Below the pieces are notes generated by a model, which was given only the letters and a program-made list of their open reading frames with translations, did no database searches and was not told the DNA's origin. The translations under genes and the position numbers were made by a program. DNA of 64,000 nt from Sphingomonas jatrophae (GTDB lineage: Bacteria; Pseudomonadota; Alphaproteobacteria; Sphingomonadales; Sphingomonadaceae). Numbering within the stretch: position 1 is the first letter of the stretch; each line of letters opens with the position of its first letter. Below, piece by piece: positions 1 through 64,000 of the stretch. The stretch covers positions 558,001 through 622,000 of the forward strand of contig NZ_FOZG01000002.1 in the NCBI RefSeq assembly GCF_900113315.1. The letters run 5' to 3'.

Positions 1-309
1 GGCCGCCGCGACCATCGTATCAAAGTCGAAGGTCGCTGTCGGATCGCCGGGACCCGCTTTCCGCGCATAGCGTGATGACGCTGCCCGCGCGGCGTCGGCG
101 TTCGCCGTCGCCTCTTTGCGCAGTGCCTCGCCGCGGCGCGCGACGACCGTGGTCAGCGCCTCGGCGTCCTGAGGCGACAGCTTTGCGCGGGCACGCACCT
201 TGGCAAGGTCGAGACCCTCGACGGTCTGCGCCGCCGATCCGGCACCGAGACCGAGAAGCAGGCCGACCAGCGCGGTGCTGCCGATGATCAGGGGAACACG
301 GCGCCGCAT
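1..309 (-). CDS. trbC: TrbC, F-type pilus assembly protein (partial, N-terminal 103 codons)
   Basis: This is the N-terminal part of a protein that runs off the left edge of the window. It starts with a basic stretch and a hydrophobic segment (MRRRVPLIIGSTALVGLLLG), consistent with a Sec signal peptide, followed by an Ala/Arg-rich helical region. It was read directly from the complementary strand. Its ATG shares one base with the traU stop (TGATG), so translation is probably coupled. The position directly after traU matches trbC in F-type transfer operons, where TrbC is a periplasmic protein needed for pilus assembly. Identity rests mainly on context, because only the poorly conserved N-terminus is visible. 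Confidence 0.75.
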   Translation of the reverse strand, partial: MRRRVPLIIGSTALVGLLLGLGAGSAAQTVEGLDLAKVRARAKLSPQDAEALTTVVARRGEALRKEATANADAARAASSRYARKAGPGDPTATFDFDTMVAAA

Positions 310-1397
310 CACAGCACGCAGCAATTGCGTTTGCGCCAGACGAGATAGCCCATATCTTCTCCGATCGCGGGATAGACCTGGCCAGCCGACATGAAGGTGG
401 TCGACGCGCCGATCGGCGCGCAGGCGTAGCGCCCGCCGGTCTGCGGATTGGGATTGGTGGCCTGGAAGCGGTATTGCTGCTTGCGCATCACCGGCATCAG
501 GTAGCTGCCGCACAGGCCCTTGCTGCCCATCGTGCCCCAGGCGACGAGCTCGCGGTGGAGCTTGTAGGCGAAGCGGGCAAGCGCGAGGCGTGAGGCCTGC
601 ACATGGCCGATCGACGCACCGATGTTGCCGTTCAGGGGATACATCGTGCCCTGGCAGCCCGCGCACCAGAAGAGCGGGTCGGTCGGCAGCCTGGCGCTCG
701 CGGCGACGCAGTCGGCCGCGCAGGCGGCGAGCGCCAGCGGATTGGCGAACAGCACCGCCTCCGGGTTGATCAGCGCGGTGAGCTCGGAATCCTGCCAGAG
801 CGGATCGACCTCGGTGATGTAGAGGATGTCGATCGAGCCCTGCTCGAGACAGAGGAAGTCGGCGACGATCTCCATCCAGTAGAGCAGCGGATAGGCGTAC
901 CAGTGGACGTGCCAGCCGCTGGTGTTCTGCGCCTTGCCCCCGATCGCGCTCGGCCCGGCGATGGTCTTGAAGCCGATATCGAACCCGGGATCGAGCTTGA
1001 GCCCGCCCAGGTTCACGAAGCACCACGGCTTCATGCTGACGTCGGCCAGCCGCACCGGTTCCCAGAAGCCCATGGCGATGCCGACACGCAGGCCGCAGGC
1101 ACAGACCGGCAGCGCTGGATTGTCGGTGTCGGGGCGACCGGCAAGCGAAGGCCAGATGTTGAGCCCGCCGACCGACATCGGGAACATGCAGCTCCAGCAG
1201 ACGTCGGTAATCGGGTTGACGAAGCGACCCGTGCATCGCCCTGGCGTGCCCTCTGCTCGGGCCGGCGAGGCGAGCACGAAGCTGACGATCAGCACGAGTG
1301 CGGCGAGGCTCGCCAGCACCCAACGAGCACGGCGGCGAACGAGGGCACGGCGCCGGGCGGACGCGGCGAACCACTCGCGATTGCTTAGCGCGCTCAC
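309..1397 (-). CDS. traU: TraU, F-type conjugative transfer protein
   Basis: This 362-aa protein has an N-terminal basic/hydrophobic segment (about residues 20-48) ending in ASPARA, which looks like a signal peptide. The mature part is rich in cysteines (CTGRF, CWSCMF, CACGL, CLEQG, CAADC, CAGCQ and a terminal CC) and in aromatic residues, typical of TraU. TraU is a periplasmic protein required for DNA transfer more than for pilus growth, and its disulfides fit the DsbC-like isomerase in the same operon. The start is a GTG that overlaps the traW stop by 4 bp (GTGA). The only ATG-started reading frames here lie on the other strand and look like shadows. Confidence 0.93.
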   Translation of the reverse strand: MSALSNREWFAASARRRALVRRRARWVLASLAALVLIVSFVLASPARAEGTPGRCTGRFVNPITDVCWSCMFPMSVGGLNIWPSLAGRPDTDNPALPVCACGLRVGIAMGFWEPVRLADVSMKPWCFVNLGGLKLDPGFDIGFKTIAGPSAIGGKAQNTSGWHVHWYAYPLLYWMEIVADFLCLEQGSIDILYITEVDPLWQDSELTALINPEAVLFANPLALAACAADCVAASARLPTDPLFWCAGCQGTMYPLNGNIGASIGHVQASRLALARFAYKLHRELVAWGTMGSKGLCGSYLMPVMRKQQYRFQATNPNPQTGGRYACAPIGASTTFMSAGQVYPAIGEDMGYLVWRKRNCCVL

Positions 1398-2035
1398 TTG
1401 CGATCTCCTTTTGTTCCCCGGATTACCAGCTCGCGGATGGCGAGCGTGCGCCCCTGCTGCTCGATGAGCGCCGGCACGGCATGGATGCCGAAGTGGCGGG
1501 TCAGCGTGCCCTGCTGGTCGAAATAGAAGCGGCGCTGCTCGGCCTTCATCAGCGCGAATGGTGATCCGCCGACAAGGATGAGCTTGGCGTTGAGCGCGGT
1601 CGTCGTGCTGCGTGCCCAGGCAACCTGAGCCGGATCATCGCCATCGAGGAACACCAGCCGCTGGCGGAGCGGCACTGTGTCGAGCGGGTTCACCCGCGTA
1701 CCGGCGGCCACCACGATGCGGCCGCGTCCGTCGCGCAGATCCTGGCGCACGGTGATCGTCGGATCGAAGGTCCAGCGCCGCTCCTCGGTCGCTGGGACGA
1801 TCCCGGGCACGGGGAGTGGGCGGCGCACCCGCGCGGCGGTGCGCTCGGCCAGCTGCCGGTTCGCGCGCTCGATCGCGCCGCTCGCCTGCATCGACGTCAG
1901 CCGCTGCTGGATGACTGAGAGCAGATCCGCTTCGATGACCGGGAAGACCGCGCCCTGCTGGCCATAATCGCGCGCCGCCGCCGGAGCGGCGATGAGCAGG
2001 GCTGCGAGCCCGAGCGGGACAAGCCGCGCGCTCAC
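1394..2035 (-). CDS. traW: TraW, F-type conjugative transfer protein
   Basis: This 213-aa protein has a clear signal peptide (MSARLVPLGLAALLIAAPAAARD). The mature region starts with the DYG-Q-GxxFPVIE-type segment seen in TraW proteins, and a TrbC-like thioredoxin-fold region with a FDPT motif follows in the C-terminal half. TraW is periplasmic and works with TraU and TrbC in pilus assembly. The start is GTG and overlaps the stop of the upstream S26 peptidase gene by 4 bp. Order and length match F-type operons. Confidence 0.9.
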   Translation of the reverse strand: MSARLVPLGLAALLIAAPAAARDYGQQGAVFPVIEADLLSVIQQRLTSMQASGAIERANRQLAERTAARVRRPLPVPGIVPATEERRWTFDPTITVRQDLRDGRGRIVVAAGTRVNPLDTVPLRQRLVFLDGDDPAQVAWARSTTTALNAKLILVGGSPFALMKAEQRRFYFDQQGTLTRHFGIHAVPALIEQQGRTLAIRELVIRGTKGDRK

Positions 2036-2565
2036 AGGATCGCCCTTCCGACACCGATTAGCTGGCGGCCACAGACCCAGCCGATGAGTGCATAGCGACT
2101 GTCGAAGCTGTCCTTGTTGGGCGTGCCGACAAAATAGCAGCCGCGCGGCACGATCCCGGTCGGCCCGAGCGCCAGCGGCTCGCCGCGCAGCGTCCGCTCC
2201 TTGGCGAGCGCCACCGCCCGGCCGTTGACGAGGAACAGCCGTCCCCGGCGCTTCACCGCGTCGCCGGCGATGCCGTAGACGATTTTGCCGAACGGCGGAT
2301 GATCGCGCCCGAAGTGACGCTCGAGCAGTCGGCTCGCCGGCGGATCGAAGAAGATCGTGTCGCCGCGTGCTGGGACCCGATGGCGCTCGACCAGGAACGC
2401 CCAGCTGGGCAGGCTGGTACTCTGGTTGACGAGGAACACGTGCCGGTCGCTCCAGCTGGCCAGGCTGGCATAGGCGCTGGCCGCGGCCGCCACCGCCAGC
2501 ATCACGCCCCAGCGCTGGCGGCGGATAGGCGACCAGAAGCGCCGATCGGCATCAGCGGGGATCAT
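2032..2565 (-). CDS. S26-family (TraF-type) signal peptidase of the conjugation system
   Basis: This 177-aa protein has one N-terminal membrane segment (about residues 16-35), so the catalytic part should face the periplasm. The STSLPSWAFLV stretch carries the presumed nucleophilic serine, in the position of the SxPxGxY motif of TraF/LepB enzymes. The catalytic lysine is probably the one in GKIVYGIAGD. The segment PRGCYFVGTPNKDSFDSRY matches the conserved end of the family. It probably processes pilin or another exported transfer protein. I chose the ATG at 2565, which overlaps the end of trbI by 14 bp; a longer in-frame extension would lie inside trbI. RP4-type TraF is the closest known relative; this is not the thioredoxin-like F-plasmid TraF. 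Confidence 0.88.
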   Translation of the reverse strand: MIPADADRRFWSPIRRQRWGVMLAVAAAASAYASLASWSDRHVFLVNQSTSLPSWAFLVERHRVPARGDTIFFDPPASRLLERHFGRDHPPFGKIVYGIAGDAVKRRGRLFLVNGRAVALAKERTLRGEPLALGPTGIVPRGCYFVGTPNKDSFDSRYALIGWVCGRQLIGVGRAIL

Positions 2566-2950
2566 GCTCGGCCTCCATCGCGCGGGCGACCCGCGCCCGA
2601 ACATCGGCGGTGCGGTCGTCGACGGAGCGCCCAAGCGTTGCTTCGGATACGAGGACAGTGGTGCCATCCTGCCCGAGCTGAGCGACCGCCTTGTTGACCG
2701 CCGCCAGGTAGCTCGCCGTGCGGCTCGCCGACTGTTCCGGCGTGCCGCCATTGCGGGCCTCGGCGGCGACGAAATCCTCGACCAGCCGCGAGAGGCTGAC
2801 CGACACGATCCGGCGCTGCTGGAGCTCGAAGAGCGTCCGTGTCAGCCACGCCGCCCAGACGAGCGCGGCTGTGAGCAGGACGGCGGCGATCACGCGCGCG
2901 AGCGGCCAGCCGGCAATCATGCGGTGCTTGCGAGCGGCGGGCTCAGTCAT
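2552..2950 (-). CDS. trbI: TrbI-like inner-membrane protein of the F-type transfer system
   Basis: This 132-aa protein has a single transmembrane segment near the N-terminus (WPLARVIAAVLLTAALVWAA) and a soluble, helical C-terminal part that should lie in the periplasm. Size, topology and position between traC and traW match TrbI of F-type systems, which affects pilus outgrowth or retraction. The ATG at 2950 overlaps the stop of the upstream gene by 8 bp; an earlier start at 2962 is possible. The family is weakly conserved, so the call rests on context and topology. Confidence 0.72.
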   Translation of the reverse strand: MTEPAARKHRMIAGWPLARVIAAVLLTAALVWAAWLTRTLFELQQRRIVSVSLSRLVEDFVAAEARNGGTPEQSASRTASYLAAVNKAVAQLGQDGTTVLVSEATLGRSVDDRTADVRARVARAMEAEHDPR

Positions 2951-3302
2951 TCCGACCCCCACGCGCCAGATCGCGCCGCAGCTTGCCGACGAAGGACGGC
3001 AGCCGGGCGATGGCGAGGAGGCCTACCAAGCCGAGAAGCAGCGCCAGCACCTGCCGGTCGAAGTGCGCGCGCGCCAGCGGATCCGCGAACAGATAGTGGG
3101 TCGAGAGGTTCTGGAGGTGCGCGAAGAAGCGCAGCGGTCGTCCGTCAGCCGCGACGAACAGGAAGGCGAGCACCATTCCGAGCGCCGCCAGCAGGGTGCC
3201 GGATAGCCACAGGCTGACGCTCAGGCCGACGTGGCAGATGTCGGACGTGACGCGCCCGGCGCGCGCGAGCCGCGCTCGCAACTTGGGTCGGGGATCAGCC
3301 AT
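2943..3302 (-). CDS. Small membrane protein between traC and trbI, function unknown
   Basis: This 119-aa protein has two or three hydrophobic segments: about residues 20-47 (HVGLSVSLWLSGTLLAALG and onward) and about 88-100 (VLALLLGLVGLLAIA). Its N-terminus and C-terminus are basic. The ATG at 3302 overlaps the traC stop by 8 bp, and its own stop overlaps trbI by 8 bp, so it is a coupled member of the operon. I do not recognise a family. An inner-membrane accessory role in pilus assembly is inference from position only. Confidence 0.7.
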   Translation of the reverse strand: MADPRPKLRARLARAGRVTSDICHVGLSVSLWLSGTLLAALGMVLAFLFVAADGRPLRFFAHLQNLSTHYLFADPLARAHFDRQVLALLLGLVGLLAIARLPSFVGKLRRDLARGGRND

Positions 3303-5868
3303 TGCGGCGCTCCGGATGAGAGGAATCGGCTTCGCCGCGCGCCACAGCGTCGATCGCGTCGGCGATCGGCTCGCCGGCCGCGACCCGTGCCTCGATGGCG
3401 GCATAGGTGTCCGGCGAGGAGGAGAAGACGGTCGCGGAGAAGCGGTCGAGCACCAGCCGTCCGATCGCCTGGCACTCCGAGCCGCGGATGAAGACCTCCG
3501 AATATTCGCTGCCCGAGCGTTTCAGCGAGCGGATCAGCCCTTCGGTGCGGTCGTCCATGTCGAGCCTCGCCGACTTGCGCAGATCGGCGATCGTCTCGGG
3601 TTTCTGCTGGAGCACCAGCATCCAGTCCGAGTTCTCGAGAGCGGCGGTGGCGCCATCCGACTTGTAGAAGTCGTTGAGCGACTGGGTCGCCGTGCAGAGC
3701 GCCCCGCCATATTTGCGGGCGGTGCGCGCGTAGGTCTCGACGAAGTCGGACATCGACCCGCCCTTGAGCATCGCCCAGGCCTCGTCGATCAGCAGCAGCT
3801 TCTTCACCGAGCGCGGTGAGCGCGTCATGGCCTGGCCGGTCATGAACATGATCGCGGTGAGCACGACCGAGCGCAGCTCCTCGCGCGTCGCAAGGTCCGA
3901 CATCTCGAAGACGGTGAAGTCGGCCTCGAGCCGGAGCGTCGCTTCGCCGTTGAAGAACCCGCCATAGGTGCCGCCCGCGCGGAACGGGCCCATGGCGATG
4001 GCGAGGTTGGCGGCGTCCGCATTGCCGGTTGCCTCCAGCGAGAGCGCGACGGCCTCGACCGATCCGGCCCTGCCCTGCTCTTCCCAGACCCGGTTGACCG
4101 CCTGGTCGATCAGGCCGCGCTCGGTGTCGGTCAGGCGGTCGACGAAGCGCGCCATCTGGCCGACGATGGCCTTGAGCATCGCCATGCAGTCGAGCCTGTA
4201 ATCCTCGTCCTCGACGACCCGCTCGGCGTCGACCATCGAGAAGGGGTTGAGGCAGAAGCCGCTCGCCAGCGTGAACTCGATGAAGCGGCCGCCCTGCAGG
4301 CGGCAGCTGTTCATGAAGGAGCGGCCGTCGTCGATCACGACGACCTTGGCGCCGGCGCCGCACAGGCTCGCGCACATCTCCTGCAGCAGCACCGACTTGC
4401 CCGAGCCCGACTTGCCGAGAATCGCGACATTGTGGTTGCCCGCACCATTCTCGAACGGCGACCAGAAGAAGGGCTGGCCGCGTCGGCCGAGGAACAGGAG
4501 GTGCGGCACCGCGCCACCGAGATATTCGCCCTGGACAGGAGCGATGTTGGCGGCTGTCGTCGACAGCATGGTGCGCATCCGGCGGCAGCGCTCAAGGTCG
4601 GCGGCGAGCCCGTCGGCAAGCGTGAGCGGCATCGCCGCGAGCAGGCCCTGCACCTGGAGGAAGCGCTCGTCGGCCAGGTCCCAGCCCGCCGACTTGTAGA
4701 GCGACTTGACCATGCGCTCGTTGCGGTCGCCGTCGCCGGCCGGCGAGAAGGTCGTCACGCCGTAGAAGGCGCGGACCAATCGTCGGCCTTCCTGAAGCTG
4801 CGCCTGAACCTCGCGCCACTCGGCTGCCTGTTCACGGAGCTTGGGCACGTAGCGCGCGGACTTGCCTTCGGAGAGGCTGGTCGTGCGCAGGAACTTCATG
4901 CCTGCGCGCGTCGAGGCGGCCTCCTGGTCGGGATAGACGAGGCAGAGCATCGTCGCCGCGGGGCACGGGTAGCGGAGCTTGTCGGTGAACAGGTCGCCGA
5001 TCAGCCGCGCGGTCTCCCACGGCGTCCAGCGCACCGGCATGTTGCGGACGCCGAAATGCCGCACGTCGAAGCGGTCGGGAAAGATCTCGCCGATTTCGGG
5101 CGCCTCGCCGTCATGCCCGCCGGTCGGGCGAAAGCGCTCGGTTCGGAGCAGCATGCGGCTCTCCTCGACGGTGAGCTCGATATCTCGGCGGATCGCCTGG
5201 TCGGCGATCGGATCGAGCGGGTTGTAGTCGACCGCATCGTCGCCGCTCGCGGTGGTCGGCGAGGTCAGGTCGTCGAGGAAGGCGATGAGCTCGACGGGAT
5301 CGACATCAAGCGCCGGCACATCGAGCGAGCGCAGTACGCCGACGAAGCTCTCTCGCACCGCCACCAGCTCTTCCTTCGACGTGCTGCCGTTCGCGGGCAC
5401 GCCGACCGACACGAGCAGCTGGTGGTGACGCGCATGGAACGGCGCGCCGCTGGAGCCGCTGGTCCAGACGAGATCGTAGAGGCACTGGGTGCGTGCCCGT
5501 GCGATCTGCTCATACACGCCGCCGCGGGCGTAGCGCGGCGCAAACCATGGCGCGATGTTGCGGCTGATCCGTGGAGACGCCCAGTGGACGATCTGCACGC
5601 AGGCGCCCGCCGGCAGCCCTTCGGACAGGAACTGGCCGAGCAGATCGCCCACCCGCTCGTCGGCACCGACCAGGGGTGCGACGTTGAGGATAAACCCGGA
5701 CGAGCGCGCATTGAGGTAAAGCTTCGTCGAGGGCTCGTAGACCCGGTACGGCAGGAAGCTCGACAGCATGTCGAGGCCCAGCACCGGCCGCTCGCCCTCG
5801 CTCTCCTCGGCATCGCCGAACAGTCCGGTCATGAGCGACCCGGTGAGCGTCTTCAGCGACAGGCTCAT
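3295..5868 (-). CDS. traC: TraC, conjugation ATPase (VirB4 family)
   Basis: This 857-aa protein is the energising ATPase of the type IV secretion machine at the cytoplasmic side of the inner membrane. The N-terminal half is the TraC/VirB4 scaffold domain (residues about 1-440). Walker A (GKSGSGKS) lies near residue 484 and Walker B (LLLIDEAWAML) near residue 690, followed by the TATQSLNDFYKS-type sensor region. Length is normal for F-type TraC. The ATG overlaps the traV stop (ATGA). The C-terminal stop overlaps a small membrane-protein gene. Confidence 0.96.
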   Translation of the reverse strand: MSLSLKTLTGSLMTGLFGDAEESEGERPVLGLDMLSSFLPYRVYEPSTKLYLNARSSGFILNVAPLVGADERVGDLLGQFLSEGLPAGACVQIVHWASPRISRNIAPWFAPRYARGGVYEQIARARTQCLYDLVWTSGSSGAPFHARHHQLLVSVGVPANGSTSKEELVAVRESFVGVLRSLDVPALDVDPVELIAFLDDLTSPTTASGDDAVDYNPLDPIADQAIRRDIELTVEESRMLLRTERFRPTGGHDGEAPEIGEIFPDRFDVRHFGVRNMPVRWTPWETARLIGDLFTDKLRYPCPAATMLCLVYPDQEAASTRAGMKFLRTTSLSEGKSARYVPKLREQAAEWREVQAQLQEGRRLVRAFYGVTTFSPAGDGDRNERMVKSLYKSAGWDLADERFLQVQGLLAAMPLTLADGLAADLERCRRMRTMLSTTAANIAPVQGEYLGGAVPHLLFLGRRGQPFFWSPFENGAGNHNVAILGKSGSGKSVLLQEMCASLCGAGAKVVVIDDGRSFMNSCRLQGGRFIEFTLASGFCLNPFSMVDAERVVEDEDYRLDCMAMLKAIVGQMARFVDRLTDTERGLIDQAVNRVWEEQGRAGSVEAVALSLEATGNADAANLAIAMGPFRAGGTYGGFFNGEATLRLEADFTVFEMSDLATREELRSVVLTAIMFMTGQAMTRSPRSVKKLLLIDEAWAMLKGGSMSDFVETYARTARKYGGALCTATQSLNDFYKSDGATAALENSDWMLVLQQKPETIADLRKSARLDMDDRTEGLIRSLKRSGSEYSEVFIRGSECQAIGRLVLDRFSATVFSSSPDTYAAIEARVAAGEPIADAIDAVARGEADSSHPERRNG

Positions 5869-6686
5869 CGCGGCTGCTCCTGGCCTGCTGGCGCGCTGAA
5901 CGGGCTGGCATCGCTTTCCGCTGGCCCGGCCGTCTGGTCGGACCGCCTGCCCAGCCGCGCCAGATCGGGGGTGGCGAGCGCCTTGAGCCGCGCCCGCGCG
6001 GCCGCCGCGTCACCTTGCGGGAGCACGACCTTGCCAGCCGGCAGGGACCGCCGCGCCGACTGGCTCGGTTCAGCGGGAGCGGCTGACGCAGGGATTGCAT
6101 CCGCGGTGCCGATCCGATGCCCGGCGCTCGCGGCCGCGAGCGATGCCGCGGTCGGCGCGCCGGGTTCGACCGCGCGGGGCAACGCGGCCGAACTGAAAGG
6201 TTGAGGGGCTTGAGCGGGAGGAGTCTCAAGCCCCTCGATCACCGGTGCCGAAGCACCGGCGATCGCCTCGCGCAGGGAGGAAGGGGCGGGACTGCGCGAG
6301 ATCTCGGAATAGGGAGTCGGGTCGGTCGCGGCGGTGAAGGTCCAGCCGGGCTGCTCGACCACCGCATGGACGGTCGCCGCATCGTGCAGCACGCCGGCCT
6401 CGTCGACATGCGCGGGCAGCAGGATGGAGAGCATGCGCTCGCCCGTCCGGACAGCGACGCTGCCGCCACGACCCGTCCGCACCGGCTGCCGCTCCGGCAC
6501 TGCCGCAGAATCGGCGCCTTCCTCGGCGACTTGGCCGATTGCGGCCGCATCGATCCTGGTCATCGGTGCGCAGGTGCCCGCCGACGCGCGGCAGGTGAAA
6601 TCCCCCTTCACGGTGCCGCCGAGCGTCGTGCAGCCGCCGAGCGCCGAGGCACCGGCGAGCAGGAGCGGGAGAATGGCGCGGATCAT
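5865..6686 (-). CDS. traV: TraV, outer-membrane lipoprotein of the transfer channel
   Basis: This 273-aa protein has a lipoprotein signal with lipobox ALGGC (lipidated Cys at residue 19). A second Cys pair follows (FTCRASAGTCAPM), as in TraV, which anchors the TraK/TraB core complex to the outer membrane. The C-terminal two thirds are low-complexity, Ala/Pro-rich and probably disordered, and make it longer than F-plasmid TraV. Start and stop overlap dsbC and traC by 4 bp each. Confidence 0.88.
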   Translation of the reverse strand: MIRAILPLLLAGASALGGCTTLGGTVKGDFTCRASAGTCAPMTRIDAAAIGQVAEEGADSAAVPERQPVRTGRGGSVAVRTGERMLSILLPAHVDEAGVLHDAATVHAVVEQPGWTFTAATDPTPYSEISRSPAPSSLREAIAGASAPVIEGLETPPAQAPQPFSSAALPRAVEPGAPTAASLAAASAGHRIGTADAIPASAAPAEPSQSARRSLPAGKVVLPQGDAAAARARLKALATPDLARLGRRSDQTAGPAESDASPFSAPAGQEQPR

Positions 6687-7564
6687 GCCCGGCCTCCCGC
6701 GACAAAGGCCTTGAGCTGCTCGGCGGTGTGGAAGCCCTGGAGCACCGCACCATCGGCGCGGATGATCACCGGCGTGCCGCCGAACCCGTGCTTGCGGGCG
6801 AACGCTTCGTTGGCGTCGAGCCCCGACACGTCGCAGGTCTTGCCGGGCACCACCGGCTGGCCCGCATAAGCGGCATGAGCCGCGGCGGCGGGATCGGGGG
6901 CGCAGAGCACCGCCTCGGCGAGCTTGCGGCTCTCCGCGCCGAAGATGGAGATCGGGCGCTCCTCTACACGCGCGCCCATGCGGGCGAGTTCTCCGGCGAG
7001 CTTGCGGCAGTAGCCGCAGTGAAAGTCGCTGAGGATCACGAGCCTGGGACCGTTCGCCGGACCCCAGTGGATCGCGCCACCGGCTGGCAGCGTGGCGAGG
7101 TCGACCTTGGCAGCCGCCTGCGTCGCCGCGGAAGGCTTCGCCTCCTCGTCGTCGCGCCGGCCCGCCGCGCCAGCGGCGAGCAGATCCGGGTTGAGCTCAA
7201 GCAGCCGCGTCGCGGTGAGGTCGCTGCGCGCCTCCATGTCGTAGAGTCGCCCGATCATGAGGTAGCGCGCGTTCCGATCGACGTAGAAGAGCGTGGTGCC
7301 GGCAACGACCTCGCACAGACCGCCAAAGCGACCGCAGTCGATCGCGCCGATGCGCGTCTTCGGCAGGCGCAGCTTGAGCGCCTCGCGGACCAGCGTGGTA
7401 TCGATGCCCGCTGTCGTCGGGGCGGCGTGGACGCTCTTGGCGACCAGCCCAGCCCCCATGCCGAGCGCGAGCGAGGCGGATGCGATCAGGCTCCAGAAGG
7501 GTGCGCCTTCCATGCGGCGCATCCTGGCCAGCTCGCGGCCAAGACGAGTGTCAGACGAATTCAT
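6683..7564 (-). CDS. DsbC-like thiol:disulfide isomerase in the tra operon
   Basis: This 293-aa protein has an N-terminal membrane or signal segment (about residues 24-47), a DsbC N-terminal dimerisation-like region and a thioredoxin domain. The redox motif CGYC lies near residues 180-183 in LSDFHCGYCRKLAGEL, and the cis-Pro loop is GGTPVII. It should shuffle disulfides in Cys-rich transfer proteins such as TraU and TraV. I place the start at the ATG overlapping the traB stop (ATGA, 7561-7564). The open frame extends much further upstream, but only as a shadow of traB. Confidence 0.92.
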   Translation of the reverse strand: MNSSDTRLGRELARMRRMEGAPFWSLIASASLALGMGAGLVAKSVHAAPTTAGIDTTLVREALKLRLPKTRIGAIDCGRFGGLCEVVAGTTLFYVDRNARYLMIGRLYDMEARSDLTATRLLELNPDLLAAGAAGRRDDEEAKPSAATQAAAKVDLATLPAGGAIHWGPANGPRLVILSDFHCGYCRKLAGELARMGARVEERPISIFGAESRKLAEAVLCAPDPAAAAHAAYAGQPVVPGKTCDVSGLDANEAFARKHGFGGTPVIIRADGAVLQGFHTAEQLKAFVAGGRA

Positions 7565-8883
7565 TGGGAGTTCCTCACATAGACGCCGTCGAGGAAGACG
7601 ATTTCGACATCGATGCCGGTCGGCATCTCCACGACTGGCTGATATTGTTCGGCGCGCTCGATCAGATATTTGGACACCGTGTCCGAGGCATCGGCGACGC
7701 CCTGACCGAGTCCGCCCTGGACGATGTCGCCGCCCGAAAGCTGCTGGCGCTTGCCGTCGACCCCGGTGGTGATCCCGGAGAAGAGGCTGTTCGAGTTGGC
7801 GGAGAAGCCGCGCCCGAAGCCACCGACGATGCCCGCGAGCAGCGCTTGGCTGACGAGGCTGCCCTCGCGGCTGACGACCCGACCGCGCACGCCGGTCTTG
7901 CCGGCGAAGCTGATGAAGCCCTTCACCTCGCTGACCGCGACACGCCCGCCCGGCTGGTCGCAGGTCATCTTCTGGAGCTTCACGTAGACCTTCTCGGCCG
8001 AGAGATCGCCGCGCGCCGCGCCGTTGACGACACAGCCCTGGATGCGAGTGGTTAGCAGCTTGCCGTCCTTGACGACCGAGCGCGCCGGTCCGGTGATCCG
8101 CAACACGACCGGCAGCGGATCCGTCTGGCTGGAGACACCCGCCGAGGCATCGACGCCGACGATGACGCGGGCCGGCGCATAGCTGTTGGGCGGCAGATAC
8201 TCGGGGCTGTTCTCGATCTCGATCGCCGGCGCACTCGGTCGACCAGCCCTGAGGCCGGTCTTCGCGGTCGAACCGGCCTCCGACGTGCCGCTCGTGAACG
8301 AGACGGTTTTCACCTGTCGTTCGGCCGGCGGCGGCAGCGTCGCGCCCTGCGCTGCAGCCATGTTCGGGTCGAGCGGCGAGCCCGACGGGATCGACGGGTC
8401 GCGCGCGGCGATCGGCGGGGGCGGAGCTGGCTGCGTCTGCGCGCGGGTGAGCTCGCTCCGGAGCGTGCTGTTCTCCTGCGTCAGCGCATCGATCGTCTTG
8501 GTGCCGTCGGTCTTGAGCGCCTGGTTCTCGGCCGCGAGCGCGTCGAGTCTGGCCTGCACCTCGGGCGCGACCGCCTTGCTCTCTTCGAGCGCCTTCAGCT
8601 GACGCGCCTGCGCATCCAGCCGGTTGCCGTAGATCGCGACGAACTCCTTCTGGCTGAGGTCGCGATTGACGATGCCGTCGGTCTCGATCTTCTGCGGCGC
8701 GTCCGCGGCCGGCGTGTGATCGCCGGTGCCGCCGAACACGAACCAGAGTGCGAGCATCGCGGCGGAACCGCCACCGCCGAGCAGCAGCATGCGCTGGCGT
8801 GCGCGGGTCTTGGCGTTGAGTGCGCCTAGGGCTGTGACGCTCTCCTGCGCCGGGCCGGACGGAGGGGTGGCCTGCTCGCTCAT
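7561..8883 (-). CDS. traB: TraB, inner-membrane core-channel protein (VirB10-like)
   Basis: This 440-aa protein has one transmembrane helix near residues 30-50 (MLLLGGGGSAAMLALWFVFG), a coiled-coil-like stretch (about 95-140), a proline-rich linker (PAPPPP) and a C-terminal TrbI/VirB10-type beta domain with DAS and CVVNG motifs. TraB bridges the inner membrane and the TraV/TraK ring. The ATG overlaps the traK stop and the end overlaps the DsbC-like gene, 4 bp each. Length fits F-type TraB. Confidence 0.94.
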   Translation of the reverse strand: MSEQATPPSGPAQESVTALGALNAKTRARQRMLLLGGGGSAAMLALWFVFGGTGDHTPAADAPQKIETDGIVNRDLSQKEFVAIYGNRLDAQARQLKALEESKAVAPEVQARLDALAAENQALKTDGTKTIDALTQENSTLRSELTRAQTQPAPPPPIAARDPSIPSGSPLDPNMAAAQGATLPPPAERQVKTVSFTSGTSEAGSTAKTGLRAGRPSAPAIEIENSPEYLPPNSYAPARVIVGVDASAGVSSQTDPLPVVLRITGPARSVVKDGKLLTTRIQGCVVNGAARGDLSAEKVYVKLQKMTCDQPGGRVAVSEVKGFISFAGKTGVRGRVVSREGSLVSQALLAGIVGGFGRGFSANSNSLFSGITTGVDGKRQQLSGGDIVQGGLGQGVADASDTVSKYLIERAEQYQPVVEMPTGIDVEIVFLDGVYVRNSQ

Positions 8884-9692
8884 GCGCCGGCACTCCCGTC
8901 GAACACGACGTAGAGCGTCGTTGCCTGCTGCGTGCCAAGCTCGCGCTCGGCGACGCTGACCGCGAGACTGCCAGCCGGGGTGAGTTGCGCCGGATCGACG
9001 GTGACAGGCTTGGCACCGCGATTGTCGATCCGCAGCACGCGCCCCGTGAGCGCGGCACCGCGATACTCGGCGACGAGGCGTACGGTGAGATCACCGACCC
9101 GGGTCGGGGCGGCAGCGACCTGCCGCATCGTATAGCCATCCGGCGCGCTGTTCGCGGCCATGGCCTGGATCAGGCGCACCGCGGCATCGCGCGGTCCAGC
9201 CTTCGCTTCCCACGCCTGCGCCCGCTCGCCGGCGATCGCCGGGTTGGAGACGAATATCTGCTCGGCCTCGGGTCCGCCGACGCTGCAGGCGAACTTGTAG
9301 ACATAGCCCTTGCGGGTCGTGGCGAAGAAGCTCAGCCGCCCCGGCGCGAAGCCCTCGGGTATCGACAGGTAGATGTCGCCGCGGACCGGCTCGTTGGTGA
9401 CGGTGAAGTCGTTGTATGGATAGCCCGTTGTGATCTTGCTGACGCTGGCGAAGGCATCGCCGACCAGGCTGATCCGCGTCAGCTCATGGTTCGAGACGAC
9501 GCAGTCGACCTGCGCATTGTCGGCGGCCTGCCGATACTGGTCGGCCCACGCCGGTGTGGCGACGAGCGCGATGGCAGCGCCGATCAGTGCCATTCCGAGC
9601 GGCTTCAGGCTGATGTCCCGCGGTCGGGACGTGCCGGCCGCAAAGGTGGCGGCGCCGGCCCCGAGCAGGCAGGCGGGTGTCGCGGCGATCAT
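8880..9692 (-). CDS. traK: TraK, periplasmic secretin-like core protein
   Basis: This 270-aa protein contains a signal peptide-like stretch PLGMALIGAAIALVATPAWA (about residues 31-50) followed by a beta-rich domain. It ends with a VirB9-type tail (TTLYVVFDGS). TraK forms the outer-membrane core ring with TraV and TraB. The ATG at 9692 overlaps the traE stop by 4 bp, but the signal sequence starts only around residue 34, so translation could begin at the internal Met (position 9593). The order traE-traK-traB is diagnostic. Confidence 0.88.
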   Translation of the reverse strand: MIAATPACLLGAGAATFAAGTSRPRDISLKPLGMALIGAAIALVATPAWADQYRQAADNAQVDCVVSNHELTRISLVGDAFASVSKITTGYPYNDFTVTNEPVRGDIYLSIPEGFAPGRLSFFATTRKGYVYKFACSVGGPEAEQIFVSNPAIAGERAQAWEAKAGPRDAAVRLIQAMAANSAPDGYTMRQVAAAPTRVGDLTVRLVAEYRGAALTGRVLRIDNRGAKPVTVDPAQLTPAGSLAVSVAERELGTQQATTLYVVFDGSAGA

Positions 9693-10255
9693 TGGAGCGC
9701 CTCCTTGTTGCTTGAGACGAGCGCGAAGCTCGAGAGCGAGAGGCGCAGGCCGACGTAGGTCCAGCCGAACCGGAACCGCTTCTTCTCGCTGGCGATGACC
9801 TGGCCGCCGACGAAGGTCTTGAGGTCGCCCTCGACGGTGGAGCTCAGGCCCTTCGGATCGACGGTCATGCCGGTGATCACGAAGGCCTGCGCGAGGTCGG
9901 AGCCGCGCTGCTCGGTGACGATCTTGACCAGCTCGGCCTTGAGCGCCCCATAGGCAGACGGGTCGGCCACCTTGAGAATCTGCTCCATCCAGTAATCGAG
10001 CCCGGTCGGCGACCGGTTGAGCAGCATCAGCGCGACGTCGCGCGTCACCAGCTCGAGATAGTCGGCCGACACGCCCGAAGAGCTGATCGCCAATTGCCGG
10101 GTCGTGACCGGCTGCAGGATCACTTCGCGGTCGCGGCTGCTGAGCGCCGTCAGCAATGCGAGATTCGCCAGGAACGACGCGGCGGCCGCGACGACCAGGA
10201 CCTTGCGCTGGCGGAGCAGCGACTGGCTGCGCTGATGCGCGATATCGGACAGCAT
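9689..10255 (-). CDS. traE: TraE, inner-membrane pilus assembly protein
   Basis: This 188-aa protein has one N-terminal membrane helix (about residues 19-40) and a periplasmic domain like VirB8-type proteins. The segment YLELVTRDVALMLLNRSP is typical of TraE. I chose the ATG at 10255 because a strong ribosome site (GGGGAGGGG) lies just upstream in the traL-traE gap and the membrane helix then falls at the usual place. Longer frames would run through traL. Confidence 0.92.
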   Translation of the reverse strand: MLSDIAHQRSQSLLRQRKVLVVAAAASFLANLALLTALSSRDREVILQPVTTRQLAISSSGVSADYLELVTRDVALMLLNRSPTGLDYWMEQILKVADPSAYGALKAELVKIVTEQRGSDLAQAFVITGMTVDPKGLSSTVEGDLKTFVGGQVIASEKKRFRFGWTYVGLRLSLSSFALVSSNKEALQ

Positions 10256-10268
10256 GGAGCCCCTCCCC

Positions 10269-10556
10269 TCAGCCGGCGAGCCGGCGGCAGTGGGAGGGCG
10301 GCGTGGCGCGAAGCCTGACGAAGCTTGCCCCCAGGTACCAGTAGGCCGCGTGGATGATCCAGGAACTGGCCCGGCCAGCCTTGGCCTTGCGAAGCGCGAA
10401 CCACGCTCCTCCGGCACCCACGAGACCCAGCAGGATGTGCTGGGAGAAGATGCCCCAGGCGAACGGCGCCGCGAGCCCCAAGAATTCGTCCAGGGTCCAA
10501 AGGCCGATGAGCTCCGGATCGTCGAGCCGCCGGGGAACAATATACTTGTCAGTCAT
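10269..10556 (-). CDS. traL: TraL, pilus assembly membrane protein
   Basis: This 95-aa protein has two hydrophobic segments (about residues 28-52 and a shorter one near 66-78), with the RRLDDPELIGLWTLDE start typical of TraL. It sits in the inner membrane and is needed for pilus assembly. It lies between the pilin gene and traE, with a 13-bp gap before traE that holds the traE ribosome site. Length matches the family. Confidence 0.92.
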   Translation of the reverse strand: MTDKYIVPRRLDDPELIGLWTLDEFLGLAAPFAWGIFSQHILLGLVGAGGAWFALRKAKAGRASSWIIHAAYWYLGASFVRLRATPPSHCRRLAG

Positions 10557-10584
10557 GTGCGCTGCGCCGCCCTCGCCGCCGCGA

Positions 10585-10908
10585 TCAGATGATCGCGGTC
10601 ACGGTGGAGGTGACGATCGGCACGCCCGTGCCGACGCCGATGCCGACGGCGACGGGGATCGCCACCTGCCCGAGCGTGAACCGGCCGGACGCCATGCCGA
10701 TGATGCCGCCGGCCAGGCTGAGCACGGCGATGATCTTGCCGCCCGAGCCCTCCAGAAAGTCGGTGAACTTGGTGAGCGCCGGACCGAAGGTCGTGTCGGC
10801 ACCGGCATAGGCCGCGCTCGCCACGGCCATGAGGCCGATTGCCGGGATGAGATAGTCGCTGGCCCGGCCGAGGCCGGCACGAGGCAGCGGGAGCTTGAGG
10901 CTGTGCAT
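10585..10908 (-). CDS. traA: TraA-like conjugative pilin
   Basis: This 107-aa protein has a long leader (about 35-40 residues) ending near AYAGAD, followed by a mature pilin of about 65 residues with two hydrophobic helices (KIIAVLSLAGGIIGMASG and VAIPVAVGIGVGTGVPI). This is the architecture of F-type pilin. The first gene of the tra operon is the expected place. The ATG at 10908 has GGAG upstream. The leader is probably cut by a signal peptidase; the S26 enzyme in this operon is a candidate. Confidence 0.85.
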   Translation of the reverse strand: MHSLKLPLPRAGLGRASDYLIPAIGLMAVASAAYAGADTTFGPALTKFTDFLEGSGGKIIAVLSLAGGIIGMASGRFTLGQVAIPVAVGIGVGTGVPIVTSTVTAII

Positions 10909-11307
10909 CGAGAGCGTCTCCGAAGGTGTTCGCCGCGGCCGCATCCCGACCGCACAATCACCTTCACGCCGGCTCGGACCGGCGCTCAACGAAAAGGAAC
11001 ATCAGGAGAACGGTTCGGCCCTTTGGTCGCGAAATCCGCGACACCGATCGCGTCTGGAGTATGAAGTTTCCTAGCTTCGCGCGATGCCTTTCGCGCCTTG
11101 CGACAAGACCGGTGCGGTCGCTGGCGACAGCCGTCGCGAATCGCTTTCTATCTTCGCTACCTGCATTTCCGGCGAGATGACGGCGCCGCGTGGGACGCGA
11201 CTGTGCCAATCGAGAGTTGCGCTACTGGGTAGGATGTTCCCGTTTTGTTTTCCTACAGGCTTCGCGCTTGGTACCGTGCGTGCGAATCAGTCCTTGGAGT
11301 TGGAGTC
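10909..11307. promoter_or_regulatory. Intergenic region between the tra operon and a divergent HTH gene
   Basis: This 399-bp non-coding stretch separates the divergently transcribed pilin gene (minus strand) and HTH regulator (plus strand). It should contain both promoters and probably the operator of the regulator. I see a T-rich patch at about 11231-11255 upstream of the HTH gene and several TCGCG-containing short inverted motifs around 11030-11150, but no clear sigma-70 consensus pair that I could defend. Confidence 0.5.
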
Positions 11308-11787
11308 GTGACCACCAGCAGCCCGGCAGCCCTGTCCTCGATACCGCTGCACATCATCATTGGAGACCTCGTCGATCAGAGCGGGCTCAGCCAGCGCGAC
11401 CTCGCGGCAAAGGTCGGCCTGTCGAAGGATCAGATCTGTCGTACGCTGAAGGGCACGCGGCATCTGAGCCTTGAGGAAGCAGGATCGATGCTTTCCGCTG
11501 CAGGCTTGCCGGCACGCGGCGCCCTCACCCTTGCTCTCTTTGATCGTCGCGATCTCGCCAGCGAGTGGTCGCGGTCCGGCATGGCTGCGTTCCTGGAGAC
11601 ACTCGTCGCCGCCCTGCCGGACGCGCTCGCTGCCGAACTCGCCGAAAGCAGCGATCGCGTCGATCCGCGCTGGGGGCCGGCCGTGGCGAAATTTGTGGCG
11701 CAGCGGATCGCGAGCCACATCGATGAGCTGATCGAGCGAGAGGAGAAGCTCGGCGAGTTTAGGCCAACCGGCGGGTTGCGCACTTAG
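11308..11787 (+). CDS. Helix-turn-helix regulator divergent from the tra operon
   Basis: This 159-aa protein has an N-terminal XRE-like HTH (about residues 12-60). The recognition part is DLAAKVGLSKDQICRTLKG. A helical C-terminal region contains a charged tail (HIDELIEREEKLGEF). I chose GTG at 11308, with a TTGGAG-like ribosome site, rather than the upstream ATG at 11245, because the extension has no domain content. Position suggests control of conjugation genes; that role is inference. Confidence 0.75.
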   Translation: MTTSSPAALSSIPLHIIIGDLVDQSGLSQRDLAAKVGLSKDQICRTLKGTRHLSLEEAGSMLSAAGLPARGALTLALFDRRDLASEWSRSGMAAFLETLVAALPDALAAELAESSDRVDPRWGPAVAKFVAQRIASHIDELIEREEKLGEFRPTGGLRT

Positions 11788-11856
11788 GCCTGAGCAGATT
11801 GCTGCTGTCAAAATAGTTCGCCATCATCCGAACGCCGGCGCTATGGCTTTCCCGGA

Positions 11857-14628
11857 TTAGGCCGGGCTGATCTCGACATATCCGATCAACTCGGCCGAGT
11901 AGCTTCCGTCGGCGTTGACCGTTCCCTTATGGCGTAGCTCTCTTTGGAGGGTCGGTTCCACAACGCTTGAGAAAAGATCGAAGCGTTGCTGAGCCGTCAG
12001 ACGTGGTGCTGCCGCTTGAGCCTGCCAAAATCGGTCGTGCTGCCGCTCTATCACAGGCATTCTCGTTCCTGCCTCGCTTACGGCAATGGGTTGCAAGATG
12101 GTGCGTTTTTCGCCGCTGGCTGTGGAGGTGGCGACCTTCCACAAGGACAATACGGCGGGTTCTACGGTATCGTTTGAGGCCACGGCGAGGCCGATTTCTT
12201 CCGGAGCCGTGTTGCTCCACCGAGCTAGGGAATGTTGAATCAGCGGATGGTCTATCCCGAGCAGCTGTAACCCCTCTTGGCTCGTGGCGGTGTCGCGGTT
12301 CGTGGTGAAACGGACAGGGGAGGTGTCGCTGCCATCGAGGACGTAGGTCTCAGCGTCGAGCGTTTTCAGCGTTAGGCGCTGGTCGGCCGCGGCGCTTCGG
12401 AAGAAGTTTAGCAGCCGGGCCATGCTCGAGGACACATCCGAAAATGGCTTGTAGTCGTCGATGCTGAAACCATCTAAATCCTGAAAAAGGTCGAAAACAA
12501 CGCTACGCGCCTCTTTCGAATTAGAAAGGGCGGCTTCAAGCTCTACGTGGGTTCGCTTCAATTCAGGATCGGAGAGTGCTTCCTGATATAATCTATCATA
12601 GTTCAATCGCTCTGATAGTTGGCCGAGAATTTGTGCTTTCAGATCCTCTGCCACATTCCCCTGCTCATCGACCTTGCCGACTGTCCGGGCGATTTCCGCC
12701 AGCTTTTCGTCCAGCAGCAGGAAGATGCGACCTTCGATCGTGTCGGAAAGTACGAGATTGTAGACCTGAGCGGTGTGGTTTTGGCCGTAGCGATGGATGC
12801 GGCCAATCCTCTGCTCCAGGTCCATCGGATTCCAGGGCAGGTCGAAGTTGAACAAGATGCGTGCGAATTGAAGGTTGATGCCCTCCCTGCCGGCAGCGGT
12901 ACAAACTAGGACGCGCGGACCATCCTTTTGGCGGAATTTACGTTCGGCGGCGGTTTTAGCGCCGTGATTGCCACCTCTAAGCACGACTACTCCTTGGCCC
13001 GGGAACGCCTGCTCGATCTCCCGTGCGATGAGATCGACCGTGCCCAGGTACGTCGCGAAGATGACGATCTTCTCCTGGGGGTTCTGCCGCCATAGGGCAC
13101 CCAGTCCGTCGAGCAGCTTTTGCGCCTTGGTTTCGCGCTGGACGGGAAAGGCGCGAAGCAGATCGTCAATCCGGAGGCGCTCCTCGGGCAAATGGAGATC
13201 CACAACAGCCGAGGCGGCTTCTTCCGCGTGCAGCGCGGAGAATTCCGTCGCGTAAGGATCAGAGGCCATTTCAAGGGCTTCGTCATCCAGCTTTCGCACT
13301 AAGCGATATTTTAGGTCCGCGATAACACGATCCACCTCGCTACGTCCGATGGCATCGTTGCCGATCTGAAATTCCTCATGGATGAGGATCCGGGCCTCGT
13401 CAGTAAGGCGTTCCCGGCCCTCAATGTCCATTTCCTTGTCGCGAAGATGCGCTTCGTGGAGAGTCAGCATTAGCAATCTGCGCTTCAGCGTGCGCCTTAC
13501 GGCCGCGAAGCTGGACGCGGCGATTTTCTGGAAGATCGCCATCAGGAACCCGAGCGCGCGCCCCCTCCCGCCTTGCCGCTTCGCGAGATCAAAGCCGTCT
13601 TCCAGATACTCCCTCAGCTTCTCGTAGAAATGGCGTTCGTCGTCGCCCATCAGGAACGACTCTGTATGCACCCAGCGGCGAGCAAACAGCGGCGATCCGT
13701 CTGGTTGGCAAGCATCGGCCTTGGTGCGCCGATACATGACAGTATTTAGTCTGTGCCGGTTCTCTACCATCTCATCCGATGTGTTGAATAACGTCGGGTT
13801 TAGAAGCTGGATTAGCATCCAGAACTGAAAATGATTTCCTTGATGCGGTGTTGCAGATAGCAGGAGAAGATCACGGGAATGATCTTTGAGAGCTTCAGCC
13901 AGCTTGTAATTCTCGGTTTTCCTGACCTTCCCCCCAGTGCGGTGCGCCGTGAGGTGGTGGGCCTCGTCAAAGACCACCAGATCCCAACGTGGTGCTTCTA
14001 GCAGGCGCTTAATACGAGCAGGGCGCTTCAGCGTGTCTATGCTCGCGATAAGTCTGTCGTGCTTTGCGAACGCGTTGGTCTTGCGATCGGTAATGTCGCC
14101 TTCTGACCCAAAGATCTCGAAATCGAGGTTAAAAACCTCGTTGAGTTCACGGTGCCAGTTATGAAGGAGGCCGGCAGGCACAACCATCAGCGCGCGGTCA
14201 AGCTCGCCCCTGCTCGCCAGCTCACGGAGAACGAGCGCCGTTTCAATCGTTTTGCCCAGGCCGACTTCATCCGCGATGAGGAATCTGCGTGGCGAAGCGG
14301 TCGCAACGCGGTGCGTGAGGACAACCTGATGGGGGAGAAGGTCGATTCTGGCCGAGGTGAGCGCCGAGGCGCTTTCCATGATGGGTAGCGCCTGCGCCTC
14401 AAAGGATAGCCAGGCACGACGCGCCCGCTCTGCGCCGCCCTTTACCGATCCAAGTATGCGCTCTGTTCGGGACTGCTCGGACCGCAACGCTGATAGCGAT
14501 ACACGGCGTTCGCCTGCGCTGAAGAAGGCGCGCAGATAGCCGTCCCGCGCCGGTTCAATGACGACGCCCTGACCAAATTCTTGGTGTGTGACCCGTTCGC
14601 CGGGAGCAAACTCGTGTGCTGTTGCCAC
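11857..14628 (-). CDS. SNF2-family DEAH helicase of a BREX-like cassette (BrxHII-like)
   Basis: This 923-aa protein has an N-terminal SH3/CarD-like region (GERVTHQEFGQGVVIEPA). It is followed by a SNF2-type ATPase: Walker A in IADEVGLGKTIE (near residue 150), DEAH in VVFDEAHHLT, motif III LLLLSATPHQG, and a C-terminal helicase domain with ERIGRIHRYGQ (motif VI). SF2 enzymes of this type occur as BrxHII in type 3 BREX and as DrmD in DISARM. I chose GTG at 14628, which lies 7 bp after the upstream stop with a GAGG ribosome site; the frame extending to 14817 would overlap the neighbouring gene. It is the last gene of the five-gene operon. Confidence 0.9.
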   Translation of the reverse strand: MATAHEFAPGERVTHQEFGQGVVIEPARDGYLRAFFSAGERRVSLSALRSEQSRTERILGSVKGGAERARRAWLSFEAQALPIMESASALTSARIDLLPHQVVLTHRVATASPRRFLIADEVGLGKTIETALVLRELASRGELDRALMVVPAGLLHNWHRELNEVFNLDFEIFGSEGDITDRKTNAFAKHDRLIASIDTLKRPARIKRLLEAPRWDLVVFDEAHHLTAHRTGGKVRKTENYKLAEALKDHSRDLLLLSATPHQGNHFQFWMLIQLLNPTLFNTSDEMVENRHRLNTVMYRRTKADACQPDGSPLFARRWVHTESFLMGDDERHFYEKLREYLEDGFDLAKRQGGRGRALGFLMAIFQKIAASSFAAVRRTLKRRLLMLTLHEAHLRDKEMDIEGRERLTDEARILIHEEFQIGNDAIGRSEVDRVIADLKYRLVRKLDDEALEMASDPYATEFSALHAEEAASAVVDLHLPEERLRIDDLLRAFPVQRETKAQKLLDGLGALWRQNPQEKIVIFATYLGTVDLIAREIEQAFPGQGVVVLRGGNHGAKTAAERKFRQKDGPRVLVCTAAGREGINLQFARILFNFDLPWNPMDLEQRIGRIHRYGQNHTAQVYNLVLSDTIEGRIFLLLDEKLAEIARTVGKVDEQGNVAEDLKAQILGQLSERLNYDRLYQEALSDPELKRTHVELEAALSNSKEARSVVFDLFQDLDGFSIDDYKPFSDVSSSMARLLNFFRSAAADQRLTLKTLDAETYVLDGSDTSPVRFTTNRDTATSQEGLQLLGIDHPLIQHSLARWSNTAPEEIGLAVASNDTVEPAVLSLWKVATSTASGEKRTILQPIAVSEAGTRMPVIERQHDRFWQAQAAAPRLTAQQRFDLFSSVVEPTLQRELRHKGTVNADGSYSAELIGYVEISPA

Positions 14629-14635
14629 GATCGCC

Positions 14636-15136
14636 TCAGGTGATACGCAGATGAAACAGGCCCGCGGGTTTGGCTCCCTCGCGCAGCAGGATCTCTTGAG
14701 GGTATTCGTTGGCCTCTCCCCACAGGATGCGTCCGAAGGCCAACATGCTATCTGTATGCGGAGCAGCGCAGCGCCATTCGACCGAGTCCGTGGCCGGGTG
14801 CAGCTTGACGCGGCCAAGCCCGGAAGGAAGCCAAAAGATCAGTGCTGCCTCACTTTCGTAGTGCGCTTGGAATGATAAGATGGCCCCCTTCACGGCATCG
14901 CCTAGCCATGCCTCGGCCTCGCTCGGACTCAGCAAATCGAGGCATCCATCGAGACCCGCGACGACGAGCGTGTCGTTCTGATTGCTTGGCAGATCCTCAG
15001 GCCAATTCCCGGCAGCGCGTAAAAATTGCCTGATGCTCCAAACCTCATCGGCCGCACAGACCTGGTTCCGAGCCTCCTCGTCCCAAATCCAGCTTGTTCC
15101 CCTGCGCTGCCAAACGGTATCGAGGGTATATTTCAT
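14636..15136 (-). CDS. Unrecognised 166-aa protein in the BREX-like operon
   Basis: The ATG at 15136 overlaps the methyltransferase stop (ATGA), and the end lies 7 bp before the helicase start, so it is a coupled operon member. The protein is acidic and Trp-rich (WQRRGTSWIWDEE at the N-terminus, FWLPSG in the middle). It contains no Walker motif, no Cys cluster and no membrane segment. I do not recognise a family. Type 3 BREX has a small protein (BrxF), but that one carries a P-loop, which is absent here. A role as an adaptor between methyltransferase and helicase is speculation. Confidence 0.8.
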   Translation of the reverse strand: MKYTLDTVWQRRGTSWIWDEEARNQVCAADEVWSIRQFLRAAGNWPEDLPSNQNDTLVVAGLDGCLDLLSPSEAEAWLGDAVKGAILSFQAHYESEAALIFWLPSGLGRVKLHPATDSVEWRCAAPHTDSMLAFGRILWGEANEYPQEILLREGAKPAGLFHLRIT

Positions 15137-18100
15137 ACCTCGTACTCCTCGAACAGCGAGCCTTGGTGGGGTTTCACGGCTAGAGAGGCCGCCCAAGAAT
15201 TATAGATCGTCAACGCTCGCGATGCCGCGTTGCGGTTCGGTTGGTCGGGGCCGTTGGCCTGAAGCCATTCCAGTAGCGGCTTGAGCGCTATATGGGGCTT
15301 GAAGTTTTCATTCTTCAGTGTGTCGGAAGCGTTGATCCCGCTTCCGTCAAAGCACGATCCGATCAGGACTAGGGCTTGATCCAGATCCGATGTTAGTCGT
15401 CTCTTATGACGGCCAGACCAGTCCCGTGCGAAAGTTAGCGGATCAACCCGCGTGATGACCTTGGCCTTTTCGGTACACCATCCACGTTGCTCAAATTCAT
15501 CAGGGGTAGTGATCGAACCACGCAAAAACTTCTGAAGCTGGTCACGCTTCATTTCTTTCGCTGATCCGAACGTGCGCAGAAATTGTCGCGTAATGGGCTC
15601 GGCGTTCACTGGGGGCGGTTCCTTGCCCTTGTCCGAGTCCTCGTCGATGAGCTGGTTAATGCCGACGAGAGCGTCCTTGACCGAGATCGCCCTTCCCTCG
15701 TCCACGTACACCTTACCGTAGTGCCGCGAGAAATATTCCAGAGCTTTACCGCGACGGATCACCTGAAGGTCGGCCGCTGGAAGCCCCTCCTTTGCGTGGT
15801 TCTCAAGCAAGGCTTGGAGCTGGCGAACGTCAGCCATCACCTCGCGGCGCATGCGGCCCCAGCTCACGGAGCTGGGCTCCTCGGTCCGCTTCCTGCAAAC
15901 GTGAATGATGTCATATTCGATCGTCTGCGATCCAAACGTGCCAGGCTTAGCGCCCTCGCCCTTGGTCTCATCTGAGCGTATCGGATATGTTGACTCAAGA
16001 TAATAGCCGGATTCAAATAGTGATTCTAACACAGCCACCCATGGCTCATCGGCACTGTGGTGAAATGTGAATGTGAGTATCCCGCCTGGCTTAAGTATAC
16101 GATTCGCCTCAGCCCAACATTGTGTAAGTAATCGCTTATAGAAACCGTCCGGGTCCTCTGGTTCCCGAGCTTTGTTGGAAACCGCTTCGAGCGACTTAGG
16201 GGTGTATTCAGGCTCAAATTGGGACGGATACCGATCTTTAAGCGGAAGCCGCAGCCAGACATAAAAGAAGTCTGCAAGCTCCGAATAATGCAACAAGCCC
16301 CCGAAGGGAGGATCGGTGACGACGAGATCCACCGACGAGTCGGGAATGTGGGTAAGTTCGGTGCTGGAAACCGCAGTTATCTCGACAGGGGTATCAGCAG
16401 GGTCCGAAATATACGCTTTGACGCTGGGTTGCTTCGCATCATTGGCGCCTGAAAGCTGACCGACGTGCTGCGGGCTTACGAGATCGTAGGGAGCATTTCT
16501 CCATTCGATGCCGTCAACGACGCCAGACGCGCAAGCAGACCATCGCCCGCTTCCCATGATCCCGAAACAAGACCCTTCGACAATGTTCGTTTTAGGATGA
16601 TAGTTGTTGTTACTCATGTGCGGGACCATTTTGTCGTAATTTATGTCCCAAAAACAAAACATGTTCTGATAACGAACGCTTTGTTGGAAAGCGCCGAGTA
16701 ATGCCTCGCGAGTGCTGTCAGCATAATCACCGATCGTCATTATGCCCTTCAGAAGTTGAGCAAGGCTCAGCAACTGACGCGGATTGAACATATGCGACCA
16801 GTGCGTGTAGCCGTGGCCGATCCTGATATCGCCATTGTTCAGAGCGGTCATGAAGCCGAAGGGCACCTCCGATTCCGGCCAATATCCGGCCAAATCGGCG
16901 TTTTTCCGGCGCTCCCACTCTGCCGTGGCAGCGTCATATTGACGTGCAATCTGATCGTCGAACTGCGCGAAGAATCTGCCGCTATAGGCTGCACCGGCCT
17001 CGTCTCTCGCTGGGGAATAGCCATGAATGGCGTAGCCCGCCATTGGTCCCGTTTTTTTGCTCGCCTTTACGGTTTCCAGGACACTTTGGACCGTGCCGCA
17101 CGCCCCGCACGTGAAATGTGCCTTTTTGGGGACGGTTCCGCCCCCCTTCCCCGCCGCAAAGACGATCCCGGTCTCCGGGCAAGTGACCTCCTCCGGTAGC
17201 TTTCCCCGCACTTCGAGAAGGCGGATGCGGGATGCACGTTCTTGGTCCCAGCTCGCCGTGGACGCAGCATTATCCTGTGCCGTCCCACCATATGACTGCC
17301 CTTGTGTATCACGCGATGAGCTTCCCGCTAACCAATCGGGGTGCATCAGGAGGCTCAACTCGACTTTCTTGTTTGTTCCCTTGCCGAGATTCACGATTTC
17401 ATTCGCGCCGCATGATGGGCAGATCACCCCATTACGGCGATCAAGAACCGAAAAGCGTTCTTCTGTATCGGCCACGAAAAGAGGCACGTCGGGCGCCATT
17501 CGAGCGTCGTCCGCTTCGACGTCAAAACGAGTGCTACAAGTGCGGCAAACATGCTGCCAATGTTTTACGCTGATGCTTTTGATCGCAATCACGTTGCTAG
17601 ACATTATGGGCGTGCGATGTCCGCATCCTGTCACTTGGCAGGGGCCGTGTTTGGCCCAGAAGGTGTAAATTATTTCGGGTCCGTCGTAGCGATATTCCGA
17701 CCGCTCGCTCTGGGTGAGAGTCAGAGGATCGAAATCCGATGCCATGACCCGATTAGATGGCAGGTGGGTCCACTTGCCTTTCTCGCCGTCCGGTCCATCA
17801 CATGCCATGAATGGCATAATTTGGGGCTTAATCTGAGCTTCGATGTCTGCAAGGAGCGCATTGACCTCGCTCAGATCGACATCAGCAAGCTCTTGCTTCA
17901 CCACGAACCAGGCTACGGGATTTAGATCGTTGCCGATCATCTCCATCCCGAGACGGGAGCCCTCCACCAGCGTTGTGCCGCCACCCATGAAGATATCGGC
18001 GACCCTCAAATTTTTGAATGCGCCTTTCTTTTGATGATTAGCATAATAGTTATCCCACACCAGCTTGGCAGCATGAGACTTATCATCTGGAGCTTTGGTA

Positions 18101-18354
18101 GCAGCCGCCAGCAGCATCGAGCGAAACACACTCGATCGACGCCGCGCCCACCATTTGGACATTTGGTAGATGGGCTTGCTAGCATTCCCCTCAACTACTG
18201 CGACCTGATTCACAGGAAGGATTGGAAAGTCTACCTCGAGGCATGTCTTTGGCCGGTTAGGATCGTTGAAATCCACGGTTTCTAAAGAGGCAAGCCTGCC
18301 AGCTCCAACGGCCTTGGCAATTTCCTGCGCCATCTGCTCTTTTTTTGATGCCAT
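15133..18354 (-). CDS. DUF1156 adenine-specific DNA methyltransferase (PglX/PglXI-like)
   Basis: This 1073-aa protein starts with a DUF1156 region (about residues 35-90: VDFPILPVNQVAVVEGNASK, then KWWARRRSSVFR). A SAM-binding loop follows (DIFMGGGTTLVEGSRLG and GNDLNPVAW). Zinc-ribbon-like Cys pairs occur in CPSCGANE and CGACG. The catalytic motif IV is DPPFGG (VVTDPPFGGLLHYSE, near residue 690). It probably methylates N6 of adenine and marks self DNA for the defence cassette. The ATG at 18354 lies 13 bp after the pglZ stop and has an AAGGA ribosome site. DUF1156 methyltransferases are the PglXI of type 3 BREX. Confidence 0.93.
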   Translation of the reverse strand: MASKKEQMAQEIAKAVGAGRLASLETVDFNDPNRPKTCLEVDFPILPVNQVAVVEGNASKPIYQMSKWWARRRSSVFRSMLLAAATKAPDDKSHAAKLVWDNYYANHQKKGAFKNLRVADIFMGGGTTLVEGSRLGMEMIGNDLNPVAWFVVKQELADVDLSEVNALLADIEAQIKPQIMPFMACDGPDGEKGKWTHLPSNRVMASDFDPLTLTQSERSEYRYDGPEIIYTFWAKHGPCQVTGCGHRTPIMSSNVIAIKSISVKHWQHVCRTCSTRFDVEADDARMAPDVPLFVADTEERFSVLDRRNGVICPSCGANEIVNLGKGTNKKVELSLLMHPDWLAGSSSRDTQGQSYGGTAQDNAASTASWDQERASRIRLLEVRGKLPEEVTCPETGIVFAAGKGGGTVPKKAHFTCGACGTVQSVLETVKASKKTGPMAGYAIHGYSPARDEAGAAYSGRFFAQFDDQIARQYDAATAEWERRKNADLAGYWPESEVPFGFMTALNNGDIRIGHGYTHWSHMFNPRQLLSLAQLLKGIMTIGDYADSTREALLGAFQQSVRYQNMFCFWDINYDKMVPHMSNNNYHPKTNIVEGSCFGIMGSGRWSACASGVVDGIEWRNAPYDLVSPQHVGQLSGANDAKQPSVKAYISDPADTPVEITAVSSTELTHIPDSSVDLVVTDPPFGGLLHYSELADFFYVWLRLPLKDRYPSQFEPEYTPKSLEAVSNKAREPEDPDGFYKRLLTQCWAEANRILKPGGILTFTFHHSADEPWVAVLESLFESGYYLESTYPIRSDETKGEGAKPGTFGSQTIEYDIIHVCRKRTEEPSSVSWGRMRREVMADVRQLQALLENHAKEGLPAADLQVIRRGKALEYFSRHYGKVYVDEGRAISVKDALVGINQLIDEDSDKGKEPPPVNAEPITRQFLRTFGSAKEMKRDQLQKFLRGSITTPDEFEQRGWCTEKAKVITRVDPLTFARDWSGRHKRRLTSDLDQALVLIGSCFDGSGINASDTLKNENFKPHIALKPLLEWLQANGPDQPNRNAASRALTIYNSWAASLAVKPHQGSLFEEYEV

Positions 18355-18367
18355 GTCGGCGCAGTCC

Positions 18368-19360
18368 TTACTTGGTAATCTCGATGAAGGGTGACAGGAC
18401 TTCGAGTATCGAAAGGCCGCCGTGCGTCATTGTTGGATAGCCACCTGGGCTTTTCCATTTCCAGCGACCTAGCGCGAGCCGGTAGTCTCCGTGTGGGCCG
18501 GAAATCGGCATCGCCACGGGCGGTACGAACGGGCCGCACTCGCCCTGACCTTTCACGCTTCGGCCGCTTGAGAAAGTCGCTTTCAGGAACTGGCCAACCT
18601 CGCCGTCAGCGTCGGGGAAGTATCCTGTCGCGGCATAACCGTGATCCGAAGTGACAACTAGGCGGCGCCCCGTGGCAAGCCTCTCAACGAATGACCAAAA
18701 ATCGGGATCGCGTAGTTGTTCCGCTGCATCCCGGGTCAGGGTGTCCAAGCCTTGCCCAGCGACCGCTCCGTCATGAACCTTACTGTCCGGCCAGTGATGC
18801 CAGAACACCCAATTCTTCGCCGCGCTTATCAGGCGTTCGCAGTCCTCCCACGGCATGTCGACGCTTTCCGTGGCCGTTGGTTGGAGCTTGTGCGATAGCC
18901 CTCCCCCGTCGTTTTGAAGCTGGCTGCGGCTTCCGAACCCCAAGGCTCTGGCAAACTCGTTTGTTTCGCCGGGAAGTTCGGATGCGAAGGCATTTACCTC
19001 ATGGATGACGAAGCCCCGTTCTCGAGCGCCCTCAAGAATCCAAGGCAGCTCGCGCAGGGATAGCCCGTCAAGGATGAGAATGGCTTTGGCACTGTACGGC
19101 TCCGCCCACCAGCGCACCAGGCGCGTGGAGTTGCGCTCAACGGATGTGGCAAAACTCTGCCATAAATCCCAAGCTGCGGCAGATAGGAAGTGATCTAGCG
19201 AAGCGATCTCGCGCTCGCGCTTTACTATCTCGCTTGGTGCGCTCGCCGGCGCAAGGGATTTGCTTGCGACCGACAGCGCCCGATCGACTATAACCCGCCA
19301 GGCATCCTCGTCGGAGCCTTGAACCAAGCCCTGCACGATGGCCGCATCGAAGGCCATCAT
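18368..19360 (-). CDS. pglZ: Short PglZ-domain protein (alkaline-phosphatase fold)
   Basis: This 330-aa protein consists almost only of the PglZ core. Metal-binding motifs are ILILDGLSLRELPW (near residue 92), VVTSDHGYAATGYF (near 238) and the C-terminal GPHGDYRL / MTHGGLSILEVLSP, as in the phosphodiesterase/phosphatase superfamily. PglZ is the signature protein of BREX and Pgl phage-exclusion systems. BREX PglZ proteins are usually about twice this length, so the accessory domains are missing. The ATG overlaps the DUF499 gene stop (ATGA), so the two are coupled. Confidence 0.92.
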   Translation of the reverse strand: MMAFDAAIVQGLVQGSDEDAWRVIVDRALSVASKSLAPASAPSEIVKREREIASLDHFLSAAAWDLWQSFATSVERNSTRLVRWWAEPYSAKAILILDGLSLRELPWILEGARERGFVIHEVNAFASELPGETNEFARALGFGSRSQLQNDGGGLSHKLQPTATESVDMPWEDCERLISAAKNWVFWHHWPDSKVHDGAVAGQGLDTLTRDAAEQLRDPDFWSFVERLATGRRLVVTSDHGYAATGYFPDADGEVGQFLKATFSSGRSVKGQGECGPFVPPVAMPISGPHGDYRLALGRWKWKSPGGYPTMTHGGLSILEVLSPFIEITK

Positions 19361-22098
19361 TCGGCCTCCTTCTCGAGCCTGATCTCGAAGGTCATCCCGT
19401 CCGGCAGCTTTTTGAGCAGCTCCTTGAGCTGCGCGCCATTGGCTGCGGAAATCCTGATAACGACATCCGAGACCTTCGTGGCGGGGCCAATGCCCCAGCC
19501 TTCAAGTTTCCCGATGAGGTTCAGCGACGAGGTAGCAGGGGCGCTATACGCGTCTCGAGGCCTTTCCGCGGAAGCGTCAGGTGATCCGAAGATGTTACCA
19601 AGGGGAGCCGTACCCCCCTCCCCGAAAGGGCTAGGATCGACATGACTGTCGGTTGGCGGATTCGGGGCAGCAGGTGGGAAGAGTCCGCCGCTCTGCGGCG
19701 CGCTTACCGGCTGTGATGAAGCGGGCGAGCCCCCCGTGCTGGGGGCGGCAGACGGCAACATGAGCGTGATTTCATCCAACTGCCGTCCCGTGAAGGCCAG
19801 CTTAGGGCGCAACCGTTTCCAAGCGAGATCGCCGTCCTCCCCAGGATGAGCTTGGAGCAATTCCATTCCGCGTAAATTGATCGCGATCCTACCCCGCGCA
19901 CAGAGGCGCAGGATGCGCTCCTTCATCATCGTTTCGCCGAGCCACGGAATGCAATCCAAACCTGCTGGGCGCGGTTCTTGCAATTCGCGGAGGAGCTTAC
20001 CGACAGCGGTGTTTTCTGCCGCTGCTTCGAGGGCAAGATCCTCGAAATCCTCAGGCACGAAGAGATCGTTGATAAGCGTCTCTTCGATCGCGTCGGGTAT
20101 CTGAGAGCCTTGCCTTTTCAGCACCTCAACATTGAACATGCACTGACTGGGGTCTGCGTAGTTCCACCGGTGTAAGACCGCAAAGCGATCAAAGCGCTTC
20201 TTCAGCATATCGCGAAGAGCGCTCTGATATTCGCTATGGAGCTTACGATACTCTGGGTTTTGACCGCTCCATTCTTGCGCCTTCATTTCGGCACGCGCCA
20301 GAATGAGAAGGTCGCGGTCCTGAAAGGCGTTTGATGAACCGGTTACAGGAAGTAGGAATCGCACCGTATTACGACGCGTCTGGAGATGGTCCTTGAGCCA
20401 ACGCCCCAAGGAGGGGCCAATATTCTCCGGCTCTTCAGGGAGTACGAGGACAGGAAGCCTATCGTCCCAGCGGTCAGGCCTTTCGGATTCCTCCAATTTA
20501 GACCAGGGATCGCTTTGCCATGATCGAGGCAAAGCAATGACGCGGAACTGCTTTGCGACTTCATCGGCCCCACCGATAACATACCGTATCTGTTTTGAGA
20601 GTTGTGCCTGATCCGAACCGTCCGTGAATAGCTTATCGTTTCGCGCGCACGCCATCAGCTTAGCGCGTGGGTTCTCCTCCTCCCGGAAAACAAGACGCAT
20701 TCCATCTTGATGAATGTTAAAGCTATTCTCGACAATAGTTGAGAGTTCAGCTTGGAAAGCATTGTCATCAACAGCTATCGAATGGGTGATATCGACTTGC
20801 AATGTCGCCGGCTCGGCGCCGGCCATGTTGCCGACAGCAATTGACCGAAGCCACAGGGCGCCGATCACTTCCTGGAGATGTGGAAGAAGCTCCGCGTGTC
20901 TGGGAATGGCCTCCGTCACAGAGATAATGTTTTGCTGTGCCTTCGCGCGCAGGGTGCGATGATGCTCATTCGATACGGAATCCAGCAGCGCCCCAATACC
21001 CGAACCGTCGTCATCCAGTCGGAAATCTGCGGCTGTCAGGATTGGCGAACTCTCACCCCGGCTTTTGTATAGGTTCGCCAGAATGCGGATCATGTCGCGT
21101 GTTTCCTGAGCGTCCGTAGCGATCAGGACCTGCTCTTCCAGCAGGCGGAGTAGATGCGGCGCGAATGGCCAAGACTCAGCAAATTCGTTGCGTTTCCGCT
21201 CCTGCTCCGCGGGCGGCACGTCCAACAGGCGGAAGCTTTGCACCACATGGGTATTAATCCCGGCTGCGATCGTCGCGGTTGGGATTTGCAGCCTGTTCTC
21301 GAAAAGGCGGTGCAGGAGCATCCGTCGCCGATCTTGTTGGATGCGCTCGGCGTTGCCTCCCGCCTGGAAGTCGATCGCGACAGGATTGACCCTATGCACC
21401 TGTTGATAGGCATCGCTACTACCGTTCCGAACGGAAATCACGAGAACGAGGAGATCAGGCCGCTCTTTCGCGACTTCAGAAAGAATCTGGATAAAGTTGA
21501 AGGCCCAGACCTTCCAGGGATATTGCTTCGTGTTGGTCAGGCCGTCGAACCAAGTCTGAAACTCGTCGAGCAAGAGCATCGTCGGAGCTTTCTCAAGCAT
21601 CTCGACAATGAGCTGGTCGGAGGGGATGTCGGTCTTGGCTTCGCCCATCCCCTCCCATTTGCCCTTGATATAGATCCCGTGCGGATGCCGGTCGAAAAGG
21701 AGATCCCAAAGGAACTTATAACGCTGCCTATGAAGGCTCTCGCCGATCACCGTCATGGGATCGCGCAATTGGATAGTCGCGAGGTTGGGATCGCCGAGCG
21801 TTGTCGACCAGCTATTGAGCCAAGACCGAGTAGAGTCTGGATCATTCACCGAATGGTATAGGGCCGCCATAAGGTGCGACTTGCCGAGCCCGCGTTCGCC
21901 AATGACGACGACCGGGCGCCCTTTCCCCGGCCCAACCGCATCAATACCCTTCAACAGATCGTGGGTGGGATAGGTGATGTTGAGAAATGCCTGCGCCGCA
22001 ATCTGCGTCGCGCCGGTATGGGAATCATTGGAAAGCTCGATAGCAGTGCCCTTCAGGCGCTTGCTCTTGAACTCATCGCGAAGCGTTAAACCCAGCAT
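19357..22098 (-). CDS. DUF499 AAA+ ATPase (BrxC/PglY-like)
   Basis: This 913-aa protein has an AAA+ ATPase with Walker A GERGLGKSHL (near residue 67) and Walker B MLLLDEFQTW (near 170), then the long DUF499 helical region. The C-terminal part contains a Pro/Ser/Gly-rich linker (about residues 770-840) and a small terminal domain ending KLPDGMTFEIRLEKEAE. DUF499 proteins are the BrxC/PglY ATPases of BREX. It is the first gene of the operon; 112 bp separates it from a resolvase gene on the same strand. Base composition is visibly less GC-rich than in the tra operon and core genes, which fits acquisition. Confidence 0.92.
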   Translation of the reverse strand: MLGLTLRDEFKSKRLKGTAIELSNDSHTGATQIAAQAFLNITYPTHDLLKGIDAVGPGKGRPVVVIGERGLGKSHLMAALYHSVNDPDSTRSWLNSWSTTLGDPNLATIQLRDPMTVIGESLHRQRYKFLWDLLFDRHPHGIYIKGKWEGMGEAKTDIPSDQLIVEMLEKAPTMLLLDEFQTWFDGLTNTKQYPWKVWAFNFIQILSEVAKERPDLLVLVISVRNGSSDAYQQVHRVNPVAIDFQAGGNAERIQQDRRRMLLHRLFENRLQIPTATIAAGINTHVVQSFRLLDVPPAEQERKRNEFAESWPFAPHLLRLLEEQVLIATDAQETRDMIRILANLYKSRGESSPILTAADFRLDDDGSGIGALLDSVSNEHHRTLRAKAQQNIISVTEAIPRHAELLPHLQEVIGALWLRSIAVGNMAGAEPATLQVDITHSIAVDDNAFQAELSTIVENSFNIHQDGMRLVFREEENPRAKLMACARNDKLFTDGSDQAQLSKQIRYVIGGADEVAKQFRVIALPRSWQSDPWSKLEESERPDRWDDRLPVLVLPEEPENIGPSLGRWLKDHLQTRRNTVRFLLPVTGSSNAFQDRDLLILARAEMKAQEWSGQNPEYRKLHSEYQSALRDMLKKRFDRFAVLHRWNYADPSQCMFNVEVLKRQGSQIPDAIEETLINDLFVPEDFEDLALEAAAENTAVGKLLRELQEPRPAGLDCIPWLGETMMKERILRLCARGRIAINLRGMELLQAHPGEDGDLAWKRLRPKLAFTGRQLDEITLMLPSAAPSTGGSPASSQPVSAPQSGGLFPPAAPNPPTDSHVDPSPFGEGGTAPLGNIFGSPDASAERPRDAYSAPATSSLNLIGKLEGWGIGPATKVSDVVIRISAANGAQLKELLKKLPDGMTFEIRLEKEAE

Positions 22099-22210
22099 AT
22101 TCAGATATTAACCCCCGTCTGGCGGATAGCTGTCACTCCGCTCTCCAGCCTTGTCACTTGCATCAGTAGTGAGGCCGAGAATGGCAGAAAATCGAGTAAG
22201 CGGGAGCACA
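22099..22210 (-). promoter_or_regulatory. Presumed promoter region of the BREX-like operon
   Basis: This 112-bp gap lies between the resolvase stop and the DUF499 start. On the minus strand it ends in GGGGGTTAATATCTGAAT before the ATG, giving a G-rich ribosome site and an A/T-rich stretch. I see no confident -35/-10 pair. Because nothing else lies between the mobile DNA and the operon, any dedicated promoter must be here or inside the resolvase gene. Confidence 0.35.
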
Positions 22211-22795
22211 TCAGTCAACGGCCATGTCGACGTTTATGGCCTCCTGCTCCGGTGCCGGGAGGTGACGATAGAGGGTGGGAACCGAGACGCCGATCGTCGG
22301 CGCGATTTCTCTTATGGTCATCCCAGAAGCGAGGAGCTTGCGCGCCGCCTCGAGCCGCTTAGGTGTCATCACCGTCTTGCGGCCGCCTACCCTTCCTTCG
22401 CGCCGCGCCACAATTAGCGCGGCCGTCGTGCGTTCGCGATTCAGATCGCGCTCCATCTCCGCCATTGCGGCAAGGATGTGAAAGACGAGCTTGCCGGCAG
22501 TCCCTGCCGTGTCGATCCCGTCGGTGATCGAGCGCAGCCCGATGCCGCCGTTCGCCAGCTCGGCCGCGAGGTCGACCAACCCCTTCATGGTCCGACCGAG
22601 ACGGTCGAGCTTCCAAACTACCAGCACGTCGCCGGAGCGAGCGTGCGACAACGCGTCCGCCAGCCCCGCGCGGTTCGCCTTGGCGCCGCTCGCCTTATCG
22701 GAGAAGGTCCGCTCGCAGCCGACGTCGCGCAACGCCTCGAGCTGAGGCGTCAGATCCTGTTCGGGTGTCGAGACCCGGGCATACCCGATCAGCAT
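22211..22795 (-). CDS. Serine resolvase/invertase (Tn3-type TnpR family)
   Basis: This 194-aa protein starts with the catalytic MLIGYARVSTPEQD (nucleophilic Ser 9) and contains DVLVVWKLDRLGR and the helical E region (MAEMERDLNRERT). It ends with a helix-turn-helix (GMTIREIAPTIGVSVPTLYRHL). It resolves or inverts DNA at short res sites. It lies outside the left inverted repeat of the adjacent mobile unit and is similar to, but distinct from, the resolvase at 31929-32495. It is complete. Confidence 0.93.
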   Translation of the reverse strand: MLIGYARVSTPEQDLTPQLEALRDVGCERTFSDKASGAKANRAGLADALSHARSGDVLVVWKLDRLGRTMKGLVDLAAELANGGIGLRSITDGIDTAGTAGKLVFHILAAMAEMERDLNRERTTAALIVARREGRVGGRKTVMTPKRLEAARKLLASGMTIREIAPTIGVSVPTLYRHLPAPEQEAINVDMAVD

Positions 22796-22910
22796 GAGGT
22801 CTTCTCAAAACTCATCCGCGCCGCCTATCACGAGAAGAACCAATCGAGAAAGTGCTTTGATAGGGCTTTGAAGGTTGCTAGACGTTCTCACATGATCGCG
22901 TATCAAAATC
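22796..22910. other. Non-coding gap upstream of the first resolvase, possible res region
   Basis: This 115-bp stretch holds short imperfect repeats around CTTCTC/GAGAAG (22801-22806, 22831-22836 and 22847-22853). It lies directly upstream of the resolvase start, where res subsites would be expected. No other feature is seen. The res assignment is inference. Confidence 0.3.
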
Positions 22911-22927
22911 GATCGGGGCTGTTGAAA
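22911..22927 (+). repeat. Left terminal inverted repeat
   Basis: The 17-bp sequence GATCGGGGCTGTTGAAA is the exact reverse complement of 33872-33888. The next bases inside (AAGGCCG) only partly match the inner side of the right copy, as is usual for imperfect IS ends. Confidence 0.7.
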
Positions 22928-22995
22928 AAGGCCGTAGCTCCCCGAGCTGCCCGTCCCGATTGGGATGGTATTTCGGGATTATGGAAGTAGATCGG

Positions 22996-23478
22996 TTAGC
23001 CGGTTCCACCTGAGACATCAGGAGCCACTTTGGGGTCTGGGTCCTGCGCCTTGCCGGTCGCGGGTGCCACCTTCTGGCTCGGCATAGCGGTGAGATAAGC
23101 AACGATCGCATCAACGTCCTTCTCGGCCACCGGCGCCTTGTACACCTCACGCATCTTGGTGACGGTCGCCTTCCACTGGTCCGCCGATAGCGCAGGCTGG
23201 GTCAGCGCCATGCTGGCCGAGTGGCACGAGGTGCAGTTGGCGTTGATAACGTCGGCGTGCGGGCCGTCGGGATAGGTCGCGTCGTCGACCGGCAGGTCAA
23301 CGCTAGTTGAGGCAAGCGAAAAGCCGCGCGCCGACACGCTGGCGGGCGGCGCCGGCTCGGACGTCTCGGATATCGGAACGGGCGCCTTGCGGCTGCTCGG
23401 CGCGCCGATCGAGACGAGGATGATGCCGGTCAGGCCGATCAGGCCAGCGGCCAGCACGCCGGGGGAGAGGGTCTTCAT
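22996..23478 (-). CDS. Class I c-type cytochrome, SorB-like electron acceptor
   Basis: This 160-aa protein has an N-terminal signal or anchor helix (about residues 7-25), a Pro/Ser linker and one heme c site, CTSCH (Cys82, Cys85, His86). A methionine in the following helices (TKMREVY or AMPSQ) is the likely distal ligand. It lies 12 bp downstream of a Tat-exported sulfite-oxidase-like protein. In SorAB enzymes such a mono-heme cytochrome takes the electrons from sulfite oxidation, so the same role is likely here in the periplasm. Confidence 0.85.
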   Translation of the reverse strand: MKTLSPGVLAAGLIGLTGIILVSIGAPSSRKAPVPISETSEPAPPASVSARGFSLASTSVDLPVDDATYPDGPHADVINANCTSCHSASMALTQPALSADQWKATVTKMREVYKAPVAEKDVDAIVAYLTAMPSQKVAPATGKAQDPDPKVAPDVSGGTG

Positions 23479-23490
23479 GCTACTCGCTCC

Positions 23491-24726
23491 TCAAGCCGCG
23501 ATGATGGTGGTGGTCTCAATGTTGCCGCGCATGAACCCGCCCGGGTTCCAGATCGGCTTCATCGGCTGGGCGACGCCGTTGGTATTCCAGCAGCGCACCA
23601 TGATGGGGTTGGGCCCGCGTCGCAGCGGCACGCGACCATCCCAGCGCCGGAAGCTGTACCTGCCCTCGTCCGCGCCGAGCGTCGTCCTGTACCAGGTGCG
23701 GCCACCGTCCGACGACACATCGACCTTGGCGACGCCGCAATCGCCGCCCATCGCGATCCCGCCGACCGGGATCGATGCCTCATAGGCTATCGTCTGGCCA
23801 TCGGGCAGGCTGGTCATCCAGCTGCGCGGGATCATGCGGTTGATGGGGACAGTCGGGAAGTCTCTGGCGCCGGGCGCGACATTCGCGCCCGGCGTCGCGG
23901 GGATCTTGTAGGCCTTGGCCATCCAATACTGGTCGTCAGGGCCGGGCAGTACCTCGATCGCGTTCAGCATCTTGACCCAATAGGTCGAGTACCAGCCCGG
24001 CACGATCAGCCGGCAGGGAAAGCCATTGAGGAGCGGCAGCTGCTCGCCGTTCATGCCGAAGGCGATCATCACTTCGCCGTCGCGGGCATGGTCGATGTCG
24101 AGCGCCTTCTCAAAGTCAGGGGCGCCCGCCACGACCGGTTGATCGAGCGCACCGAAGCGCACCTGCACCGCGCCTGTCTTGACCCCGGCGAGGTCGAGCA
24201 CGTCGCGCAGGCGCACACCGAGCCATTTGGCATTGCCCATCGCGCCGTTGCCCCATTGCGCGCCGGCAACACGTGGCTGGAACAGCCCACGGCTGTTTCC
24301 CGAGCATTGGTTGACCGCCGCCATCTCGACCCGCGGCAGGCGCAGCAGCTGGGCGAGGCTGATCGACAGCGGTCGGTTGACGTGGCCGAAGACGTTGAGG
24401 CGGAAAGTCTCGACATCGATCGAGGTCGGGATGTCGGCCCAGTGCCAGCGGACGAAGAACTGGTCGTTGGGCGTGAACACCGACTTGTCGAACACGTCCA
24501 TCGGCGTTTCCAGCAAAGGCGGATGGACACGCTGGAGGATCATGCTGCCCTTGCCGGGAAAGGCGCTGGTCATCGGCCGTTCGGCATTGCCGCCAGGCAG
24601 CTTCAGGTCGACGAGCTGCTGTGCCAGCGCAGGTGCTGCGGCAAGGCCGGCGCTGCCGAGCGCGGCATGCCTAAGAAAGCGGCGACGGCTGGTCTCACTC
24701 GCCAGCCCGGCGTCGAAATTGTCCAT
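23491..24726 (-). CDS. Periplasmic sulfite oxidase-like molybdopterin enzyme (SorA-like)
   Basis: This 411-aa protein has a Tat signal (SRRRFLR at residues 13-19), so it is exported folded with its molybdenum cofactor. The Mo-coordinating cysteine is near residue 141 in NQCSGNSRGLF. The following GNAKWLGVRLRDVL and GYxxxYWVKML-type segments and a C-terminal dimerisation domain (VDVSSDGGRTWYR) are typical of the sulfite oxidase family. The ATG at 24726 gives the complete Tat leader. It lies between the TDT exporter and the cytochrome on one strand and probably oxidises sulfite to sulfate. Other substrates cannot be excluded. Confidence 0.88.
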   Translation of the reverse strand: MDNFDAGLASETSRRRFLRHAALGSAGLAAAPALAQQLVDLKLPGGNAERPMTSAFPGKGSMILQRVHPPLLETPMDVFDKSVFTPNDQFFVRWHWADIPTSIDVETFRLNVFGHVNRPLSISLAQLLRLPRVEMAAVNQCSGNSRGLFQPRVAGAQWGNGAMGNAKWLGVRLRDVLDLAGVKTGAVQVRFGALDQPVVAGAPDFEKALDIDHARDGEVMIAFGMNGEQLPLLNGFPCRLIVPGWYSTYWVKMLNAIEVLPGPDDQYWMAKAYKIPATPGANVAPGARDFPTVPINRMIPRSWMTSLPDGQTIAYEASIPVGGIAMGGDCGVAKVDVSSDGGRTWYRTTLGADEGRYSFRRWDGRVPLRRGPNPIMVRCWNTNGVAQPMKPIWNPGGFMRGNIETTTIIAA

Positions 24727-24815
24727 GACAAGGCTCTCCTGTGGCCAGCCACGCTGGCGGATCGAAGGGGCGTTCTGCAAGTGATCGAACCGACTGATCC
24801 GATCACCACGGCGGA

Positions 24816-25967
24816 TCAGTTCGGGGTGGCGATGCAGGGCGAGACGAACAGGTTGCCCCGCCATGCGCCAGCCAGCGTCTTGGCACCGACCAGCAGCCAC
24901 ATCGCCGCAAGCGCGACTGTCAGCACCGTGCCAGCTATGCCGAAGAAGCCGAGGTTCAGCGTCGTGCCGAGGCGGAAGGTGGCGACGGTGTAGACGCCGA
25001 GCGGAAAGGTATAGCCCCACCAGCCCAGGTTGAACGGCACACCAGCGCGCCAGTAGCGGATGGTGATAAGCGTCGCGAGCGCCAGCCACCACAGGCCGAA
25101 ACCCCACAGGCAGAGTCCGGCGACAACGCCGATCCCTTGAGCGACGCTACCGACATCGGCCAACCCGTGCGCCGCGAGGATCGCCGGCGCATCTGCCCCG
25201 AGCACCAGCATGCCCAGAGCACCCGTGCCGATCGGCCCCAGCGCCAGCCAGGAGGATGCCGCCATGCTTTCATGCGGCAACTTATGGAGTGCCATGCGCA
25301 GGATGAGGATGGCGAGGATGCCAAACGCGACCGGCACCGAATAGGCCCACAGCACATAGGAGGTCGCAAGCGTGACTAGCTGCGCGTGGGGATCGGCCAG
25401 ATGCGGCGCGAGCAGCCCGCCGCTGGCACCCGCCACTTCGGCAGCGACGACCGGCAGCAGCCATACCGCGGTCATGCCGTCCAGGCTATGCTCGTGGCGG
25501 GTGAACATCAGGTACGGGATCAGCACGCCGCAGGCGAGCGACATGGCGACGTCGATCCACCACAAGACCTGCGCGACCGGTACGATGCCATTCCCGAACC
25601 GCGCGATGCCGAAGGCGAGGCAGCCGTTGATGATTGTCGCCAGCCCCATCGGGATGGTCCCGATGAACATTGACACGGTGTTGTGCCCGAAGATGCGCCG
25701 CGCCTCATGCCCGAACATCACCCAGCGCGCGCCATAGAGGCCGGCGAACAGCGCGAAGAGTGCGATGTTGAAGAACCACAACACCTCGCCGAATGGCTTC
25801 AGCGAGGGTCCAATGCCGGGTACCTGCGGCAGTGCGAGCGCGAGGATGCCCGTGCCCATCGTCGCGGCGAACCAGTTGGGCGTGAACTGGCGGATCATCT
25901 CGCGGGGGTGATCGAGCCGGCTGAGCGGCTTGAGGCCGCTCAGAACGGAGTGCGTGTCGGCAGTCAT
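24816..25967 (-). CDS. TDT/SLAC1-family transporter, likely sulfite exporter (Ssu1/TehA-like)
   Basis: This 383-aa protein has about ten transmembrane helices. The start RQFTPNWFAATMGTGILALA and the segment LGWWGYTFPLGVYTVAT are signatures of the tellurite-resistance/dicarboxylate transporter (TDT) family. That family includes the Ssu1 sulfite efflux pump, Mae1 and TehA. Its place between LysR and a sulfite oxidase favours sulfite or another anion as substrate. The ATG overlaps the lysR stop (ATGA). Confidence 0.88.
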   Translation of the reverse strand: MTADTHSVLSGLKPLSRLDHPREMIRQFTPNWFAATMGTGILALALPQVPGIGPSLKPFGEVLWFFNIALFALFAGLYGARWVMFGHEARRIFGHNTVSMFIGTIPMGLATIINGCLAFGIARFGNGIVPVAQVLWWIDVAMSLACGVLIPYLMFTRHEHSLDGMTAVWLLPVVAAEVAGASGGLLAPHLADPHAQLVTLATSYVLWAYSVPVAFGILAILILRMALHKLPHESMAASSWLALGPIGTGALGMLVLGADAPAILAAHGLADVGSVAQGIGVVAGLCLWGFGLWWLALATLITIRYWRAGVPFNLGWWGYTFPLGVYTVATFRLGTTLNLGFFGIAGTVLTVALAAMWLLVGAKTLAGAWRGNLFVSPCIATPN

Positions 25968-26836
25968 GCGACCTGCTCCTTGATGAGGTCCGTCAGCGCG
26001 TCGGCCGCGCGGGTGCGATAGCGTTCCTTGTGGCGCAGCGCGTGAAAGGCGCGGTCGGGCAGCCCGAGCGGCAGCTCGACAAGGTCACCGGCCTTGAGCG
26101 CACGAGCTACGACCAATCGCGACAAGACGGCAACGCCGGCACCGGCCTCGACCGCGGTACGCACCGCCTCGTTGGACGGCAGCGTCATCGCTATCGTCAG
26201 CTGGGCCGGATCAAACCCGCGCGTTCGCAGCACGTCCTCGAAGGTCGAGCGCGTACCGGATCCCAGCTCACGGACGATCCAGCGTTCAGTGCGCAGCCAG
26301 GCCTCGTCGACACGTTCGGCGTCCTCGCGGCCGACCAGCACCATCGGATCACGCCCGACAGTCCAGTGGGCGAGTGCCGGTTCGTCCACCTCGCCCTCGA
26401 CAAAGCCGAGTTCCGCCGCGCCGCTCAGGACCTGCGCTGCCGCACCTTCGGTGTTGTCGATCGCGAGCTCAACCGCGATCTGCGGGTGGCGTTCGTGGAA
26501 GGCGGCGAGCTTTGCCGGCAACCAGTAGCTCGCGATCGTCTGGCTGGCGACGATCCGCAATGAACCACGGGCAAGCCCGGCATAGTCCGCCAGCATCGTC
26601 TCGGCATGCGCTGCCCGCCCCAGCACCGCGCGCGCTTCCTCCAGAAAGCCGCGGCCTGCTTCGGTCAGCTGGATGCCACGCCCGACGCGGTGAAACAGAG
26701 GAACCCCGTAGCGCGCTTCGAGGGCAGCAATCGCGCCGGAGGCAGCAGACTGCGTGACGTTCAGCACCTCCGCTGCCTTGGTGACGTGTTCGCGCTCCGC
26801 GACACCGACGAATATTCTGAGCTGCTCCAGGGTCAT
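25964..26836 (-). CDS. LysR-type transcriptional regulator of the sulfite cluster
   Basis: This 290-aa protein has the N-terminal winged HTH (MTLEQLRIFVGVAEREHVTK, then ALNV-type TQSAASGAIAALEARYGVPLF) and the periplasmic-binding-protein-like effector domain. Overall style is CysB/CbbR-like. It is the first gene of a four-gene minus-strand operon (lysR, TDT exporter, SorA-like, cytochrome), and its stop overlaps the exporter start. I used the ATG at 26836, which gives the standard LysR N-terminus. It probably senses a sulfur compound and also faces the divergent sulfite oxidase gene. Confidence 0.9.
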   Translation of the reverse strand: MTLEQLRIFVGVAEREHVTKAAEVLNVTQSAASGAIAALEARYGVPLFHRVGRGIQLTEAGRGFLEEARAVLGRAAHAETMLADYAGLARGSLRIVASQTIASYWLPAKLAAFHERHPQIAVELAIDNTEGAAAQVLSGAAELGFVEGEVDEPALAHWTVGRDPMVLVGREDAERVDEAWLRTERWIVRELGSGTRSTFEDVLRTRGFDPAQLTIAMTLPSNEAVRTAVEAGAGVAVLSRLVVARALKAGDLVELPLGLPDRAFHALRHKERYRTRAADALTDLIKEQVA

Positions 26837-26982
26837 GCAGCTTATATCGCGCAATCTGATCGATACGACCAACCGTTTGATCTGCTCATTCCAATCTGGA
26901 TATCGGAACGATCGGCAGCCTTTCGTCTGTGATGGTCTTGAAGACTTGAAGCGATCCGCGTGCCCGCGGCGTTTGTTCGTCC
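26837..26982. promoter_or_regulatory. Divergent promoter region between lysR and the second sulfite oxidase
   Basis: This 146-bp region is the only intergenic space serving both directions. A palindrome ATCG-N11-CGAT at 26846-26864 could be a regulator site next to the lysR start. On the plus strand GGAAC (26905-26909) and CGTCTG (26924-26929) resemble ECF-sigma -35 and -10 elements, but the 14-bp spacer is short. Both are weak readings. Confidence 0.4.
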
Positions 26983-28050
26983 ATGACCGATATGATCGAG
27001 CGCAAATCCGATCCCTACAACGCCGAGCCGACGCCCAGTGCGTTGATCGAGCGGTTCCTGACGCCGCAGGCGCTGTTCTACGTGCGCAGCCACGGGCCAG
27101 TGCCGGATCTGCCCGCCAATCATCGGATCGAGGTGAGCGGGACGGGCATGGCGAGCCGCTCTTTCTCGGTAGAGGAACTGAAAGCTACGTTCCCCACGCG
27201 GACGGTGACGGCAGTTCTCCAGTGCGCCGGCAACCGGCGCACTGACCTCCAGCAGGTCGGAAAAACGTCGGGTGATCCTTGGGATGTCGGCGCGATCGGC
27301 AATGCAGAGTGGACCGGCGTACGCCTGGCCGATGTGCTCGATGCGGTCGGCGCACCTGATGCGTCCGACCTGTTCGTGGCGTTCACCGGCGCGGACGAGG
27401 TGGACGTGGAGGGCGAGGAAGCCTTGTTCGGGGTATCGATCGCCATGAGCAAGGCGCGGCAGCCCGACGTCCTCCTCGTCTGGGCGATGAACGGCGAGCC
27501 GCTGACGCCCGAACACGGCGCACCGCTCCGCATGGTGGTGCCGGGCTATGCCGGCGTGCGCAGCGCCAAATGGCTGACACGGATCGAGGTGCGAGACATG
27601 CCTTCCGACGCACCGATCCAGGCGCACGACTACAAGCTGTTTCCCGCCGATGTGACGAGCGACACCGTCGACTGGAGCCGGGGTCTGACCATCAATGCCA
27701 TGCCGCTCAACGCCGCGATCTGCGTGCCCGGCTCTGGCGAAAGCCTGCCGGCCGGGGAGGTGCGGATCGAGGGCTATGCCATCGCCTATGATCGCCGCGT
27801 CTCTCGGGTCGAAGTGTCGGTAAACGGTGGTCGCGAGTGGCAACAGGCGACGTTCGCCGATGATCCGGAGACGCACTGGGGTTGGCGGCGCTGGACCCTC
27901 GACGCCACGCTTGCCAAAGGTCGCCAGCACCTTGTCGTGCGCGCCTTCGACGGGGCTGGACAGGGACAGCCCGAACGGCCGGACACGATGTGGAACTTCG
28001 CCGGCTATCTGTGCACCGCCTGGCATCACGTCCACGTGCTGGTCGAATGA
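26983..28050 (+). CDS. Cytoplasmic sulfite oxidase-family molybdopterin enzyme
   Basis: This 355-aa protein has no signal peptide. The Mo-binding cysteine is Cys81 in LQCAGNRRTDL, and GNAEWTGVRLADVL, GYAGVRSAKWLTRI and the C-terminal immunoglobulin-like domain (VEVSVNGGREWQQ) complete the sulfite oxidase fold. It is closer in motif to the soluble eukaryote-like enzymes than to the Tat-exported one at 23491-24726. Its stop overlaps the next gene by 4 bp (ATGA). Confidence 0.9.
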   Translation: MTDMIERKSDPYNAEPTPSALIERFLTPQALFYVRSHGPVPDLPANHRIEVSGTGMASRSFSVEELKATFPTRTVTAVLQCAGNRRTDLQQVGKTSGDPWDVGAIGNAEWTGVRLADVLDAVGAPDASDLFVAFTGADEVDVEGEEALFGVSIAMSKARQPDVLLVWAMNGEPLTPEHGAPLRMVVPGYAGVRSAKWLTRIEVRDMPSDAPIQAHDYKLFPADVTSDTVDWSRGLTINAMPLNAAICVPGSGESLPAGEVRIEGYAIAYDRRVSRVEVSVNGGREWQQATFADDPETHWGWRRWTLDATLAKGRQHLVVRAFDGAGQGQPERPDTMWNFAGYLCTAWHHVHVLVE

Positions 28051-28559
28051 TCGAAGCGTCAGGGGCATCGGACATCGGCTTCTGGATCGATGCGATCGGG
28101 CGGCTGGTGGTGGCGACCGCGGCCGGGATGGTGCTCGGCTGGGAACGCTCGCGCGAGAACCGGCAGATCATGGGCTTGCGAACGCTGGGTCTGGTCGGTC
28201 TGGCGAGCTGCATCGCCGTGCAGGCGGTCGTGCATAGTGGCCTGCCAAATGTAAACGCCGACGCCGCAGGGCGGGCGATGCAGGGCATTCTGACAGGCGT
28301 CGGTTTCATCGGTGCCGGCGCGGTGCTGCGGGTCGGCCAGGGTCAGGAAGTGCATGGATTGGCGACCGCCGCGTGCATCTGGGTGACGGCCACGATCGGC
28401 GCGGCAGCGGGGTTGGCAGTGTGGCCGCTCATCATCGGCGGGGTGAGCCTTGCAATGCTCGTCCTGTTCGTCGGTGCGCCGCTGGAACGCCGCATCCGCG
28501 AGCGGGCTCGCCGGACGCCGGCCGAGGCCGACAGGAAGGACGTCGAGCGCAAGCCGTGA
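28047..28559 (+). CDS. MgtC/SapB-family membrane protein
   Basis: This 170-aa protein has four hydrophobic helices and the family signature GMVLGWERSRENRQIMGLRTLGLVGLAS (read from about residue 24) with GVGFIGAGAVLRVGQGQEVHGLATAA in the middle. The MgtC family is linked to Mg2+ limitation and stress tolerance, with an uncertain molecular role. The start codon overlaps the sulfite oxidase stop, so the two genes are co-translated. Confidence 0.9.
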   Translation: MIEASGASDIGFWIDAIGRLVVATAAGMVLGWERSRENRQIMGLRTLGLVGLASCIAVQAVVHSGLPNVNADAAGRAMQGILTGVGFIGAGAVLRVGQGQEVHGLATAACIWVTATIGAAAGLAVWPLIIGGVSLAMLVLFVGAPLERRIRERARRTPAEADRKDVERKP

Positions 28560-28610
28560 TCCCGCTGGATCGCCCGGTGCCTGTCGGCGTCGGGAAGCGG
28601 CAAGGTGCAA

Positions 28611-29381
28611 TCAGGACACCAGCGCCGCATCGGCCTGGCGCCGGACCTCGTCGGCGATCGGATGCAACTCGGCCGCGGGTCGCTCGCCCACCACACTATA
28701 GCCGATCCCATCAACCGCCCATGTGACCCGGCCCATGGTCCCGCTGGACGTGCTGGTCATGCTCGCGGTCTTGTCGATCTGCATAGGCCTCGTCAGCACC
28801 GCGAGTTTCGACGCTTGCGGTCCGTCGTAGAGGAGCAGTGCCGCAGGGCCGTGAGGCGTCGCGACCAATCGCCCCCCGCCATAGCGATAGCCGGCTGTGC
28901 TGAGGTCCGGGATGGTGACGCGCTCACCCAGTCGGGCGGAGGTCCACCGGATCAGCATGGCGCGCTGGTCGGGGCCGATTTCCGCCGGTCGTATCCGGTC
29001 GGCGGCATAGACACGGAAATTGTCACTCGCCTCGTTGGCCAGCGCCGCGATGCCCGCGCGGGGTTCACCGCTCCACCGCGCGCTCGACCAGCCCCCGCCA
29101 AACCCCAACGCCAGCAGAAGTGACGCGGCAATGGCGAGTTGCCAACGCGGTTGCCTTTGCCGTCCCCTGATCGCTGCCACGCGCATCGTCGCCGGAATGG
29201 GTTCGTCCGCGATCGTGGTGAACAGGGATGCGAGGGCTCGCGCCTGCTCCGCCTGCTCCCGCAAACGGGCATGCAGATCCGGCTGGCCTTTAAGGTAGGC
29301 GTCAACCAGGCGCTGCCGCTCGGGCGACAACCTGCCATCGATCCATGCGGCCAGATCGTCCTCGCCGATCGGGCTGGTCAT
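28611..29381 (-). CDS. Membrane anti-sigma factor
   Basis: This 256-aa protein has an N-terminal cytoplasmic segment (GEDDLAAWIDGRLSPERQRL, the usual anti-sigma start), one transmembrane helix (WQLAIAASLLLALGFGGGW, about residues 79-98) and a periplasmic C-terminal domain. It overlaps the ECF sigma gene by 4 bp (ATGA), the normal pairing. It should hold the sigma factor at the membrane until a periplasmic signal arrives. No zinc-binding HxxxCxxC motif is seen. Confidence 0.88.
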   Translation of the reverse strand: MTSPIGEDDLAAWIDGRLSPERQRLVDAYLKGQPDLHARLREQAEQARALASLFTTIADEPIPATMRVAAIRGRQRQPRWQLAIAASLLLALGFGGGWSSARWSGEPRAGIAALANEASDNFRVYAADRIRPAEIGPDQRAMLIRWTSARLGERVTIPDLSTAGYRYGGGRLVATPHGPAALLLYDGPQASKLAVLTRPMQIDKTASMTSTSSGTMGRVTWAVDGIGYSVVGERPAAELHPIADEVRRQADAALVS

Positions 29382-29887
29382 TGCACGCTCCTCAATCGCG
29401 GCCGTTCACCCTCCCGGAGGAGTGTCGCCAGACGGTCGCGCCCCCGCGATATGCGCGACATTACCGTGCCCAGCGGCACGCCGGCTACGGCAGCGACCTC
29501 CGCATAGGGCAGGCCCTCGACCGAGACCAGGAGCAGCACCGTTCGCTGTTCTTCAGGCAACGCATCAAGCGCGCGCAGCAGGTCGCGGTGGTGCAGGCCT
29601 GTGTCCTGATCGGCCGGGCGGCCGAGCGCGGCGTCGTCCACGAGGTGGAGCGGAACCGCCGTACCTCGCCGGCTATGCTGCCGCTGATGATCGACCAACA
29701 AATTGTGCAGGATCGCATAGACCCACGGGCGGACCTCCGCACCCCGTCGCTGTCGCCAGCGCCCGACCGCGCGCTCCAGGCAATCCTGCACCACGTCATC
29801 CGCCATCACCCGGTCGCGCAACCACGACCGGGCATAGCGGCGCAGCCCGGGGATCAGCGGTTCGATCGCGGCGGCAAGCGGGTCCAT
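29378..29887 (-). CDS. ECF sigma factor (RNA polymerase sigma-70 family)
   Basis: This 169-aa protein has region 2 (YARSWLRDRVMADDVVQDCLERA, then VRPWVYAILHNLLVDHQRQ) and region 4 (LDALPEEQRTVLLLVSVEGL, then YAEVAAVAGVPLGTVMSRIS). It is third in an operon that starts with a DUF305 gene and a beta-propeller gene. The ATG at 29887 follows the propeller stop by one base. Its likely own target promoter is at 31743-31769. Confidence 0.93.
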   Translation of the reverse strand: MDPLAAAIEPLIPGLRRYARSWLRDRVMADDVVQDCLERAVGRWRQRRGAEVRPWVYAILHNLLVDHQRQHSRRGTAVPLHLVDDAALGRPADQDTGLHHRDLLRALDALPEEQRTVLLLVSVEGLPYAEVAAVAGVPLGTVMSRISRGRDRLATLLREGERPRLRSVQ

Positions 29888-29888
29888 C

Positions 29889-31328
29889 TCAGTCGCGCTG
29901 CACCTGCACGATGCGCCCCGGCGCGCCGTTCACCACCTCCGCAACCGCCAGAAAGCGCCGGGGTGTCGCGGTGCTGCCCTGAACGATCTGCCGGATCGGA
30001 CCCGATGCGTTGACGATCGCCGCACCTGCCGGGTTGCTCATGAAGTTCGCAAGCGGCTCTACCGCACCACTGCCGTCCGCATTGGCGGTCAGCACGAGCA
30101 TGTAAGGCTTTTTGGGCTGCAAACCGGTAACGGCACTTTGCACGACCTGAATGATGCCCTGGTCGAAGAGGGTGATGCTGCTTGCTGTACCTTTGCCGCC
30201 GATCGGCCCCATGGTCAGATGCAACGCCTTGCCGGCCGTGCCGAGCGGCTGGAGATTGTCGGTGCCGGGGCCTGTCGGAACTGCGTTCGACACATAGGCG
30301 ATCGCCTGCGGTGCCTGTCCGACCGGCACGGTGGCAACGACCGTGTTGCCAGCGGTGTCGATCGCGGCGAGCTCATCGGCATTCTCCAGCCCGACGTAGA
30401 TGCGCCGGCCGTCGCCCGATGGCCAGACACCGTGCGGCATCTTGCCGACCGGGATGGTGGCGACGGGCGCGAAGTCGGATGTGCGGAACACCTTCACCGC
30501 ATTCTCTCCGCCGACCGTCACATAGGCGAACTGCCCCTTGGCCGTGCGGGCGAAGTTGACATGGTTGGTGATCGGCCCGGTATCCAGCACCTTCAGGATC
30601 GCGAAGGGTGGTCTCGCATCGAATGCGACCGTCTTGCCGATGTCCTTCAGCGTGAACCACACCTGCTTGCCGTCCGGCGTCGCGGCAATATTGGGACAGA
30701 ACGGGCTTGGCTGTGCCACCTGTCCGACCTGCGCGTGGGTCGCGACATCGAACACGGCCAGCACCGGATTGAACGACGAACAGACATAGCCGTACCGGCC
30801 ATCGGGAGAGAAGATCGTCATGCCCGGACCACCGGGCGTCTTGATGCGCCCCGTCTCCTTGTACGTCGTGGGGTCGAGCACGGCGATATAATCCTCGCCG
30901 CGGACCGTGACCCACACCTCCTTGCCGTTTGGCGTGAAGAACGCCTCGTGCGGACTGCGCCCGACATAGGTCGTGTGTTTGACCGTGTTGGTGGCGGTGT
31001 CGATCCACGACACGGCGTTCGATCCGATCGACACGACCGCCAAGGTCTTCCCGTCCGGCGAGAAGCCGAGGCCGTGGACCAGCACCTGTCCCTTGTAGAG
31101 CGGCGAAAAGTTCATCGGCTGCGGATCGCCGAGCTTGATGACGCCGAGCAGCCGGTTGTCGGCCGGGTCCGTCACCGACACCGTGTTGGAGAATTGTTCA
31201 GACGCATAGACGCGGTCGCGGTGGCTGACGGGCATGTCCTTAGCGTTCCACGGCGCCTGCTGGGCCATGGCGAGGCCCGGTGCGGCGCTCATCAGCAAGG
31301 CGGCCGAGCGCAGGATGGTCCGGATCAT
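29889..31328 (-). CDS. Secreted YncE-like beta-propeller protein
   Basis: This 479-aa protein has a signal peptide (MIRTILRSAALLMSAAPGLAMA) and repeated YVTN-type blades (SNTVSVTDPADNRLLGVIKL; NAVSWIDTATNTVKHTTYVG; NAVKVFRTSDFAPVATIPVG; AIDTAGNTVVATVPVG), giving about seven blades. A further C-terminal domain of about 110 residues follows. It is probably periplasmic. Such propellers often bind partners or metals, but the role is unknown here. It lies one base after the DUF305 gene and one base before the sigma factor. Confidence 0.85.
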   Translation of the reverse strand: MIRTILRSAALLMSAAPGLAMAQQAPWNAKDMPVSHRDRVYASEQFSNTVSVTDPADNRLLGVIKLGDPQPMNFSPLYKGQVLVHGLGFSPDGKTLAVVSIGSNAVSWIDTATNTVKHTTYVGRSPHEAFFTPNGKEVWVTVRGEDYIAVLDPTTYKETGRIKTPGGPGMTIFSPDGRYGYVCSSFNPVLAVFDVATHAQVGQVAQPSPFCPNIAATPDGKQVWFTLKDIGKTVAFDARPPFAILKVLDTGPITNHVNFARTAKGQFAYVTVGGENAVKVFRTSDFAPVATIPVGKMPHGVWPSGDGRRIYVGLENADELAAIDTAGNTVVATVPVGQAPQAIAYVSNAVPTGPGTDNLQPLGTAGKALHLTMGPIGGKGTASSITLFDQGIIQVVQSAVTGLQPKKPYMLVLTANADGSGAVEPLANFMSNPAGAAIVNASGPIRQIVQGSTATPRRFLAVAEVVNGAPGRIVQVQRD

Positions 31329-31329
31329 G

Positions 31330-31713
31330 TCAGTGCTCCATAGGGCTATGGTGGTCGCCGCCCTGCGTCGGGGCTGGCGTCGAAGGGGGTAGCGGCTGAC
31401 CGATCGCCAGCTTCATGGCGGCGATCTCCTGCTGCTGGTCGATGATGATCTCCTGCGCGATGCGCTTGAGCTGCTCGTTATGGCCATAGCGCAGCTCCGC
31501 CACCGCCATATCGATGGCGCCCTGATGATGCGGGAGCATCATCGCCACGAAGTCGCGGTCGACGTCGCCGGACGGCTTGACCATCATGCCCGCCATCATC
31601 CGGTCCATCGCGGCAGACACTATGCTGGCGTAGCCATCGGCAGGGGAGGCCGCGGCTGCGCCTGTAAGTAGGGCCGGAGCAGTCAGACCCAGCATCCAGT
31701 TTCGTCTATGCAT
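31330..31713 (-). CDS. DUF305 exported protein
   Basis: This 127-aa protein has a signal peptide (MHRRNWMLGLTAPALLTGAA) and the DUF305 core with the FVAMMLPHHQGAIDMA motif and a Met/His-rich pattern (MDRMMAGMM, HHSPMEH), suggestive of metal, often copper, binding. I chose the ATG at 31713 because it starts the signal peptide and because the ATG at 31743 lies inside the -10 box of the ECF-type promoter. It is the first gene of the sigma operon. Confidence 0.82.
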   Translation of the reverse strand: MHRRNWMLGLTAPALLTGAAAASPADGYASIVSAAMDRMMAGMMVKPSGDVDRDFVAMMLPHHQGAIDMAVAELRYGHNEQLKRIAQEIIIDQQQEIAAMKLAIGQPLPPSTPAPTQGGDHHSPMEH

Positions 31714-31742
31714 AAGCCTCCGGCGCATCAGTCCTGAAAGCA

Positions 31743-31769
31743 TAGACGACGCTCGCCCGGGTTTATTCC
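31743..31769 (-). promoter_or_regulatory. ECF-type promoter of the DUF305-propeller-sigma operon
   Basis: On the minus strand GGAATAA (31769-31763) and CGTCTA (31748-31743) are separated by 14 bp (16 bp if only GGAAT is counted). An AA(T/C)-containing -35 and a CGTC-containing -10 are typical of ECF sigma promoters, and these operons are usually autoregulated. The element sits directly upstream of the operon. Confidence 0.6.
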
Positions 31770-31928
31770 ATGGGTGAGCCGGTTATCAGCCTTCCCGATT
31801 GGGAACGTTCAGCGGGACGGTCGGCTGGGCCGCCTCATAGGGCCTCAACAGCAGATTTCGCTTTCCCAAAACCTGTTCCCGAAATATGAGTCCCGAAACT
31901 GGCGGTTCGGGATGGAGTTACGGGACAA
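31770..31928. other. Non-coding region upstream of the second resolvase, possible res site
   Basis: This region lies between the ECF promoter and the resolvase start. It contains CCCGAAA at 31882-31888 and 31896-31902, and inverted TTCGGGA and TACGGGA at about 31908 and 31919. Such clustered direct and inverted motifs before a serine resolvase gene are what a res site would look like. The assignment is inference. Confidence 0.4.
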
Positions 31929-32495
31929 GTGCTGATCGGCTATGCGCGTGTCTCGACCGCCGATCAGGATCTGACGCTGCAAACCGATGCGCTGACCAAG
32001 GCCGGATGCGAGAAGCTGTTCACCGACAAAGCGAGCGGCGCGAAGACGACCCGACCGGGCCTGACGGAAGCGCTCGACTTCGTGCGGGCCGGCGACACGC
32101 TGGTGATCTGGAAGCTCGACCGGCTCGGCCGCTCGATCCAGGGGCTGATCGAGCTGGCGGCCGACCTGTCGGCACGCAAGGTCCATTTCCGTTCGCTGAC
32201 GGATGGCTTCGACACCTCCACGTCCTCGGGCCGACTCCTGTTTCACATACTCGCCTCGGTCGCCGAGATGGAACGCGAGCTGATCAAGGAGCGGACCATC
32301 GCCGGGTTGGCGGCAGCACGGGCGAAGGGCGGCACCGGCGGAGGCCGCAAATCGGTGATGACCCCCGACATGCTCGACACCGCGCGCAAGCTGCTCGCCG
32401 CGGGCGACAAGCCCGCCAAGGTGGCGAAGCTGCTTCAGGTCGGTCGTTCGACCTTCTACCGTCACTTCCCCGCGAGCGAGCGGGAACCGGCATGA
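31929..32495 (+). CDS. Serine resolvase/invertase (second copy)
   Basis: This 188-aa protein starts at GTG and reads MLIGYARVSTADQDLTLQTD, with the catalytic Ser in RVST. It contains DTLVIWKLDRLGRSIQG, the E-helix (VAEMERELIKERT) and a C-terminal HTH (KVAKLLQVGRSTFYRHF). It is related to the resolvase at 22211-22795 but clearly divergent. Its last 34 bp overlap the 3' end of the convergent transposase gene. Confidence 0.93.
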   Translation: MLIGYARVSTADQDLTLQTDALTKAGCEKLFTDKASGAKTTRPGLTEALDFVRAGDTLVIWKLDRLGRSIQGLIELAADLSARKVHFRSLTDGFDTSTSSGRLLFHILASVAEMERELIKERTIAGLAAARAKGGTGGGRKSVMTPDMLDTARKLLAAGDKPAKVAKLLQVGRSTFYRHFPASEREPA

Positions 32496-33811
32496 TCGGG
32501 CCTAGCCAGCAGCAGCAGGTTGAGCACCGCCGCGCCGATCAGAAACTCCTCTTCCGCGCCTCGGATTCCGCGGAGATGCAGCCGCCCCATGCCATGCTTC
32601 ACCTTTGCATCGGCGAACAGGCGCTCGACCCCTCGGCGCAGCCGCATGGATCGTTTGAAGAGACCGGTCCGCATCTGGGCCCGGGCAAGGTCGCGGGCAT
32701 CCTCGTTCTCCATGCGACACAGGGCACGCCCACGAGCGCTCGTGCATTGCTGGCGCAGCGAACACGCCCGGCAATCGTCAGGTCGCGCCCTGTAGCGGTG
32801 CACTCCAGTGGGTTGATGGAAGCCGCGGTGCGCCAGTGCTTTGCCCGCAGGGCAGGTGAAGCAGTCGCGACCGCGATCGTAGGTGAACGCTTCGCGCGGG
32901 AACTTGCCCCTGGTCTGTTCGGAGCGGTCGATCACGGGGATGTGAGGCAGCGCGCCCTGGTCGCGCACGAAGGCGAGAAACGCGGCGCTCCCATAAGCCT
33001 TATCCGCGGCGACCCGCTTGGGCCGATAACCGAACCGATCGGCAGCTCGCGCCAGCATGTCACGACCCGCCGCCACCTCTTCCGCGAAGCGGGCGGGGGT
33101 TGCCTCGACTTCGAGCGCGGCTCCGCCTGGCGTGTCGATCATGACGTTGAGGGCATAGCCGAACCGCCCTCGCACCGTTCGCGCCGACCAGGCCGCCGCG
33201 GGATCGGTCCGCGAAACACTTGGGAAACCCTTGCCCGTCCCGGTCAGCGGCTCCGGCACCCGCGTCCGATCGGCAAGCCACTCGCGCACAGGGCGACTTG
33301 CCCTGCTCGCGTCGGGCAGATTGGCCGGCAAGACCTTGCGCTGCCAGCTCGCGTCCGCGGCGATAAACGAGGCGTCGATCGCAGCGTCCTTGCCGGAGAC
33401 CAGCCCCTTCGCAAGGCAGCGCCGCACCGTGTTCTCGAACAAAAGCCGGAACACGCCGGCGTCTCGAAATCGCCCGTGCCGGTTTTTGCTGAAGGTGGAG
33501 TGGTGCGGGACAGCCGCGCCGGGCGCCAGACGGCAGAACCAGCGATAAGCGAGGTTGTAGCGCAGCTCCTCGCACAACCGGCGCTCGGACGTGATCGCAT
33601 AGATGCGGCCGATCAACGCCATACGGATCAGCAACTCGGGATCCACCGACGGCCGACCGCGCGCACTGTAGTGCGACGACAGAGCCGCCCTGAGCTTGCC
33701 CATTTCGAGCAGCCGGTCCACGCGCCGGAGAAGGTGGTCACGCGGCAACATGGCTTCTATGGTGCGGGAACCGGGTCCCGACCGCCCACGGTCGCAGCTC
33801 GTGCCCATCAT
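32462..33811 (-). CDS. IS1182-like DDE transposase
   Basis: This 449-aa protein has the N-terminal DUF772-type region (LRAALSSHYSARGRPSVDPE) and a split DDE core. The likely catalytic residues are Asp in DAAIDASFIAAD, Asp in VAADKAYGSAAF and Glu in GVERLFADAKVKHGMGRL. A Cys cluster (CFTCPAGK and CRACSLRQQC) is typical of IS1182/ISNCY-like enzymes. The 3' end runs 34 bp into the convergent resolvase gene, so the native C-terminus may have been altered at a junction. A terminal repeat lies 61 bp upstream of the start. Confidence 0.92.
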   Translation of the reverse strand: MMGTSCDRGRSGPGSRTIEAMLPRDHLLRRVDRLLEMGKLRAALSSHYSARGRPSVDPELLIRMALIGRIYAITSERRLCEELRYNLAYRWFCRLAPGAAVPHHSTFSKNRHGRFRDAGVFRLLFENTVRRCLAKGLVSGKDAAIDASFIAADASWQRKVLPANLPDASRASRPVREWLADRTRVPEPLTGTGKGFPSVSRTDPAAAWSARTVRGRFGYALNVMIDTPGGAALEVEATPARFAEEVAAGRDMLARAADRFGYRPKRVAADKAYGSAAFLAFVRDQGALPHIPVIDRSEQTRGKFPREAFTYDRGRDCFTCPAGKALAHRGFHQPTGVHRYRARPDDCRACSLRQQCTSARGRALCRMENEDARDLARAQMRTGLFKRSMRLRRGVERLFADAKVKHGMGRLHLRGIRGAEEEFLIGAAVLNLLLLARPDHAGSRSLAGK

Positions 33812-33871
33812 GGCCTCACTCCCTCAACCCCGGGAGTGCAACACAGGGGTCAGGTCAACGTGTCCGGTGTA

Positions 33872-33888
33872 TTTCAACAGCCCCGATC
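33872..33888 (-). repeat. Right terminal inverted repeat
   Basis: TTTCAACAGCCCCGATC here is the exact reverse complement of 22911-22927. It lies upstream of the transposase gene, the expected position for one end of an IS1182-like element. Confidence 0.72.
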
Positions 33889-34103
33889 GTTTGTGAGACA
33901 ACTCTAGTCTGGCGCTTTACCCGCAGTCGCCGGTCATCCGAGCAGACCTAATCCGTTCACGCCGGAGCGCTTACTCGCTCACGGAAAGTGGCCGTTGGTC
34001 CCGAGACGTTTGAAGGCAGGAATTGAGGCCCGCAGAGGCAGGCTGCTCTTGTGTGTAGAGGGCGCGCACTCATCGCTTGCGCTCTACCAGCGTGGCTAAG
34101 GCC
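33889..34103. other. Non-coding gap between the mobile unit and the GHKL-helicase gene
   Basis: In these 215 bp I find no credible gene, hairpin or repeat. It presumably is the 3' flank of the GHKL-helicase gene into which the mobile unit inserted. Confidence 0.5.
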
Positions 34104-37100
34104 TCACGACCCGCTCTCAAAAAAACGCCGGCAAAATTGGTGAGCCAGTCTGTCACGATAATTGAGGATGTTGTCCTCAACGGTAGCCACCTCGCAGGTT
34201 TCAGTTCCGCCATTTGCCGTACCGCGCAGGCCGCGGCCGACCATCTGCATGTAGCGGACTGGGCTAAACACTGGCCGAGAGATCAAAATCATGTCGGAGC
34301 GTGGGGCGTCGAATCCGGTGGTCAGCACGCTGTGGTTGCAAAGGACTCGTAATTCGCCCGACCGAAATCGACGTATGAAATGCTGGCGCGCGAGCCGATC
34401 GGTTTCGCCGCTGACCGCCCCTGCTGGGCAGCCGAGCAGATGGAGCTTCGCGGCCAGGAACTGAGCATGTTTGACCGAATTGGCGAACAACAGAACTGAA
34501 GACGCATTGCTGGCAAGCACACGCTTGACGATCTCGTCGTTGCGGTCGGGGTCGGCGCCGAGCTCCTCCATCACAGACTCAGGTAGCTCTCCATATTGCT
34601 CGAAGTGGCGGATGTCCGTGTCGGACAGCTCGAACGGGCGGTCGTAAGTGATTGGGCTGTAGGTGAGCGCCGACAGCACCTGACGCCTCCTCAGCTCATC
34701 ATAAAGACCCTCTTGGTCGGCAGGCAACCAGCGTCGATCAAACCGCGCCGCAAGACGCGCCGATTCATCGTCGTCGCGGCCGCGCCAAGGGGTGGCGCTA
34801 AGCCCGATCACCGGCGGCTCGTTCTCGCGCTCGGCTTCACCGCCGGTCTGCACATCAAGCCAACGCAACAACGAGCTGTAGCTCGGGGCAATTGCATGGT
34901 GACACTCGTCGATGACAACGATCCCGGGTTGGCTGAGCCAATCAAGGCTGTTGTGATCGAGCCGCGCGTTGAGCGTCTGGATACTTGCCACCACGACGAT
35001 CGCTTCACCGGCCTCGGGGGGCACCGGGCTGTTCTGGCCACCCCAGAGCCGGACCACGCGCAAATCCTCGCCTTCAACGCCGACGTTTGACCAGAGTTGG
35101 CGGAAGCATTGTACCGCCTGCTCGCACAGTTCGTCGGTTTGGGCGATCCATAAGGCGCTACGCTGACCGTCGCGATTGAGCACCAGGCGCACAACGGCCT
35201 CGGCGGCTACGCGCGTCTTGCCACCACCGGTCGGAAGGCTGACGACGGCGCGGCGACGGCCAAGACCTGACTCGAGCAGCGTTTCGAGACCGCCGAGAAT
35301 GTCCTGTTGATAGTCATGCAGCTCGGGCAGCGCCAATGGTCCGCCAACCAGCAGCTCCGCATCGCGACGCACCGAAGCGCTCGTGCCAAATTCGAGCGGA
35401 AAGCCGAGCTCGGTGACAAACTCGCGCGCGGCCGGGCCACCCCAACGTCCCGGCGGGTCGAGGCCCTCGGCGGTGAGCACGGCGGCAAGCTTGACCAAAA
35501 TCGTTGGCCCGAACACCGCCAACGCAAGTTCGGCAATGGCGCTGTCGCTAAGGCCAGTCTCTATGGCATCCACCACCGGCTCGGGCAGAATGGCCATGAG
35601 TGGCGTGGCGGTGCCGCCAACCGCACAGAGCAGGCGCGCCGGCAGTCCTTCAGCGGCGCGCACGGCGGCGCGGGCGTCGCGTGAGCGTGCCCCGCGAAGC
35701 TGGTTCAGCAGCGCCTCGACCTCGCCTTGCACCAAGCCGAAGGCAATCAGGCTGCGCAGCAACAACGCCCGACCCTCAATCCAGCTGAGCGCAAGAAAGC
35801 GCTGCCGGTCAATCATGATCAGACCGGTGCTGTCTTGGGCGATCGCGGGTTCGGAGACACGATGGCCGGCCTTTTCGACCAGGCCTTCGACCCAGACCGC
35901 ATCGGCGCGCTTGGCGGCGCGGCTAGTCAGGACATTGCTGAGCTCGGGAAAAATGTCGCGCAGCAGCAAGGGGGCGCCGAGCTGCGAGCCGGCCTCGACC
36001 TCGCTGTGCGCGTCAAGTTCGCGCGCGCCCGCATTGGCCCATCGCTCAGCGGCCGCGTTCGACAAGATGACGATGCGGCCGTCGTCGTCACTGGCCGCGA
36101 ATGGATTGTTGTCGGTCGCCACGAAAATCTCAGTTAGCGGCAACGGCCCGGCGCGCGTCGGCACCCGAGCTGGCACTTCCTGGTGTGCGCTCGCTTGCTC
36201 CCAAACCGGTCGCAACTCTGCGAACCCTTTTGACGCCCCCTCGAGGGCCGCGAACACCGCTTGCCAGAACGCGCCGCGCAACGCGGAGTCGAGCTCGTCG
36301 CGATCGCGCGCGATCCGGACGTCGACCTGAGCCGCTTGTGCCTCGAACAGCGGCAGCAAGGCCGGTGCCCCGGCTAATTGGGCAGCGGCGAAGGCCGAGA
36401 CCAGATCAATGTCGAGGCATTTCAGTCGGACTAGCGCGCTCCCGACAGCAAAGGTGCCGAACCGGAACAGCCAGAACATCAGCGGATGCGCAGCGGTCAG
36501 CGACGGATAATGGTCGCGTCGCGTGAGGTGGCCATAGCTGATCGCGGGCCATGGCGCAGGCTGCGCGGCCGGCCGGAAGCGGTCACGCTGACTGTTCGCC
36601 ATGCCCCCAAGCAAATGAAGGGTGAGCGCCGCGGCGTGGTCGGCGGGAAGCGACGGCAGTAGCCGCCAGCTGGAGGGCATCTTGATGTAATCGCGATCGA
36701 GGATGCCGACTTTGCCATATTGCGGATTGCCGGGCATTTTTGGCCAGCCGACCTGCTGCACCTTGTCCAGATAGGGCTTCATGTGCGCCCAGTTCAGGCC
36801 GGGCCACTCGCTCACCCATTCGCAGTCGGTCGGCCCGAACGGCGTCCAAAACTCGTCCGGCAGCCGCTCGCGGTGTGCGGCGTGATAGTCGGTGTCGAGC
36901 AGCAGTGCCGCAGCGATCCCCTTGCGTGCGTCCGGCGCGAGCGCGACCAACTCGTCGCGCGGCTTGAACTCACCGGAAACATTGCGGAACTGCAGTGAGC
37001 CAAGATGCGCCTCCTCGAAGAACTGGGTGGTCGCGGCGCGCGGCGCCTCGGCCAGATTGGCCCAAAAGGTCAGCCATAAGGCGGTTTCATCGCCCGACAC

Positions 37101-38876
37101 CGCGCTACCCAGCGATTGCTCGAGCAGCTGGCCCCAGACATCGTCAGACAGCACCTTGACGCCGAAAGTCGCGGTCAGCAGCTCATGGGCGCGCGCGTCT
37201 TCACCCACGGCCGACGCGACGGCGCTGAATCCGGCCGGCGTCAACGCCACCGGTGCCAGGATCGCCTGCGCCGGCGTCACCAGCCGCCCATCGACTGTCG
37301 GAACGATCCGCGCCTGCCGGATGCGCTGCAGCGGCATCAATTTGCGGACATTTACAATCTCGTCGACGAAATGGAGGAAGGCGACGGCGTTCGCCGGGTC
37401 AGCGGTCGCGGCAGCCTCCAGCCATTCAGTTTCGCCCCATGACCGTAGCGACGGGGTTGCCGCCTTGCCCGACCGCTCGGTGATTTCGCGCGCGAACGCT
37501 TCGAGCCGAGCCGCCCGGCGCCGGCCCGACTGGCAAGCGGTATGAACTAACTGGTCGCGCGTCCCGGTGGGCGCGAAGCCCGCCCACCAGCGCAGTGCTT
37601 CAGGCTCGACCAGCGGATGGCGACCGAGCGTCGCGGCTTGCTGCAGGTCACCCGCGCCGTCGGCGACGATCGCCCGGTTGATCAGCGCCGCCCAAAGCGG
37701 CTCAACAAGGGAAGCGGCGAGCTCGTCCTTGCGTTCGAGCTGGCGGGGCAGCGCCGAGATCGGCGCGCCCGGGTCGCCGGGTGTCGCCAACGCCGCTATA
37801 TTGGCTGCGATCAGCGCGGCTGCCTCGGCCATCAGGATAGTGTTCCACGGTCCGGCGATGACATTGGTGCGGTCGCTGTTCAGCTTCCACGGCGCATTGA
37901 GGATGCCAGCCGCGAATGTGTCGCTCTGCGTCGGAAAGAAGGCCCAGAACCGCCCGGCAATCTCGCGCGCGCCGAGCGGTACCGCCCAGGCGAGCGGCAC
38001 TTCCTCTCGCGCCTGCAGATGCTGGGCGTCGGACAGCGCCGAGGGATCGGTGACGCGAACCTTGGTCTGGAACAGCCGCCATCGGCTTTCGGTCGTGCCG
38101 TCATCGACGATAAAGATCTCACCCTCGCGCCGACGCGTGATCTTCCGGCGCAGCCCCGCGTCAGTTTCGAGGACGAGTTCGACATCGGCATCGAGGAAAA
38201 GGATGAACTCGGCGGGGAAGCTTGCCATTTCTTCGGAGAGCCGGTCGTAGACGTCAGGCTGCTCGATCGCCGCGGTCACAACGGTGGTCGCCCAGTCGAA
38301 CGCGCCATGGCGGCGCAGCGGCCCCTCAGGCGCCGCTGGATCTAGCACTTGCGCCAGGCGCATACCCGGCGCGCGCGCGTCAGCGGCGAGCCCGAGATGA
38401 TCGCGGATCTGCCCGCGGCACCAGACCGGATCGAAGCGCAGCCCGATCGAGCGGCTGACGAGGTCGACCTGCCCGCCCAATTTCAGCAGCGACTTGAAGC
38501 CGATCCCGAACCGGCCGATCTGGCCCGCGCGCTTCGACGAGCTGCGCGCGTTGAGGAGAGCGACAACTCCGTCCTGATCGATCGGCGCGCCGGTGTTCGC
38601 CGCCGCCAGACGCTTTCGGTCAAGCACCACCTCGATACGGCCGCGCTCCTCGCCGCCTTCGCCGATCGCGTCGGCGGCGTTCTGGACCAGCTCGAACAGC
38701 TGGCGATAGGCATAGCCGCCCGAGAGGACTTCGACCTCGGTCTCAAAATGCTCGTTCGCGTCGCGGGGCTGCGCGCTGTACGCCCGCAGGCGGCGATCGC
38801 ATTCATCGGCGACGAAAGCGGCGAGTGCGGCGAACGCGCCGCCCGGATTGGCTGACTCAACAGAAACCGACGCCAC
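34104..38876 (-). CDS. Sacsin-type GHKL ATPase fused to an SF2 (DEAD/DEAH-like) helicase
   Basis: This protein of about 1590 aa has an N-terminal Hsp90/sacsin-like ATPase with the N-box LFELVQNAADAIGEG (Glu62, Asn66, Asp69) and GRFGIGFKSLLKL (about 113-125). A middle region of about 1000 residues is unassigned. The C-terminal SF2 helicase has Walker A SLPTGGGKTRVAAE (near 1214), DECH in VVIDECHHAI, SATPWRG and motif VI QMVGRGLRG (near 1543). I prefer GTG at 38876 because GGGGGA lies just upstream; an ATG at 38981 would leave only 11 bp to the divergent gene. GHKL-helicase fusions occur in phage-defence contexts, and defence is the likely role (inference). Confidence 0.85.
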   Translation of the reverse strand: MASVSVESANPGGAFAALAAFVADECDRRLRAYSAQPRDANEHFETEVEVLSGGYAYRQLFELVQNAADAIGEGGEERGRIEVVLDRKRLAAANTGAPIDQDGVVALLNARSSSKRAGQIGRFGIGFKSLLKLGGQVDLVSRSIGLRFDPVWCRGQIRDHLGLAADARAPGMRLAQVLDPAAPEGPLRRHGAFDWATTVVTAAIEQPDVYDRLSEEMASFPAEFILFLDADVELVLETDAGLRRKITRRREGEIFIVDDGTTESRWRLFQTKVRVTDPSALSDAQHLQAREEVPLAWAVPLGAREIAGRFWAFFPTQSDTFAAGILNAPWKLNSDRTNVIAGPWNTILMAEAAALIAANIAALATPGDPGAPISALPRQLERKDELAASLVEPLWAALINRAIVADGAGDLQQAATLGRHPLVEPEALRWWAGFAPTGTRDQLVHTACQSGRRRAARLEAFAREITERSGKAATPSLRSWGETEWLEAAATADPANAVAFLHFVDEIVNVRKLMPLQRIRQARIVPTVDGRLVTPAQAILAPVALTPAGFSAVASAVGEDARAHELLTATFGVKVLSDDVWGQLLEQSLGSAVSGDETALWLTFWANLAEAPRAATTQFFEEAHLGSLQFRNVSGEFKPRDELVALAPDARKGIAAALLLDTDYHAAHRERLPDEFWTPFGPTDCEWVSEWPGLNWAHMKPYLDKVQQVGWPKMPGNPQYGKVGILDRDYIKMPSSWRLLPSLPADHAAALTLHLLGGMANSQRDRFRPAAQPAPWPAISYGHLTRRDHYPSLTAAHPLMFWLFRFGTFAVGSALVRLKCLDIDLVSAFAAAQLAGAPALLPLFEAQAAQVDVRIARDRDELDSALRGAFWQAVFAALEGASKGFAELRPVWEQASAHQEVPARVPTRAGPLPLTEIFVATDNNPFAASDDDGRIVILSNAAAERWANAGARELDAHSEVEAGSQLGAPLLLRDIFPELSNVLTSRAAKRADAVWVEGLVEKAGHRVSEPAIAQDSTGLIMIDRQRFLALSWIEGRALLLRSLIAFGLVQGEVEALLNQLRGARSRDARAAVRAAEGLPARLLCAVGGTATPLMAILPEPVVDAIETGLSDSAIAELALAVFGPTILVKLAAVLTAEGLDPPGRWGGPAAREFVTELGFPLEFGTSASVRRDAELLVGGPLALPELHDYQQDILGGLETLLESGLGRRRAVVSLPTGGGKTRVAAEAVVRLVLNRDGQRSALWIAQTDELCEQAVQCFRQLWSNVGVEGEDLRVVRLWGGQNSPVPPEAGEAIVVVASIQTLNARLDHNSLDWLSQPGIVVIDECHHAIAPSYSSLLRWLDVQTGGEAERENEPPVIGLSATPWRGRDDDESARLAARFDRRWLPADQEGLYDELRRRQVLSALTYSPITYDRPFELSDTDIRHFEQYGELPESVMEELGADPDRNDEIVKRVLASNASSVLLFANSVKHAQFLAAKLHLLGCPAGAVSGETDRLARQHFIRRFRSGELRVLCNHSVLTTGFDAPRSDMILISRPVFSPVRYMQMVGRGLRGTANGGTETCEVATVEDNILNYRDRLAHQFCRRFFESGS

Positions 38877-38992
38877 TTGTCCCCCAAAAAGTTCTAATTC
38901 CCCGAGCGCAATCTGGCGAAGTTTCCCGCCATTGTTAAGGTCATAACGGCTGTGTAGCGTCTGCTTTTGAGTTCGCGCCATCGATCAGCGCG
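38877..38992. promoter_or_regulatory. Short divergent promoter region
   Basis: If the preferred starts are used, about 116 bp separates the GHKL-helicase gene (minus) from the RecD-like gene (plus). It is A/T-richer than its surroundings (for example CATTGTTAAGGTCATAACGG at 38931-38950), fitting overlapping divergent promoters. No consensus boxes are claimed. Confidence 0.4.
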
Positions 38993-41900
38993 TTGGGGGG
39001 AGTGGCGGTTCTGGGCAGGGGCAATATTCGTCATCTTTCGGTGCGCGTGCCATGGCACGACAGCGGCTGGAACGGCCGCGTCTGCAACGACGTCCGCGCC
39101 AATTCGGCGTGTCTCGCGCTCAAGCGCACCGCCGAAAGTCGCGATGACGCCTATGAGACCGCATGCGCGGGCGAGGCGTTCGAAGAGCTCGATCGGCTGC
39201 CGCCCTGTCTCGCCGAGCGCGGCGCCTTCCTGTCGCCCTTCGGCCTGCCGCTCAGGACCGAACTCGACTATTCGCGCTACAGCGACGCACATCGCCATAT
39301 CCTGCCCCAGACGGTGCAGGTGCCGGCCTATGGCGGCGTGCTCACGCCCTATCGCTGGATGCTGCGCGAGCATGCCTGGCCGCTCGCCGAGGCGCACGGG
39401 ATCGATGCCGAAGAGGCGCGCGAGCCCAAAGAAGGCGAGGCCCCCGATCTCATCGTCCACACCGCCTGGGTGCAAGATTGCGACAATCAGGCGGCGCTTC
39501 TCGACGGCTTCAGCCGCAGCCTCTCGCCAACCGGCTCGCTCATCTTCTTCTACGCCAAGCAGACGCCGCTGACCGATTCCGGACGCCGCCAGATCGTCGC
39601 CGTCGCCAAGTTGGAGACGCTCGGCAGCGTCGGGGAGTATCCGTACGAAGGCGGCAAAGCCGCCGGACGGCTGCGGTCAATGATCTGGGAACGACCGTTT
39701 CAGCACTCACTGCGACCCGATCCCGACGGGGACGGCGCTTGGCTCGGCGGTGTCGTCCTACCCTATCACGCGCTGATCGCACAGGCGGCGACGCAGCCCG
39801 AGCTCGATCCCTCGCGCCTCGTCGCCGAAGTGCCCGAGGAAGCTTATGAGCAATTTCTCTACGGGACCGATCACGTCACTCATGGCAGCGCGATCACCGC
39901 GCTGCAGGCGGTGCGCGCTTCGCTCGAGGCGACCGCCGAGGTGCTGCCCGGGCCTTGGGCGCGGTACATCGCGTGGATCGATAACGAGCTGAGCGAGCTC
40001 TGGGCAATGCAAGGCCCGACGCCCGGCCTTGGCAGCGCGCTCTCATGCTTCGACCCCAATTTCAACGGCACTTTGTTCGCTCACGCCATCGCCGGCGAGC
40101 TCGAGGACGGGGCCGATCCCTGGCCGGTGGTCGACGCGATCTTCGCCGACACGCGCAAACCGCCCGAGGGCGCGCCACGCCTCACCTCGATGCAGCGCAA
40201 GCGCTGGCAGCACCTCCATCGCACCGATCCGCAAGGCGCGAAGATGCTGCGGCTGCTGGCCAGCTTCGAGCTCAGTCGCGACCAGGCGCAGGCGGCGTTC
40301 AATGGTGACGAGGTCGAGGCCATCCTGGCCAACCCCTATCGCCTTTACGAAGCGTCGCGCCTGACCGAGACGCCGATCAGCCTGACCACGGTTGACCGCA
40401 GCCTGTATCCATCCGACCCGAAATTGGTCCGGCCGTTGCTTCCCGACGATCTCGCGGTCGATCTGACCGAGCCCGAAGACCCGCTGCGGCTGCGCGCGCT
40501 GGTCATCGAAGCGCTCGAACGTGCGGCTGCTGCCGGCCACACGGTGCTGCCGGCCGCGCGAATCAATGCCGCCGTCGCCGAGCTGCCGTTGTCGGCGCCG
40601 GTCTCGGTCGACGCGACCGCGCTCGAGATCTGCGCCGACGACTTCGCGCCCGAAGTGGCGATCCTTAGCGAAGATGGCCCGACGCTCGCCCAGCTCGTGC
40701 GCTATGTCGGCACGCGCGACGTGCTTCGCCAGCATGTCGATGCGCGGGTGGCGAGCGGCGTCGCCACGATCGACTGGCGCACGTTGGTCGAGGCGCAATT
40801 TGGCGCGCCGGTCGCCGGCGATAGCGACGAACGCGCGGCGCAAGACGAGAAGATCAAGGCGCTCGCCGTGCTCGAGGCCAGCCGGATCTCGGTGCTGACC
40901 GGGCCGGCGGGCACCGGCAAGACGACGCTGCTCAAGATCTTCCTCGATCAGAAGAAGCTCGTCGGCAACGATGTCCAGTTGCTCGCCCCGACCGGGAAGG
41001 CGCGGGTACGTCTCGGGCAGCAAACCAAGCGTCCAGACAAGGCGCGCACGCTCGCGCAGTTCCTGCTCGAACATGGCCGCTACAACACCAAAACCGGCCA
41101 TTATGCGGTGATCGCCGATGGCCCGACGGCCGCGGTCACGACCTGCGTAGTCGATGAATGCTCGATGCTGACCGAGGATCAGTTGGCCGCCTTGTGCAGC
41201 GCGCTGCCCTTATCGGCGCGGCTGATCCTGGTCGGCGACCCGCAGCAGCTGCCGCCGATCGGCGCCGGCCGCCCGTTCGTCGACATCATCGCCCATCTGC
41301 GCAAGCAGCATGGCGGCGCGGGCCTCGCCGACCTCACCGTCAGCCGACGACAGGCAGCCGCAGGCCTGGTCCCTGCCCTCTCGCTTGCCGACGTCCAGCT
41401 CGCCAATCTGTTCTCCGGGCGTGCCGCCGAACCTGGCGAGGACGAGATCGTCGGGATCATCGACCAAGCGCAGGCGAGCGACCGCTTAAAGCTCGTCGAA
41501 TGGGACACGCCCGTGCAGCTGCGCGAGCAGTTGCTCGACGTCCTTGGCGACGAATTCGACGCCGAGCGCGACGCCCTCGAAGCGGAGATCGAACGCTCGC
41601 TCGGCGGGACGCCCAGCGGGAATCACATCTATTTCAACCGCGGCTGCGGCGAGCGCGCCGAGGCTTGGCAGATCCTCTCGGCGCACCGCAATATGGCCAG
41701 CGGCTCGGCCGAGCTCAATCGCTTCTTGAAGCAAACGATTCGCGCCGAGCGGCTGGCGACGGCTCGTCGTCGCGGTTACGGCTGGCGGATGATCGAGCCG
41801 CGCGGCGCCGATCAGATCACCTATGGCGACAAAGTCATCTGCCTGCGCAACCACCCGCGCAATCGCTGGAACAATGTCGACGGCAAGCGCAAGGGCTATC

Positions 41901-42730
41901 TCGCCAATGGCGAGGTCGGGATCGTCAATGGCGACGCGGGCAACTACAAACCGACCTACACCAAGGTCGAGTTCGCCTCTCAGCCCGGCGAAAGTTACAG
42001 CTTCCGCAAGAGCGACTTTTCAGAAGAAGGCAGCCCCTATCTCGAGCTCGCCTATGCAGTGACCGTTCACAAGGCTCAAGGCTCAGAGTTCGGCACGGTC
42101 ATCCTCGTGCTGCCACATAACAGCCGACTGCTGACCCGCGAGATGCTCTACACCGCCCTTACCCGGCAGAAGGAGCGCGTCTGGATTCTCCATCAAGGGC
42201 CGTTTGCGCACTACCTGCGGCTTCGCTCCGACTTCTTCTCCGAAACGAAACGGCGCTCGACAAATCTGTTCGGCGCACCCGACATGTACGACGCAGCCGT
42301 GACGAGCCCCGGCGGCGTCCGCACCGGTTGGCTGGCGGCTAATCTCATCCACGCCACCAAGCGCGGCGATCTCGTCAGCTCCAAATCCGAGCTGGTGATC
42401 GCCGACATCCTCTACGATCTCGAGCAGCACGGGCGGATCCGCTACAGTTTCGAAAAACCACTAACCGATGCATCGGGCGCGCTGCGACTCCCAGACTTTA
42501 CTGTCGAAAAGGACGCCGAGACGTGGTTTTGGGAGCATTGCGGCCTGATGGGTCAGCCGCAATATCGCGAGCGATGGGCGCGTAAGAAGAAATGGTATGA
42601 AGCGCAGGGGATCACGCCTTGGAGCGCAGACAATCCCGGTGGGCGGCTGATTGTGACCGAGGATAGCTTAGCGGGCGGCATTGATAGCGGGGCGATCACG
42701 AAGCTGGCCGTCGAACTGTTCGACAAATGA
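38993..42730 (+). CDS. RecD-like SF1 helicase with Cys-containing N-domain and C-terminal PD-(D/E)XK-like nuclease
   Basis: This 1245-aa protein has three parts. Residues 1-380 begin with HLSVRVPWHDSGWNGRVC and carry cysteines at 31, 40, 58 and 72; I cannot assign this region to a named fold. Residues about 620-1060 are a RecD/Dna2-type SF1B helicase: Walker A GPAGTGKTTLLK (near 636), VVDECSML, VGDPQQLPPIGAG and AVTVHKAQGSEF. Residues about 1125-1190 look like a PD-(D/E)XK nuclease (SELVIADILYDL, LPDFTV, FWEHCG). The TTG at 38993 is the outermost start; GTG at 39002 is an alternative. It is divergent from the GHKL-helicase gene. Confidence 0.88.
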   Translation: MGGVAVLGRGNIRHLSVRVPWHDSGWNGRVCNDVRANSACLALKRTAESRDDAYETACAGEAFEELDRLPPCLAERGAFLSPFGLPLRTELDYSRYSDAHRHILPQTVQVPAYGGVLTPYRWMLREHAWPLAEAHGIDAEEAREPKEGEAPDLIVHTAWVQDCDNQAALLDGFSRSLSPTGSLIFFYAKQTPLTDSGRRQIVAVAKLETLGSVGEYPYEGGKAAGRLRSMIWERPFQHSLRPDPDGDGAWLGGVVLPYHALIAQAATQPELDPSRLVAEVPEEAYEQFLYGTDHVTHGSAITALQAVRASLEATAEVLPGPWARYIAWIDNELSELWAMQGPTPGLGSALSCFDPNFNGTLFAHAIAGELEDGADPWPVVDAIFADTRKPPEGAPRLTSMQRKRWQHLHRTDPQGAKMLRLLASFELSRDQAQAAFNGDEVEAILANPYRLYEASRLTETPISLTTVDRSLYPSDPKLVRPLLPDDLAVDLTEPEDPLRLRALVIEALERAAAAGHTVLPAARINAAVAELPLSAPVSVDATALEICADDFAPEVAILSEDGPTLAQLVRYVGTRDVLRQHVDARVASGVATIDWRTLVEAQFGAPVAGDSDERAAQDEKIKALAVLEASRISVLTGPAGTGKTTLLKIFLDQKKLVGNDVQLLAPTGKARVRLGQQTKRPDKARTLAQFLLEHGRYNTKTGHYAVIADGPTAAVTTCVVDECSMLTEDQLAALCSALPLSARLILVGDPQQLPPIGAGRPFVDIIAHLRKQHGGAGLADLTVSRRQAAAGLVPALSLADVQLANLFSGRAAEPGEDEIVGIIDQAQASDRLKLVEWDTPVQLREQLLDVLGDEFDAERDALEAEIERSLGGTPSGNHIYFNRGCGERAEAWQILSAHRNMASGSAELNRFLKQTIRAERLATARRRGYGWRMIEPRGADQITYGDKVICLRNHPRNRWNNVDGKRKGYLANGEVGIVNGDAGNYKPTYTKVEFASQPGESYSFRKSDFSEEGSPYLELAYAVTVHKAQGSEFGTVILVLPHNSRLLTREMLYTALTRQKERVWILHQGPFAHYLRLRSDFFSETKRRSTNLFGAPDMYDAAVTSPGGVRTGWLAANLIHATKRGDLVSSKSELVIADILYDLEQHGRIRYSFEKPLTDASGALRLPDFTVEKDAETWFWEHCGLMGQPQYRERWARKKKWYEAQGITPWSADNPGGRLIVTEDSLAGGIDSGAITKLAVELFDK

Positions 42731-42803
42731 TGAAGCGATCTTTTAGGAGGTGCAGCCAGCGGCTGGAAACGAGAGCTGTTGCTCAAGATGTGCTAGACTT
42801 AGA

Positions 42804-42959
42804 ATGTCGAAATTCTACGTCGATATCGACGAGCGCCTGCTTCCAGACCTGCAGACCGCGCCTGGATTAGAAAGCAGCCAGTCCGCTTGCCCCCAACACT
42901 TGGTCACTCAGGGCACTAACCCAGCTTGCCCGAAGCAGACACCTGTTCACGCTGTTTGA
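42804..42959 (+). CDS. Small open reading frame of doubtful status
   Basis: This 51-codon frame starts MSKFYVDIDERLLPDL and then loses any protein-like pattern. There is no good ribosome site. The first 16 residues look protein-like and could be the relict start of a larger gene. It lies in the 325-bp gap between the RecD-like and GHKL-nuclease genes, which otherwise holds nothing I can name. Confidence 0.2.
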   Translation: MSKFYVDIDERLLPDLQTAPGLESSQSACPQHLVTQGTNPACPKQTPVHAV

Positions 42960-43055
42960 TCAAGCCTTCTGCAACTCAGGCAGCGGCACTAAACGGCAAA
43001 AAGGGGATATCCCGATAGCCGCCCGTCGCGTGAGGCCCGGTAGCGAGGACGATCG

Positions 43056-45092
43056 ATGCGATCGATTGTCACACCTGCACCGGTTCGCCTAAGCCGTGCC
43101 GGGGAGGATCGCACTGTGACCGCTGAGACCGACACGCTCGTCAAACCCGACATGGTGGCGGTGCTCCAGCGGACCCACGTCAGCAAGGATCTCCACGGCT
43201 TTCTGCTGCCGACGCTCGAGGCGGTGTCGAACGCGATGCACGGGATAGAGGCGCGCTTCCGCGATGACGCCCGCAAGCAGGGCACGATCGAAATCGCGAT
43301 GTCGAGCATCAACGATCCCCAGCACCTGATGATCTCGATTACCGACAACGGCATCGGTCTCGACGACGGCAACTACCGCTCGTTCAAGACCCCGTTTTCA
43401 GGCCACAAGCTTCAGCAGAATGGCCGCGGCTTCGGCCGCTTCATCGCCTTCAAGGTGTTCAACCGCATCCTCTACTCGAGCCGGTTCGAGGCACTGCCGG
43501 CGCCCGACAGGCGCACCTTCCGTTTCGACATCCACCGGGAGGACGAACTTATCTACCATGACGGCGAGCCGGACTTTGCGCATCTCGGCCTTCGCGTCGA
43601 CTATGACGAGCCCCGCCCCGAGTGGCACGAGCTGATCGCCACGCTCGACGAGAGCGACATCGCCGACCATATCGGCAGCCACTTCCTGCCGCATTTCCTC
43701 TACCGCTGGCTGCCCGAGATCACGATCCGGTTCGACGACGCCGAGGCCAGCAGCATCACCGCCCACTTCAAGAACATCTTCGTCCAGTCGGAATTGGGCT
43801 CCTTCGACGTCCAGATCGATGGCAAGGCAGAGACGATCGACTATTCGCTGACCAAGGTGCCGCGCACCCGGTCGTTCAAAAACCACAGCCTGCTGTTCGC
43901 CGCGGGCGATCGCATCGTCGGCAATCCGCGCGACCTCACCAATCTGCTCGGCCAGCCCGCCTTCATGGACGATCAGGACAAGCCCTATATCGTGATCGGC
44001 GTTGTGCGATCGGACGCGTTCGAGACGCGGCTGAACGACGCGCGGACCGGGATCAACATTTCGCCGGCGATCATTGAAGAGATTGTCGGTGCGGTCGGCG
44101 ACATCATTCAGTCGACCGAGAAGAGCCAAATTGACAAGATCAAGACGACTCAATCGCGCGATCTCGAGACGGCGCTCCAGGAAAATCCGATCCTTCGGAT
44201 CGGGCTCAAAGGTCAGTCGATTTCGAGTTACGTCGCGGGAAAGCCGAACAACTGGAAGGCGCAGCAGTTCGTGTCGGACCTCGCGATCGAGCGTTACCGC
44301 GTGTCGCGGGATCTGACCAAGGCGATCACCAGCGCGGCCAACGACCCCGACAACTACATGACCAACATCAAGGACATCGTCGACAAGATCGATGCCTCCA
44401 ACAAGGAGGCGCTCGCCGAGTATGTCGTCCACCGCAAGAAGGTGATCGAGCTGATCGAGGCCGCGCGCAAATATGGCTCGAGCGGCACCCACGCGCCCGA
44501 AGACACGATCCACGATCTCGTCTTCCACCGCTTTTCGGACAGCGTCGATACCGACTATTTCGAGCACAATCTGTGGCTGGTCGACGACGCGCTGGCGTTC
44601 CTGCCGTACATCTCGAGCGACCGCGCGATGCACGGCAAGGGCCGCAAGAAAGGCGACAAGATCGCCGATCTCGCCTTCTTCGATGACAGCCTCGTCCTCG
44701 GCGACAATGACGGCACGACGATCACGATCATCGAGTTCAAGCGGCCGAGCCGCGACGATTACCGGTTCGGAGACGTCAAGCACGATCCCGTCATGCAGGT
44801 GATCGAGACGCTCAAGGACGCCACCATGGCGGGCGGGATCGCGCGGACGGACGGTTCGCACTTCGCGTTCCGCGGCGTCGTGCGCCGGTTTGGCTATATC
44901 GTCGCGGACCTGAAGCCGTCACTCGTGAATGTGCTGCGCAACCACGACTTTAAGAACGACTGGAACCCTGACATCTACGTTCGCTACCGCGACAACGAGC
45001 AGATCTTCATCCAGGCTATGGGCTACGATACGCTGATCGCCCATGCCAAAAAGCGCAACCAGGCCTTCTTCAGCGTCCTGTTCGGTGATTAG
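43056..45092 (+). CDS. GHKL ATPase with C-terminal PD-(D/E)XK-like nuclease domain
   Basis: This 678-aa protein has an N-terminal GHKL ATP-binding domain: N-box LEAVSNAMHGIEAR (about 52-65), ITDNGIGLDDG (about 95-105) and GRGFGRFIAFKVF (about 123-135). A middle helical region of about 300 residues follows. The C-terminal part reads KIADLAFFDDSL, then TITIIEFKRPSR and DPVMQVIETL (about 535-585), giving the D...ExK...Q pattern of a PD-(D/E)XK nuclease. ATG at 43056 has GAGGA upstream; GTG at 43116 also has a good site. It follows the RecD-like gene on the same strand. It could be an ATP-gated DNA nuclease (inference). Confidence 0.85.
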   Translation: MRSIVTPAPVRLSRAGEDRTVTAETDTLVKPDMVAVLQRTHVSKDLHGFLLPTLEAVSNAMHGIEARFRDDARKQGTIEIAMSSINDPQHLMISITDNGIGLDDGNYRSFKTPFSGHKLQQNGRGFGRFIAFKVFNRILYSSRFEALPAPDRRTFRFDIHREDELIYHDGEPDFAHLGLRVDYDEPRPEWHELIATLDESDIADHIGSHFLPHFLYRWLPEITIRFDDAEASSITAHFKNIFVQSELGSFDVQIDGKAETIDYSLTKVPRTRSFKNHSLLFAAGDRIVGNPRDLTNLLGQPAFMDDQDKPYIVIGVVRSDAFETRLNDARTGINISPAIIEEIVGAVGDIIQSTEKSQIDKIKTTQSRDLETALQENPILRIGLKGQSISSYVAGKPNNWKAQQFVSDLAIERYRVSRDLTKAITSAANDPDNYMTNIKDIVDKIDASNKEALAEYVVHRKKVIELIEAARKYGSSGTHAPEDTIHDLVFHRFSDSVDTDYFEHNLWLVDDALAFLPYISSDRAMHGKGRKKGDKIADLAFFDDSLVLGDNDGTTITIIEFKRPSRDDYRFGDVKHDPVMQVIETLKDATMAGGIARTDGSHFAFRGVVRRFGYIVADLKPSLVNVLRNHDFKNDWNPDIYVRYRDNEQIFIQAMGYDTLIAHAKKRNQAFFSVLFGD

Positions 45093-45412
45093 ACGCTCAC
45101 TGGCTCATGATCTTACCTAGGGCGCTACGGCTGCATGCACCGCCGTTGACCGTCATCGGTCGGCGTCGGCCGGTTGGTAAGGTTTTTTGCTACTGAAACA
45201 GGGACAGGAAGTCGGCCTCGCCCGCGACCACCGCCATGCGATCGCGGACATCGGCTTGATCAAGGGAGATGCGCCTTAGGTCGCTGCTATGCTTTCGGGT
45301 GAGCGACGATCTGCGGTGGGATACCGCTGCCGCATCGCCTGAGGGTTGCTGACGTGGCCTGACGACCACAGTCAGGACGAAAGCTGCGCCACCAGCAATG
45401 GAGGAACAGACG
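45093..45412. other. Non-coding gap before the XRE regulator
   Basis: These 320 bp contain a short hairpin (GACCG-TCAT-CGGTC near 45149-45162) followed 20 bp later by a T6 run at 45183-45188, which could weakly terminate the GHKL-nuclease gene. The remainder presumably includes the promoter of the XRE gene. Nothing else is seen. Confidence 0.35.
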
Positions 45413-46138
45413 ATGACCCTTTATACTTCCATCATGGCGCTCGGCGACCGCGTGAAGACGCTCCGCAAGGAGCGAGCGATGACCCAGGAGGATCTGGCTG
45501 GACGGTCAGGCCTGGCGCTTGCGACAATCCAGCGCGCGGAGCGGGGCGAGCGGCTCTCTGCCGACACCATCGCGTCGCTGGCGGCCGCGTTCGACCTCCA
45601 CGCAACCGACCTGACCTCTTCGGAGCAGGCGCAGGACGATCAGCCCTATCTTCCGCTGGAGACGATCCGCAGCGGACGCCAACTTGTGGGTCTGATCGGG
45701 CGGGGCGAGTCGCTCGACTTCAGCTTCGTCGAACTGAGCGATCTCGGCCAGGCGGAACTCGTCGAACAGCTTCAAACCTGGTGTTCGCCGCTCGGCCCGA
45801 GCCGCATTCCGGCCGGTGCCGTTGCGCAGGTGAAGCTGGAACTCGAAGCCCTGCGGCTTCTCAACGCCATGGCCGAGCACGGTCTGACCGTCACGGGCGC
45901 CACCTTCACAGTCACGGCCTACGAGGTCGATGACGATTGTGGCGCGGGACAGCCCGTACTCATGGGGCAATGCGACTATGTCTGCGCGGTGCTGCGGGTG
46001 GGCACGCGGGACGAACTCGTCGACCGGGCCTATGTGATGGATGGCCTGGGCAAATGGGAGAACCCCGGCCCGGAAGTCGTCTTCCCGCCGCAGCCCGACA
46101 CAATGGAAGACTGGCTGCGCGACCTTGGAACCGCCTAG
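45413..46138 (+). CDS. XRE-family regulator with a C-terminal effector-like domain
   Basis: This 241-aa protein has a classical XRE HTH (about residues 8-65: LGDRVKTLRKERAMTQEDLA, then LALATIQRAERGERLSADTI) and an acidic C-terminal domain of about 170 residues that I do not recognise. The ATG at 45413 has GAGGA 7 bp upstream; an ATG at 45398 is also in frame. It may control the upstream defence genes or the element, but nothing in the sequence proves it. Confidence 0.85.
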   Translation: MTLYTSIMALGDRVKTLRKERAMTQEDLAGRSGLALATIQRAERGERLSADTIASLAAAFDLHATDLTSSEQAQDDQPYLPLETIRSGRQLVGLIGRGESLDFSFVELSDLGQAELVEQLQTWCSPLGPSRIPAGAVAQVKLELEALRLLNAMAEHGLTVTGATFTVTAYEVDDDCGAGQPVLMGQCDYVCAVLRVGTRDELVDRAYVMDGLGKWENPGPEVVFPPQPDTMEDWLRDLGTA

Positions 46139-46705
46139 GCGGCTTACACGGCTGGGCGGCGAGCTCGCTCGGCGACGGTCTCGCTCAGCTGTTTAATGGA
46201 GCTGGTGTTGGAGCCGAGGCGCATCGAACCTCTGACCTTCGGAACGCCATTGCGACAGTCCGTCTTCCGACCATTGGCCGGCCGGATTGCATAATTCTAA
46301 TCTGAACACACAGGCAAAATGACTGAAATATCTTTTTTGAAGCGGCCAGTCTGGTTTCCACCCAAACTGTCGGGCGATCGGCATTCGTACGTCTCAGGGA
46401 TTGTTGCCAAGCGGGCGCCTCCCGCCCCTTTTCAGCGTGTTACCTAATCCCAAAGGCTGAAGTTCGCTTCGAGTGGCTCACATGGTGATTCGCGCGACAC
46501 GGCTCGCGGTAGCTGCGAGCGCGATCGCGCTTGCAGCGCCATGCATGTCGTAAAGGTGCCGATGAGACTAGCGACCCCGCGATTCGTCTCCGCTCTACCG
46601 AGGCACAAAGCGTCTTTTGCCGGCTGCTGTCGCCTCAACATTTCCCCAACGATCCCTCAGGCCATAGGATCGTAAGGGAAGGGGCTATCCTGCTTGGAGC
46701 TGTTT
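46139..46705. other. Gene-free stretch between the XRE and AlpA-like genes
   Basis: This stretch of about 570 bp is less GC-rich (for example 46290-46345) and has no convincing reading frame on either strand. It contains one copy of GTGTTACCTA at 46437-46446, a motif repeated next to the tRNA. It may be a relict of an integrase gene or a control region; I see no integrase motifs. Confidence 0.4.
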
Positions 46706-46912
46706 ATGGCCACAGATGCTCACACACCCACGCGCCTTATCAGGCTGCCTGAAGTCAAGCTTCGGACTGGGCTCGCCCGATCATCCATCTATCGCATGAT
46801 GGAGGACGGCGGCTTTCCACGCCCTCGCAAGCTCGGGCCGCGGGCCGTTGCATGGCTTGTAAATGACATCGATCAGTGGATCGACAGCCGACCTGCGAAG
46901 CCGGCCGGTTGA
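46706..46912 (+). CDS. AlpA-family helix-turn-helix protein (excisionase/regulator)
   Basis: This 68-aa protein has the MerR-like AlpA HTH: RLIRLPEVKLRTGLARSSIY, then RMMEDGGFPRPRKLGPRAVAW with the final WLVNDIDQWI. AlpA proteins regulate integrase genes or act as recombination directionality factors in integrated elements. ATG at 46706 has GGAG close upstream. Its position 170 bp from a tRNA gene fits an element end. Confidence 0.88.
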   Translation: MATDAHTPTRLIRLPEVKLRTGLARSSIYRMMEDGGFPRPRKLGPRAVAWLVNDIDQWIDSRPAKPAG

Positions 46913-47018
46913 GGCTGCAAGGAAGAGAAAAGCTGGCGTAAGCTCGGCGGATTCGGAGGACAGCGTGACAGACTCATCTGACAGACCGATCGGCCCTCGC
47001 CTCCCCGTTTGGAGGGGC

Positions 47019-47040
47019 GTGTTACCTAGTGTGTTACCTA
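47019..47040. repeat. Tandem GTGTTACCTA motifs near the tRNA end of the element
   Basis: GTGTTACCTA occurs at 47019-47028 and 47031-47040, 12 bp apart, and a third copy lies at 46437-46446. Short repeated motifs beside an attachment site are typical arm-type integrase or excisionase binding sites; that function is inferred. Confidence 0.5.
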
Positions 47041-47084
47041 GAGCCACTCGGGTGAGGGATGGCCCCTGCTAACCCTTTGAAAAA

Positions 47085-47130
47085 TGGCGCGCCCGGAACG
47101 ATTCGAACGTCCGACCCTCAGATTCGTAGT
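47085..47130. other. Probable attachment site (tRNA-Arg 3' half)
   Basis: Tyrosine integrases of conjugative elements commonly target the 3' half of tRNA genes and leave the tRNA intact. Here the tRNA 3' end abuts an AlpA gene and repeated motifs, with core chromosome on the other side. The matching second copy would lie left of the window. Exact limits cannot be set from one end. Confidence 0.45.
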
Positions 47131-47161
47131 CTGATGCTCTATCCAGCTGAGCTACGGGCGC
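47085..47161 (-). tRNA. tRNA-Arg (anticodon ACG)
   Basis: The minus strand folds into a complete 77-nt tRNA including an encoded CCA (47085-47087). The acceptor GCGCCCG pairs with CGGGCGC, the anticodon stem TCAGA/TCTGA encloses CTACGAA with anticodon ACG (complement of 47125-47127), and the T-loop is TTCGAAT. The 3' end points toward the mobile element to the left. Confidence 0.96.
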
Positions 47162-47277
47162 GTGGGATGGGCCGGATAGCCGCGTCCTCCGGGGGGCGCA
47201 ACCCCTGTCGTCGAAATAATCGTGCGCGCCGCTCCGCCGCTTTCCCGGCCGCGGTGAAGCCATTAAGCCCGTAGCCC

Positions 47278-47760
47278 ATGCGCCGCTTCCTTCCCCTGCT
47301 GCTCGTCGCGGGCTGCACCGCCTCGCACAAGGGCTATCCGTCGCTGGCCCCCCGCCCGATCGAGCAGCAGGCGCTGTTCGAGGAGCCGGAGCGCGCCACG
47401 CCTGCCGCCACGCGCGATCCCGCGCTCGACGCCAAGGTGGCCGAGGTGGTGGCGCGGCTGGACGCGGCCGAGCGCGACTTTGCCGAGGCGCTGGCTGCGC
47501 TTCGCCGCACCGGCTCTGCGCCGGCGGTCGGAAGCGAGGCGTGGATCGCCGCGCAGCTCGCGCTCACCCGGCTCGATGCCGCGCGTGGGCCCGCCTCGCA
47601 GGCGCTGGCGGATCTCGACGCGCTGCGCCTTGCGGCAGCACAGGCCGCCACGCCGCCCGACACGGCCGCACTCGACGCCGCGCGCAGCCGCGCCGAGGCG
47701 CTGGAGGCAGCGCAGCGCGCCGCCTACCAGGCCGAAGCCGCACGCCTGCCGGCCGCCTGA
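47278..47760 (+). CDS. Putative lipoprotein, Ala-rich helical
   Basis: This 160-aa protein starts MRRFLPLLLVAGCTASHKGY, a lipoprotein signal with Cys13. The rest is Ala-rich and predicted helical or coiled-coil (LDAKVAEVVARLDAAERDFA). It is the first core gene after the tRNA. I do not recognise a function; a structural envelope role is possible. Confidence 0.75.
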   Translation: MRRFLPLLLVAGCTASHKGYPSLAPRPIEQQALFEEPERATPAATRDPALDAKVAEVVARLDAAERDFAEALAALRRTGSAPAVGSEAWIAAQLALTRLDAARGPASQALADLDALRLAAAQAATPPDTAALDAARSRAEALEAAQRAAYQAEAARLPAA

Positions 47761-47810
47761 GCCGCCCGGTTCATCGACCGTTCAATCGCATCAGCAGAAG
47801 CGCCGCGATC

Positions 47811-48239
47811 GTGTCCGCCCTCGCCCTAGCGCTCCTTGCGGCCCCGGCCGCCCCGTCCGCGCCGGCCGTCGCGCAGCTCACCATCCGGCAGAGCCTGATC
47901 GTGCGCGTGCCCGCGCGCCCGCCGCTCCCGCAGCGCAAGATCGTCTGGAAGGAGAAGAAGGGTCCACGCTGCATCGGCATGGACCAGCTAGCCGGCGCCG
48001 TCGTGACCGAGCGCGACAGCGTCGACCTGATCCTGCGTGGGGGCGATCGGATGCGGGCGGAATTCACCCGCTCCTGCCCCGGCCTGTCCTTCTATACCGG
48101 CTTCTATGTCCTGCCGACGATGGACCGGAAGATCTGCGCCGATCGCGATTCGATCCGCGATCGCTCCGGCGGCGAGTGCGCGGTGGAACGCTTTCGCCGG
48201 CTGGTGCCCGTCGAAGCGCCAGCGGCGAAGCGCCGCTGA
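47811..48239 (+). CDS. Exported hypothetical protein
   Basis: This protein of about 142 aa has a signal peptide (ALALALLAAPAAPSAPAVAQ) and a small mature domain with four cysteines (PRCIGMDQL, SCPGL, ICADRD, ECAVER), probably disulfide-bonded in the periplasm. The GTG at 47811 sets the signal peptide at the N-terminus; the longer open frame is a shadow of the preceding gene. Function unknown. Confidence 0.7.
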   Translation: MSALALALLAAPAAPSAPAVAQLTIRQSLIVRVPARPPLPQRKIVWKEKKGPRCIGMDQLAGAVVTERDSVDLILRGGDRMRAEFTRSCPGLSFYTGFYVLPTMDRKICADRDSIRDRSGGECAVERFRRLVPVEAPAAKRR

Positions 48240-48345
48240 GCGGGACCGCCCGGGCTGATTCGCTTGACTTTGGGCATCGGCGCAGCCTAGCGCCGCTCTT
48301 GTCCGCGGCCCCCGTGCTGGGCGCGCCGCACTGACCGGGCCGCCC

Positions 48346-49782
48346 ATGACCTTTGCCGATATCGGCCTTTCCGACGAACTGCTCCGCGCGCTGGACGAGT
48401 CCGGCTACAAGGATCCGACCCCGGTGCAGGCCGCGGCGATCCCGCCCGTGCTGATGAACCGCGATCTGATCGCGATCGCGCAGACCGGCACGGGCAAGAC
48501 CGCATCGTTCGTGCTGCCGATGATCGACATCCTGGCACAGGGCCGCGCCCGCGCGATGATGCCGCGCAGCCTGATCCTCGAGCCCACGCGCGAACTGGCG
48601 GCGCAGGTCGCCGAGAATTTCGAGAAATACGGCAAGTATCACAAGCTCTCGATGGCGCTGCTGATCGGCGGCGTGCAGATGGGCGATCAGGTCAAGGCGC
48701 TGGAAAAGGGCGTCGACGTGCTGATCGCGACGCCCGGCCGCCTCAAGGATCTGTTCGAGCGCGGCAAGATCCTGCTGTCCGGCTGCTCGATCCTCGTCAT
48801 CGACGAAGCGGATCGCATGCTCGACATGGGCTTCATCCCCGACATCGAGGAAATCTGCGCCAAGCTGCCGCCGACGCGGCAGACCTTGCTCTTCTCCGCG
48901 ACGATGCCGGGGCCGATCAAGAAGCTGGCCGATCGCTTCCTGTCCAATCCCAAGCAGGTCGAGGTCGCCCGCCCAGCTACCACCAACGCCTCGATCGAGC
49001 AGGCGTTGGTGGAGACGAGCGCGCGCGCCAAGCGTGACGTGCTGCGCGATCTGCTGCGCGCGGACGATGTGCGCACCGCGATCATCTTCGCCAATCGCAA
49101 GACGACGGTGCGCGAACTCGCCACCTCGCTTCAGCGCAACAACTTCGCTGCCAGCCAGATCCATGGCGACATGGAGCAGTCGGAGCGCCTGCGCGAGCTG
49201 GAGCGGTTCAAGGCGGGCGAGATCAACATCCTCGTCGCCTCCGACGTCGCCGCGCGCGGTCTCGACATCAAGGGCGTCAGCCACGTCTTCAACTTCGACG
49301 TGCCGTGGCATCCTGACGATTACGTCCACCGCATCGGCCGCACCGGCCGCGCGGGCGCGACGGGCAAGGCCTTCACTCTCGCCACCCCCGACGATGCCGA
49401 GGCGGTCGCCAACATCGAGAAGCTGACCGGCAGCCCGATCCCGCGCGTCGCCGGCAGCGCCGCGCCGGCCGTGAGTGAGCCGGAGGCCGAGCCCGCTGAG
49501 CGTGAACCCCGTCGCGAGCGTCGCCGTGAGCGCGAGGCCCCCCGCCGCGGGCGCGAGCCGCGACGCGATGACCGCCGCGACGCACCGCGCGAGACTGCGC
49601 GGGAAACGCCGCGCGAGGAGCGCCGCCCGGCCCGCCATGACGAGCGCCCACGCTCCGGCAGCTACGGCTCGGAGCCGGCGGACGATGGCTGGAACGGCCC
49701 CGTGCCCGCCTTCTTGGCGTTCGGCTTCGGCACGGGCGGCCTTGCCGGGCCGGTCAGCGACGAAAGCGGCGACGAAGCCTGA
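48346..49782 (+). CDS. DEAD-box ATP-dependent RNA helicase (RhlE-like)
   Basis: This 478-aa protein has the Q motif (FADIGLSDELLRAL, DPTPVQAAAIP), Walker A AQTGTGKT, DEAD motif VIDEADRMLDMGF, SAT (LLFSATMP), and motif VI HRIGRTGRAG. The C-terminal 110 residues are an Arg/Glu-rich tail with RRERRREREAPRRGREPR-type repeats that should bind RNA. It unwinds RNA in ribosome assembly or RNA turnover. Length is typical of RhlE-type proteins. Confidence 0.95.
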   Translation: MTFADIGLSDELLRALDESGYKDPTPVQAAAIPPVLMNRDLIAIAQTGTGKTASFVLPMIDILAQGRARAMMPRSLILEPTRELAAQVAENFEKYGKYHKLSMALLIGGVQMGDQVKALEKGVDVLIATPGRLKDLFERGKILLSGCSILVIDEADRMLDMGFIPDIEEICAKLPPTRQTLLFSATMPGPIKKLADRFLSNPKQVEVARPATTNASIEQALVETSARAKRDVLRDLLRADDVRTAIIFANRKTTVRELATSLQRNNFAASQIHGDMEQSERLRELERFKAGEINILVASDVAARGLDIKGVSHVFNFDVPWHPDDYVHRIGRTGRAGATGKAFTLATPDDAEAVANIEKLTGSPIPRVAGSAAPAVSEPEAEPAEREPRRERRREREAPRRGREPRRDDRRDAPRETARETPREERRPARHDERPRSGSYGSEPADDGWNGPVPAFLAFGFGTGGLAGPVSDESGDEA

Positions 49783-49845
49783 TCCGGCGGCGGTAGCGCG
49801 TCCGCTTAACCAGCCCCTTACCTCCGCCGGCTAGATCCGGCCGGC

Positions 49846-50919
49846 ATGGGATCGCTCGCTCTGCCCGCATTGCCGATGTGGCTCGCTGCCGCTGCCCTGC
49901 TCGCCCTGCTGGCGGTGCGGGGGGCCGTGCCGCGCGGGCGGCGGCGGCGCGTGCGCGTCGCTGTGGTGGCGCGGGCGCTGCTGCCGCGGCGCGTCCTGCG
50001 CTCCGCCTCGGGCCGGCTCGACATTGCCGCCTTCCTCTTCTCCGCCCTGCTCGCCGGCAGCATGCTCGGCTGGGCGCTGGTTTCGGCGAACTGGTGGGGC
50101 GATCAAGCGACGGCGCTGCTCGGCCATGGCCCTGTACTTGCGCGCCTGCCCGGCTGGGCCGCCATCCCGCTCGTCACCGTCGCGCTGTTCGTTGCCTATG
50201 AGGCGGCCTATTGGCTGAACCACTGGCTCAGCCACCGCGTGCCGGCGCTCTGGGCGTTCCACAAGGTGCATCACAGCGCCGAATCGCTGTCGCTGCTCAC
50301 CAATTTCCGCGTCCACCCGGTCGACACGATCGTCTTCTACAACATGGCCGCCGCGCTGATGGGGGTGACGGGGGCGCTCTGCGCGCGACTGATCGGGCCG
50401 TCGGCGCAGGCGGTGGTCGGCGGATCCAATGCAATCGTCTTCGCCGCCACGATCGTGCTGACCTACCTGCAGCACTCGCACATCTGGATCGCCTGGCCCG
50501 GCGCGCTCGGCCGGCTGTTGATGAGCCCCGCACACCACCAGCTGCACCACAGCGCCGACCCGCGCCATCACGGGCGCAACTTCGGCTCGACGTTGGCGCT
50601 GTTCGATCGCCTGGCAGGCACCCTGCTAATTCCCACGCTCAAGCGCGAGAAGCTGAGCTTCGGTGTCGAGGATGCCGGCACAGCGCCGCACGGCTTCCGG
50701 GATGCGGTGCTACGCCCGTTCGTGGAAGCGGCGGGCACCCTGGCGCCGCCCACTCCGGCGCGCGAAAATCGCGCCCCGGCCCGACGCCGGGGCGCGGACC
50801 CGATCAGGCGGTCTTTTCGACCGAGGCCGTGTAGATCGCGTCGATCGCCTGCCCCAGCGCCGCGTCGAACTCCTCGTCGCTCATCTGGAAGCGCAGATCC
50901 TCCAGCAGCGCACGGCTGA
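49846..50919 (+). CDS. Sterol desaturase/fatty acid hydroxylase family membrane protein
   Basis: This protein of up to 357 aa has several hydrophobic helices and the histidine clusters of the family: HWLSHRVPALWAFHKVHHS, NFRVHPVD and SPAHHQLHHSADPRHHGRNF, which bind a di-iron centre. The substrate is not known. The reading frame continues past the expected end (about residue 305) through a strong hairpin and 116 bp into the convergent aldolase gene, giving a basic low-complexity tail. The native stop may have been lost. Confidence 0.85.
   Translation: MGSLALPALPMWLAAAALLALLAVRGAVPRGRRRRVRVAVVARALLPRRVLRSASGRLDIAAFLFSALLAGSMLGWALVSANWWGDQATALLGHGPVLARLPGWAAIPLVTVALFVAYEAAYWLNHWLSHRVPALWAFHKVHHSAESLSLLTNFRVHPVDTIVFYNMAAALMGVTGALCARLIGPSAQAVVGGSNAIVFAATIVLTYLQHSHIWIAWPGALGRLLMSPAHHQLHHSADPRHHGRNFGSTLALFDRLAGTLLIPTLKREKLSFGVEDAGTAPHGFRDAVLRPFVEAAGTLAPPTPARENRAPARRRGADPIRRSFRPRPCRSRRSPAPAPRRTPRRSSGSADPPAAHG
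50765..50795 (-). terminator. Rho-independent terminator of the aldolase operon
   Basis: GCGCCCCGGC and GCCGGGGCGC form a perfect 10-bp stem around a CCGAC loop (50771-50795). On the minus strand it is followed by GATTTT. It lies 8 bp past the stop of the last gene of the tkt-gap-pgk-aldolase operon. Confidence 0.8.
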
Positions 50920-51700
50920 AGCTCGCGATCACGCCGCGATTCTTCGCCAGCTCGACACATGCCTCGGGACGGGCGAAGCCGCCCGACAGAGCGACGACGC
51001 GCAGCACGCGCGGATGATCGACCAGCGGATCGAACAGGCCGGGCTGCTTCGGCAGCGACAGCTTCAGCATAACCTTGTCGTCGCCGGGCATCGCGTCCAG
51101 CGCCTTGACCAGCTCGTCGAGCAGGATCGCGTCCGCCTCGGCGCGCTCGGCGCTCTTGATGTTCACCTCGGGCTCGATGATCGGCACCAGCCCGCCGGCG
51201 AGCACCTGCTGGCCCACCTCGAACTGCTGCTTGACGACCGCGGCGATGCCCTCGCGGTTGGCGAGGTTGATGACCGAACGCTCCTTGGTGCCGAACACGC
51301 CGAGCGACTTGGCGCGCGCCAGCAGCGTGTCGAGCTCGGGCATCGGCTTCATCAGCTGGACGCCGTTCGCCTCGTCCTCAAGACCCTTGTCGATCTTGAT
51401 GAAGGGCACCACGCCGCGCTCGATCAGCGCCTGCGGCACGGGCTTGCCGTTCGCCTCGCCGTCCATCGTCCGCTCGAACAGGATCGCGCCGAGCACCTTG
51501 TCGCCGGTGAAGGCGGGCGAGGTGATGATCCGCACGCGCATGTCGTGGATCAGGCCGAACATCTGCTCGTCGCCGCTATAGGCGCTTTCCTCGACGCCAT
51601 AGCCCTTCAGCGCCTTCGGCGTGGAGCCGCCGCTCTGGTCCAGCGCGGCGATGAAGCCCCGGCCGCCGGCGATCTTCTCCACCATGTCCTGCTGCTGCAT
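50804..51700 (-). CDS. Class I fructose-bisphosphate aldolase
   Basis: This 298-aa protein shows FIAALDQSGGSTPKALK near the N-terminus, FIKIDKGL, and the Schiff-base region VMLKLSLP. These are features of the short bacterial class I aldolases, which cleave fructose-1,6-bisphosphate to DHAP and glyceraldehyde-3-phosphate without metal. It starts at ATG 51700 and is the last gene of the glycolytic cluster on the minus strand, followed by a terminator. Confidence 0.94.
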   Translation of the reverse strand: MQQQDMVEKIAGGRGFIAALDQSGGSTPKALKGYGVEESAYSGDEQMFGLIHDMRVRIITSPAFTGDKVLGAILFERTMDGEANGKPVPQALIERGVVPFIKIDKGLEDEANGVQLMKPMPELDTLLARAKSLGVFGTKERSVINLANREGIAAVVKQQFEVGQQVLAGGLVPIIEPEVNIKSAERAEADAILLDELVKALDAMPGDDKVMLKLSLPKQPGLFDPLVDHPRVLRVVALSGGFARPEACVELAKNRGVIASFSRALLEDLRFQMSDEEFDAALGQAIDAIYTASVEKTA

Positions 51701-51826
51701 GTCGCATCCCCTGTTCTGTGATCGGCACCGCCGACTTGTTGCGGTGCGGAAACGTGCCGCTGATAACCAGCAGGGCCGCGGGGGACAACCGCCCCCGCCT
51801 CCCCGCAATGGGACAGGGGCGGTGGA

Positions 51827-53017
51827 TCAGCCCTGCGTCAGCGCCGCGACGCCGGGCAGCTCCTTGCCTTCCATCCACTCGAGGAAGGCACCGCCCGCGG
51901 TCGAAACGAAGCTGAACGAATCCGCCACGCCCGCCTGGTTGAGCGCCGCGACCGTATCGCCGCCGCCTGCGACAGAGACGAGCTCGCCGCCCTGCGTCAG
52001 CGCGGCCGCCGTCTGCGCCAGCGCGACCGTCGCGGCATCGAACGGCGCGGTCTCGAACGCGCCGAGCGGACCGTTCCAGACAAGCGTGCGGCACGTCTTG
52101 ATCGCGTCGCCCAGCGCCTCGACCGCGGCGGGGCCGACATCGAGGATCATCTCGTCCGCCGCGACTTCGTGCACGTTCACGGTGCGCGTCGGCGGATTGG
52201 CGCGGAATTCCTTCGCCACGACAACGTCATAGGGCAGGTGGACGGTGCAGTTCGCCGCATCCGCCGCATCGAGGATGGCGAGCGCGGTGTCCTTCAGGTC
52301 ATGCTCGCACAGCGACTTGCCGACATCGACGCCGCGAGCCGCGAGGAAGGTATTCGCCATGCCGCCGCCGATGATCAGGTGATCCACCTTCGCGACGAGG
52401 TGCTTCAGCACGTCGAGCTTGGTCGACACCTTGGCGCCGCCGACCACCGCGGCGACGGGATGCTCGGGCGCGCCCAACGCCTTTTCCAGCGCCCTCAGCT
52501 CCGCTTCCATCTGCCGCCCGGCGAATGCCGGCAGCTTGTGCGCCAGGCCCTCGGTCGAGGCGTGCGCGCGGTGCGCGGCGGAGAAGGCATCATTGACGTA
52601 CAGGTCACCGAGCGCCGCGAAACGCTCCACCACCGCGGGATCGTTCTTCTCCTCGCCCCCGAAGAAGCGGGTATTCTCCAGCAGCGCGACATCGCCCGGA
52701 CGCAAGGTCGCGACCGAATCCGCCACGCCTTCCCAGTCGATATAGCGGACCTCGCGGCCCAGCACCGCGGCGAAGGGCTGCGTCACCTGCGCCAGCGAAT
52801 ATTCGGGGCTCGGCTGTCCCTTGGGCCGGCCGAAATGGGCCAGCACCAGCACGATCGCGCCCTTGTCGGCCAGCTCGGCCACGGTCGGCACCGCGGCGCG
52901 CAGTCGCGTGTCGTCGGTCACCTTCGCGCCGTCCATCGGCACGTTCAGATCCTCGCGGACGAGCACGCGCTTGCCCGCGATGTCGCCCATATCGTCGATC
53001 GTCCGAAACCCGGTCAT
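51827..53017 (-). CDS. pgk: Phosphoglycerate kinase
   Basis: This 396-aa protein has [65 protein letters not shown] and the terminal [16 protein letters not shown] motif. It transfers phosphate from 1,3-bisphosphoglycerate to ADP. The ATG at 53017 overlaps the stop of a MOSC-domain gene (ATGA), an unusual coupling in an otherwise standard cluster. Confidence 0.98.
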
Positions 53018-53472
53018 GGCAGCTCCAGCCTCACTTCGTCGCCCGGCGCCAGCCGCCCCTCGGCCGTCACCCGGGTGCACACGCCGGCCCGCCAATGCGG
53101 GGTCAGCGCCGCTTCCAGTCCGGGGTGGACCGCCTCCATGCGGAAGCAGGGATCGCACTCACCGGTAATCTCCAGCACGACGCCGCCTGCGAAACGCAGC
53201 GTCGCTCCGGTCATGTTCTCGAGCGCGATCCCCTCGACGAGGAGGTTCACCCGCCGCTCCTGCCACGCGACATCGGCCCCAAGCTCCGCCAGCGCCGCAT
53301 GCCAGTCCTCCGCGCGCATCACCGTAACCTGGCGCTTGTTGCGACCGGGCTTCAGGCCACCGCGGAAATCGCCGACAATGCCTTCCATCAGCGTGACATC
53401 GGCATCCGGCAGCAGCTGCATCGCCGCTTTCGGCTTCGCATGGCAGGCAATGCCGAGGAGGCGGCCGATCAT
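53014..53472 (-). CDS. MOSC-domain protein
   Basis: This 152-aa protein starts [18 protein letters not shown] and has the MOSC pattern [32 protein letters not shown] and the conserved cysteine in [14 protein letters not shown] domains are sulfur-carrier modules of Mo-cofactor sulfurases and related enzymes. It lies between gap and pgk and overlaps pgk by 4 bp. The substrate is unknown. Confidence 0.88.
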
Positions 53473-53555
53473 GCCTCTTCCCTCCCCGTCACGCCCGATC
53501 CGATCCGCCACCCCGGCCTGCGCCGGGGCGACGGACAGGGTCCGAGCCGCTGGCC

Positions 53556-54560
53556 TCAGAGCTTCGCCATCGCGCAGGCCGTGTCGACCATGCGGTTGGA
53601 GAAGCCCCACTCATTGTCGTACCAGCTGACGACGCGCACCAGCTTGCCCTCGAGCACCGCCGTCTCGAGGCTGTCGACCGTCGAGGATGCCGGCGTGTGG
53701 ACGATGTCGATCGAGACGAGCGGCTCGTCCGAATAGACCAGCACGCCCTTGAGCGGGCCGCTCTCGGCCGCGGCCTTGAGGATCGAGTTGACCTCCTCGA
53801 CGGTGGTGTCGCGCTTCGGGGTAAAGGTCAGGTCGACGAGGCTGCCGTCGGCGACGGGCACGCGCACCGCGGAGCCGTCCAGCTTGCCCTTCAGCTCGGG
53901 CAACACCTCGCCCACCGCGCGGGCGGCGCCCGTCGTCGTCGGGATGATGTTCATCGCGGCGGCACGCGCACGGCGCAGATCGGGGTGGATCTGGTCGAGG
54001 ATCTTCTGGTCGTTGGTGTAGGCGTGGATCGTCGTCATCAGGCCGCGCTCGATGCCGACCGTGTCGTTCAGCACCTTGGCGACGGGGGCGAGGCAGTTGG
54101 TCGTGCAGGAGGCGTTGGAGACGATCTTGTGCTCGGCGGTCAGCTTGTCGTTGTTGACGCCGTAGACGACGGTCAGGTCGACGCCCTTGGCGGGCGCGGA
54201 GATCAACACCTTCTTGGCGCCGCCGTCGATATGCTTCTGCGCGCTCTCACGGTCGGTGAAGAAGCCGGTGCACTCCAGCACCAGATCGACGCCGTTGGTG
54301 GCATGCGGCAGGTTGGCGGGGTCGCGCTCCTTGGTCACCTTGATGCGCTTGCCGTCGATGACGATGTCGTCACCCTCGGCCTTCACCTCGCCCGGATACT
54401 TGCCGTGGACCGAATCGCGGCTGAACAGCCAGGCATTCGACTTGGCATCGGCCAGGTCGTTGATCGTCACCAGCTCCAGCCCGCAATCGGGCCGCTCGAG
54501 GATCGCCCGTGCGACGAGGCGGCCGATCCGCCCGAACCCGTTGATCGCAACCTTCGTCAT
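53556..54560 (-). CDS. gap: Glyceraldehyde-3-phosphate dehydrogenase
   Basis: This 334-aa protein starts [20 protein letters not shown] (NAD-binding loop) and has the catalytic [17 protein letters not shown] (active-site Cys), [12 protein letters not shown] and [11 protein letters not shown]. It oxidises glyceraldehyde-3-phosphate in glycolysis or runs in reverse in gluconeogenesis. It sits between tkt and pgk on the minus strand. Confidence 0.98.
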
Positions 54561-54625
54561 GTCACTTCCCCTTGCTCAGGCGATCGCAGGGCGGACGCAG
54601 CCCGCCCATTCGTCGATCGCGACAA

Positions 54626-56608
54626 TCAAACACGCAGCGCCGCAAGCACCTTCGGCGCGATCTGGTCGGCGGTCAGGCCAAAATGCTTGTAGAGGTCCGG
54701 CGCCGGCGCGGAGGCGCCCCAGCCGTCGATGCCGAAGCGCAGGCCCTCCACCATCGTGTGCCGCTCCCACCCGAAGGTGGAGCCTGCCTCGATCGAGACG
54801 CGGAGCAGCTGCTCGGGCTTGAGCGGCGGCAGGATGTCGTCGCGATAGTCGGCCGGCTGCGCGGCAAACCGCTCCCACGACGGCATCGAGACGACATCGG
54901 CGCCGATGCCCTGCGCTTCCAGCAGCTCGGCGGTATCGAGCGCAATCTCGACCTCGGAGCCGGTGGCGATCAGGATCACGCGGCGCTCGGCCACGGCGCT
55001 GCGCAGGCGATAGGCACCGCGGCCGGACAGATTCTCGCCTGCCGCTTGCGTGCGCACGGGGCGAAGATTCTGCCGGCTCAGCGCCAAGAGCGACGGGCCG
55101 TCCTTGCGCTCCAGCGCCAGCGCCCAACATTCGGCCGTCTCGACCGCATCGGCAGGGCGATAGACGTGGAGGTTCGGCATGGCGCGCAGCGACGCGAGAT
55201 GCTCGATCGGTTGGTGCGTTGGCCCGTCCTCGCCGAGGCCGATGCTGTCATGCGTCATGACATAGACGACGCGCGCCTTCTGCAGTGCCGACAGGCGGAT
55301 CGCACCGCGCGCATAATCGGCGAAGACGAGGAAGGTGCCGCCATAGGGAATGACGCCGCCGTGCAGCGCCATGCCGTTCATCGCGGCGGACATGCCGAAT
55401 TCGCGGATGCCGTAATAGAGATAGCGGCCGGCGGCATCGTCGGCGGTGAACGGGGTCTGCGCCTTGGCCTTGGTGAGATTGGACGAGGTGAGGTCGGCCG
55501 ATCCGCCCAGCATCTCGGGCATCGCTGCGGTCATCGCCTCCAGCGCCATCTCGCTCGCCTTGCGCGACGCGACCTTGGGCGGATTGGCGTAGAGCGTGTC
55601 GAGATAGGGGGCCAGCCAGTCCTCGGCAGGCAGGTCGCCCGCCATGCGGCGGCTGAACTCGGCGGCCTGAGGATGTGCCTTCAGCCGCTCGGCCCACGCG
55701 GCATGCGGGGCGGCGCCACGACGGCCGATCTCGGCCCAGCCATCGCGGATCGGCTGCGGGATGACGAACGGCTCATCCGTCCACACCAGCGATTCGCGCG
55801 CGGCGGCGACTTCGGCCGCGCCCAGCGCCGCACCGTGCACCTTGCTGGTGCCCGCGACGTTTGGCGCGCCCTTGCCGATGATCGTGCGGCAGGCGATCAG
55901 CGACGGCCGCGCATCCGCCGCCGCTTCCTTGAGCGCGCGGGACACGTCCGCCATGTCATGCCCGTCGCATGCCACGACATGCCAGCCATAAGCAGCATAG
56001 CGCGCGGCAATATCCTCGCTCGACGAGAGCGACACCGCGCCGTCAATGGTGATGCGGTTATCGTCCCACAGCACGTTCAGCCGGCCGAGCTTGAGGTGGC
56101 CGGCCAAGCCCGCCGCCTCGTGATTGACGCCTTCCATCAGGCAGCCGTCGCCCGCAATCACCCAGGTGCGGTGATCGACCAGTTCGTCGCCGAAGCCCGC
56201 ATTCAGGTGCCGCTCGGCGATTGCCATGCCGACCGCCATCGCCAGCCCCTGGCCGAGCGGACCGGTGGTGCACTCGACGCCCGCCAGCTCGAAATTCTCG
56301 GGGTGGCCGGCACACGGGCTGCCCAGCTTCCGGAAATTGGCGATGTCCTCGATCGTCGGCCGGGCATAGCCGGTCAGGTGCAGCAGCGCGTAGATCAGCA
56401 TCGAGCCATGGCCGGCGGACAGCACGAAGCGGTCGCGATCCGGCCAGTGCGGATCGGCGGGATCGAACTTCATCTGCTCGGCGAACAGCACGGTCGCCGC
56501 ATCGGCCATGCCCATCGGCATGCCGGGATGGCCCGAATTGGCGGCTTCGACCGCGTCCATCGCCAGCGCGCGGATTGCGTTGGCAAGCTGGGTCCGGTCG
56601 ATCGTCAC
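54626..56608 (-). CDS. tkt: Transketolase
   Basis: This 660-aa protein has the N-terminal ANSGHPGMPMGMADAATVLF, the TPP-binding GDGCLMEG...N segment, DGHD, and the C-terminal GLGEDGPTHQPIEHLASLRA motif. It moves two-carbon units in the pentose phosphate pathway. I take GTG at 56608 as start because the protein then begins with the usual TIDRTQLANAIR; upstream codons do not look protein-like. It is the first gene of the tkt-gap-MOSC-pgk-aldolase cluster. Confidence 0.97.
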   Translation of the reverse strand: MTIDRTQLANAIRALAMDAVEAANSGHPGMPMGMADAATVLFAEQMKFDPADPHWPDRDRFVLSAGHGSMLIYALLHLTGYARPTIEDIANFRKLGSPCAGHPENFELAGVECTTGPLGQGLAMAVGMAIAERHLNAGFGDELVDHRTWVIAGDGCLMEGVNHEAAGLAGHLKLGRLNVLWDDNRITIDGAVSLSSSEDIAARYAAYGWHVVACDGHDMADVSRALKEAAADARPSLIACRTIIGKGAPNVAGTSKVHGAALGAAEVAAARESLVWTDEPFVIPQPIRDGWAEIGRRGAAPHAAWAERLKAHPQAAEFSRRMAGDLPAEDWLAPYLDTLYANPPKVASRKASEMALEAMTAAMPEMLGGSADLTSSNLTKAKAQTPFTADDAAGRYLYYGIREFGMSAAMNGMALHGGVIPYGGTFLVFADYARGAIRLSALQKARVVYVMTHDSIGLGEDGPTHQPIEHLASLRAMPNLHVYRPADAVETAECWALALERKDGPSLLALSRQNLRPVRTQAAGENLSGRGAYRLRSAVAERRVILIATGSEVEIALDTAELLEAQGIGADVVSMPSWERFAAQPADYRDDILPPLKPEQLLRVSIEAGSTFGWERHTMVEGLRFGIDGWGASAPAPDLYKHFGLTADQIAPKVLAALRV

Positions 56609-56729
56609 GCGCCTTGATGCTCCTGAGATGAAGCGGTCGGACGCCGCCCGGCGCTCCCTTGGCGCGCGCGGGCGCACCCGTCAACCGCACCCGCTTGCCG
56701 CTGGCTGGACCCATGTTATGCCCATCGCC

Positions 56730-56969
56730 ATGAACGACGAGAGGATCATCGTGGCGGTCGGGCGGCTGGAACGCGCGCTCGCCCGTGCCGAGGCGGCAGC
56801 CGCACGGCCCCCATCCGCCCCCGTGGCCGACCCGGATGAAGAGCTGCGCGCCCGCCACCAGCGCCTGCGCGACTCGACGCAGGCGGCGATCGCCCGGCTC
56901 GATACCCTGCTCGGCCCCGCCGTGGATCCGGCGCTTGAGGTCTCGCCCGCGCCCGAGGAGCCGCGCTGA
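56730..56969 (+). CDS. Small helical protein upstream of zapA
   Basis: This 79-aa protein (MNDERIIVAVGRLERALARA) is predicted almost wholly helical, with a second helix HQRLRDSTQAAIARLDTLLG. Its stop overlaps the zapA start (TGATG), so it is co-translated with the division protein. An ATG at 56718 is an alternative start. Proteins of this kind commonly precede zapA in alphaproteobacteria; function unknown. Confidence 0.75.
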   Translation: MNDERIIVAVGRLERALARAEAAAARPPSAPVADPDEELRARHQRLRDSTQAAIARLDTLLGPAVDPALEVSPAPEEPR

Positions 56970-57286
56970 TGGCCCGCGTCACCCTCAACGTCGCCGGCCG
57001 GCCCTACGACATTGCCGTGCGCGACGGGGACGAGCCGCGCTTCACCGAACTCGCGAGACTGGTCGACGACAAGGCGATGCAGGCCGCGCGCGGCATGGGC
57101 GGGCTGACCGAGGGGCGGCAGCTGCTATTCGCCGCGCTGCTGCTCGCCGATGAGCTCGACGCGGCACGCGCAGCAGCCGCGGCACCCGCCCCTGCCCCCG
57201 CCCCGACGCTTGATCCCGCCGCGCTGGAGCGGCTGGCGGACCGGGCCGAGGCGCTGGCCGAACAGCTGGAGCAGGCACGGGCTTGA
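56969..57286 (+). CDS. zapA: Cell division protein ZapA
   Basis: This 105-aa protein has the ZapA N-terminal beta region (MARVTLNVAGRPYDIAVRDG, then EPRFTELARLVDDKA) and a helical C-terminal part with an Ala/Pro linker and coiled-coil end (LEQARA). ZapA cross-links FtsZ filaments. The order zapA-6S RNA-5-FTHF cyclo-ligase is widely conserved and supports all three calls. Confidence 0.93.
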   Translation: MARVTLNVAGRPYDIAVRDGDEPRFTELARLVDDKAMQAARGMGGLTEGRQLLFAALLLADELDAARAAAAAPAPAPAPTLDPAALERLADRAEALAEQLEQARA

Positions 57287-57314
57287 GCCGGGCGGCACGG
57301 CACCCTAGATAGGC

Positions 57315-57476
57315 AACCGGCGGGCACTGCCCGATACGAGCCGTCGATCATCCCTGAGGCTATTCTTCATCCATGGGAGCTGTCCCTGTTAGGACCTTGG
57401 TCCAAAATACACGGCGCCCACCTGACGTTCTCGGCGTCAGTGGATATCAGGCAAACGGTCATGGCGGTCCCGCCAC
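57315..57476 (+). ncRNA. ssrS: 6S RNA (SsrS)
   Basis: The region between zapA and the cyclo-ligase gene folds as 6S RNA. CCGGCGGGCACTGCC near the 5' end pairs imperfectly with GGCGGTCCCGCC near the 3' end, a central open region follows, and an internal hairpin CTGACG-TTCT-CGGCGTCAG lies at 57422-57440. 6S RNA mimics an open promoter and sequesters sigma-70 RNA polymerase. Limits are approximate. Confidence 0.82.
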
Positions 57477-57494
57477 TTCACGTCTGTCTCGCGC

Positions 57495-58073
57495 ATGACT
57501 GAGCGGACCGCCGCCGAGGCGAAGGCCGCGCTGCGCGTCGAGCTGCGCAACCGGCGGCAGGCGTTCGTCATCGATCTGGCGCAGAAGGCGACCCTGCTGG
57601 TCGACACGCTCCAGCTCGCCGAACATGCCGCGCCGCTGATCGGTCAGGCGCGCATCGTCGCCGCCTATCTCTCGACCCCGTTCGAGCCCGATCCCATGCC
57701 GATCCTGCTGCGCGCGCTGGATCGCGGCGCCGGCCTCGCTTTGCCGCGGGTCACGGGCCCCGATGCGCCGATGACCTTCCACGAATGGCTGCCGGGCGAT
57801 CCGCTGGAGGAAGGGCCGTTCCGCATCGATCAGCCGCTTGCCACGGCGGAGCGCGTCACGCCCGATCTGATCCTTGCGCCGCTGGTGGGGTTCGACGCCC
57901 GGCTCAACCGGCTCGGCCAGGGCGCCGGCTATTATGATCGCGCCTTCGCCGCCGCGCCGGATGCCCGCCGCATCGGCATCGCCTGGAGCGCGCAGCAGGC
58001 GGACGCCATCCCCGCCGACGCGCATGACGTGCCGCTCCACGCGGTCGTCACCGAACGTGGCGTGATCCAGTGA
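57495..58073 (+). CDS. 5-formyltetrahydrofolate cyclo-ligase
   Basis: This 192-aa protein has the N-terminal KAALRVELRNRRQA basic helix, the AYLSTPFEPDPMPIL and LALPRV segments and the signature VGFDARLNRLGQGAGYYDRAF that binds ATP and folate. It converts 5-formyl-THF to methenyl-THF. It lies directly downstream of 6S RNA, the usual location, and overlaps the next gene by 4 bp. Confidence 0.95.
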   Translation: MTERTAAEAKAALRVELRNRRQAFVIDLAQKATLLVDTLQLAEHAAPLIGQARIVAAYLSTPFEPDPMPILLRALDRGAGLALPRVTGPDAPMTFHEWLPGDPLEEGPFRIDQPLATAERVTPDLILAPLVGFDARLNRLGQGAGYYDRAFAAAPDARRIGIAWSAQQADAIPADAHDVPLHAVVTERGVIQ

Positions 58074-58309
58074 GCCCGCGCGAGCCGGGGGACATTCCGG
58101 TGACGGAGCCGACGTGGCGCAAGCCCGCGGGCGCCTTCGTCCTGATCGCGCTGATCGTCGCCTGGGCGGTGCTGATCGCCAGCCTGCCGATCGGCCGCCT
58201 GCCCGGCCTGCTCCAGCCGATCGTCTACGTGGTCGCCGGCATCGGCTGGATCTGGCTGTTCCCCTTCCGCCGGCTGTTCACCTGGATGGAAACGGGCCGC
58301 TGGGGGTAA
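58070..58309 (+). CDS. DUF2842 small membrane protein
   Basis: This 79-aa protein has two hydrophobic helices (AFVLIALIVAWAVLIASL and LQPIVYVVAGIGWIWLF) and ends FTWMETGRWG, which matches the DUF2842 family of alphaproteobacteria. GTG start overlaps the cyclo-ligase stop (GTGA). Role unknown; inner membrane. Confidence 0.85.
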   Translation: MSPREPGDIPVTEPTWRKPAGAFVLIALIVAWAVLIASLPIGRLPGLLQPIVYVVAGIGWIWLFPFRRLFTWMETGRWG

Positions 58310-58324
58310 GTCAGGCTTTGCGCC

Positions 58325-59074
58325 TCAGCCTGCCCGCAAGTCCGTCGCCGTCGCTTCCGCCCAGTCGTACATCTCTGCCTGCGCCCGGCGCTCCGAACGC
58401 GACAACCGGTTCGCGCGCGCGACGACCTCCTCCAGGATCTCGGCCGCATGTGCCCGCTCATTGCGCGCCAGCAACAGAGCAGCAAAGCGGCAGCGCGCCT
58501 CGTCGCCCGGGAGGCGGGTGACAATGTCGGCGTAGATCGGCAGTGCCTCTGCACCTCGCCCGGCCTCTTCCAGCGCCTTCGCCTTCAGAAAGTTCAGCCG
58601 GTCGACGGCGCTTTGGCCGCGTGGCGGCTCGATCGTGTGGATCATCTCAAGCGCTCTGACGGGCTGCCCCGCCTCGAACAAAGCGTGTGCCAGCTTCATG
58701 CGCGTCGTGTTGTCGCCCGCGATACCGCGGGCCGAGGCGTCCTCATAGACCGGCACCGCTTCAGACCATCGCCCAAGGCCGCCAAGCGCATCGGCCAGGC
58801 GCAGCCGGTTGGCCAGGGTATCCGCCAGCGCCAGCGCGTCGCGCGATGCGCGGAGTTCTCGCTCTGGATCGATCGCCTGCGTCGCCGCTGCGCGCACGCC
58901 TCGGACATGCCGGTTGTGCTTCATGCCGGGTAACACCTCGACGAACAGATATGCCAGCGTGCCCGCCACCGGCAGCAGCGCGATCGCAAAGATCCACAGC
59001 TGGTTGCGGCCATGGCGAACGACATGGACGATCATCGCCGCCTGGATCATCAGCGAGACGATGAGAAAGATCAT
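58325..59074 (-). CDS. Membrane-anchored TPR protein
   Basis: This 249-aa protein has two N-terminal hydrophobic segments (MIFLIVSLMIQAAMIVHVV; LWIFAIALLPVAGTLAYLFVE), resembling the cardiolipin-synthase N-terminal domain, followed by about four TPR-like helical pairs (DTLANRLRLADALGGLGRWS; MKLAHALFEAGQPVRALEMI). It probably acts as an adaptor at the inner membrane. Its ATG overlaps the stop of the transporter gene upstream. Confidence 0.8.
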   Translation of the reverse strand: MIFLIVSLMIQAAMIVHVVRHGRNQLWIFAIALLPVAGTLAYLFVEVLPGMKHNRHVRGVRAAATQAIDPERELRASRDALALADTLANRLRLADALGGLGRWSEAVPVYEDASARGIAGDNTTRMKLAHALFEAGQPVRALEMIHTIEPPRGQSAVDRLNFLKAKALEEAGRGAEALPIYADIVTRLPGDEARCRFAALLLARNERAHAAEILEEVVARANRLSRSERRAQAEMYDWAEATATDLRAG

Positions 59075-60396
59075 GCCCCCTCCTCCACGCCCGGTTGCCG
59101 CACCGTTTCAACCACGAAGCCGCGCCGCCACAGCAGCCACAGCAGCCCCATGCCCGGCACGGCGACCAGCATCGTCAGCAACCAGAAGCCCGGCCAGCCC
59201 AGCGCCTCCGCCGCATAGCCGGACGGTGCCGACAGCCACGTCCGCCCGACCGCTGCGAAGGAGGACAGCAAAGCGAATTGCGTCGCGGTGTAGGCGAGGT
59301 TCGACAGGCCCGAGAGATAGGTGACGAACACGGTCAGCCCGATCCCGCTCGTCACCTGTTCGGTCGCCACCGCCGCGGTCAGCCAGAAGACCGAGTGGCC
59401 GTTCAGCGCGAGGATGACGAAGACGAGGTTCGACGCCATCATCATCAGCCCCGAGACGAACAGCGCCCGCCCCATGCCCAGCCATGCGAGAAACGGCGCA
59501 GCCAGTGCGGTGCCGAGGATCAGACCCCAGAACCCGACCAGCTTGTTGATCGCGATGAACTCGGAGTCGCTGAAGCCCAGCTCGACGATCATCGGATTGA
59601 GCATCACCTGCCCCATCGCGTCGCCCAGCTTGTAGATCAGCACGAACAGCAGGATCAGCACCGCCCCGCGGCGGCGGCAGAATTCCCGGAAGGGCCCGAG
59701 GATCGTGTCCTCCAGCCAGCGCCCGCCCGTCTTTGCCGCGGTCAGCGTGCGATCATGCAGTCCCGGCCCTGCCCACAAGGCGGCAAGCGCCGCGGGCACG
59801 ACGCAGAAGGCGGTCAGGCCGTAGCCAAGCGCCCAGCCCATGCCCCAGCCCTCGGGCGAGGCGATGGCGATGGTGCCCACGCCCGCGATCAAATTGCCGA
59901 TGCGATAGCCGAACTGGTTGGTTGCGGTGCCGTGCGGCAGTTCGTCATCCGGCAGGATCTCGATCCGGTATGCGTCGATGACGATATCCTGCGTGGCGGA
60001 CAGGAACGCCGTCACGATCGCCCAGAAGGCGAACAGTCCGAGGTGTCGCGCCGGATCGCTCGCGCCCAGCATCCACACGCTGACGAACAGCAGGGCCTGG
60101 ATCAGGAACAGCCACGCCCGCCGCTGCCCGAACAAGGCCGTGAGCCCCGGTACGCGGAGCCGGTCGATCAGCGGCGCCCAGATCCACTTCAGCGTATAGG
60201 GCGTCGTTAGGCCGACAGCGAAGCCGATCGTCTTCTTGTCGATGCCGACCTTCGCCAGCCAGAAGGTCATCGTCGCCAGCAGCAACGTCAGCGGGAAGCC
60301 CGACGATATGCCGAGCAGCAGCGCCGCAATCGGTCGCGGCCGCACATAGGGCTTCAGCGTGTCGAGAAAGGAGAGGCGGCGGACGGCGGCGGTCAT
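59071..60396 (-). CDS. AmpG-family MFS transporter
   Basis: This 441-aa protein has 12 or more hydrophobic helices. LGISSGFPLTLLLATMTFWL, WIWAPLIDR and FLSATQDIVIDAYRIEIL are typical of AmpG permeases, which import anhydro-muropeptides for cell-wall recycling. The ATG at 60396 is preferred to the TTG at 60402. It is co-translated with the TPR protein gene. Specificity is inferred. Confidence 0.88.
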   Translation of the reverse strand: MTAAVRRLSFLDTLKPYVRPRPIAALLLGISSGFPLTLLLATMTFWLAKVGIDKKTIGFAVGLTTPYTLKWIWAPLIDRLRVPGLTALFGQRRAWLFLIQALLFVSVWMLGASDPARHLGLFAFWAIVTAFLSATQDIVIDAYRIEILPDDELPHGTATNQFGYRIGNLIAGVGTIAIASPEGWGMGWALGYGLTAFCVVPAALAALWAGPGLHDRTLTAAKTGGRWLEDTILGPFREFCRRRGAVLILLFVLIYKLGDAMGQVMLNPMIVELGFSDSEFIAINKLVGFWGLILGTALAAPFLAWLGMGRALFVSGLMMMASNLVFVILALNGHSVFWLTAAVATEQVTSGIGLTVFVTYLSGLSNLAYTATQFALLSSFAAVGRTWLSAPSGYAAEALGWPGFWLLTMLVAVPGMGLLWLLWRRGFVVETVRQPGVEEGA

Positions 60397-60451
60397 GCGC
60401 AAGCTATAGCTGCCCCGCCGACGCTGAGAAGCCCGCCCCCTTCGCCGTCGT

Positions 60452-60874
60452 CTATGCCTCGAACAGCGTCAGCCCCGGCGGAGCGCGGCGCACGCGTTCG
60501 CCGCCAAGCCGCGCATCGACTGCCTCGATCGCGGCCAGCAGGTCACGCTGTGAATAGGGCTTGGCGAGGCAGCCGACCGCCAGCGCCTGTGCGTCGACGG
60601 GACAGGCGCCGGTGACGAACAGCAGGGGCGTGCCGCGCGCCTTGGCCGCCTGCGCCACGTCGATCCCGTTGCCGCCGTCGGACAGGCTGACGTCCGCCAG
60701 CACCAGATCGGCGCCGTCCTCCAGCGCGGCCACCGCATCCGCCACGGTGTCCACCGTCGCCACGACGCGATAGCCGGCGTCCCCCAGGACATGCTCGTTA
60801 TCGAAGGCGACGAGCGGCTCGTCCTCGACGATCAGGATGCGCTCGATCCGCCGCTTGCGCCGGCCAAAGATCAT
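60452..60874 (-). CDS. Single-domain response regulator
   Basis: This 140-aa protein is one receiver domain: acidic pair in ILIVEDEPLVAFDNEHVL, phospho-acceptor Asp in LVLADVSLSDGG, Thr in LLFVTG, Lys in GCLAKPYSQ. No output domain is present, so it probably acts by protein contact or as a phosphate sink. No kinase gene is adjacent in the window. Confidence 0.93.
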   Translation of the reverse strand: MIFGRRKRRIERILIVEDEPLVAFDNEHVLGDAGYRVVATVDTVADAVAALEDGADLVLADVSLSDGGNGIDVAQAAKARGTPLLFVTGACPVDAQALAVGCLAKPYSQRDLLAAIEAVDARLGGERVRRAPPGLTLFEA

Positions 60875-60966
60875 CGAAGGGGAGCCATGGATCGTTGCGT
60901 CTCCGCTCCGAATGGGGGATTGGCTGGCGAACGCGCCATCGGGTGATTATTTCCAAACGCTCGCCC

Positions 60967-61879
60967 ATGCGTCACACGATCGGAACACCCCCTGCCCAGC
61001 CACCCGCCCCGTAACGAGCCGGACCGCCCTCTCAAGGCGTCCAAGCGCGAGGATCAGCGCATCGCCAAGCTGCTCGCCCGCGCCGGTGTCGCCTCCAGGC
61101 GCGAGATCGAGCGGATGATCGAGGCGGGCCGCGTAGCGCTGAACGGCGTCGTGCTCGAAACTCCGGCCACCCTGGTCACGTCGCTCCACGGCGTCACCGT
61201 CGATGGCAAGCCCGTCGCCGCGCCCGCGCCCGCGCGCCTGTTCCGCTACCACAAGCCCGCCGGCCTGCTGACGGCCGAGCGCGACCCCAAGGGCCGGCCG
61301 ACCATCTATGATCGCCTGCCGGAGGGCCTCCCGCGGCTCGTGCCCGTCGGCCGGCTCGATCTCAACACGGAGGGGCTGCTGCTCCTCACCACCGACGGAT
61401 CGCTGAAACGCCAGCTGGAGCTGCCCTCCACCGGCGTGCCGCGCACCTACCGGGCGCGCGCTTATGGCCAGATCAGCCAGGCGCAGCTGGAGGAGCTGAT
61501 CCACGGCATCGAGATCGAGGGCGTGCGCTACGGCTCGATCGACGCCAATCTCGAACGCCGCACCGGCGCGAACGTGTGGATCGAGATGAAGCTCGCGGAG
61601 GGCAAGAATCGCGAAGTCCGCCGCGTGCTGGAGCATCTCGGCCTCAAGGTCGGCCGGCTGATCCGCACCGCTTACGGCCCCTTCCCGCTGGCCGACCTGG
61701 CGCCGGGCGCGGTGGAGGAGGTGCGCCAGCACGATCTCGTCGTGTTCCGCAAGACGCTCAAGGCCGCGCCCGATCCGCGGCCGCGGCCCGAGGGCACGGC
61801 GCCACCGCCCTCGCCCAATTCGCGCATCATCGTCGCCCAGCCGCGGGGCCCCCGTCCCCCGGCGAAACGGCGGCCCTGA
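60967..61879 (+). CDS. RluB-type rRNA pseudouridine synthase (apparent frameshift near the start)
   Basis: The protein has an S4 RNA-binding domain (RIAKLLARAGVASRREIERM) and a pseudouridine synthase core with the catalytic Asp in GRLDLNTEGLLLLTTDG, plus a C-terminal Pro/Arg tail. The S4 domain begins near 61048, but its frame has no ATG, GTG or TTG back to an in-frame stop near 60941. An ATG at 60967 lies one base out of frame; removing one C from the run at 60988-60992 would join them. The ATG at 61115 would cut the S4 domain in half. Either a sequence error or a real slip is possible. Confidence 0.85.
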
Positions 61880-61883
61880 GCTC

Positions 61884-62405
61884 ATGCGCATCGTTGCGGG
61901 ACGCTGGCGCGGCCGGCCGCTGCGTGCGCCGGAAGGCGCCGCCACGCGCCCGACAGGGGATCGCGTGCGCGAGGCGCTCTTCTCCATGCTGGCCAGCCGC
62001 ATCGGCAGCTTCGAGGGCTTGCGCGTGCTGGACCTGTTCGCCGGCACCGGCGCGCTGGGGCTGGAGGCACTGTCACGCGGCGCCGCCGCCTGCACGTTCG
62101 TCGAGCATGACCGGGCCGCCCTTGCCGCGCTGAATGCCAACATCGCCGCGCTCGGCGCAGAGGGCGCGATCGTCCGCGCGTCCTCCGTCGCAGCCTTTCG
62201 CGCGGGCGCCTTCGATCTCGCCTTCCTCGATCCGCCTTATGCCAGCGGCCTCGGCCAGACCGCGCTTGCCGCGCTCGCGCCGCCGCCCGGCGCATGGGCC
62301 AGCGTCGAGACCGGGCGGGGCGAGGACGTCGTCGTGCCCGGCTGGGCGGTGGAAGCGGAGCGCGTGTTCGGCAAGGCGAAGATCACCCTGCTGCGCAGTG
62401 GGTGA
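61884..62405 (+). CDS. rsmD: 16S rRNA (guanine966-N2)-methyltransferase RsmD
   Basis: This 173-aa protein starts MRIVAGRWRGRPLRAPEG and has RPTGDRVREALFSML, the SAM loop VLDLFAGTGALGLEAL and the catalytic DPPYAS motif. It methylates G966 of 16S rRNA. It begins 4 bp after the pseudouridine synthase gene, a common pairing. Confidence 0.96.
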   Translation: MRIVAGRWRGRPLRAPEGAATRPTGDRVREALFSMLASRIGSFEGLRVLDLFAGTGALGLEALSRGAAACTFVEHDRAALAALNANIAALGAEGAIVRASSVAAFRAGAFDLAFLDPPYASGLGQTALAALAPPPGAWASVETGRGEDVVVPGWAVEAERVFGKAKITLLRSG

Positions 62406-62465
62406 GCACCGAAACCAATCGTTTACCAGACTGGTCATAACCCTTCCGCTGCGGGAGGATCATCG

Positions 62466-62786
62466 ATGGGCACGCGCTATGCAGCCTTGCTGGAAGATTG
62501 GGCGGCAGTGATGGAGAACCGGCGGGAACCGCGTTACGCCACCCGTCTCGCCGGCGCCCTGCTGACCTACCGCCACCGCGACGAGATCCTCGTCGAAAAC
62601 GTCTCCCGCTCGGGCGCGCTCGTCACCGGCGCCGACCTGCCCGAACGCGGCACGGAAGTGGTGCTGAGCGCGGGCGCGATGGAAATCGTCGCGACGGTCG
62701 CGTGGGCGACGGACCAGTCGTGCGGCCTGATGTTCCACCGCAACATCGATGCAGGCGCGCTCCGCCACCTGCGCCAGGCCGGCTGA
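62466..62786 (+). CDS. PilZ-domain protein
   Basis: This 106-aa protein has the PilZ pattern: REPRYATRL near the N-terminus (RxxxR c-di-GMP-binding motif in variant form) and VENVSRSGALVTGADLPERG ((D/N)xSxxG). It probably senses cyclic di-GMP, although the leading motif deviates somewhat from the consensus. The ATG at 62466 has GGAGG upstream. Confidence 0.85.
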   Translation: MGTRYAALLEDWAAVMENRREPRYATRLAGALLTYRHRDEILVENVSRSGALVTGADLPERGTEVVLSAGAMEIVATVAWATDQSCGLMFHRNIDAGALRHLRQAG

Positions 62787-62857
62787 CCGCTCGGCTTCAC
62801 GCTTGCGTCAAGCGATCGCGCATCCCATTTCGCGCGCTCACGCAAGGAGATGCCCGC

Positions 62858-63163
62858 ATGACGAAGTCCGACCTCGCCGAAAAACTCCGCCAGGCCAATG
62901 CCACTCTGCCCGGCAAGGTCGTGCGCCTTGATTTCGGCCCGGATGGCAGCGTCACGCTCGACGGCAACAGCCAGACCATCCTCGAGGACGACACCGGCGC
63001 GGCAAGCGACGCTACGGTGAATATCTCGTGGGACGACTTCAAGTCGCTCGCCAAGGGCCAGCTCAACCCGATGACCGCTTTCATGTCGGGCAAGATCCGG
63101 CTGGACGGCGACATGGGCGTCGCCATGCAGCTTCAGTCGGTCTTCTCCAAGCTCCAGGGCTGA
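62858..63163 (+). CDS. SCP2 sterol-binding-domain protein
   Basis: This 101-aa protein consists of one SCP2 domain, with VVRLDFGPDGSVTLDG, VNISWDDFKSLAKGQLNPM and FMSGKIRLDGDMGVAMQLQ, the classic lipid-transfer fold. It may bind hydrophobic ligands. ATG at 62858 follows AAGGAGA. It stands alone between PilZ and cold-shock genes. Confidence 0.92.
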   Translation: MTKSDLAEKLRQANATLPGKVVRLDFGPDGSVTLDGNSQTILEDDTGAASDATVNISWDDFKSLAKGQLNPMTAFMSGKIRLDGDMGVAMQLQSVFSKLQG

Positions 63164-63366
63164 TCGCCGCGCTGGCGGGGCGATCCACGCCCCGCCGGCG
63201 GCAGAGTCGCTTTTCTTGTCCACTTCCGCTATGTCGGTCTGGCTGAACGTCGCCCGCGACGGATGATGGGGCGCTCTGGCGCCTCCCTTTGTCCCTTCAA
63301 GCTTCAAGACGCCGGGATGTGCCGCTGTTGGCGCATGCCCGCCACCCATGGGACAAGGACATCCTG
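63164..63366 (+). other. Cold-shock gene leader, 203 bp without a gene
   Basis: It holds an inverted repeat GGCGGGGC/GCCCCGCC (63174-63181 and 63189-63196) with a T-rich tract (TTTTCTTG) 15 bp later, possibly the SCP2 terminator. The rest is probably the long 5' leader common in cold-shock genes. No reading frame is credible. Confidence 0.4.
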
Positions 63367-63573
63367 ATGATCACCGGCACCGTCAAATTCTTCAACGCCG
63401 ACAAGGGCTATGGCTTCATCGCGCCCGAGACCGGCGGCGACGACGCCTTCGTCCATATCTCCGCGGTCGAGCGCGCCGGCATGGCGACGCTCAACAAGGA
63501 CCAGCGCGTCTCCTACGAGCTGGAGACCGATCGGCGTGGCAAGACCTCCGCAGTGAACCTGCAGAGCGCCTGA
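63367..63573 (+). CDS. Cold-shock protein (CspA family)
   Basis: This 68-aa protein has RNP1 KGYGFIAP and RNP2 DAFVHIS with the N-terminal GTVKFFNADKG. It is an OB-fold nucleic acid chaperone. I chose the ATG at 63367, which gives the standard family start; the open frame extends upstream without homology-like content. Confidence 0.96.
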   Translation: MITGTVKFFNADKGYGFIAPETGGDDAFVHISAVERAGMATLNKDQRVSYELETDRRGKTSAVNLQSA

Positions 63574-63685
63574 CCGTGCGTGGCGGGCGCACGCGGCCGC
63601 CACCCGCCCCTTCCCTTTGCGATGCGCCGTGCAGGCCGGCAGTCGCAGCATGGCCGGCACCGTCCGGCGCCTTAGAAAGACCGAT

Positions 63686-63895
63686 ATGTCGAGAACCTCC
63701 CCCGCACCCTATCTGATCGCCAAGGATGAGGAGGGCCGGTTCCGCATCACCATCCGCAGCACCCGCTACAATTCGCAGAATTATCCGATCACGGTGTCGA
63801 CGCTGCAGCCGGAGACATTCGCCACCGCCACCGCCGCCCGCGCCCATGCCAAGCAGGAATTTGGCGCGCAGGCAGGCCAGTTCGCGAGCAAATAA
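63686..63895 (+). CDS. Small conserved-looking hypothetical protein
   Basis: This 69-aa protein (MSRTSPAPYLIAKDEEGRFR) is polar, with a beta-rich first half and an Ala-rich helix (TATAARAHAKQEFG) in the second. No family is recognised. The ATG at 63686 is a natural start; the longer frame from 63617 is basic and unlikely. Confidence 0.6.
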   Translation: MSRTSPAPYLIAKDEEGRFRITIRSTRYNSQNYPITVSTLQPETFATATAARAHAKQEFGAQAGQFASK

Positions 63896-63916
63896 GGCCG
63901 CTTGCGGCCGCCCGTG

Positions 63917-64000
63917 TCAGCCATGGGCGGCCGCCACCCACCGCTCCCCCGCCCTCATCGTCGCGATCGCCTCTGCCGCCAGCCCGGCGACGAACGGATC
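63917..64000 (-). CDS. C-terminal end of a gene entering from the right edge
   Basis: The last 84 bases are open on the minus strand and end with TGA at 63919-63917, reading DPFVAGLAAEAIATMRAGER then WVAAAHG. This looks protein-like and is consistent with the C-terminus of a larger gene, but the product cannot be named. Confidence 0.45.
   Translation of the reverse strand, partial: DPFVAGLAAEAIATMRAGERWVAAAHG

What the first reader, a model, noticed from the sequence alone, without database searches (positions are those of the whole stretch)
34104..45092. Candidate undescribed defence system: GHKL-helicase, RecD-nuclease and GHKL-nuclease
Three large genes form one block. The first fuses a sacsin-type GHKL ATPase to an SF2 helicase. 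The divergent second is a RecD-like helicase with a nuclease-like C-terminus. The third is a GHKL ATPase with a D...ExK...Q nuclease-like C-terminus. Two GHKL ATPases and two helicases together suggest ATP-gated recognition and destruction of DNA. The block lies beside a BREX-like cassette in a conjugative element, a typical defence island setting. I cannot match the three-gene set to a named system.
Basis: partly seen in the sequence, partly recalled or inferred. Interest (0 to 1): 0.82.

Follow-up and report, generated by a model that had tools for sequence, protein, structure and literature searches.

The report
Two neighbouring defence units, not one
Three large genes at the end of a mobile DNA element are all probably bacterial defence genes, but they belong to two separate units: a rare, interchangeable pair of DNA motors with a DNA-cutting end, and a stand-alone DNA-cutting enzyme of a type already shown to block phages.

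Summary
In detail: three intact ORFs with the stated domains.

P3 (43056-45092, GHKL ATPase plus E-D-ExK nuclease) is not part of a trio. It is paraMORC3, the architecture of the experimentally validated Shedu variant VcSduA. Its homologs stand alone on plasmids, and it is absent from every other P1 or P2 locus fetched.

P2 (38993-42730, RecD-like helicase plus PD-(D/E)xK) is a full-length match to PADLOC's uncharacterised single-gene candidate PDC-S68 and is usually found without P1.

P1 (34104-38981, Hsp90/sacsin-type domain fused to an SF2 helicase) is the interesting part. It is a rare family (about 20 loci among 84,980 species) that switches partners: directly beside P2 in six loci over three P1 branches, beside BREX type I genes in five, near DISARM-type drmA/drmB genes in six. 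I did not find this described.

Most likely P1-P2 is an optional two-gene DNA-restriction module. ATP gating is doubtful for P1, whose adenine-binding Asp is Asn in every full-length homolog. The block is cargo at the attR end of a 110.5-kb ICE in tRNA-Arg. The BREX-related cassette lies 12 kb away, across unrelated cargo.

The parts
34104..38981 (-). P1: Hsp90/sacsin-type GHKL domain (about residues 54-400), long conserved middle region, C-terminal RadD/ResIII-like SF2 helicase (about residues 1220-1607). The true start may lie 35-50 codons inside this ORF.
   Evidence: 15 full-length homologs besides the window
34161..35324 (-). P1 SF2 helicase domain (motifs GGGKT, DECHH, SATP, QMVGRGLRG conserved in the full-length homologs)
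37782..38822 (-). P1 Hsp90/sacsin-like domain: N-box E97/N101/D104 and G2 box kept; G1 box is NxG instead of DxG
38993..42730 (+). P2: RecD-like SF1B helicase with C-terminal PD-(D/E)xK-type nuclease, member of PADLOC PDC-S68; TTG start, true start possibly a few codons inside
42371..42607 (+). P2 predicted nuclease motif (S1130-K-x-E1133, E1154, PD1168F, E1181H, K1198xxxY1202)
43056..45092 (+). P3: stand-alone GHKL ATPase plus E-D-ExK-Q nuclease (paraMORC3 / VcSduA-type architecture); separate unit from P1-P2
   Evidence: PMC2292703; PMC12137116
45398..46138 (+). HTH_3/XRE regulator beside P3; no evidence that it controls the block
47081..47129 (.). attR: 49-bp repeat of the 3' part of tRNA-Arg(acg) (tRNA 47085-47161, - strand); the other copy is at G000:C5:494610-494658, next to a tyrosine integrase, so the ICE is 110.5 kb

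Best explanation
The block is two adjacent but independent defence units carried as cargo at the attR end of an ICE. Unit A is P1-P2, an optional two-gene DNA-restriction module. P2 is a RecD-type helicase whose C-terminal PD-(D/E)xK nuclease cuts the DNA it tracks along. P1 is a large Hsp90/sacsin-type clamp fused to a RadD/ResIII-type SF2 motor, which I infer recognises or remodels an invading-DNA state (an end, a fork or a bound phage protein) and loads or licenses the cutter. P1 is a plug-in: other lineages couple it to BREX type I or to DISARM-type genes instead of P2. Unit B is P3, a GHKL-gated nuclease working like VcSduA: ATP-driven closure of a dimer clamp licenses the E-D-ExK nuclease to cut phage DNA directly. 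Shown here: intact ORFs, domain and motif conservation, adjacency and partner switching, absence of P3 from the other loci, ICE boundaries. Inferred: DNA as the target, P1 as gate/loader, and defence activity itself.
For: P1 is full-length conserved with invariant helicase motifs. P2 is directly adjacent to P1 in six loci with three gene orders: divergent (window, L038, L039), P1 then P2 touching end to start (L043, L045), and P2 then P1 about 30 bp apart (L046). These loci fall in three parts of the P1 tree, while P2 occurs in only 2 of 385 genomes of the class. L053 links a 63%-identical P2 to a different sacsin-domain protein plus an SNF2 helicase. P1 sits beside PglX-PglZ-BrxL genes (L031, L032, L038; BrxL in L051; PglZ in L033) or near drmA/drmB genes (L034, L035, L036, L037, L040, L042). 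P2 equals PDC-S68 at 1400 bits. P3 has the GHKL and E-D-ExK motifs; two relatives carry E27 and K556 or K558, against E27/K557 in VcSduA (PMC12137116); P3 relatives stand alone.
Against: No functional data. P2 has no P1 beside it in the 14 fetched loci that were found through P2 and have useful flanks, so P2 does not need P1. P1-P2 adjacency could partly reflect generic clustering in defence islands. P1's GHKL may not bind ATP (NxG instead of DxG). P3 does not reach the Pfam Shedu profile.
Confidence: 0.55

Rival explanations
1. P1, P2 and P3 are three independent single-gene defence cargoes that merely accumulated next to the ICE attachment site; P1-P2 adjacency elsewhere is also island clustering.
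For: P2 (PDC-S68) is a single-gene candidate usually without P1. P1 appears with many different neighbours. P3 is always alone. Unrelated cargo lies in the same ICE.
Against: Six direct adjacencies with no gene between, including end-to-start contact in L043/L045 and a divergent pair kept at 67-74% identity between the window, a Rhizobium and a Komagataeibacter. L043 shows no other recognised defence gene among the large neighbours tested.
Confidence: 0.3
2. One three-gene system P1-P2-P3 in which two GHKL ATPases gate two helicases and nucleases.
For: P2 and P3 are on the same strand, 325 bp apart; all three are defence-type genes.
Against: P3 is absent from every other P1 or P2 locus fetched. 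Its homologs occur with unrelated neighbours. P3 differs in base composition (GC 0.61 against 0.66 for P1/P2), and the P2-P3 gap is 325 bp at GC 0.57.
Confidence: 0.04
3. P1-P2 is an auxiliary arm of the ICE's DUF499 BREX-related cassette, using its methyltransferase for self/non-self discrimination.
For: P1 homologs sit beside or near BREX or DISARM-type genes in 11 loci. A DUF499-MTase-helicase cassette is in the same ICE.
Against: 12 kb and a separate plasmid-shared cargo lie between. No recognised defence partner was found among the neighbours tested at L043 and L046, though not all neighbours were tested.
Confidence: 0.1

Closest known systems
VcSduA (Shedu type I-D) / paraMORC3 (PMC12137116, PMC2292703)
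   Same: P3: N-terminal GHKL with intact motifs, C-terminal E-D-ExK nuclease, about 670 aa, single stand-alone gene, often on mobile DNA
   Different: Window protein is 23-30% identical to most relatives; Pfam SduA_C not reached; not tested against phage
PDC-S68 (PADLOC phage defence candidate, single gene)
   Same: P2 matches the model end to end (12-1243 of 1245 aa to 5-1219 of 1221, 1400 bits)
   Different: Here paired with P1; the PADLOC entry is an uncharacterised single-gene candidate
Tiamat (TmtA)
   Same: P1 N-terminal Hsp90/sacsin-type domain aligns to the TmtA N-terminus (best 148 bits over 349 residues)
   Different: TmtA models do not match the rest of P1; P1 carries an SF2 helicase
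MORC/paraMORC restriction cassettes (Iyer 2008, PMC2292703)
   Same: Same theme: GHKL ATPase with SF2 helicase and nuclease in restriction-type loci
   Different: P1 fuses a sacsin/SMCHD1-like GHKL to the helicase, has a degenerate G1 box, and pairs with a RecD-type helicase-nuclease
BREX type I and DISARM accessory genes
   Same: P1 homologs sit next to brxL/pglZ or near drmA/drmB genes
   Different: A text search of a 2026 BREX catalogue (PMC12839542) for GHKL, Hsp90, MORC and RecD found none; window P1 is not inside such an operon

Membership tests
paraMORC3 / VcSduA-type Shedu (P3) | N-terminal GHKL ATPase with conserved motifs | tested here: met
   E55xxxN59, D97NGxG101 and G2 box invariant in 11 sequences; HATPase_c 1.8e-6
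paraMORC3 / VcSduA-type Shedu (P3) | C-terminal RE-fold nuclease with E-D-ExK | tested here: met
   E482, D538, E560xK562 and Q581 invariant; the fold itself was not modelled
paraMORC3 / VcSduA-type Shedu (P3) | Stand-alone gene without conserved neighbours | tested here: met
   Ten plasmid relatives with unrelated neighbours
Shedu (P3) | Match to DUF4263/SduA_C profile | tested here: inconclusive
   Only one of 11 relatives, E=0.15; window protein none. VcSduA's own sequence could not be compared directly.
PDC-S68 (P2) | Full-length match to the PADLOC model | tested here: met
   1400 bits over 12-1243
PDC-S68 (P2) | Anti-phage activity | not testable with these tools
   Candidate family; a text search for PDC-S68 found no paper
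RecD2/RecD (P2) | Reaches curated RecD or RecD2 cutoff | tested here: not met
   192 bits against 500 for TIGR01448, 148 against 310 for TIGR01447: RecD-like, not RecD2 or RecD
Tiamat TmtA (P1) | Homology along the whole of TmtA | tested here: not met
   TmtA matches cover P1 47-578 at most; the helicase half is outside
Active GHKL ATPase (P1) | DxGxG adenine-binding motif | tested here: not met
   NTGA or NSGA in all full-length homologs; N-box Glu/Asn kept. Altered or no nucleotide binding is possible.
BREX or DISARM component (window P1) | Encoded within or beside the system's core operon | tested here: not met
   Nearest cassette is 12 kb away across unrelated cargo; met in other loci such as L031, L032, L034, L036

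The most novel reading that the evidence does not exclude
P1 is an undescribed, transferable Hsp90/sacsin-helicase sensor-motor shared by otherwise unrelated restriction systems (BREX type I, DISARM-type, and the RecD-nuclease P2). Together with P2 it forms a new two-gene DNA-degrading defence system in which a nucleotide-altered or pseudo-GHKL clamp senses phage DNA or protein states.
Probability: 0.35. Interest if true: 0.66.

Novelty: new variant of a known kind. Interest (0 to 1): 0.44.

Why it matters
If P1 is a shared plug-in of BREX, DISARM-type systems and RecD-type nucleases, it would point to a common step that these poorly understood systems use and that can be tested by adding or removing one gene. 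It also links eukaryotic sacsin/SMCHD1-type modules to bacterial DNA defence. For the window itself, it corrects a three-gene claim: one gene is already explained.

Tried and rejected
Three-gene system: rejected on co-occurrence. P1 as Tiamat: rejected, N-terminus only. P2 as RecD2: below cutoffs. Profile search of P3 in the PDB gave only weak histidine-kinase and chance matches. Structure of P2's N-terminal 625 residues: six-sequence alignment, pLDDT 49, not used. Viral-contig scans: single-sequence queries with P2 and P3 gave nothing; the P2 alignment gave 12 long P2 relatives, none with P1 found, though several had short flanks. Whole-genome survey with P1 mostly returned ordinary SF2 helicases. 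A regular-expression search for GHKL motifs beside P2 relatives was too insensitive: it missed the known sacsin protein of L053. Literature search for sacsin with DISARM found nothing.

Full report
Observation. The three ORFs exist as described: P1 34104-38981(-), 1625 aa; P2 38993-42730(+), 1245 aa; P3 43056-45092(+), 678 aa. P1 has a sacsin-type N-terminal domain above the NCBIfam cutoff and an SF2 helicase C-terminus. P2 has RecD/RecD2-like helicase domains with scores far below the RecD2 and RecD cutoffs. P3 has a GHKL domain.

P3 is a separate, known kind of gene. An alignment with ten plasmid relatives (59% identity for Paracoccus tegillarcae, 23-30% for the rest) keeps the GHKL N-box E55xxxN59, G1 box D97NGxG101 and G2 box, and a C-terminal E482-D538-E560xK562-Q581. 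This is the paraMORC3 architecture of Iyer et al. 2008 (GHKL-S5 plus an E-D-ExK nuclease, often stand-alone; PMC2292703). It is also the architecture of VcSduA, a Shedu variant with GHKL and PD-(D/E)xK domains in which E27A and K557A abolish phage protection (PMC12137116). In two relatives the equivalent residues are E27 with K556 or K558. The relatives have unrelated neighbours on plasmids of several phyla. The Pfam Shedu profile is not reached, so I claim the architecture and likely mechanism, not a profile-proven Shedu membership.

P2 is a catalogued candidate. It matches PADLOC PDC-S68 over its whole length at 1400 bits. PDC stands for 'phage defence candidate' (PMC11514479); no paper naming PDC-S68 was found. 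P2 and ten relatives keep the Walker motifs and a C-terminal nuclease motif SKSE...E...PDF...EH...K...Y (two relatives deviate at single positions of the SKSE and PDF flanks).

P1 is rare and switches partners. One scan of 84,980 species genomes gave about 20 true relatives, most full length. Helicase motifs are invariant in the 16 full-length proteins. Neighbourhoods: P2 directly adjacent in the window, L038, L039 (divergent), L043, L045 (P1 then P2, end-to-start contact) and L046 (P2 then P1). PglX-PglZ-BrxL in L031, L032, L038; BrxL in L051; a PglZ-domain ORF in L033. drmA and/or drmB with a NERD/UvrD-type helicase gene in L034, L035, L036, L037, L040, L042; in L037 they are some 5 kb away. 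A type IIG-like enzyme and an HKD-SNF2 protein in L047. On the P1 tree the P2-linked members fall in three places and the DISARM-linked members in two. L053 (Sphingomonas changnyeongensis plasmid) couples a 63%-identical P2, read as two ORFs, to a different sacsin-domain protein (Pfam SACS 1.3e-14), a 799-aa protein and an SNF2 helicase. This is independent support for a link between P2, a sacsin-type domain and an SF2 helicase.

From P2's side the link is optional. Two of 385 class genomes carry P2, the window's own included. None of the loci fetched through P2 (seven plasmid loci, genome G336, and the viral contigs) shows P1. P3 is in none of the P1 or P2 loci except the window.

Structure. 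The AlphaFold2 model of P1 46-1215 (17 sequences, pLDDT 82, pTM 0.45) matches the SMCHD1 ATPase module (Z 12.9, 254 residues, rmsd 4.5), sacsin SR1 (Z 12.8, 179 residues, rmsd 3.2) and Hsp90 (Z about 12-13) in its N-terminal part; the middle region was not tested alone. P1 keeps the residues equivalent to Hsp90 Glu33, Asn37, Asp40 and Ala41 (listed in PMC9880540) as E97, N101, D104, A105, but by motif alignment the Asp79 position is Asn in every full-length homolog. So ATP gating by this domain is unproven. P3's box is canonical.

Setting. The block is inside an ICE: tRNA-Arg(acg) at 47085-47161, a 49-bp direct repeat at C5:605081-605129 and C5:494610-494658, and a tyrosine integrase beside the far copy (identified by reading its sequence), giving a 110.5-kb element. 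F-type tra genes lie at 309-10540. The BREX-like cassette at 11857-22098 is a DUF499-MTase-helicase set, the same kind as Hma / BREX-related (BR) systems. It is separated from P1 by a 9.5-kb sulfite-oxidase/transporter cargo at 92-96% identity on many sphingomonad plasmids and an IS1182 transposase gene.

Verdict. Two defence units, P1-P2 and P3. P1-P2 is probably a facultative restriction pair; P1 as a plug-in shared with BREX and DISARM-type loci is the new and testable part.

Noticed in passing
window 47081-47129 and G000:C5:494610-494658: 49-bp direct repeats of the tRNA-Arg(acg) 3' part with a tyrosine integrase at the far end define a 110.5-kb ICE; the P1-P3 block is the last cargo before attR.
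   Followed up: yes
window 11857-22098: DUF499 ATPase, N6/N4 methylase, BrxH/Hma-like SNF2 helicase and a 330-aa ORF with only a weak PglZ C-terminal match: a BREX-related (Hma/BR) cassette, possibly the PglZ-bearing type 3; lower GC3 (0.61-0.66) than its surroundings.
   Followed up: partly
window 22996-32488: Sulfite oxidase, TDT transporter, anti-sigma and YncE cargo shared at 92-96% identity with more than ten sphingomonad plasmids.
   Followed up: partly
L031, L032, L041: P1 (with BREX in L031/L032) lies next to F-type traG/traH/traN genes, so the family repeatedly rides F-type conjugative elements of sphingomonads.
   Followed up: partly
L053:12354-25750: Plasmid gene run of P2 (read as two ORFs), a 1607-aa sacsin-domain protein, a 799-aa unknown and an SNF2 helicase: a possible related undescribed system.
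   Followed up: partly
L071:6716-16920: Arthrobacter plasmid cassette: cytosine methylase, P1-like sacsin protein, ATP-binding protein, PD-(D/E)XK protein, Z1 helicase, resembling the MORC restriction operons of Iyer 2008.
   Followed up: no
L055:4619-8010: In a Vibrio fluvialis plasmid a P3 relative directly follows a 'Shedu immune nuclease family' gene downstream of a type I restriction operon.
   Followed up: no
window 57321-57474: 6S RNA just above the gathering score (47.1 against 46.4 bits) beyond the ICE end, in chromosomal sequence.
   Followed up: no
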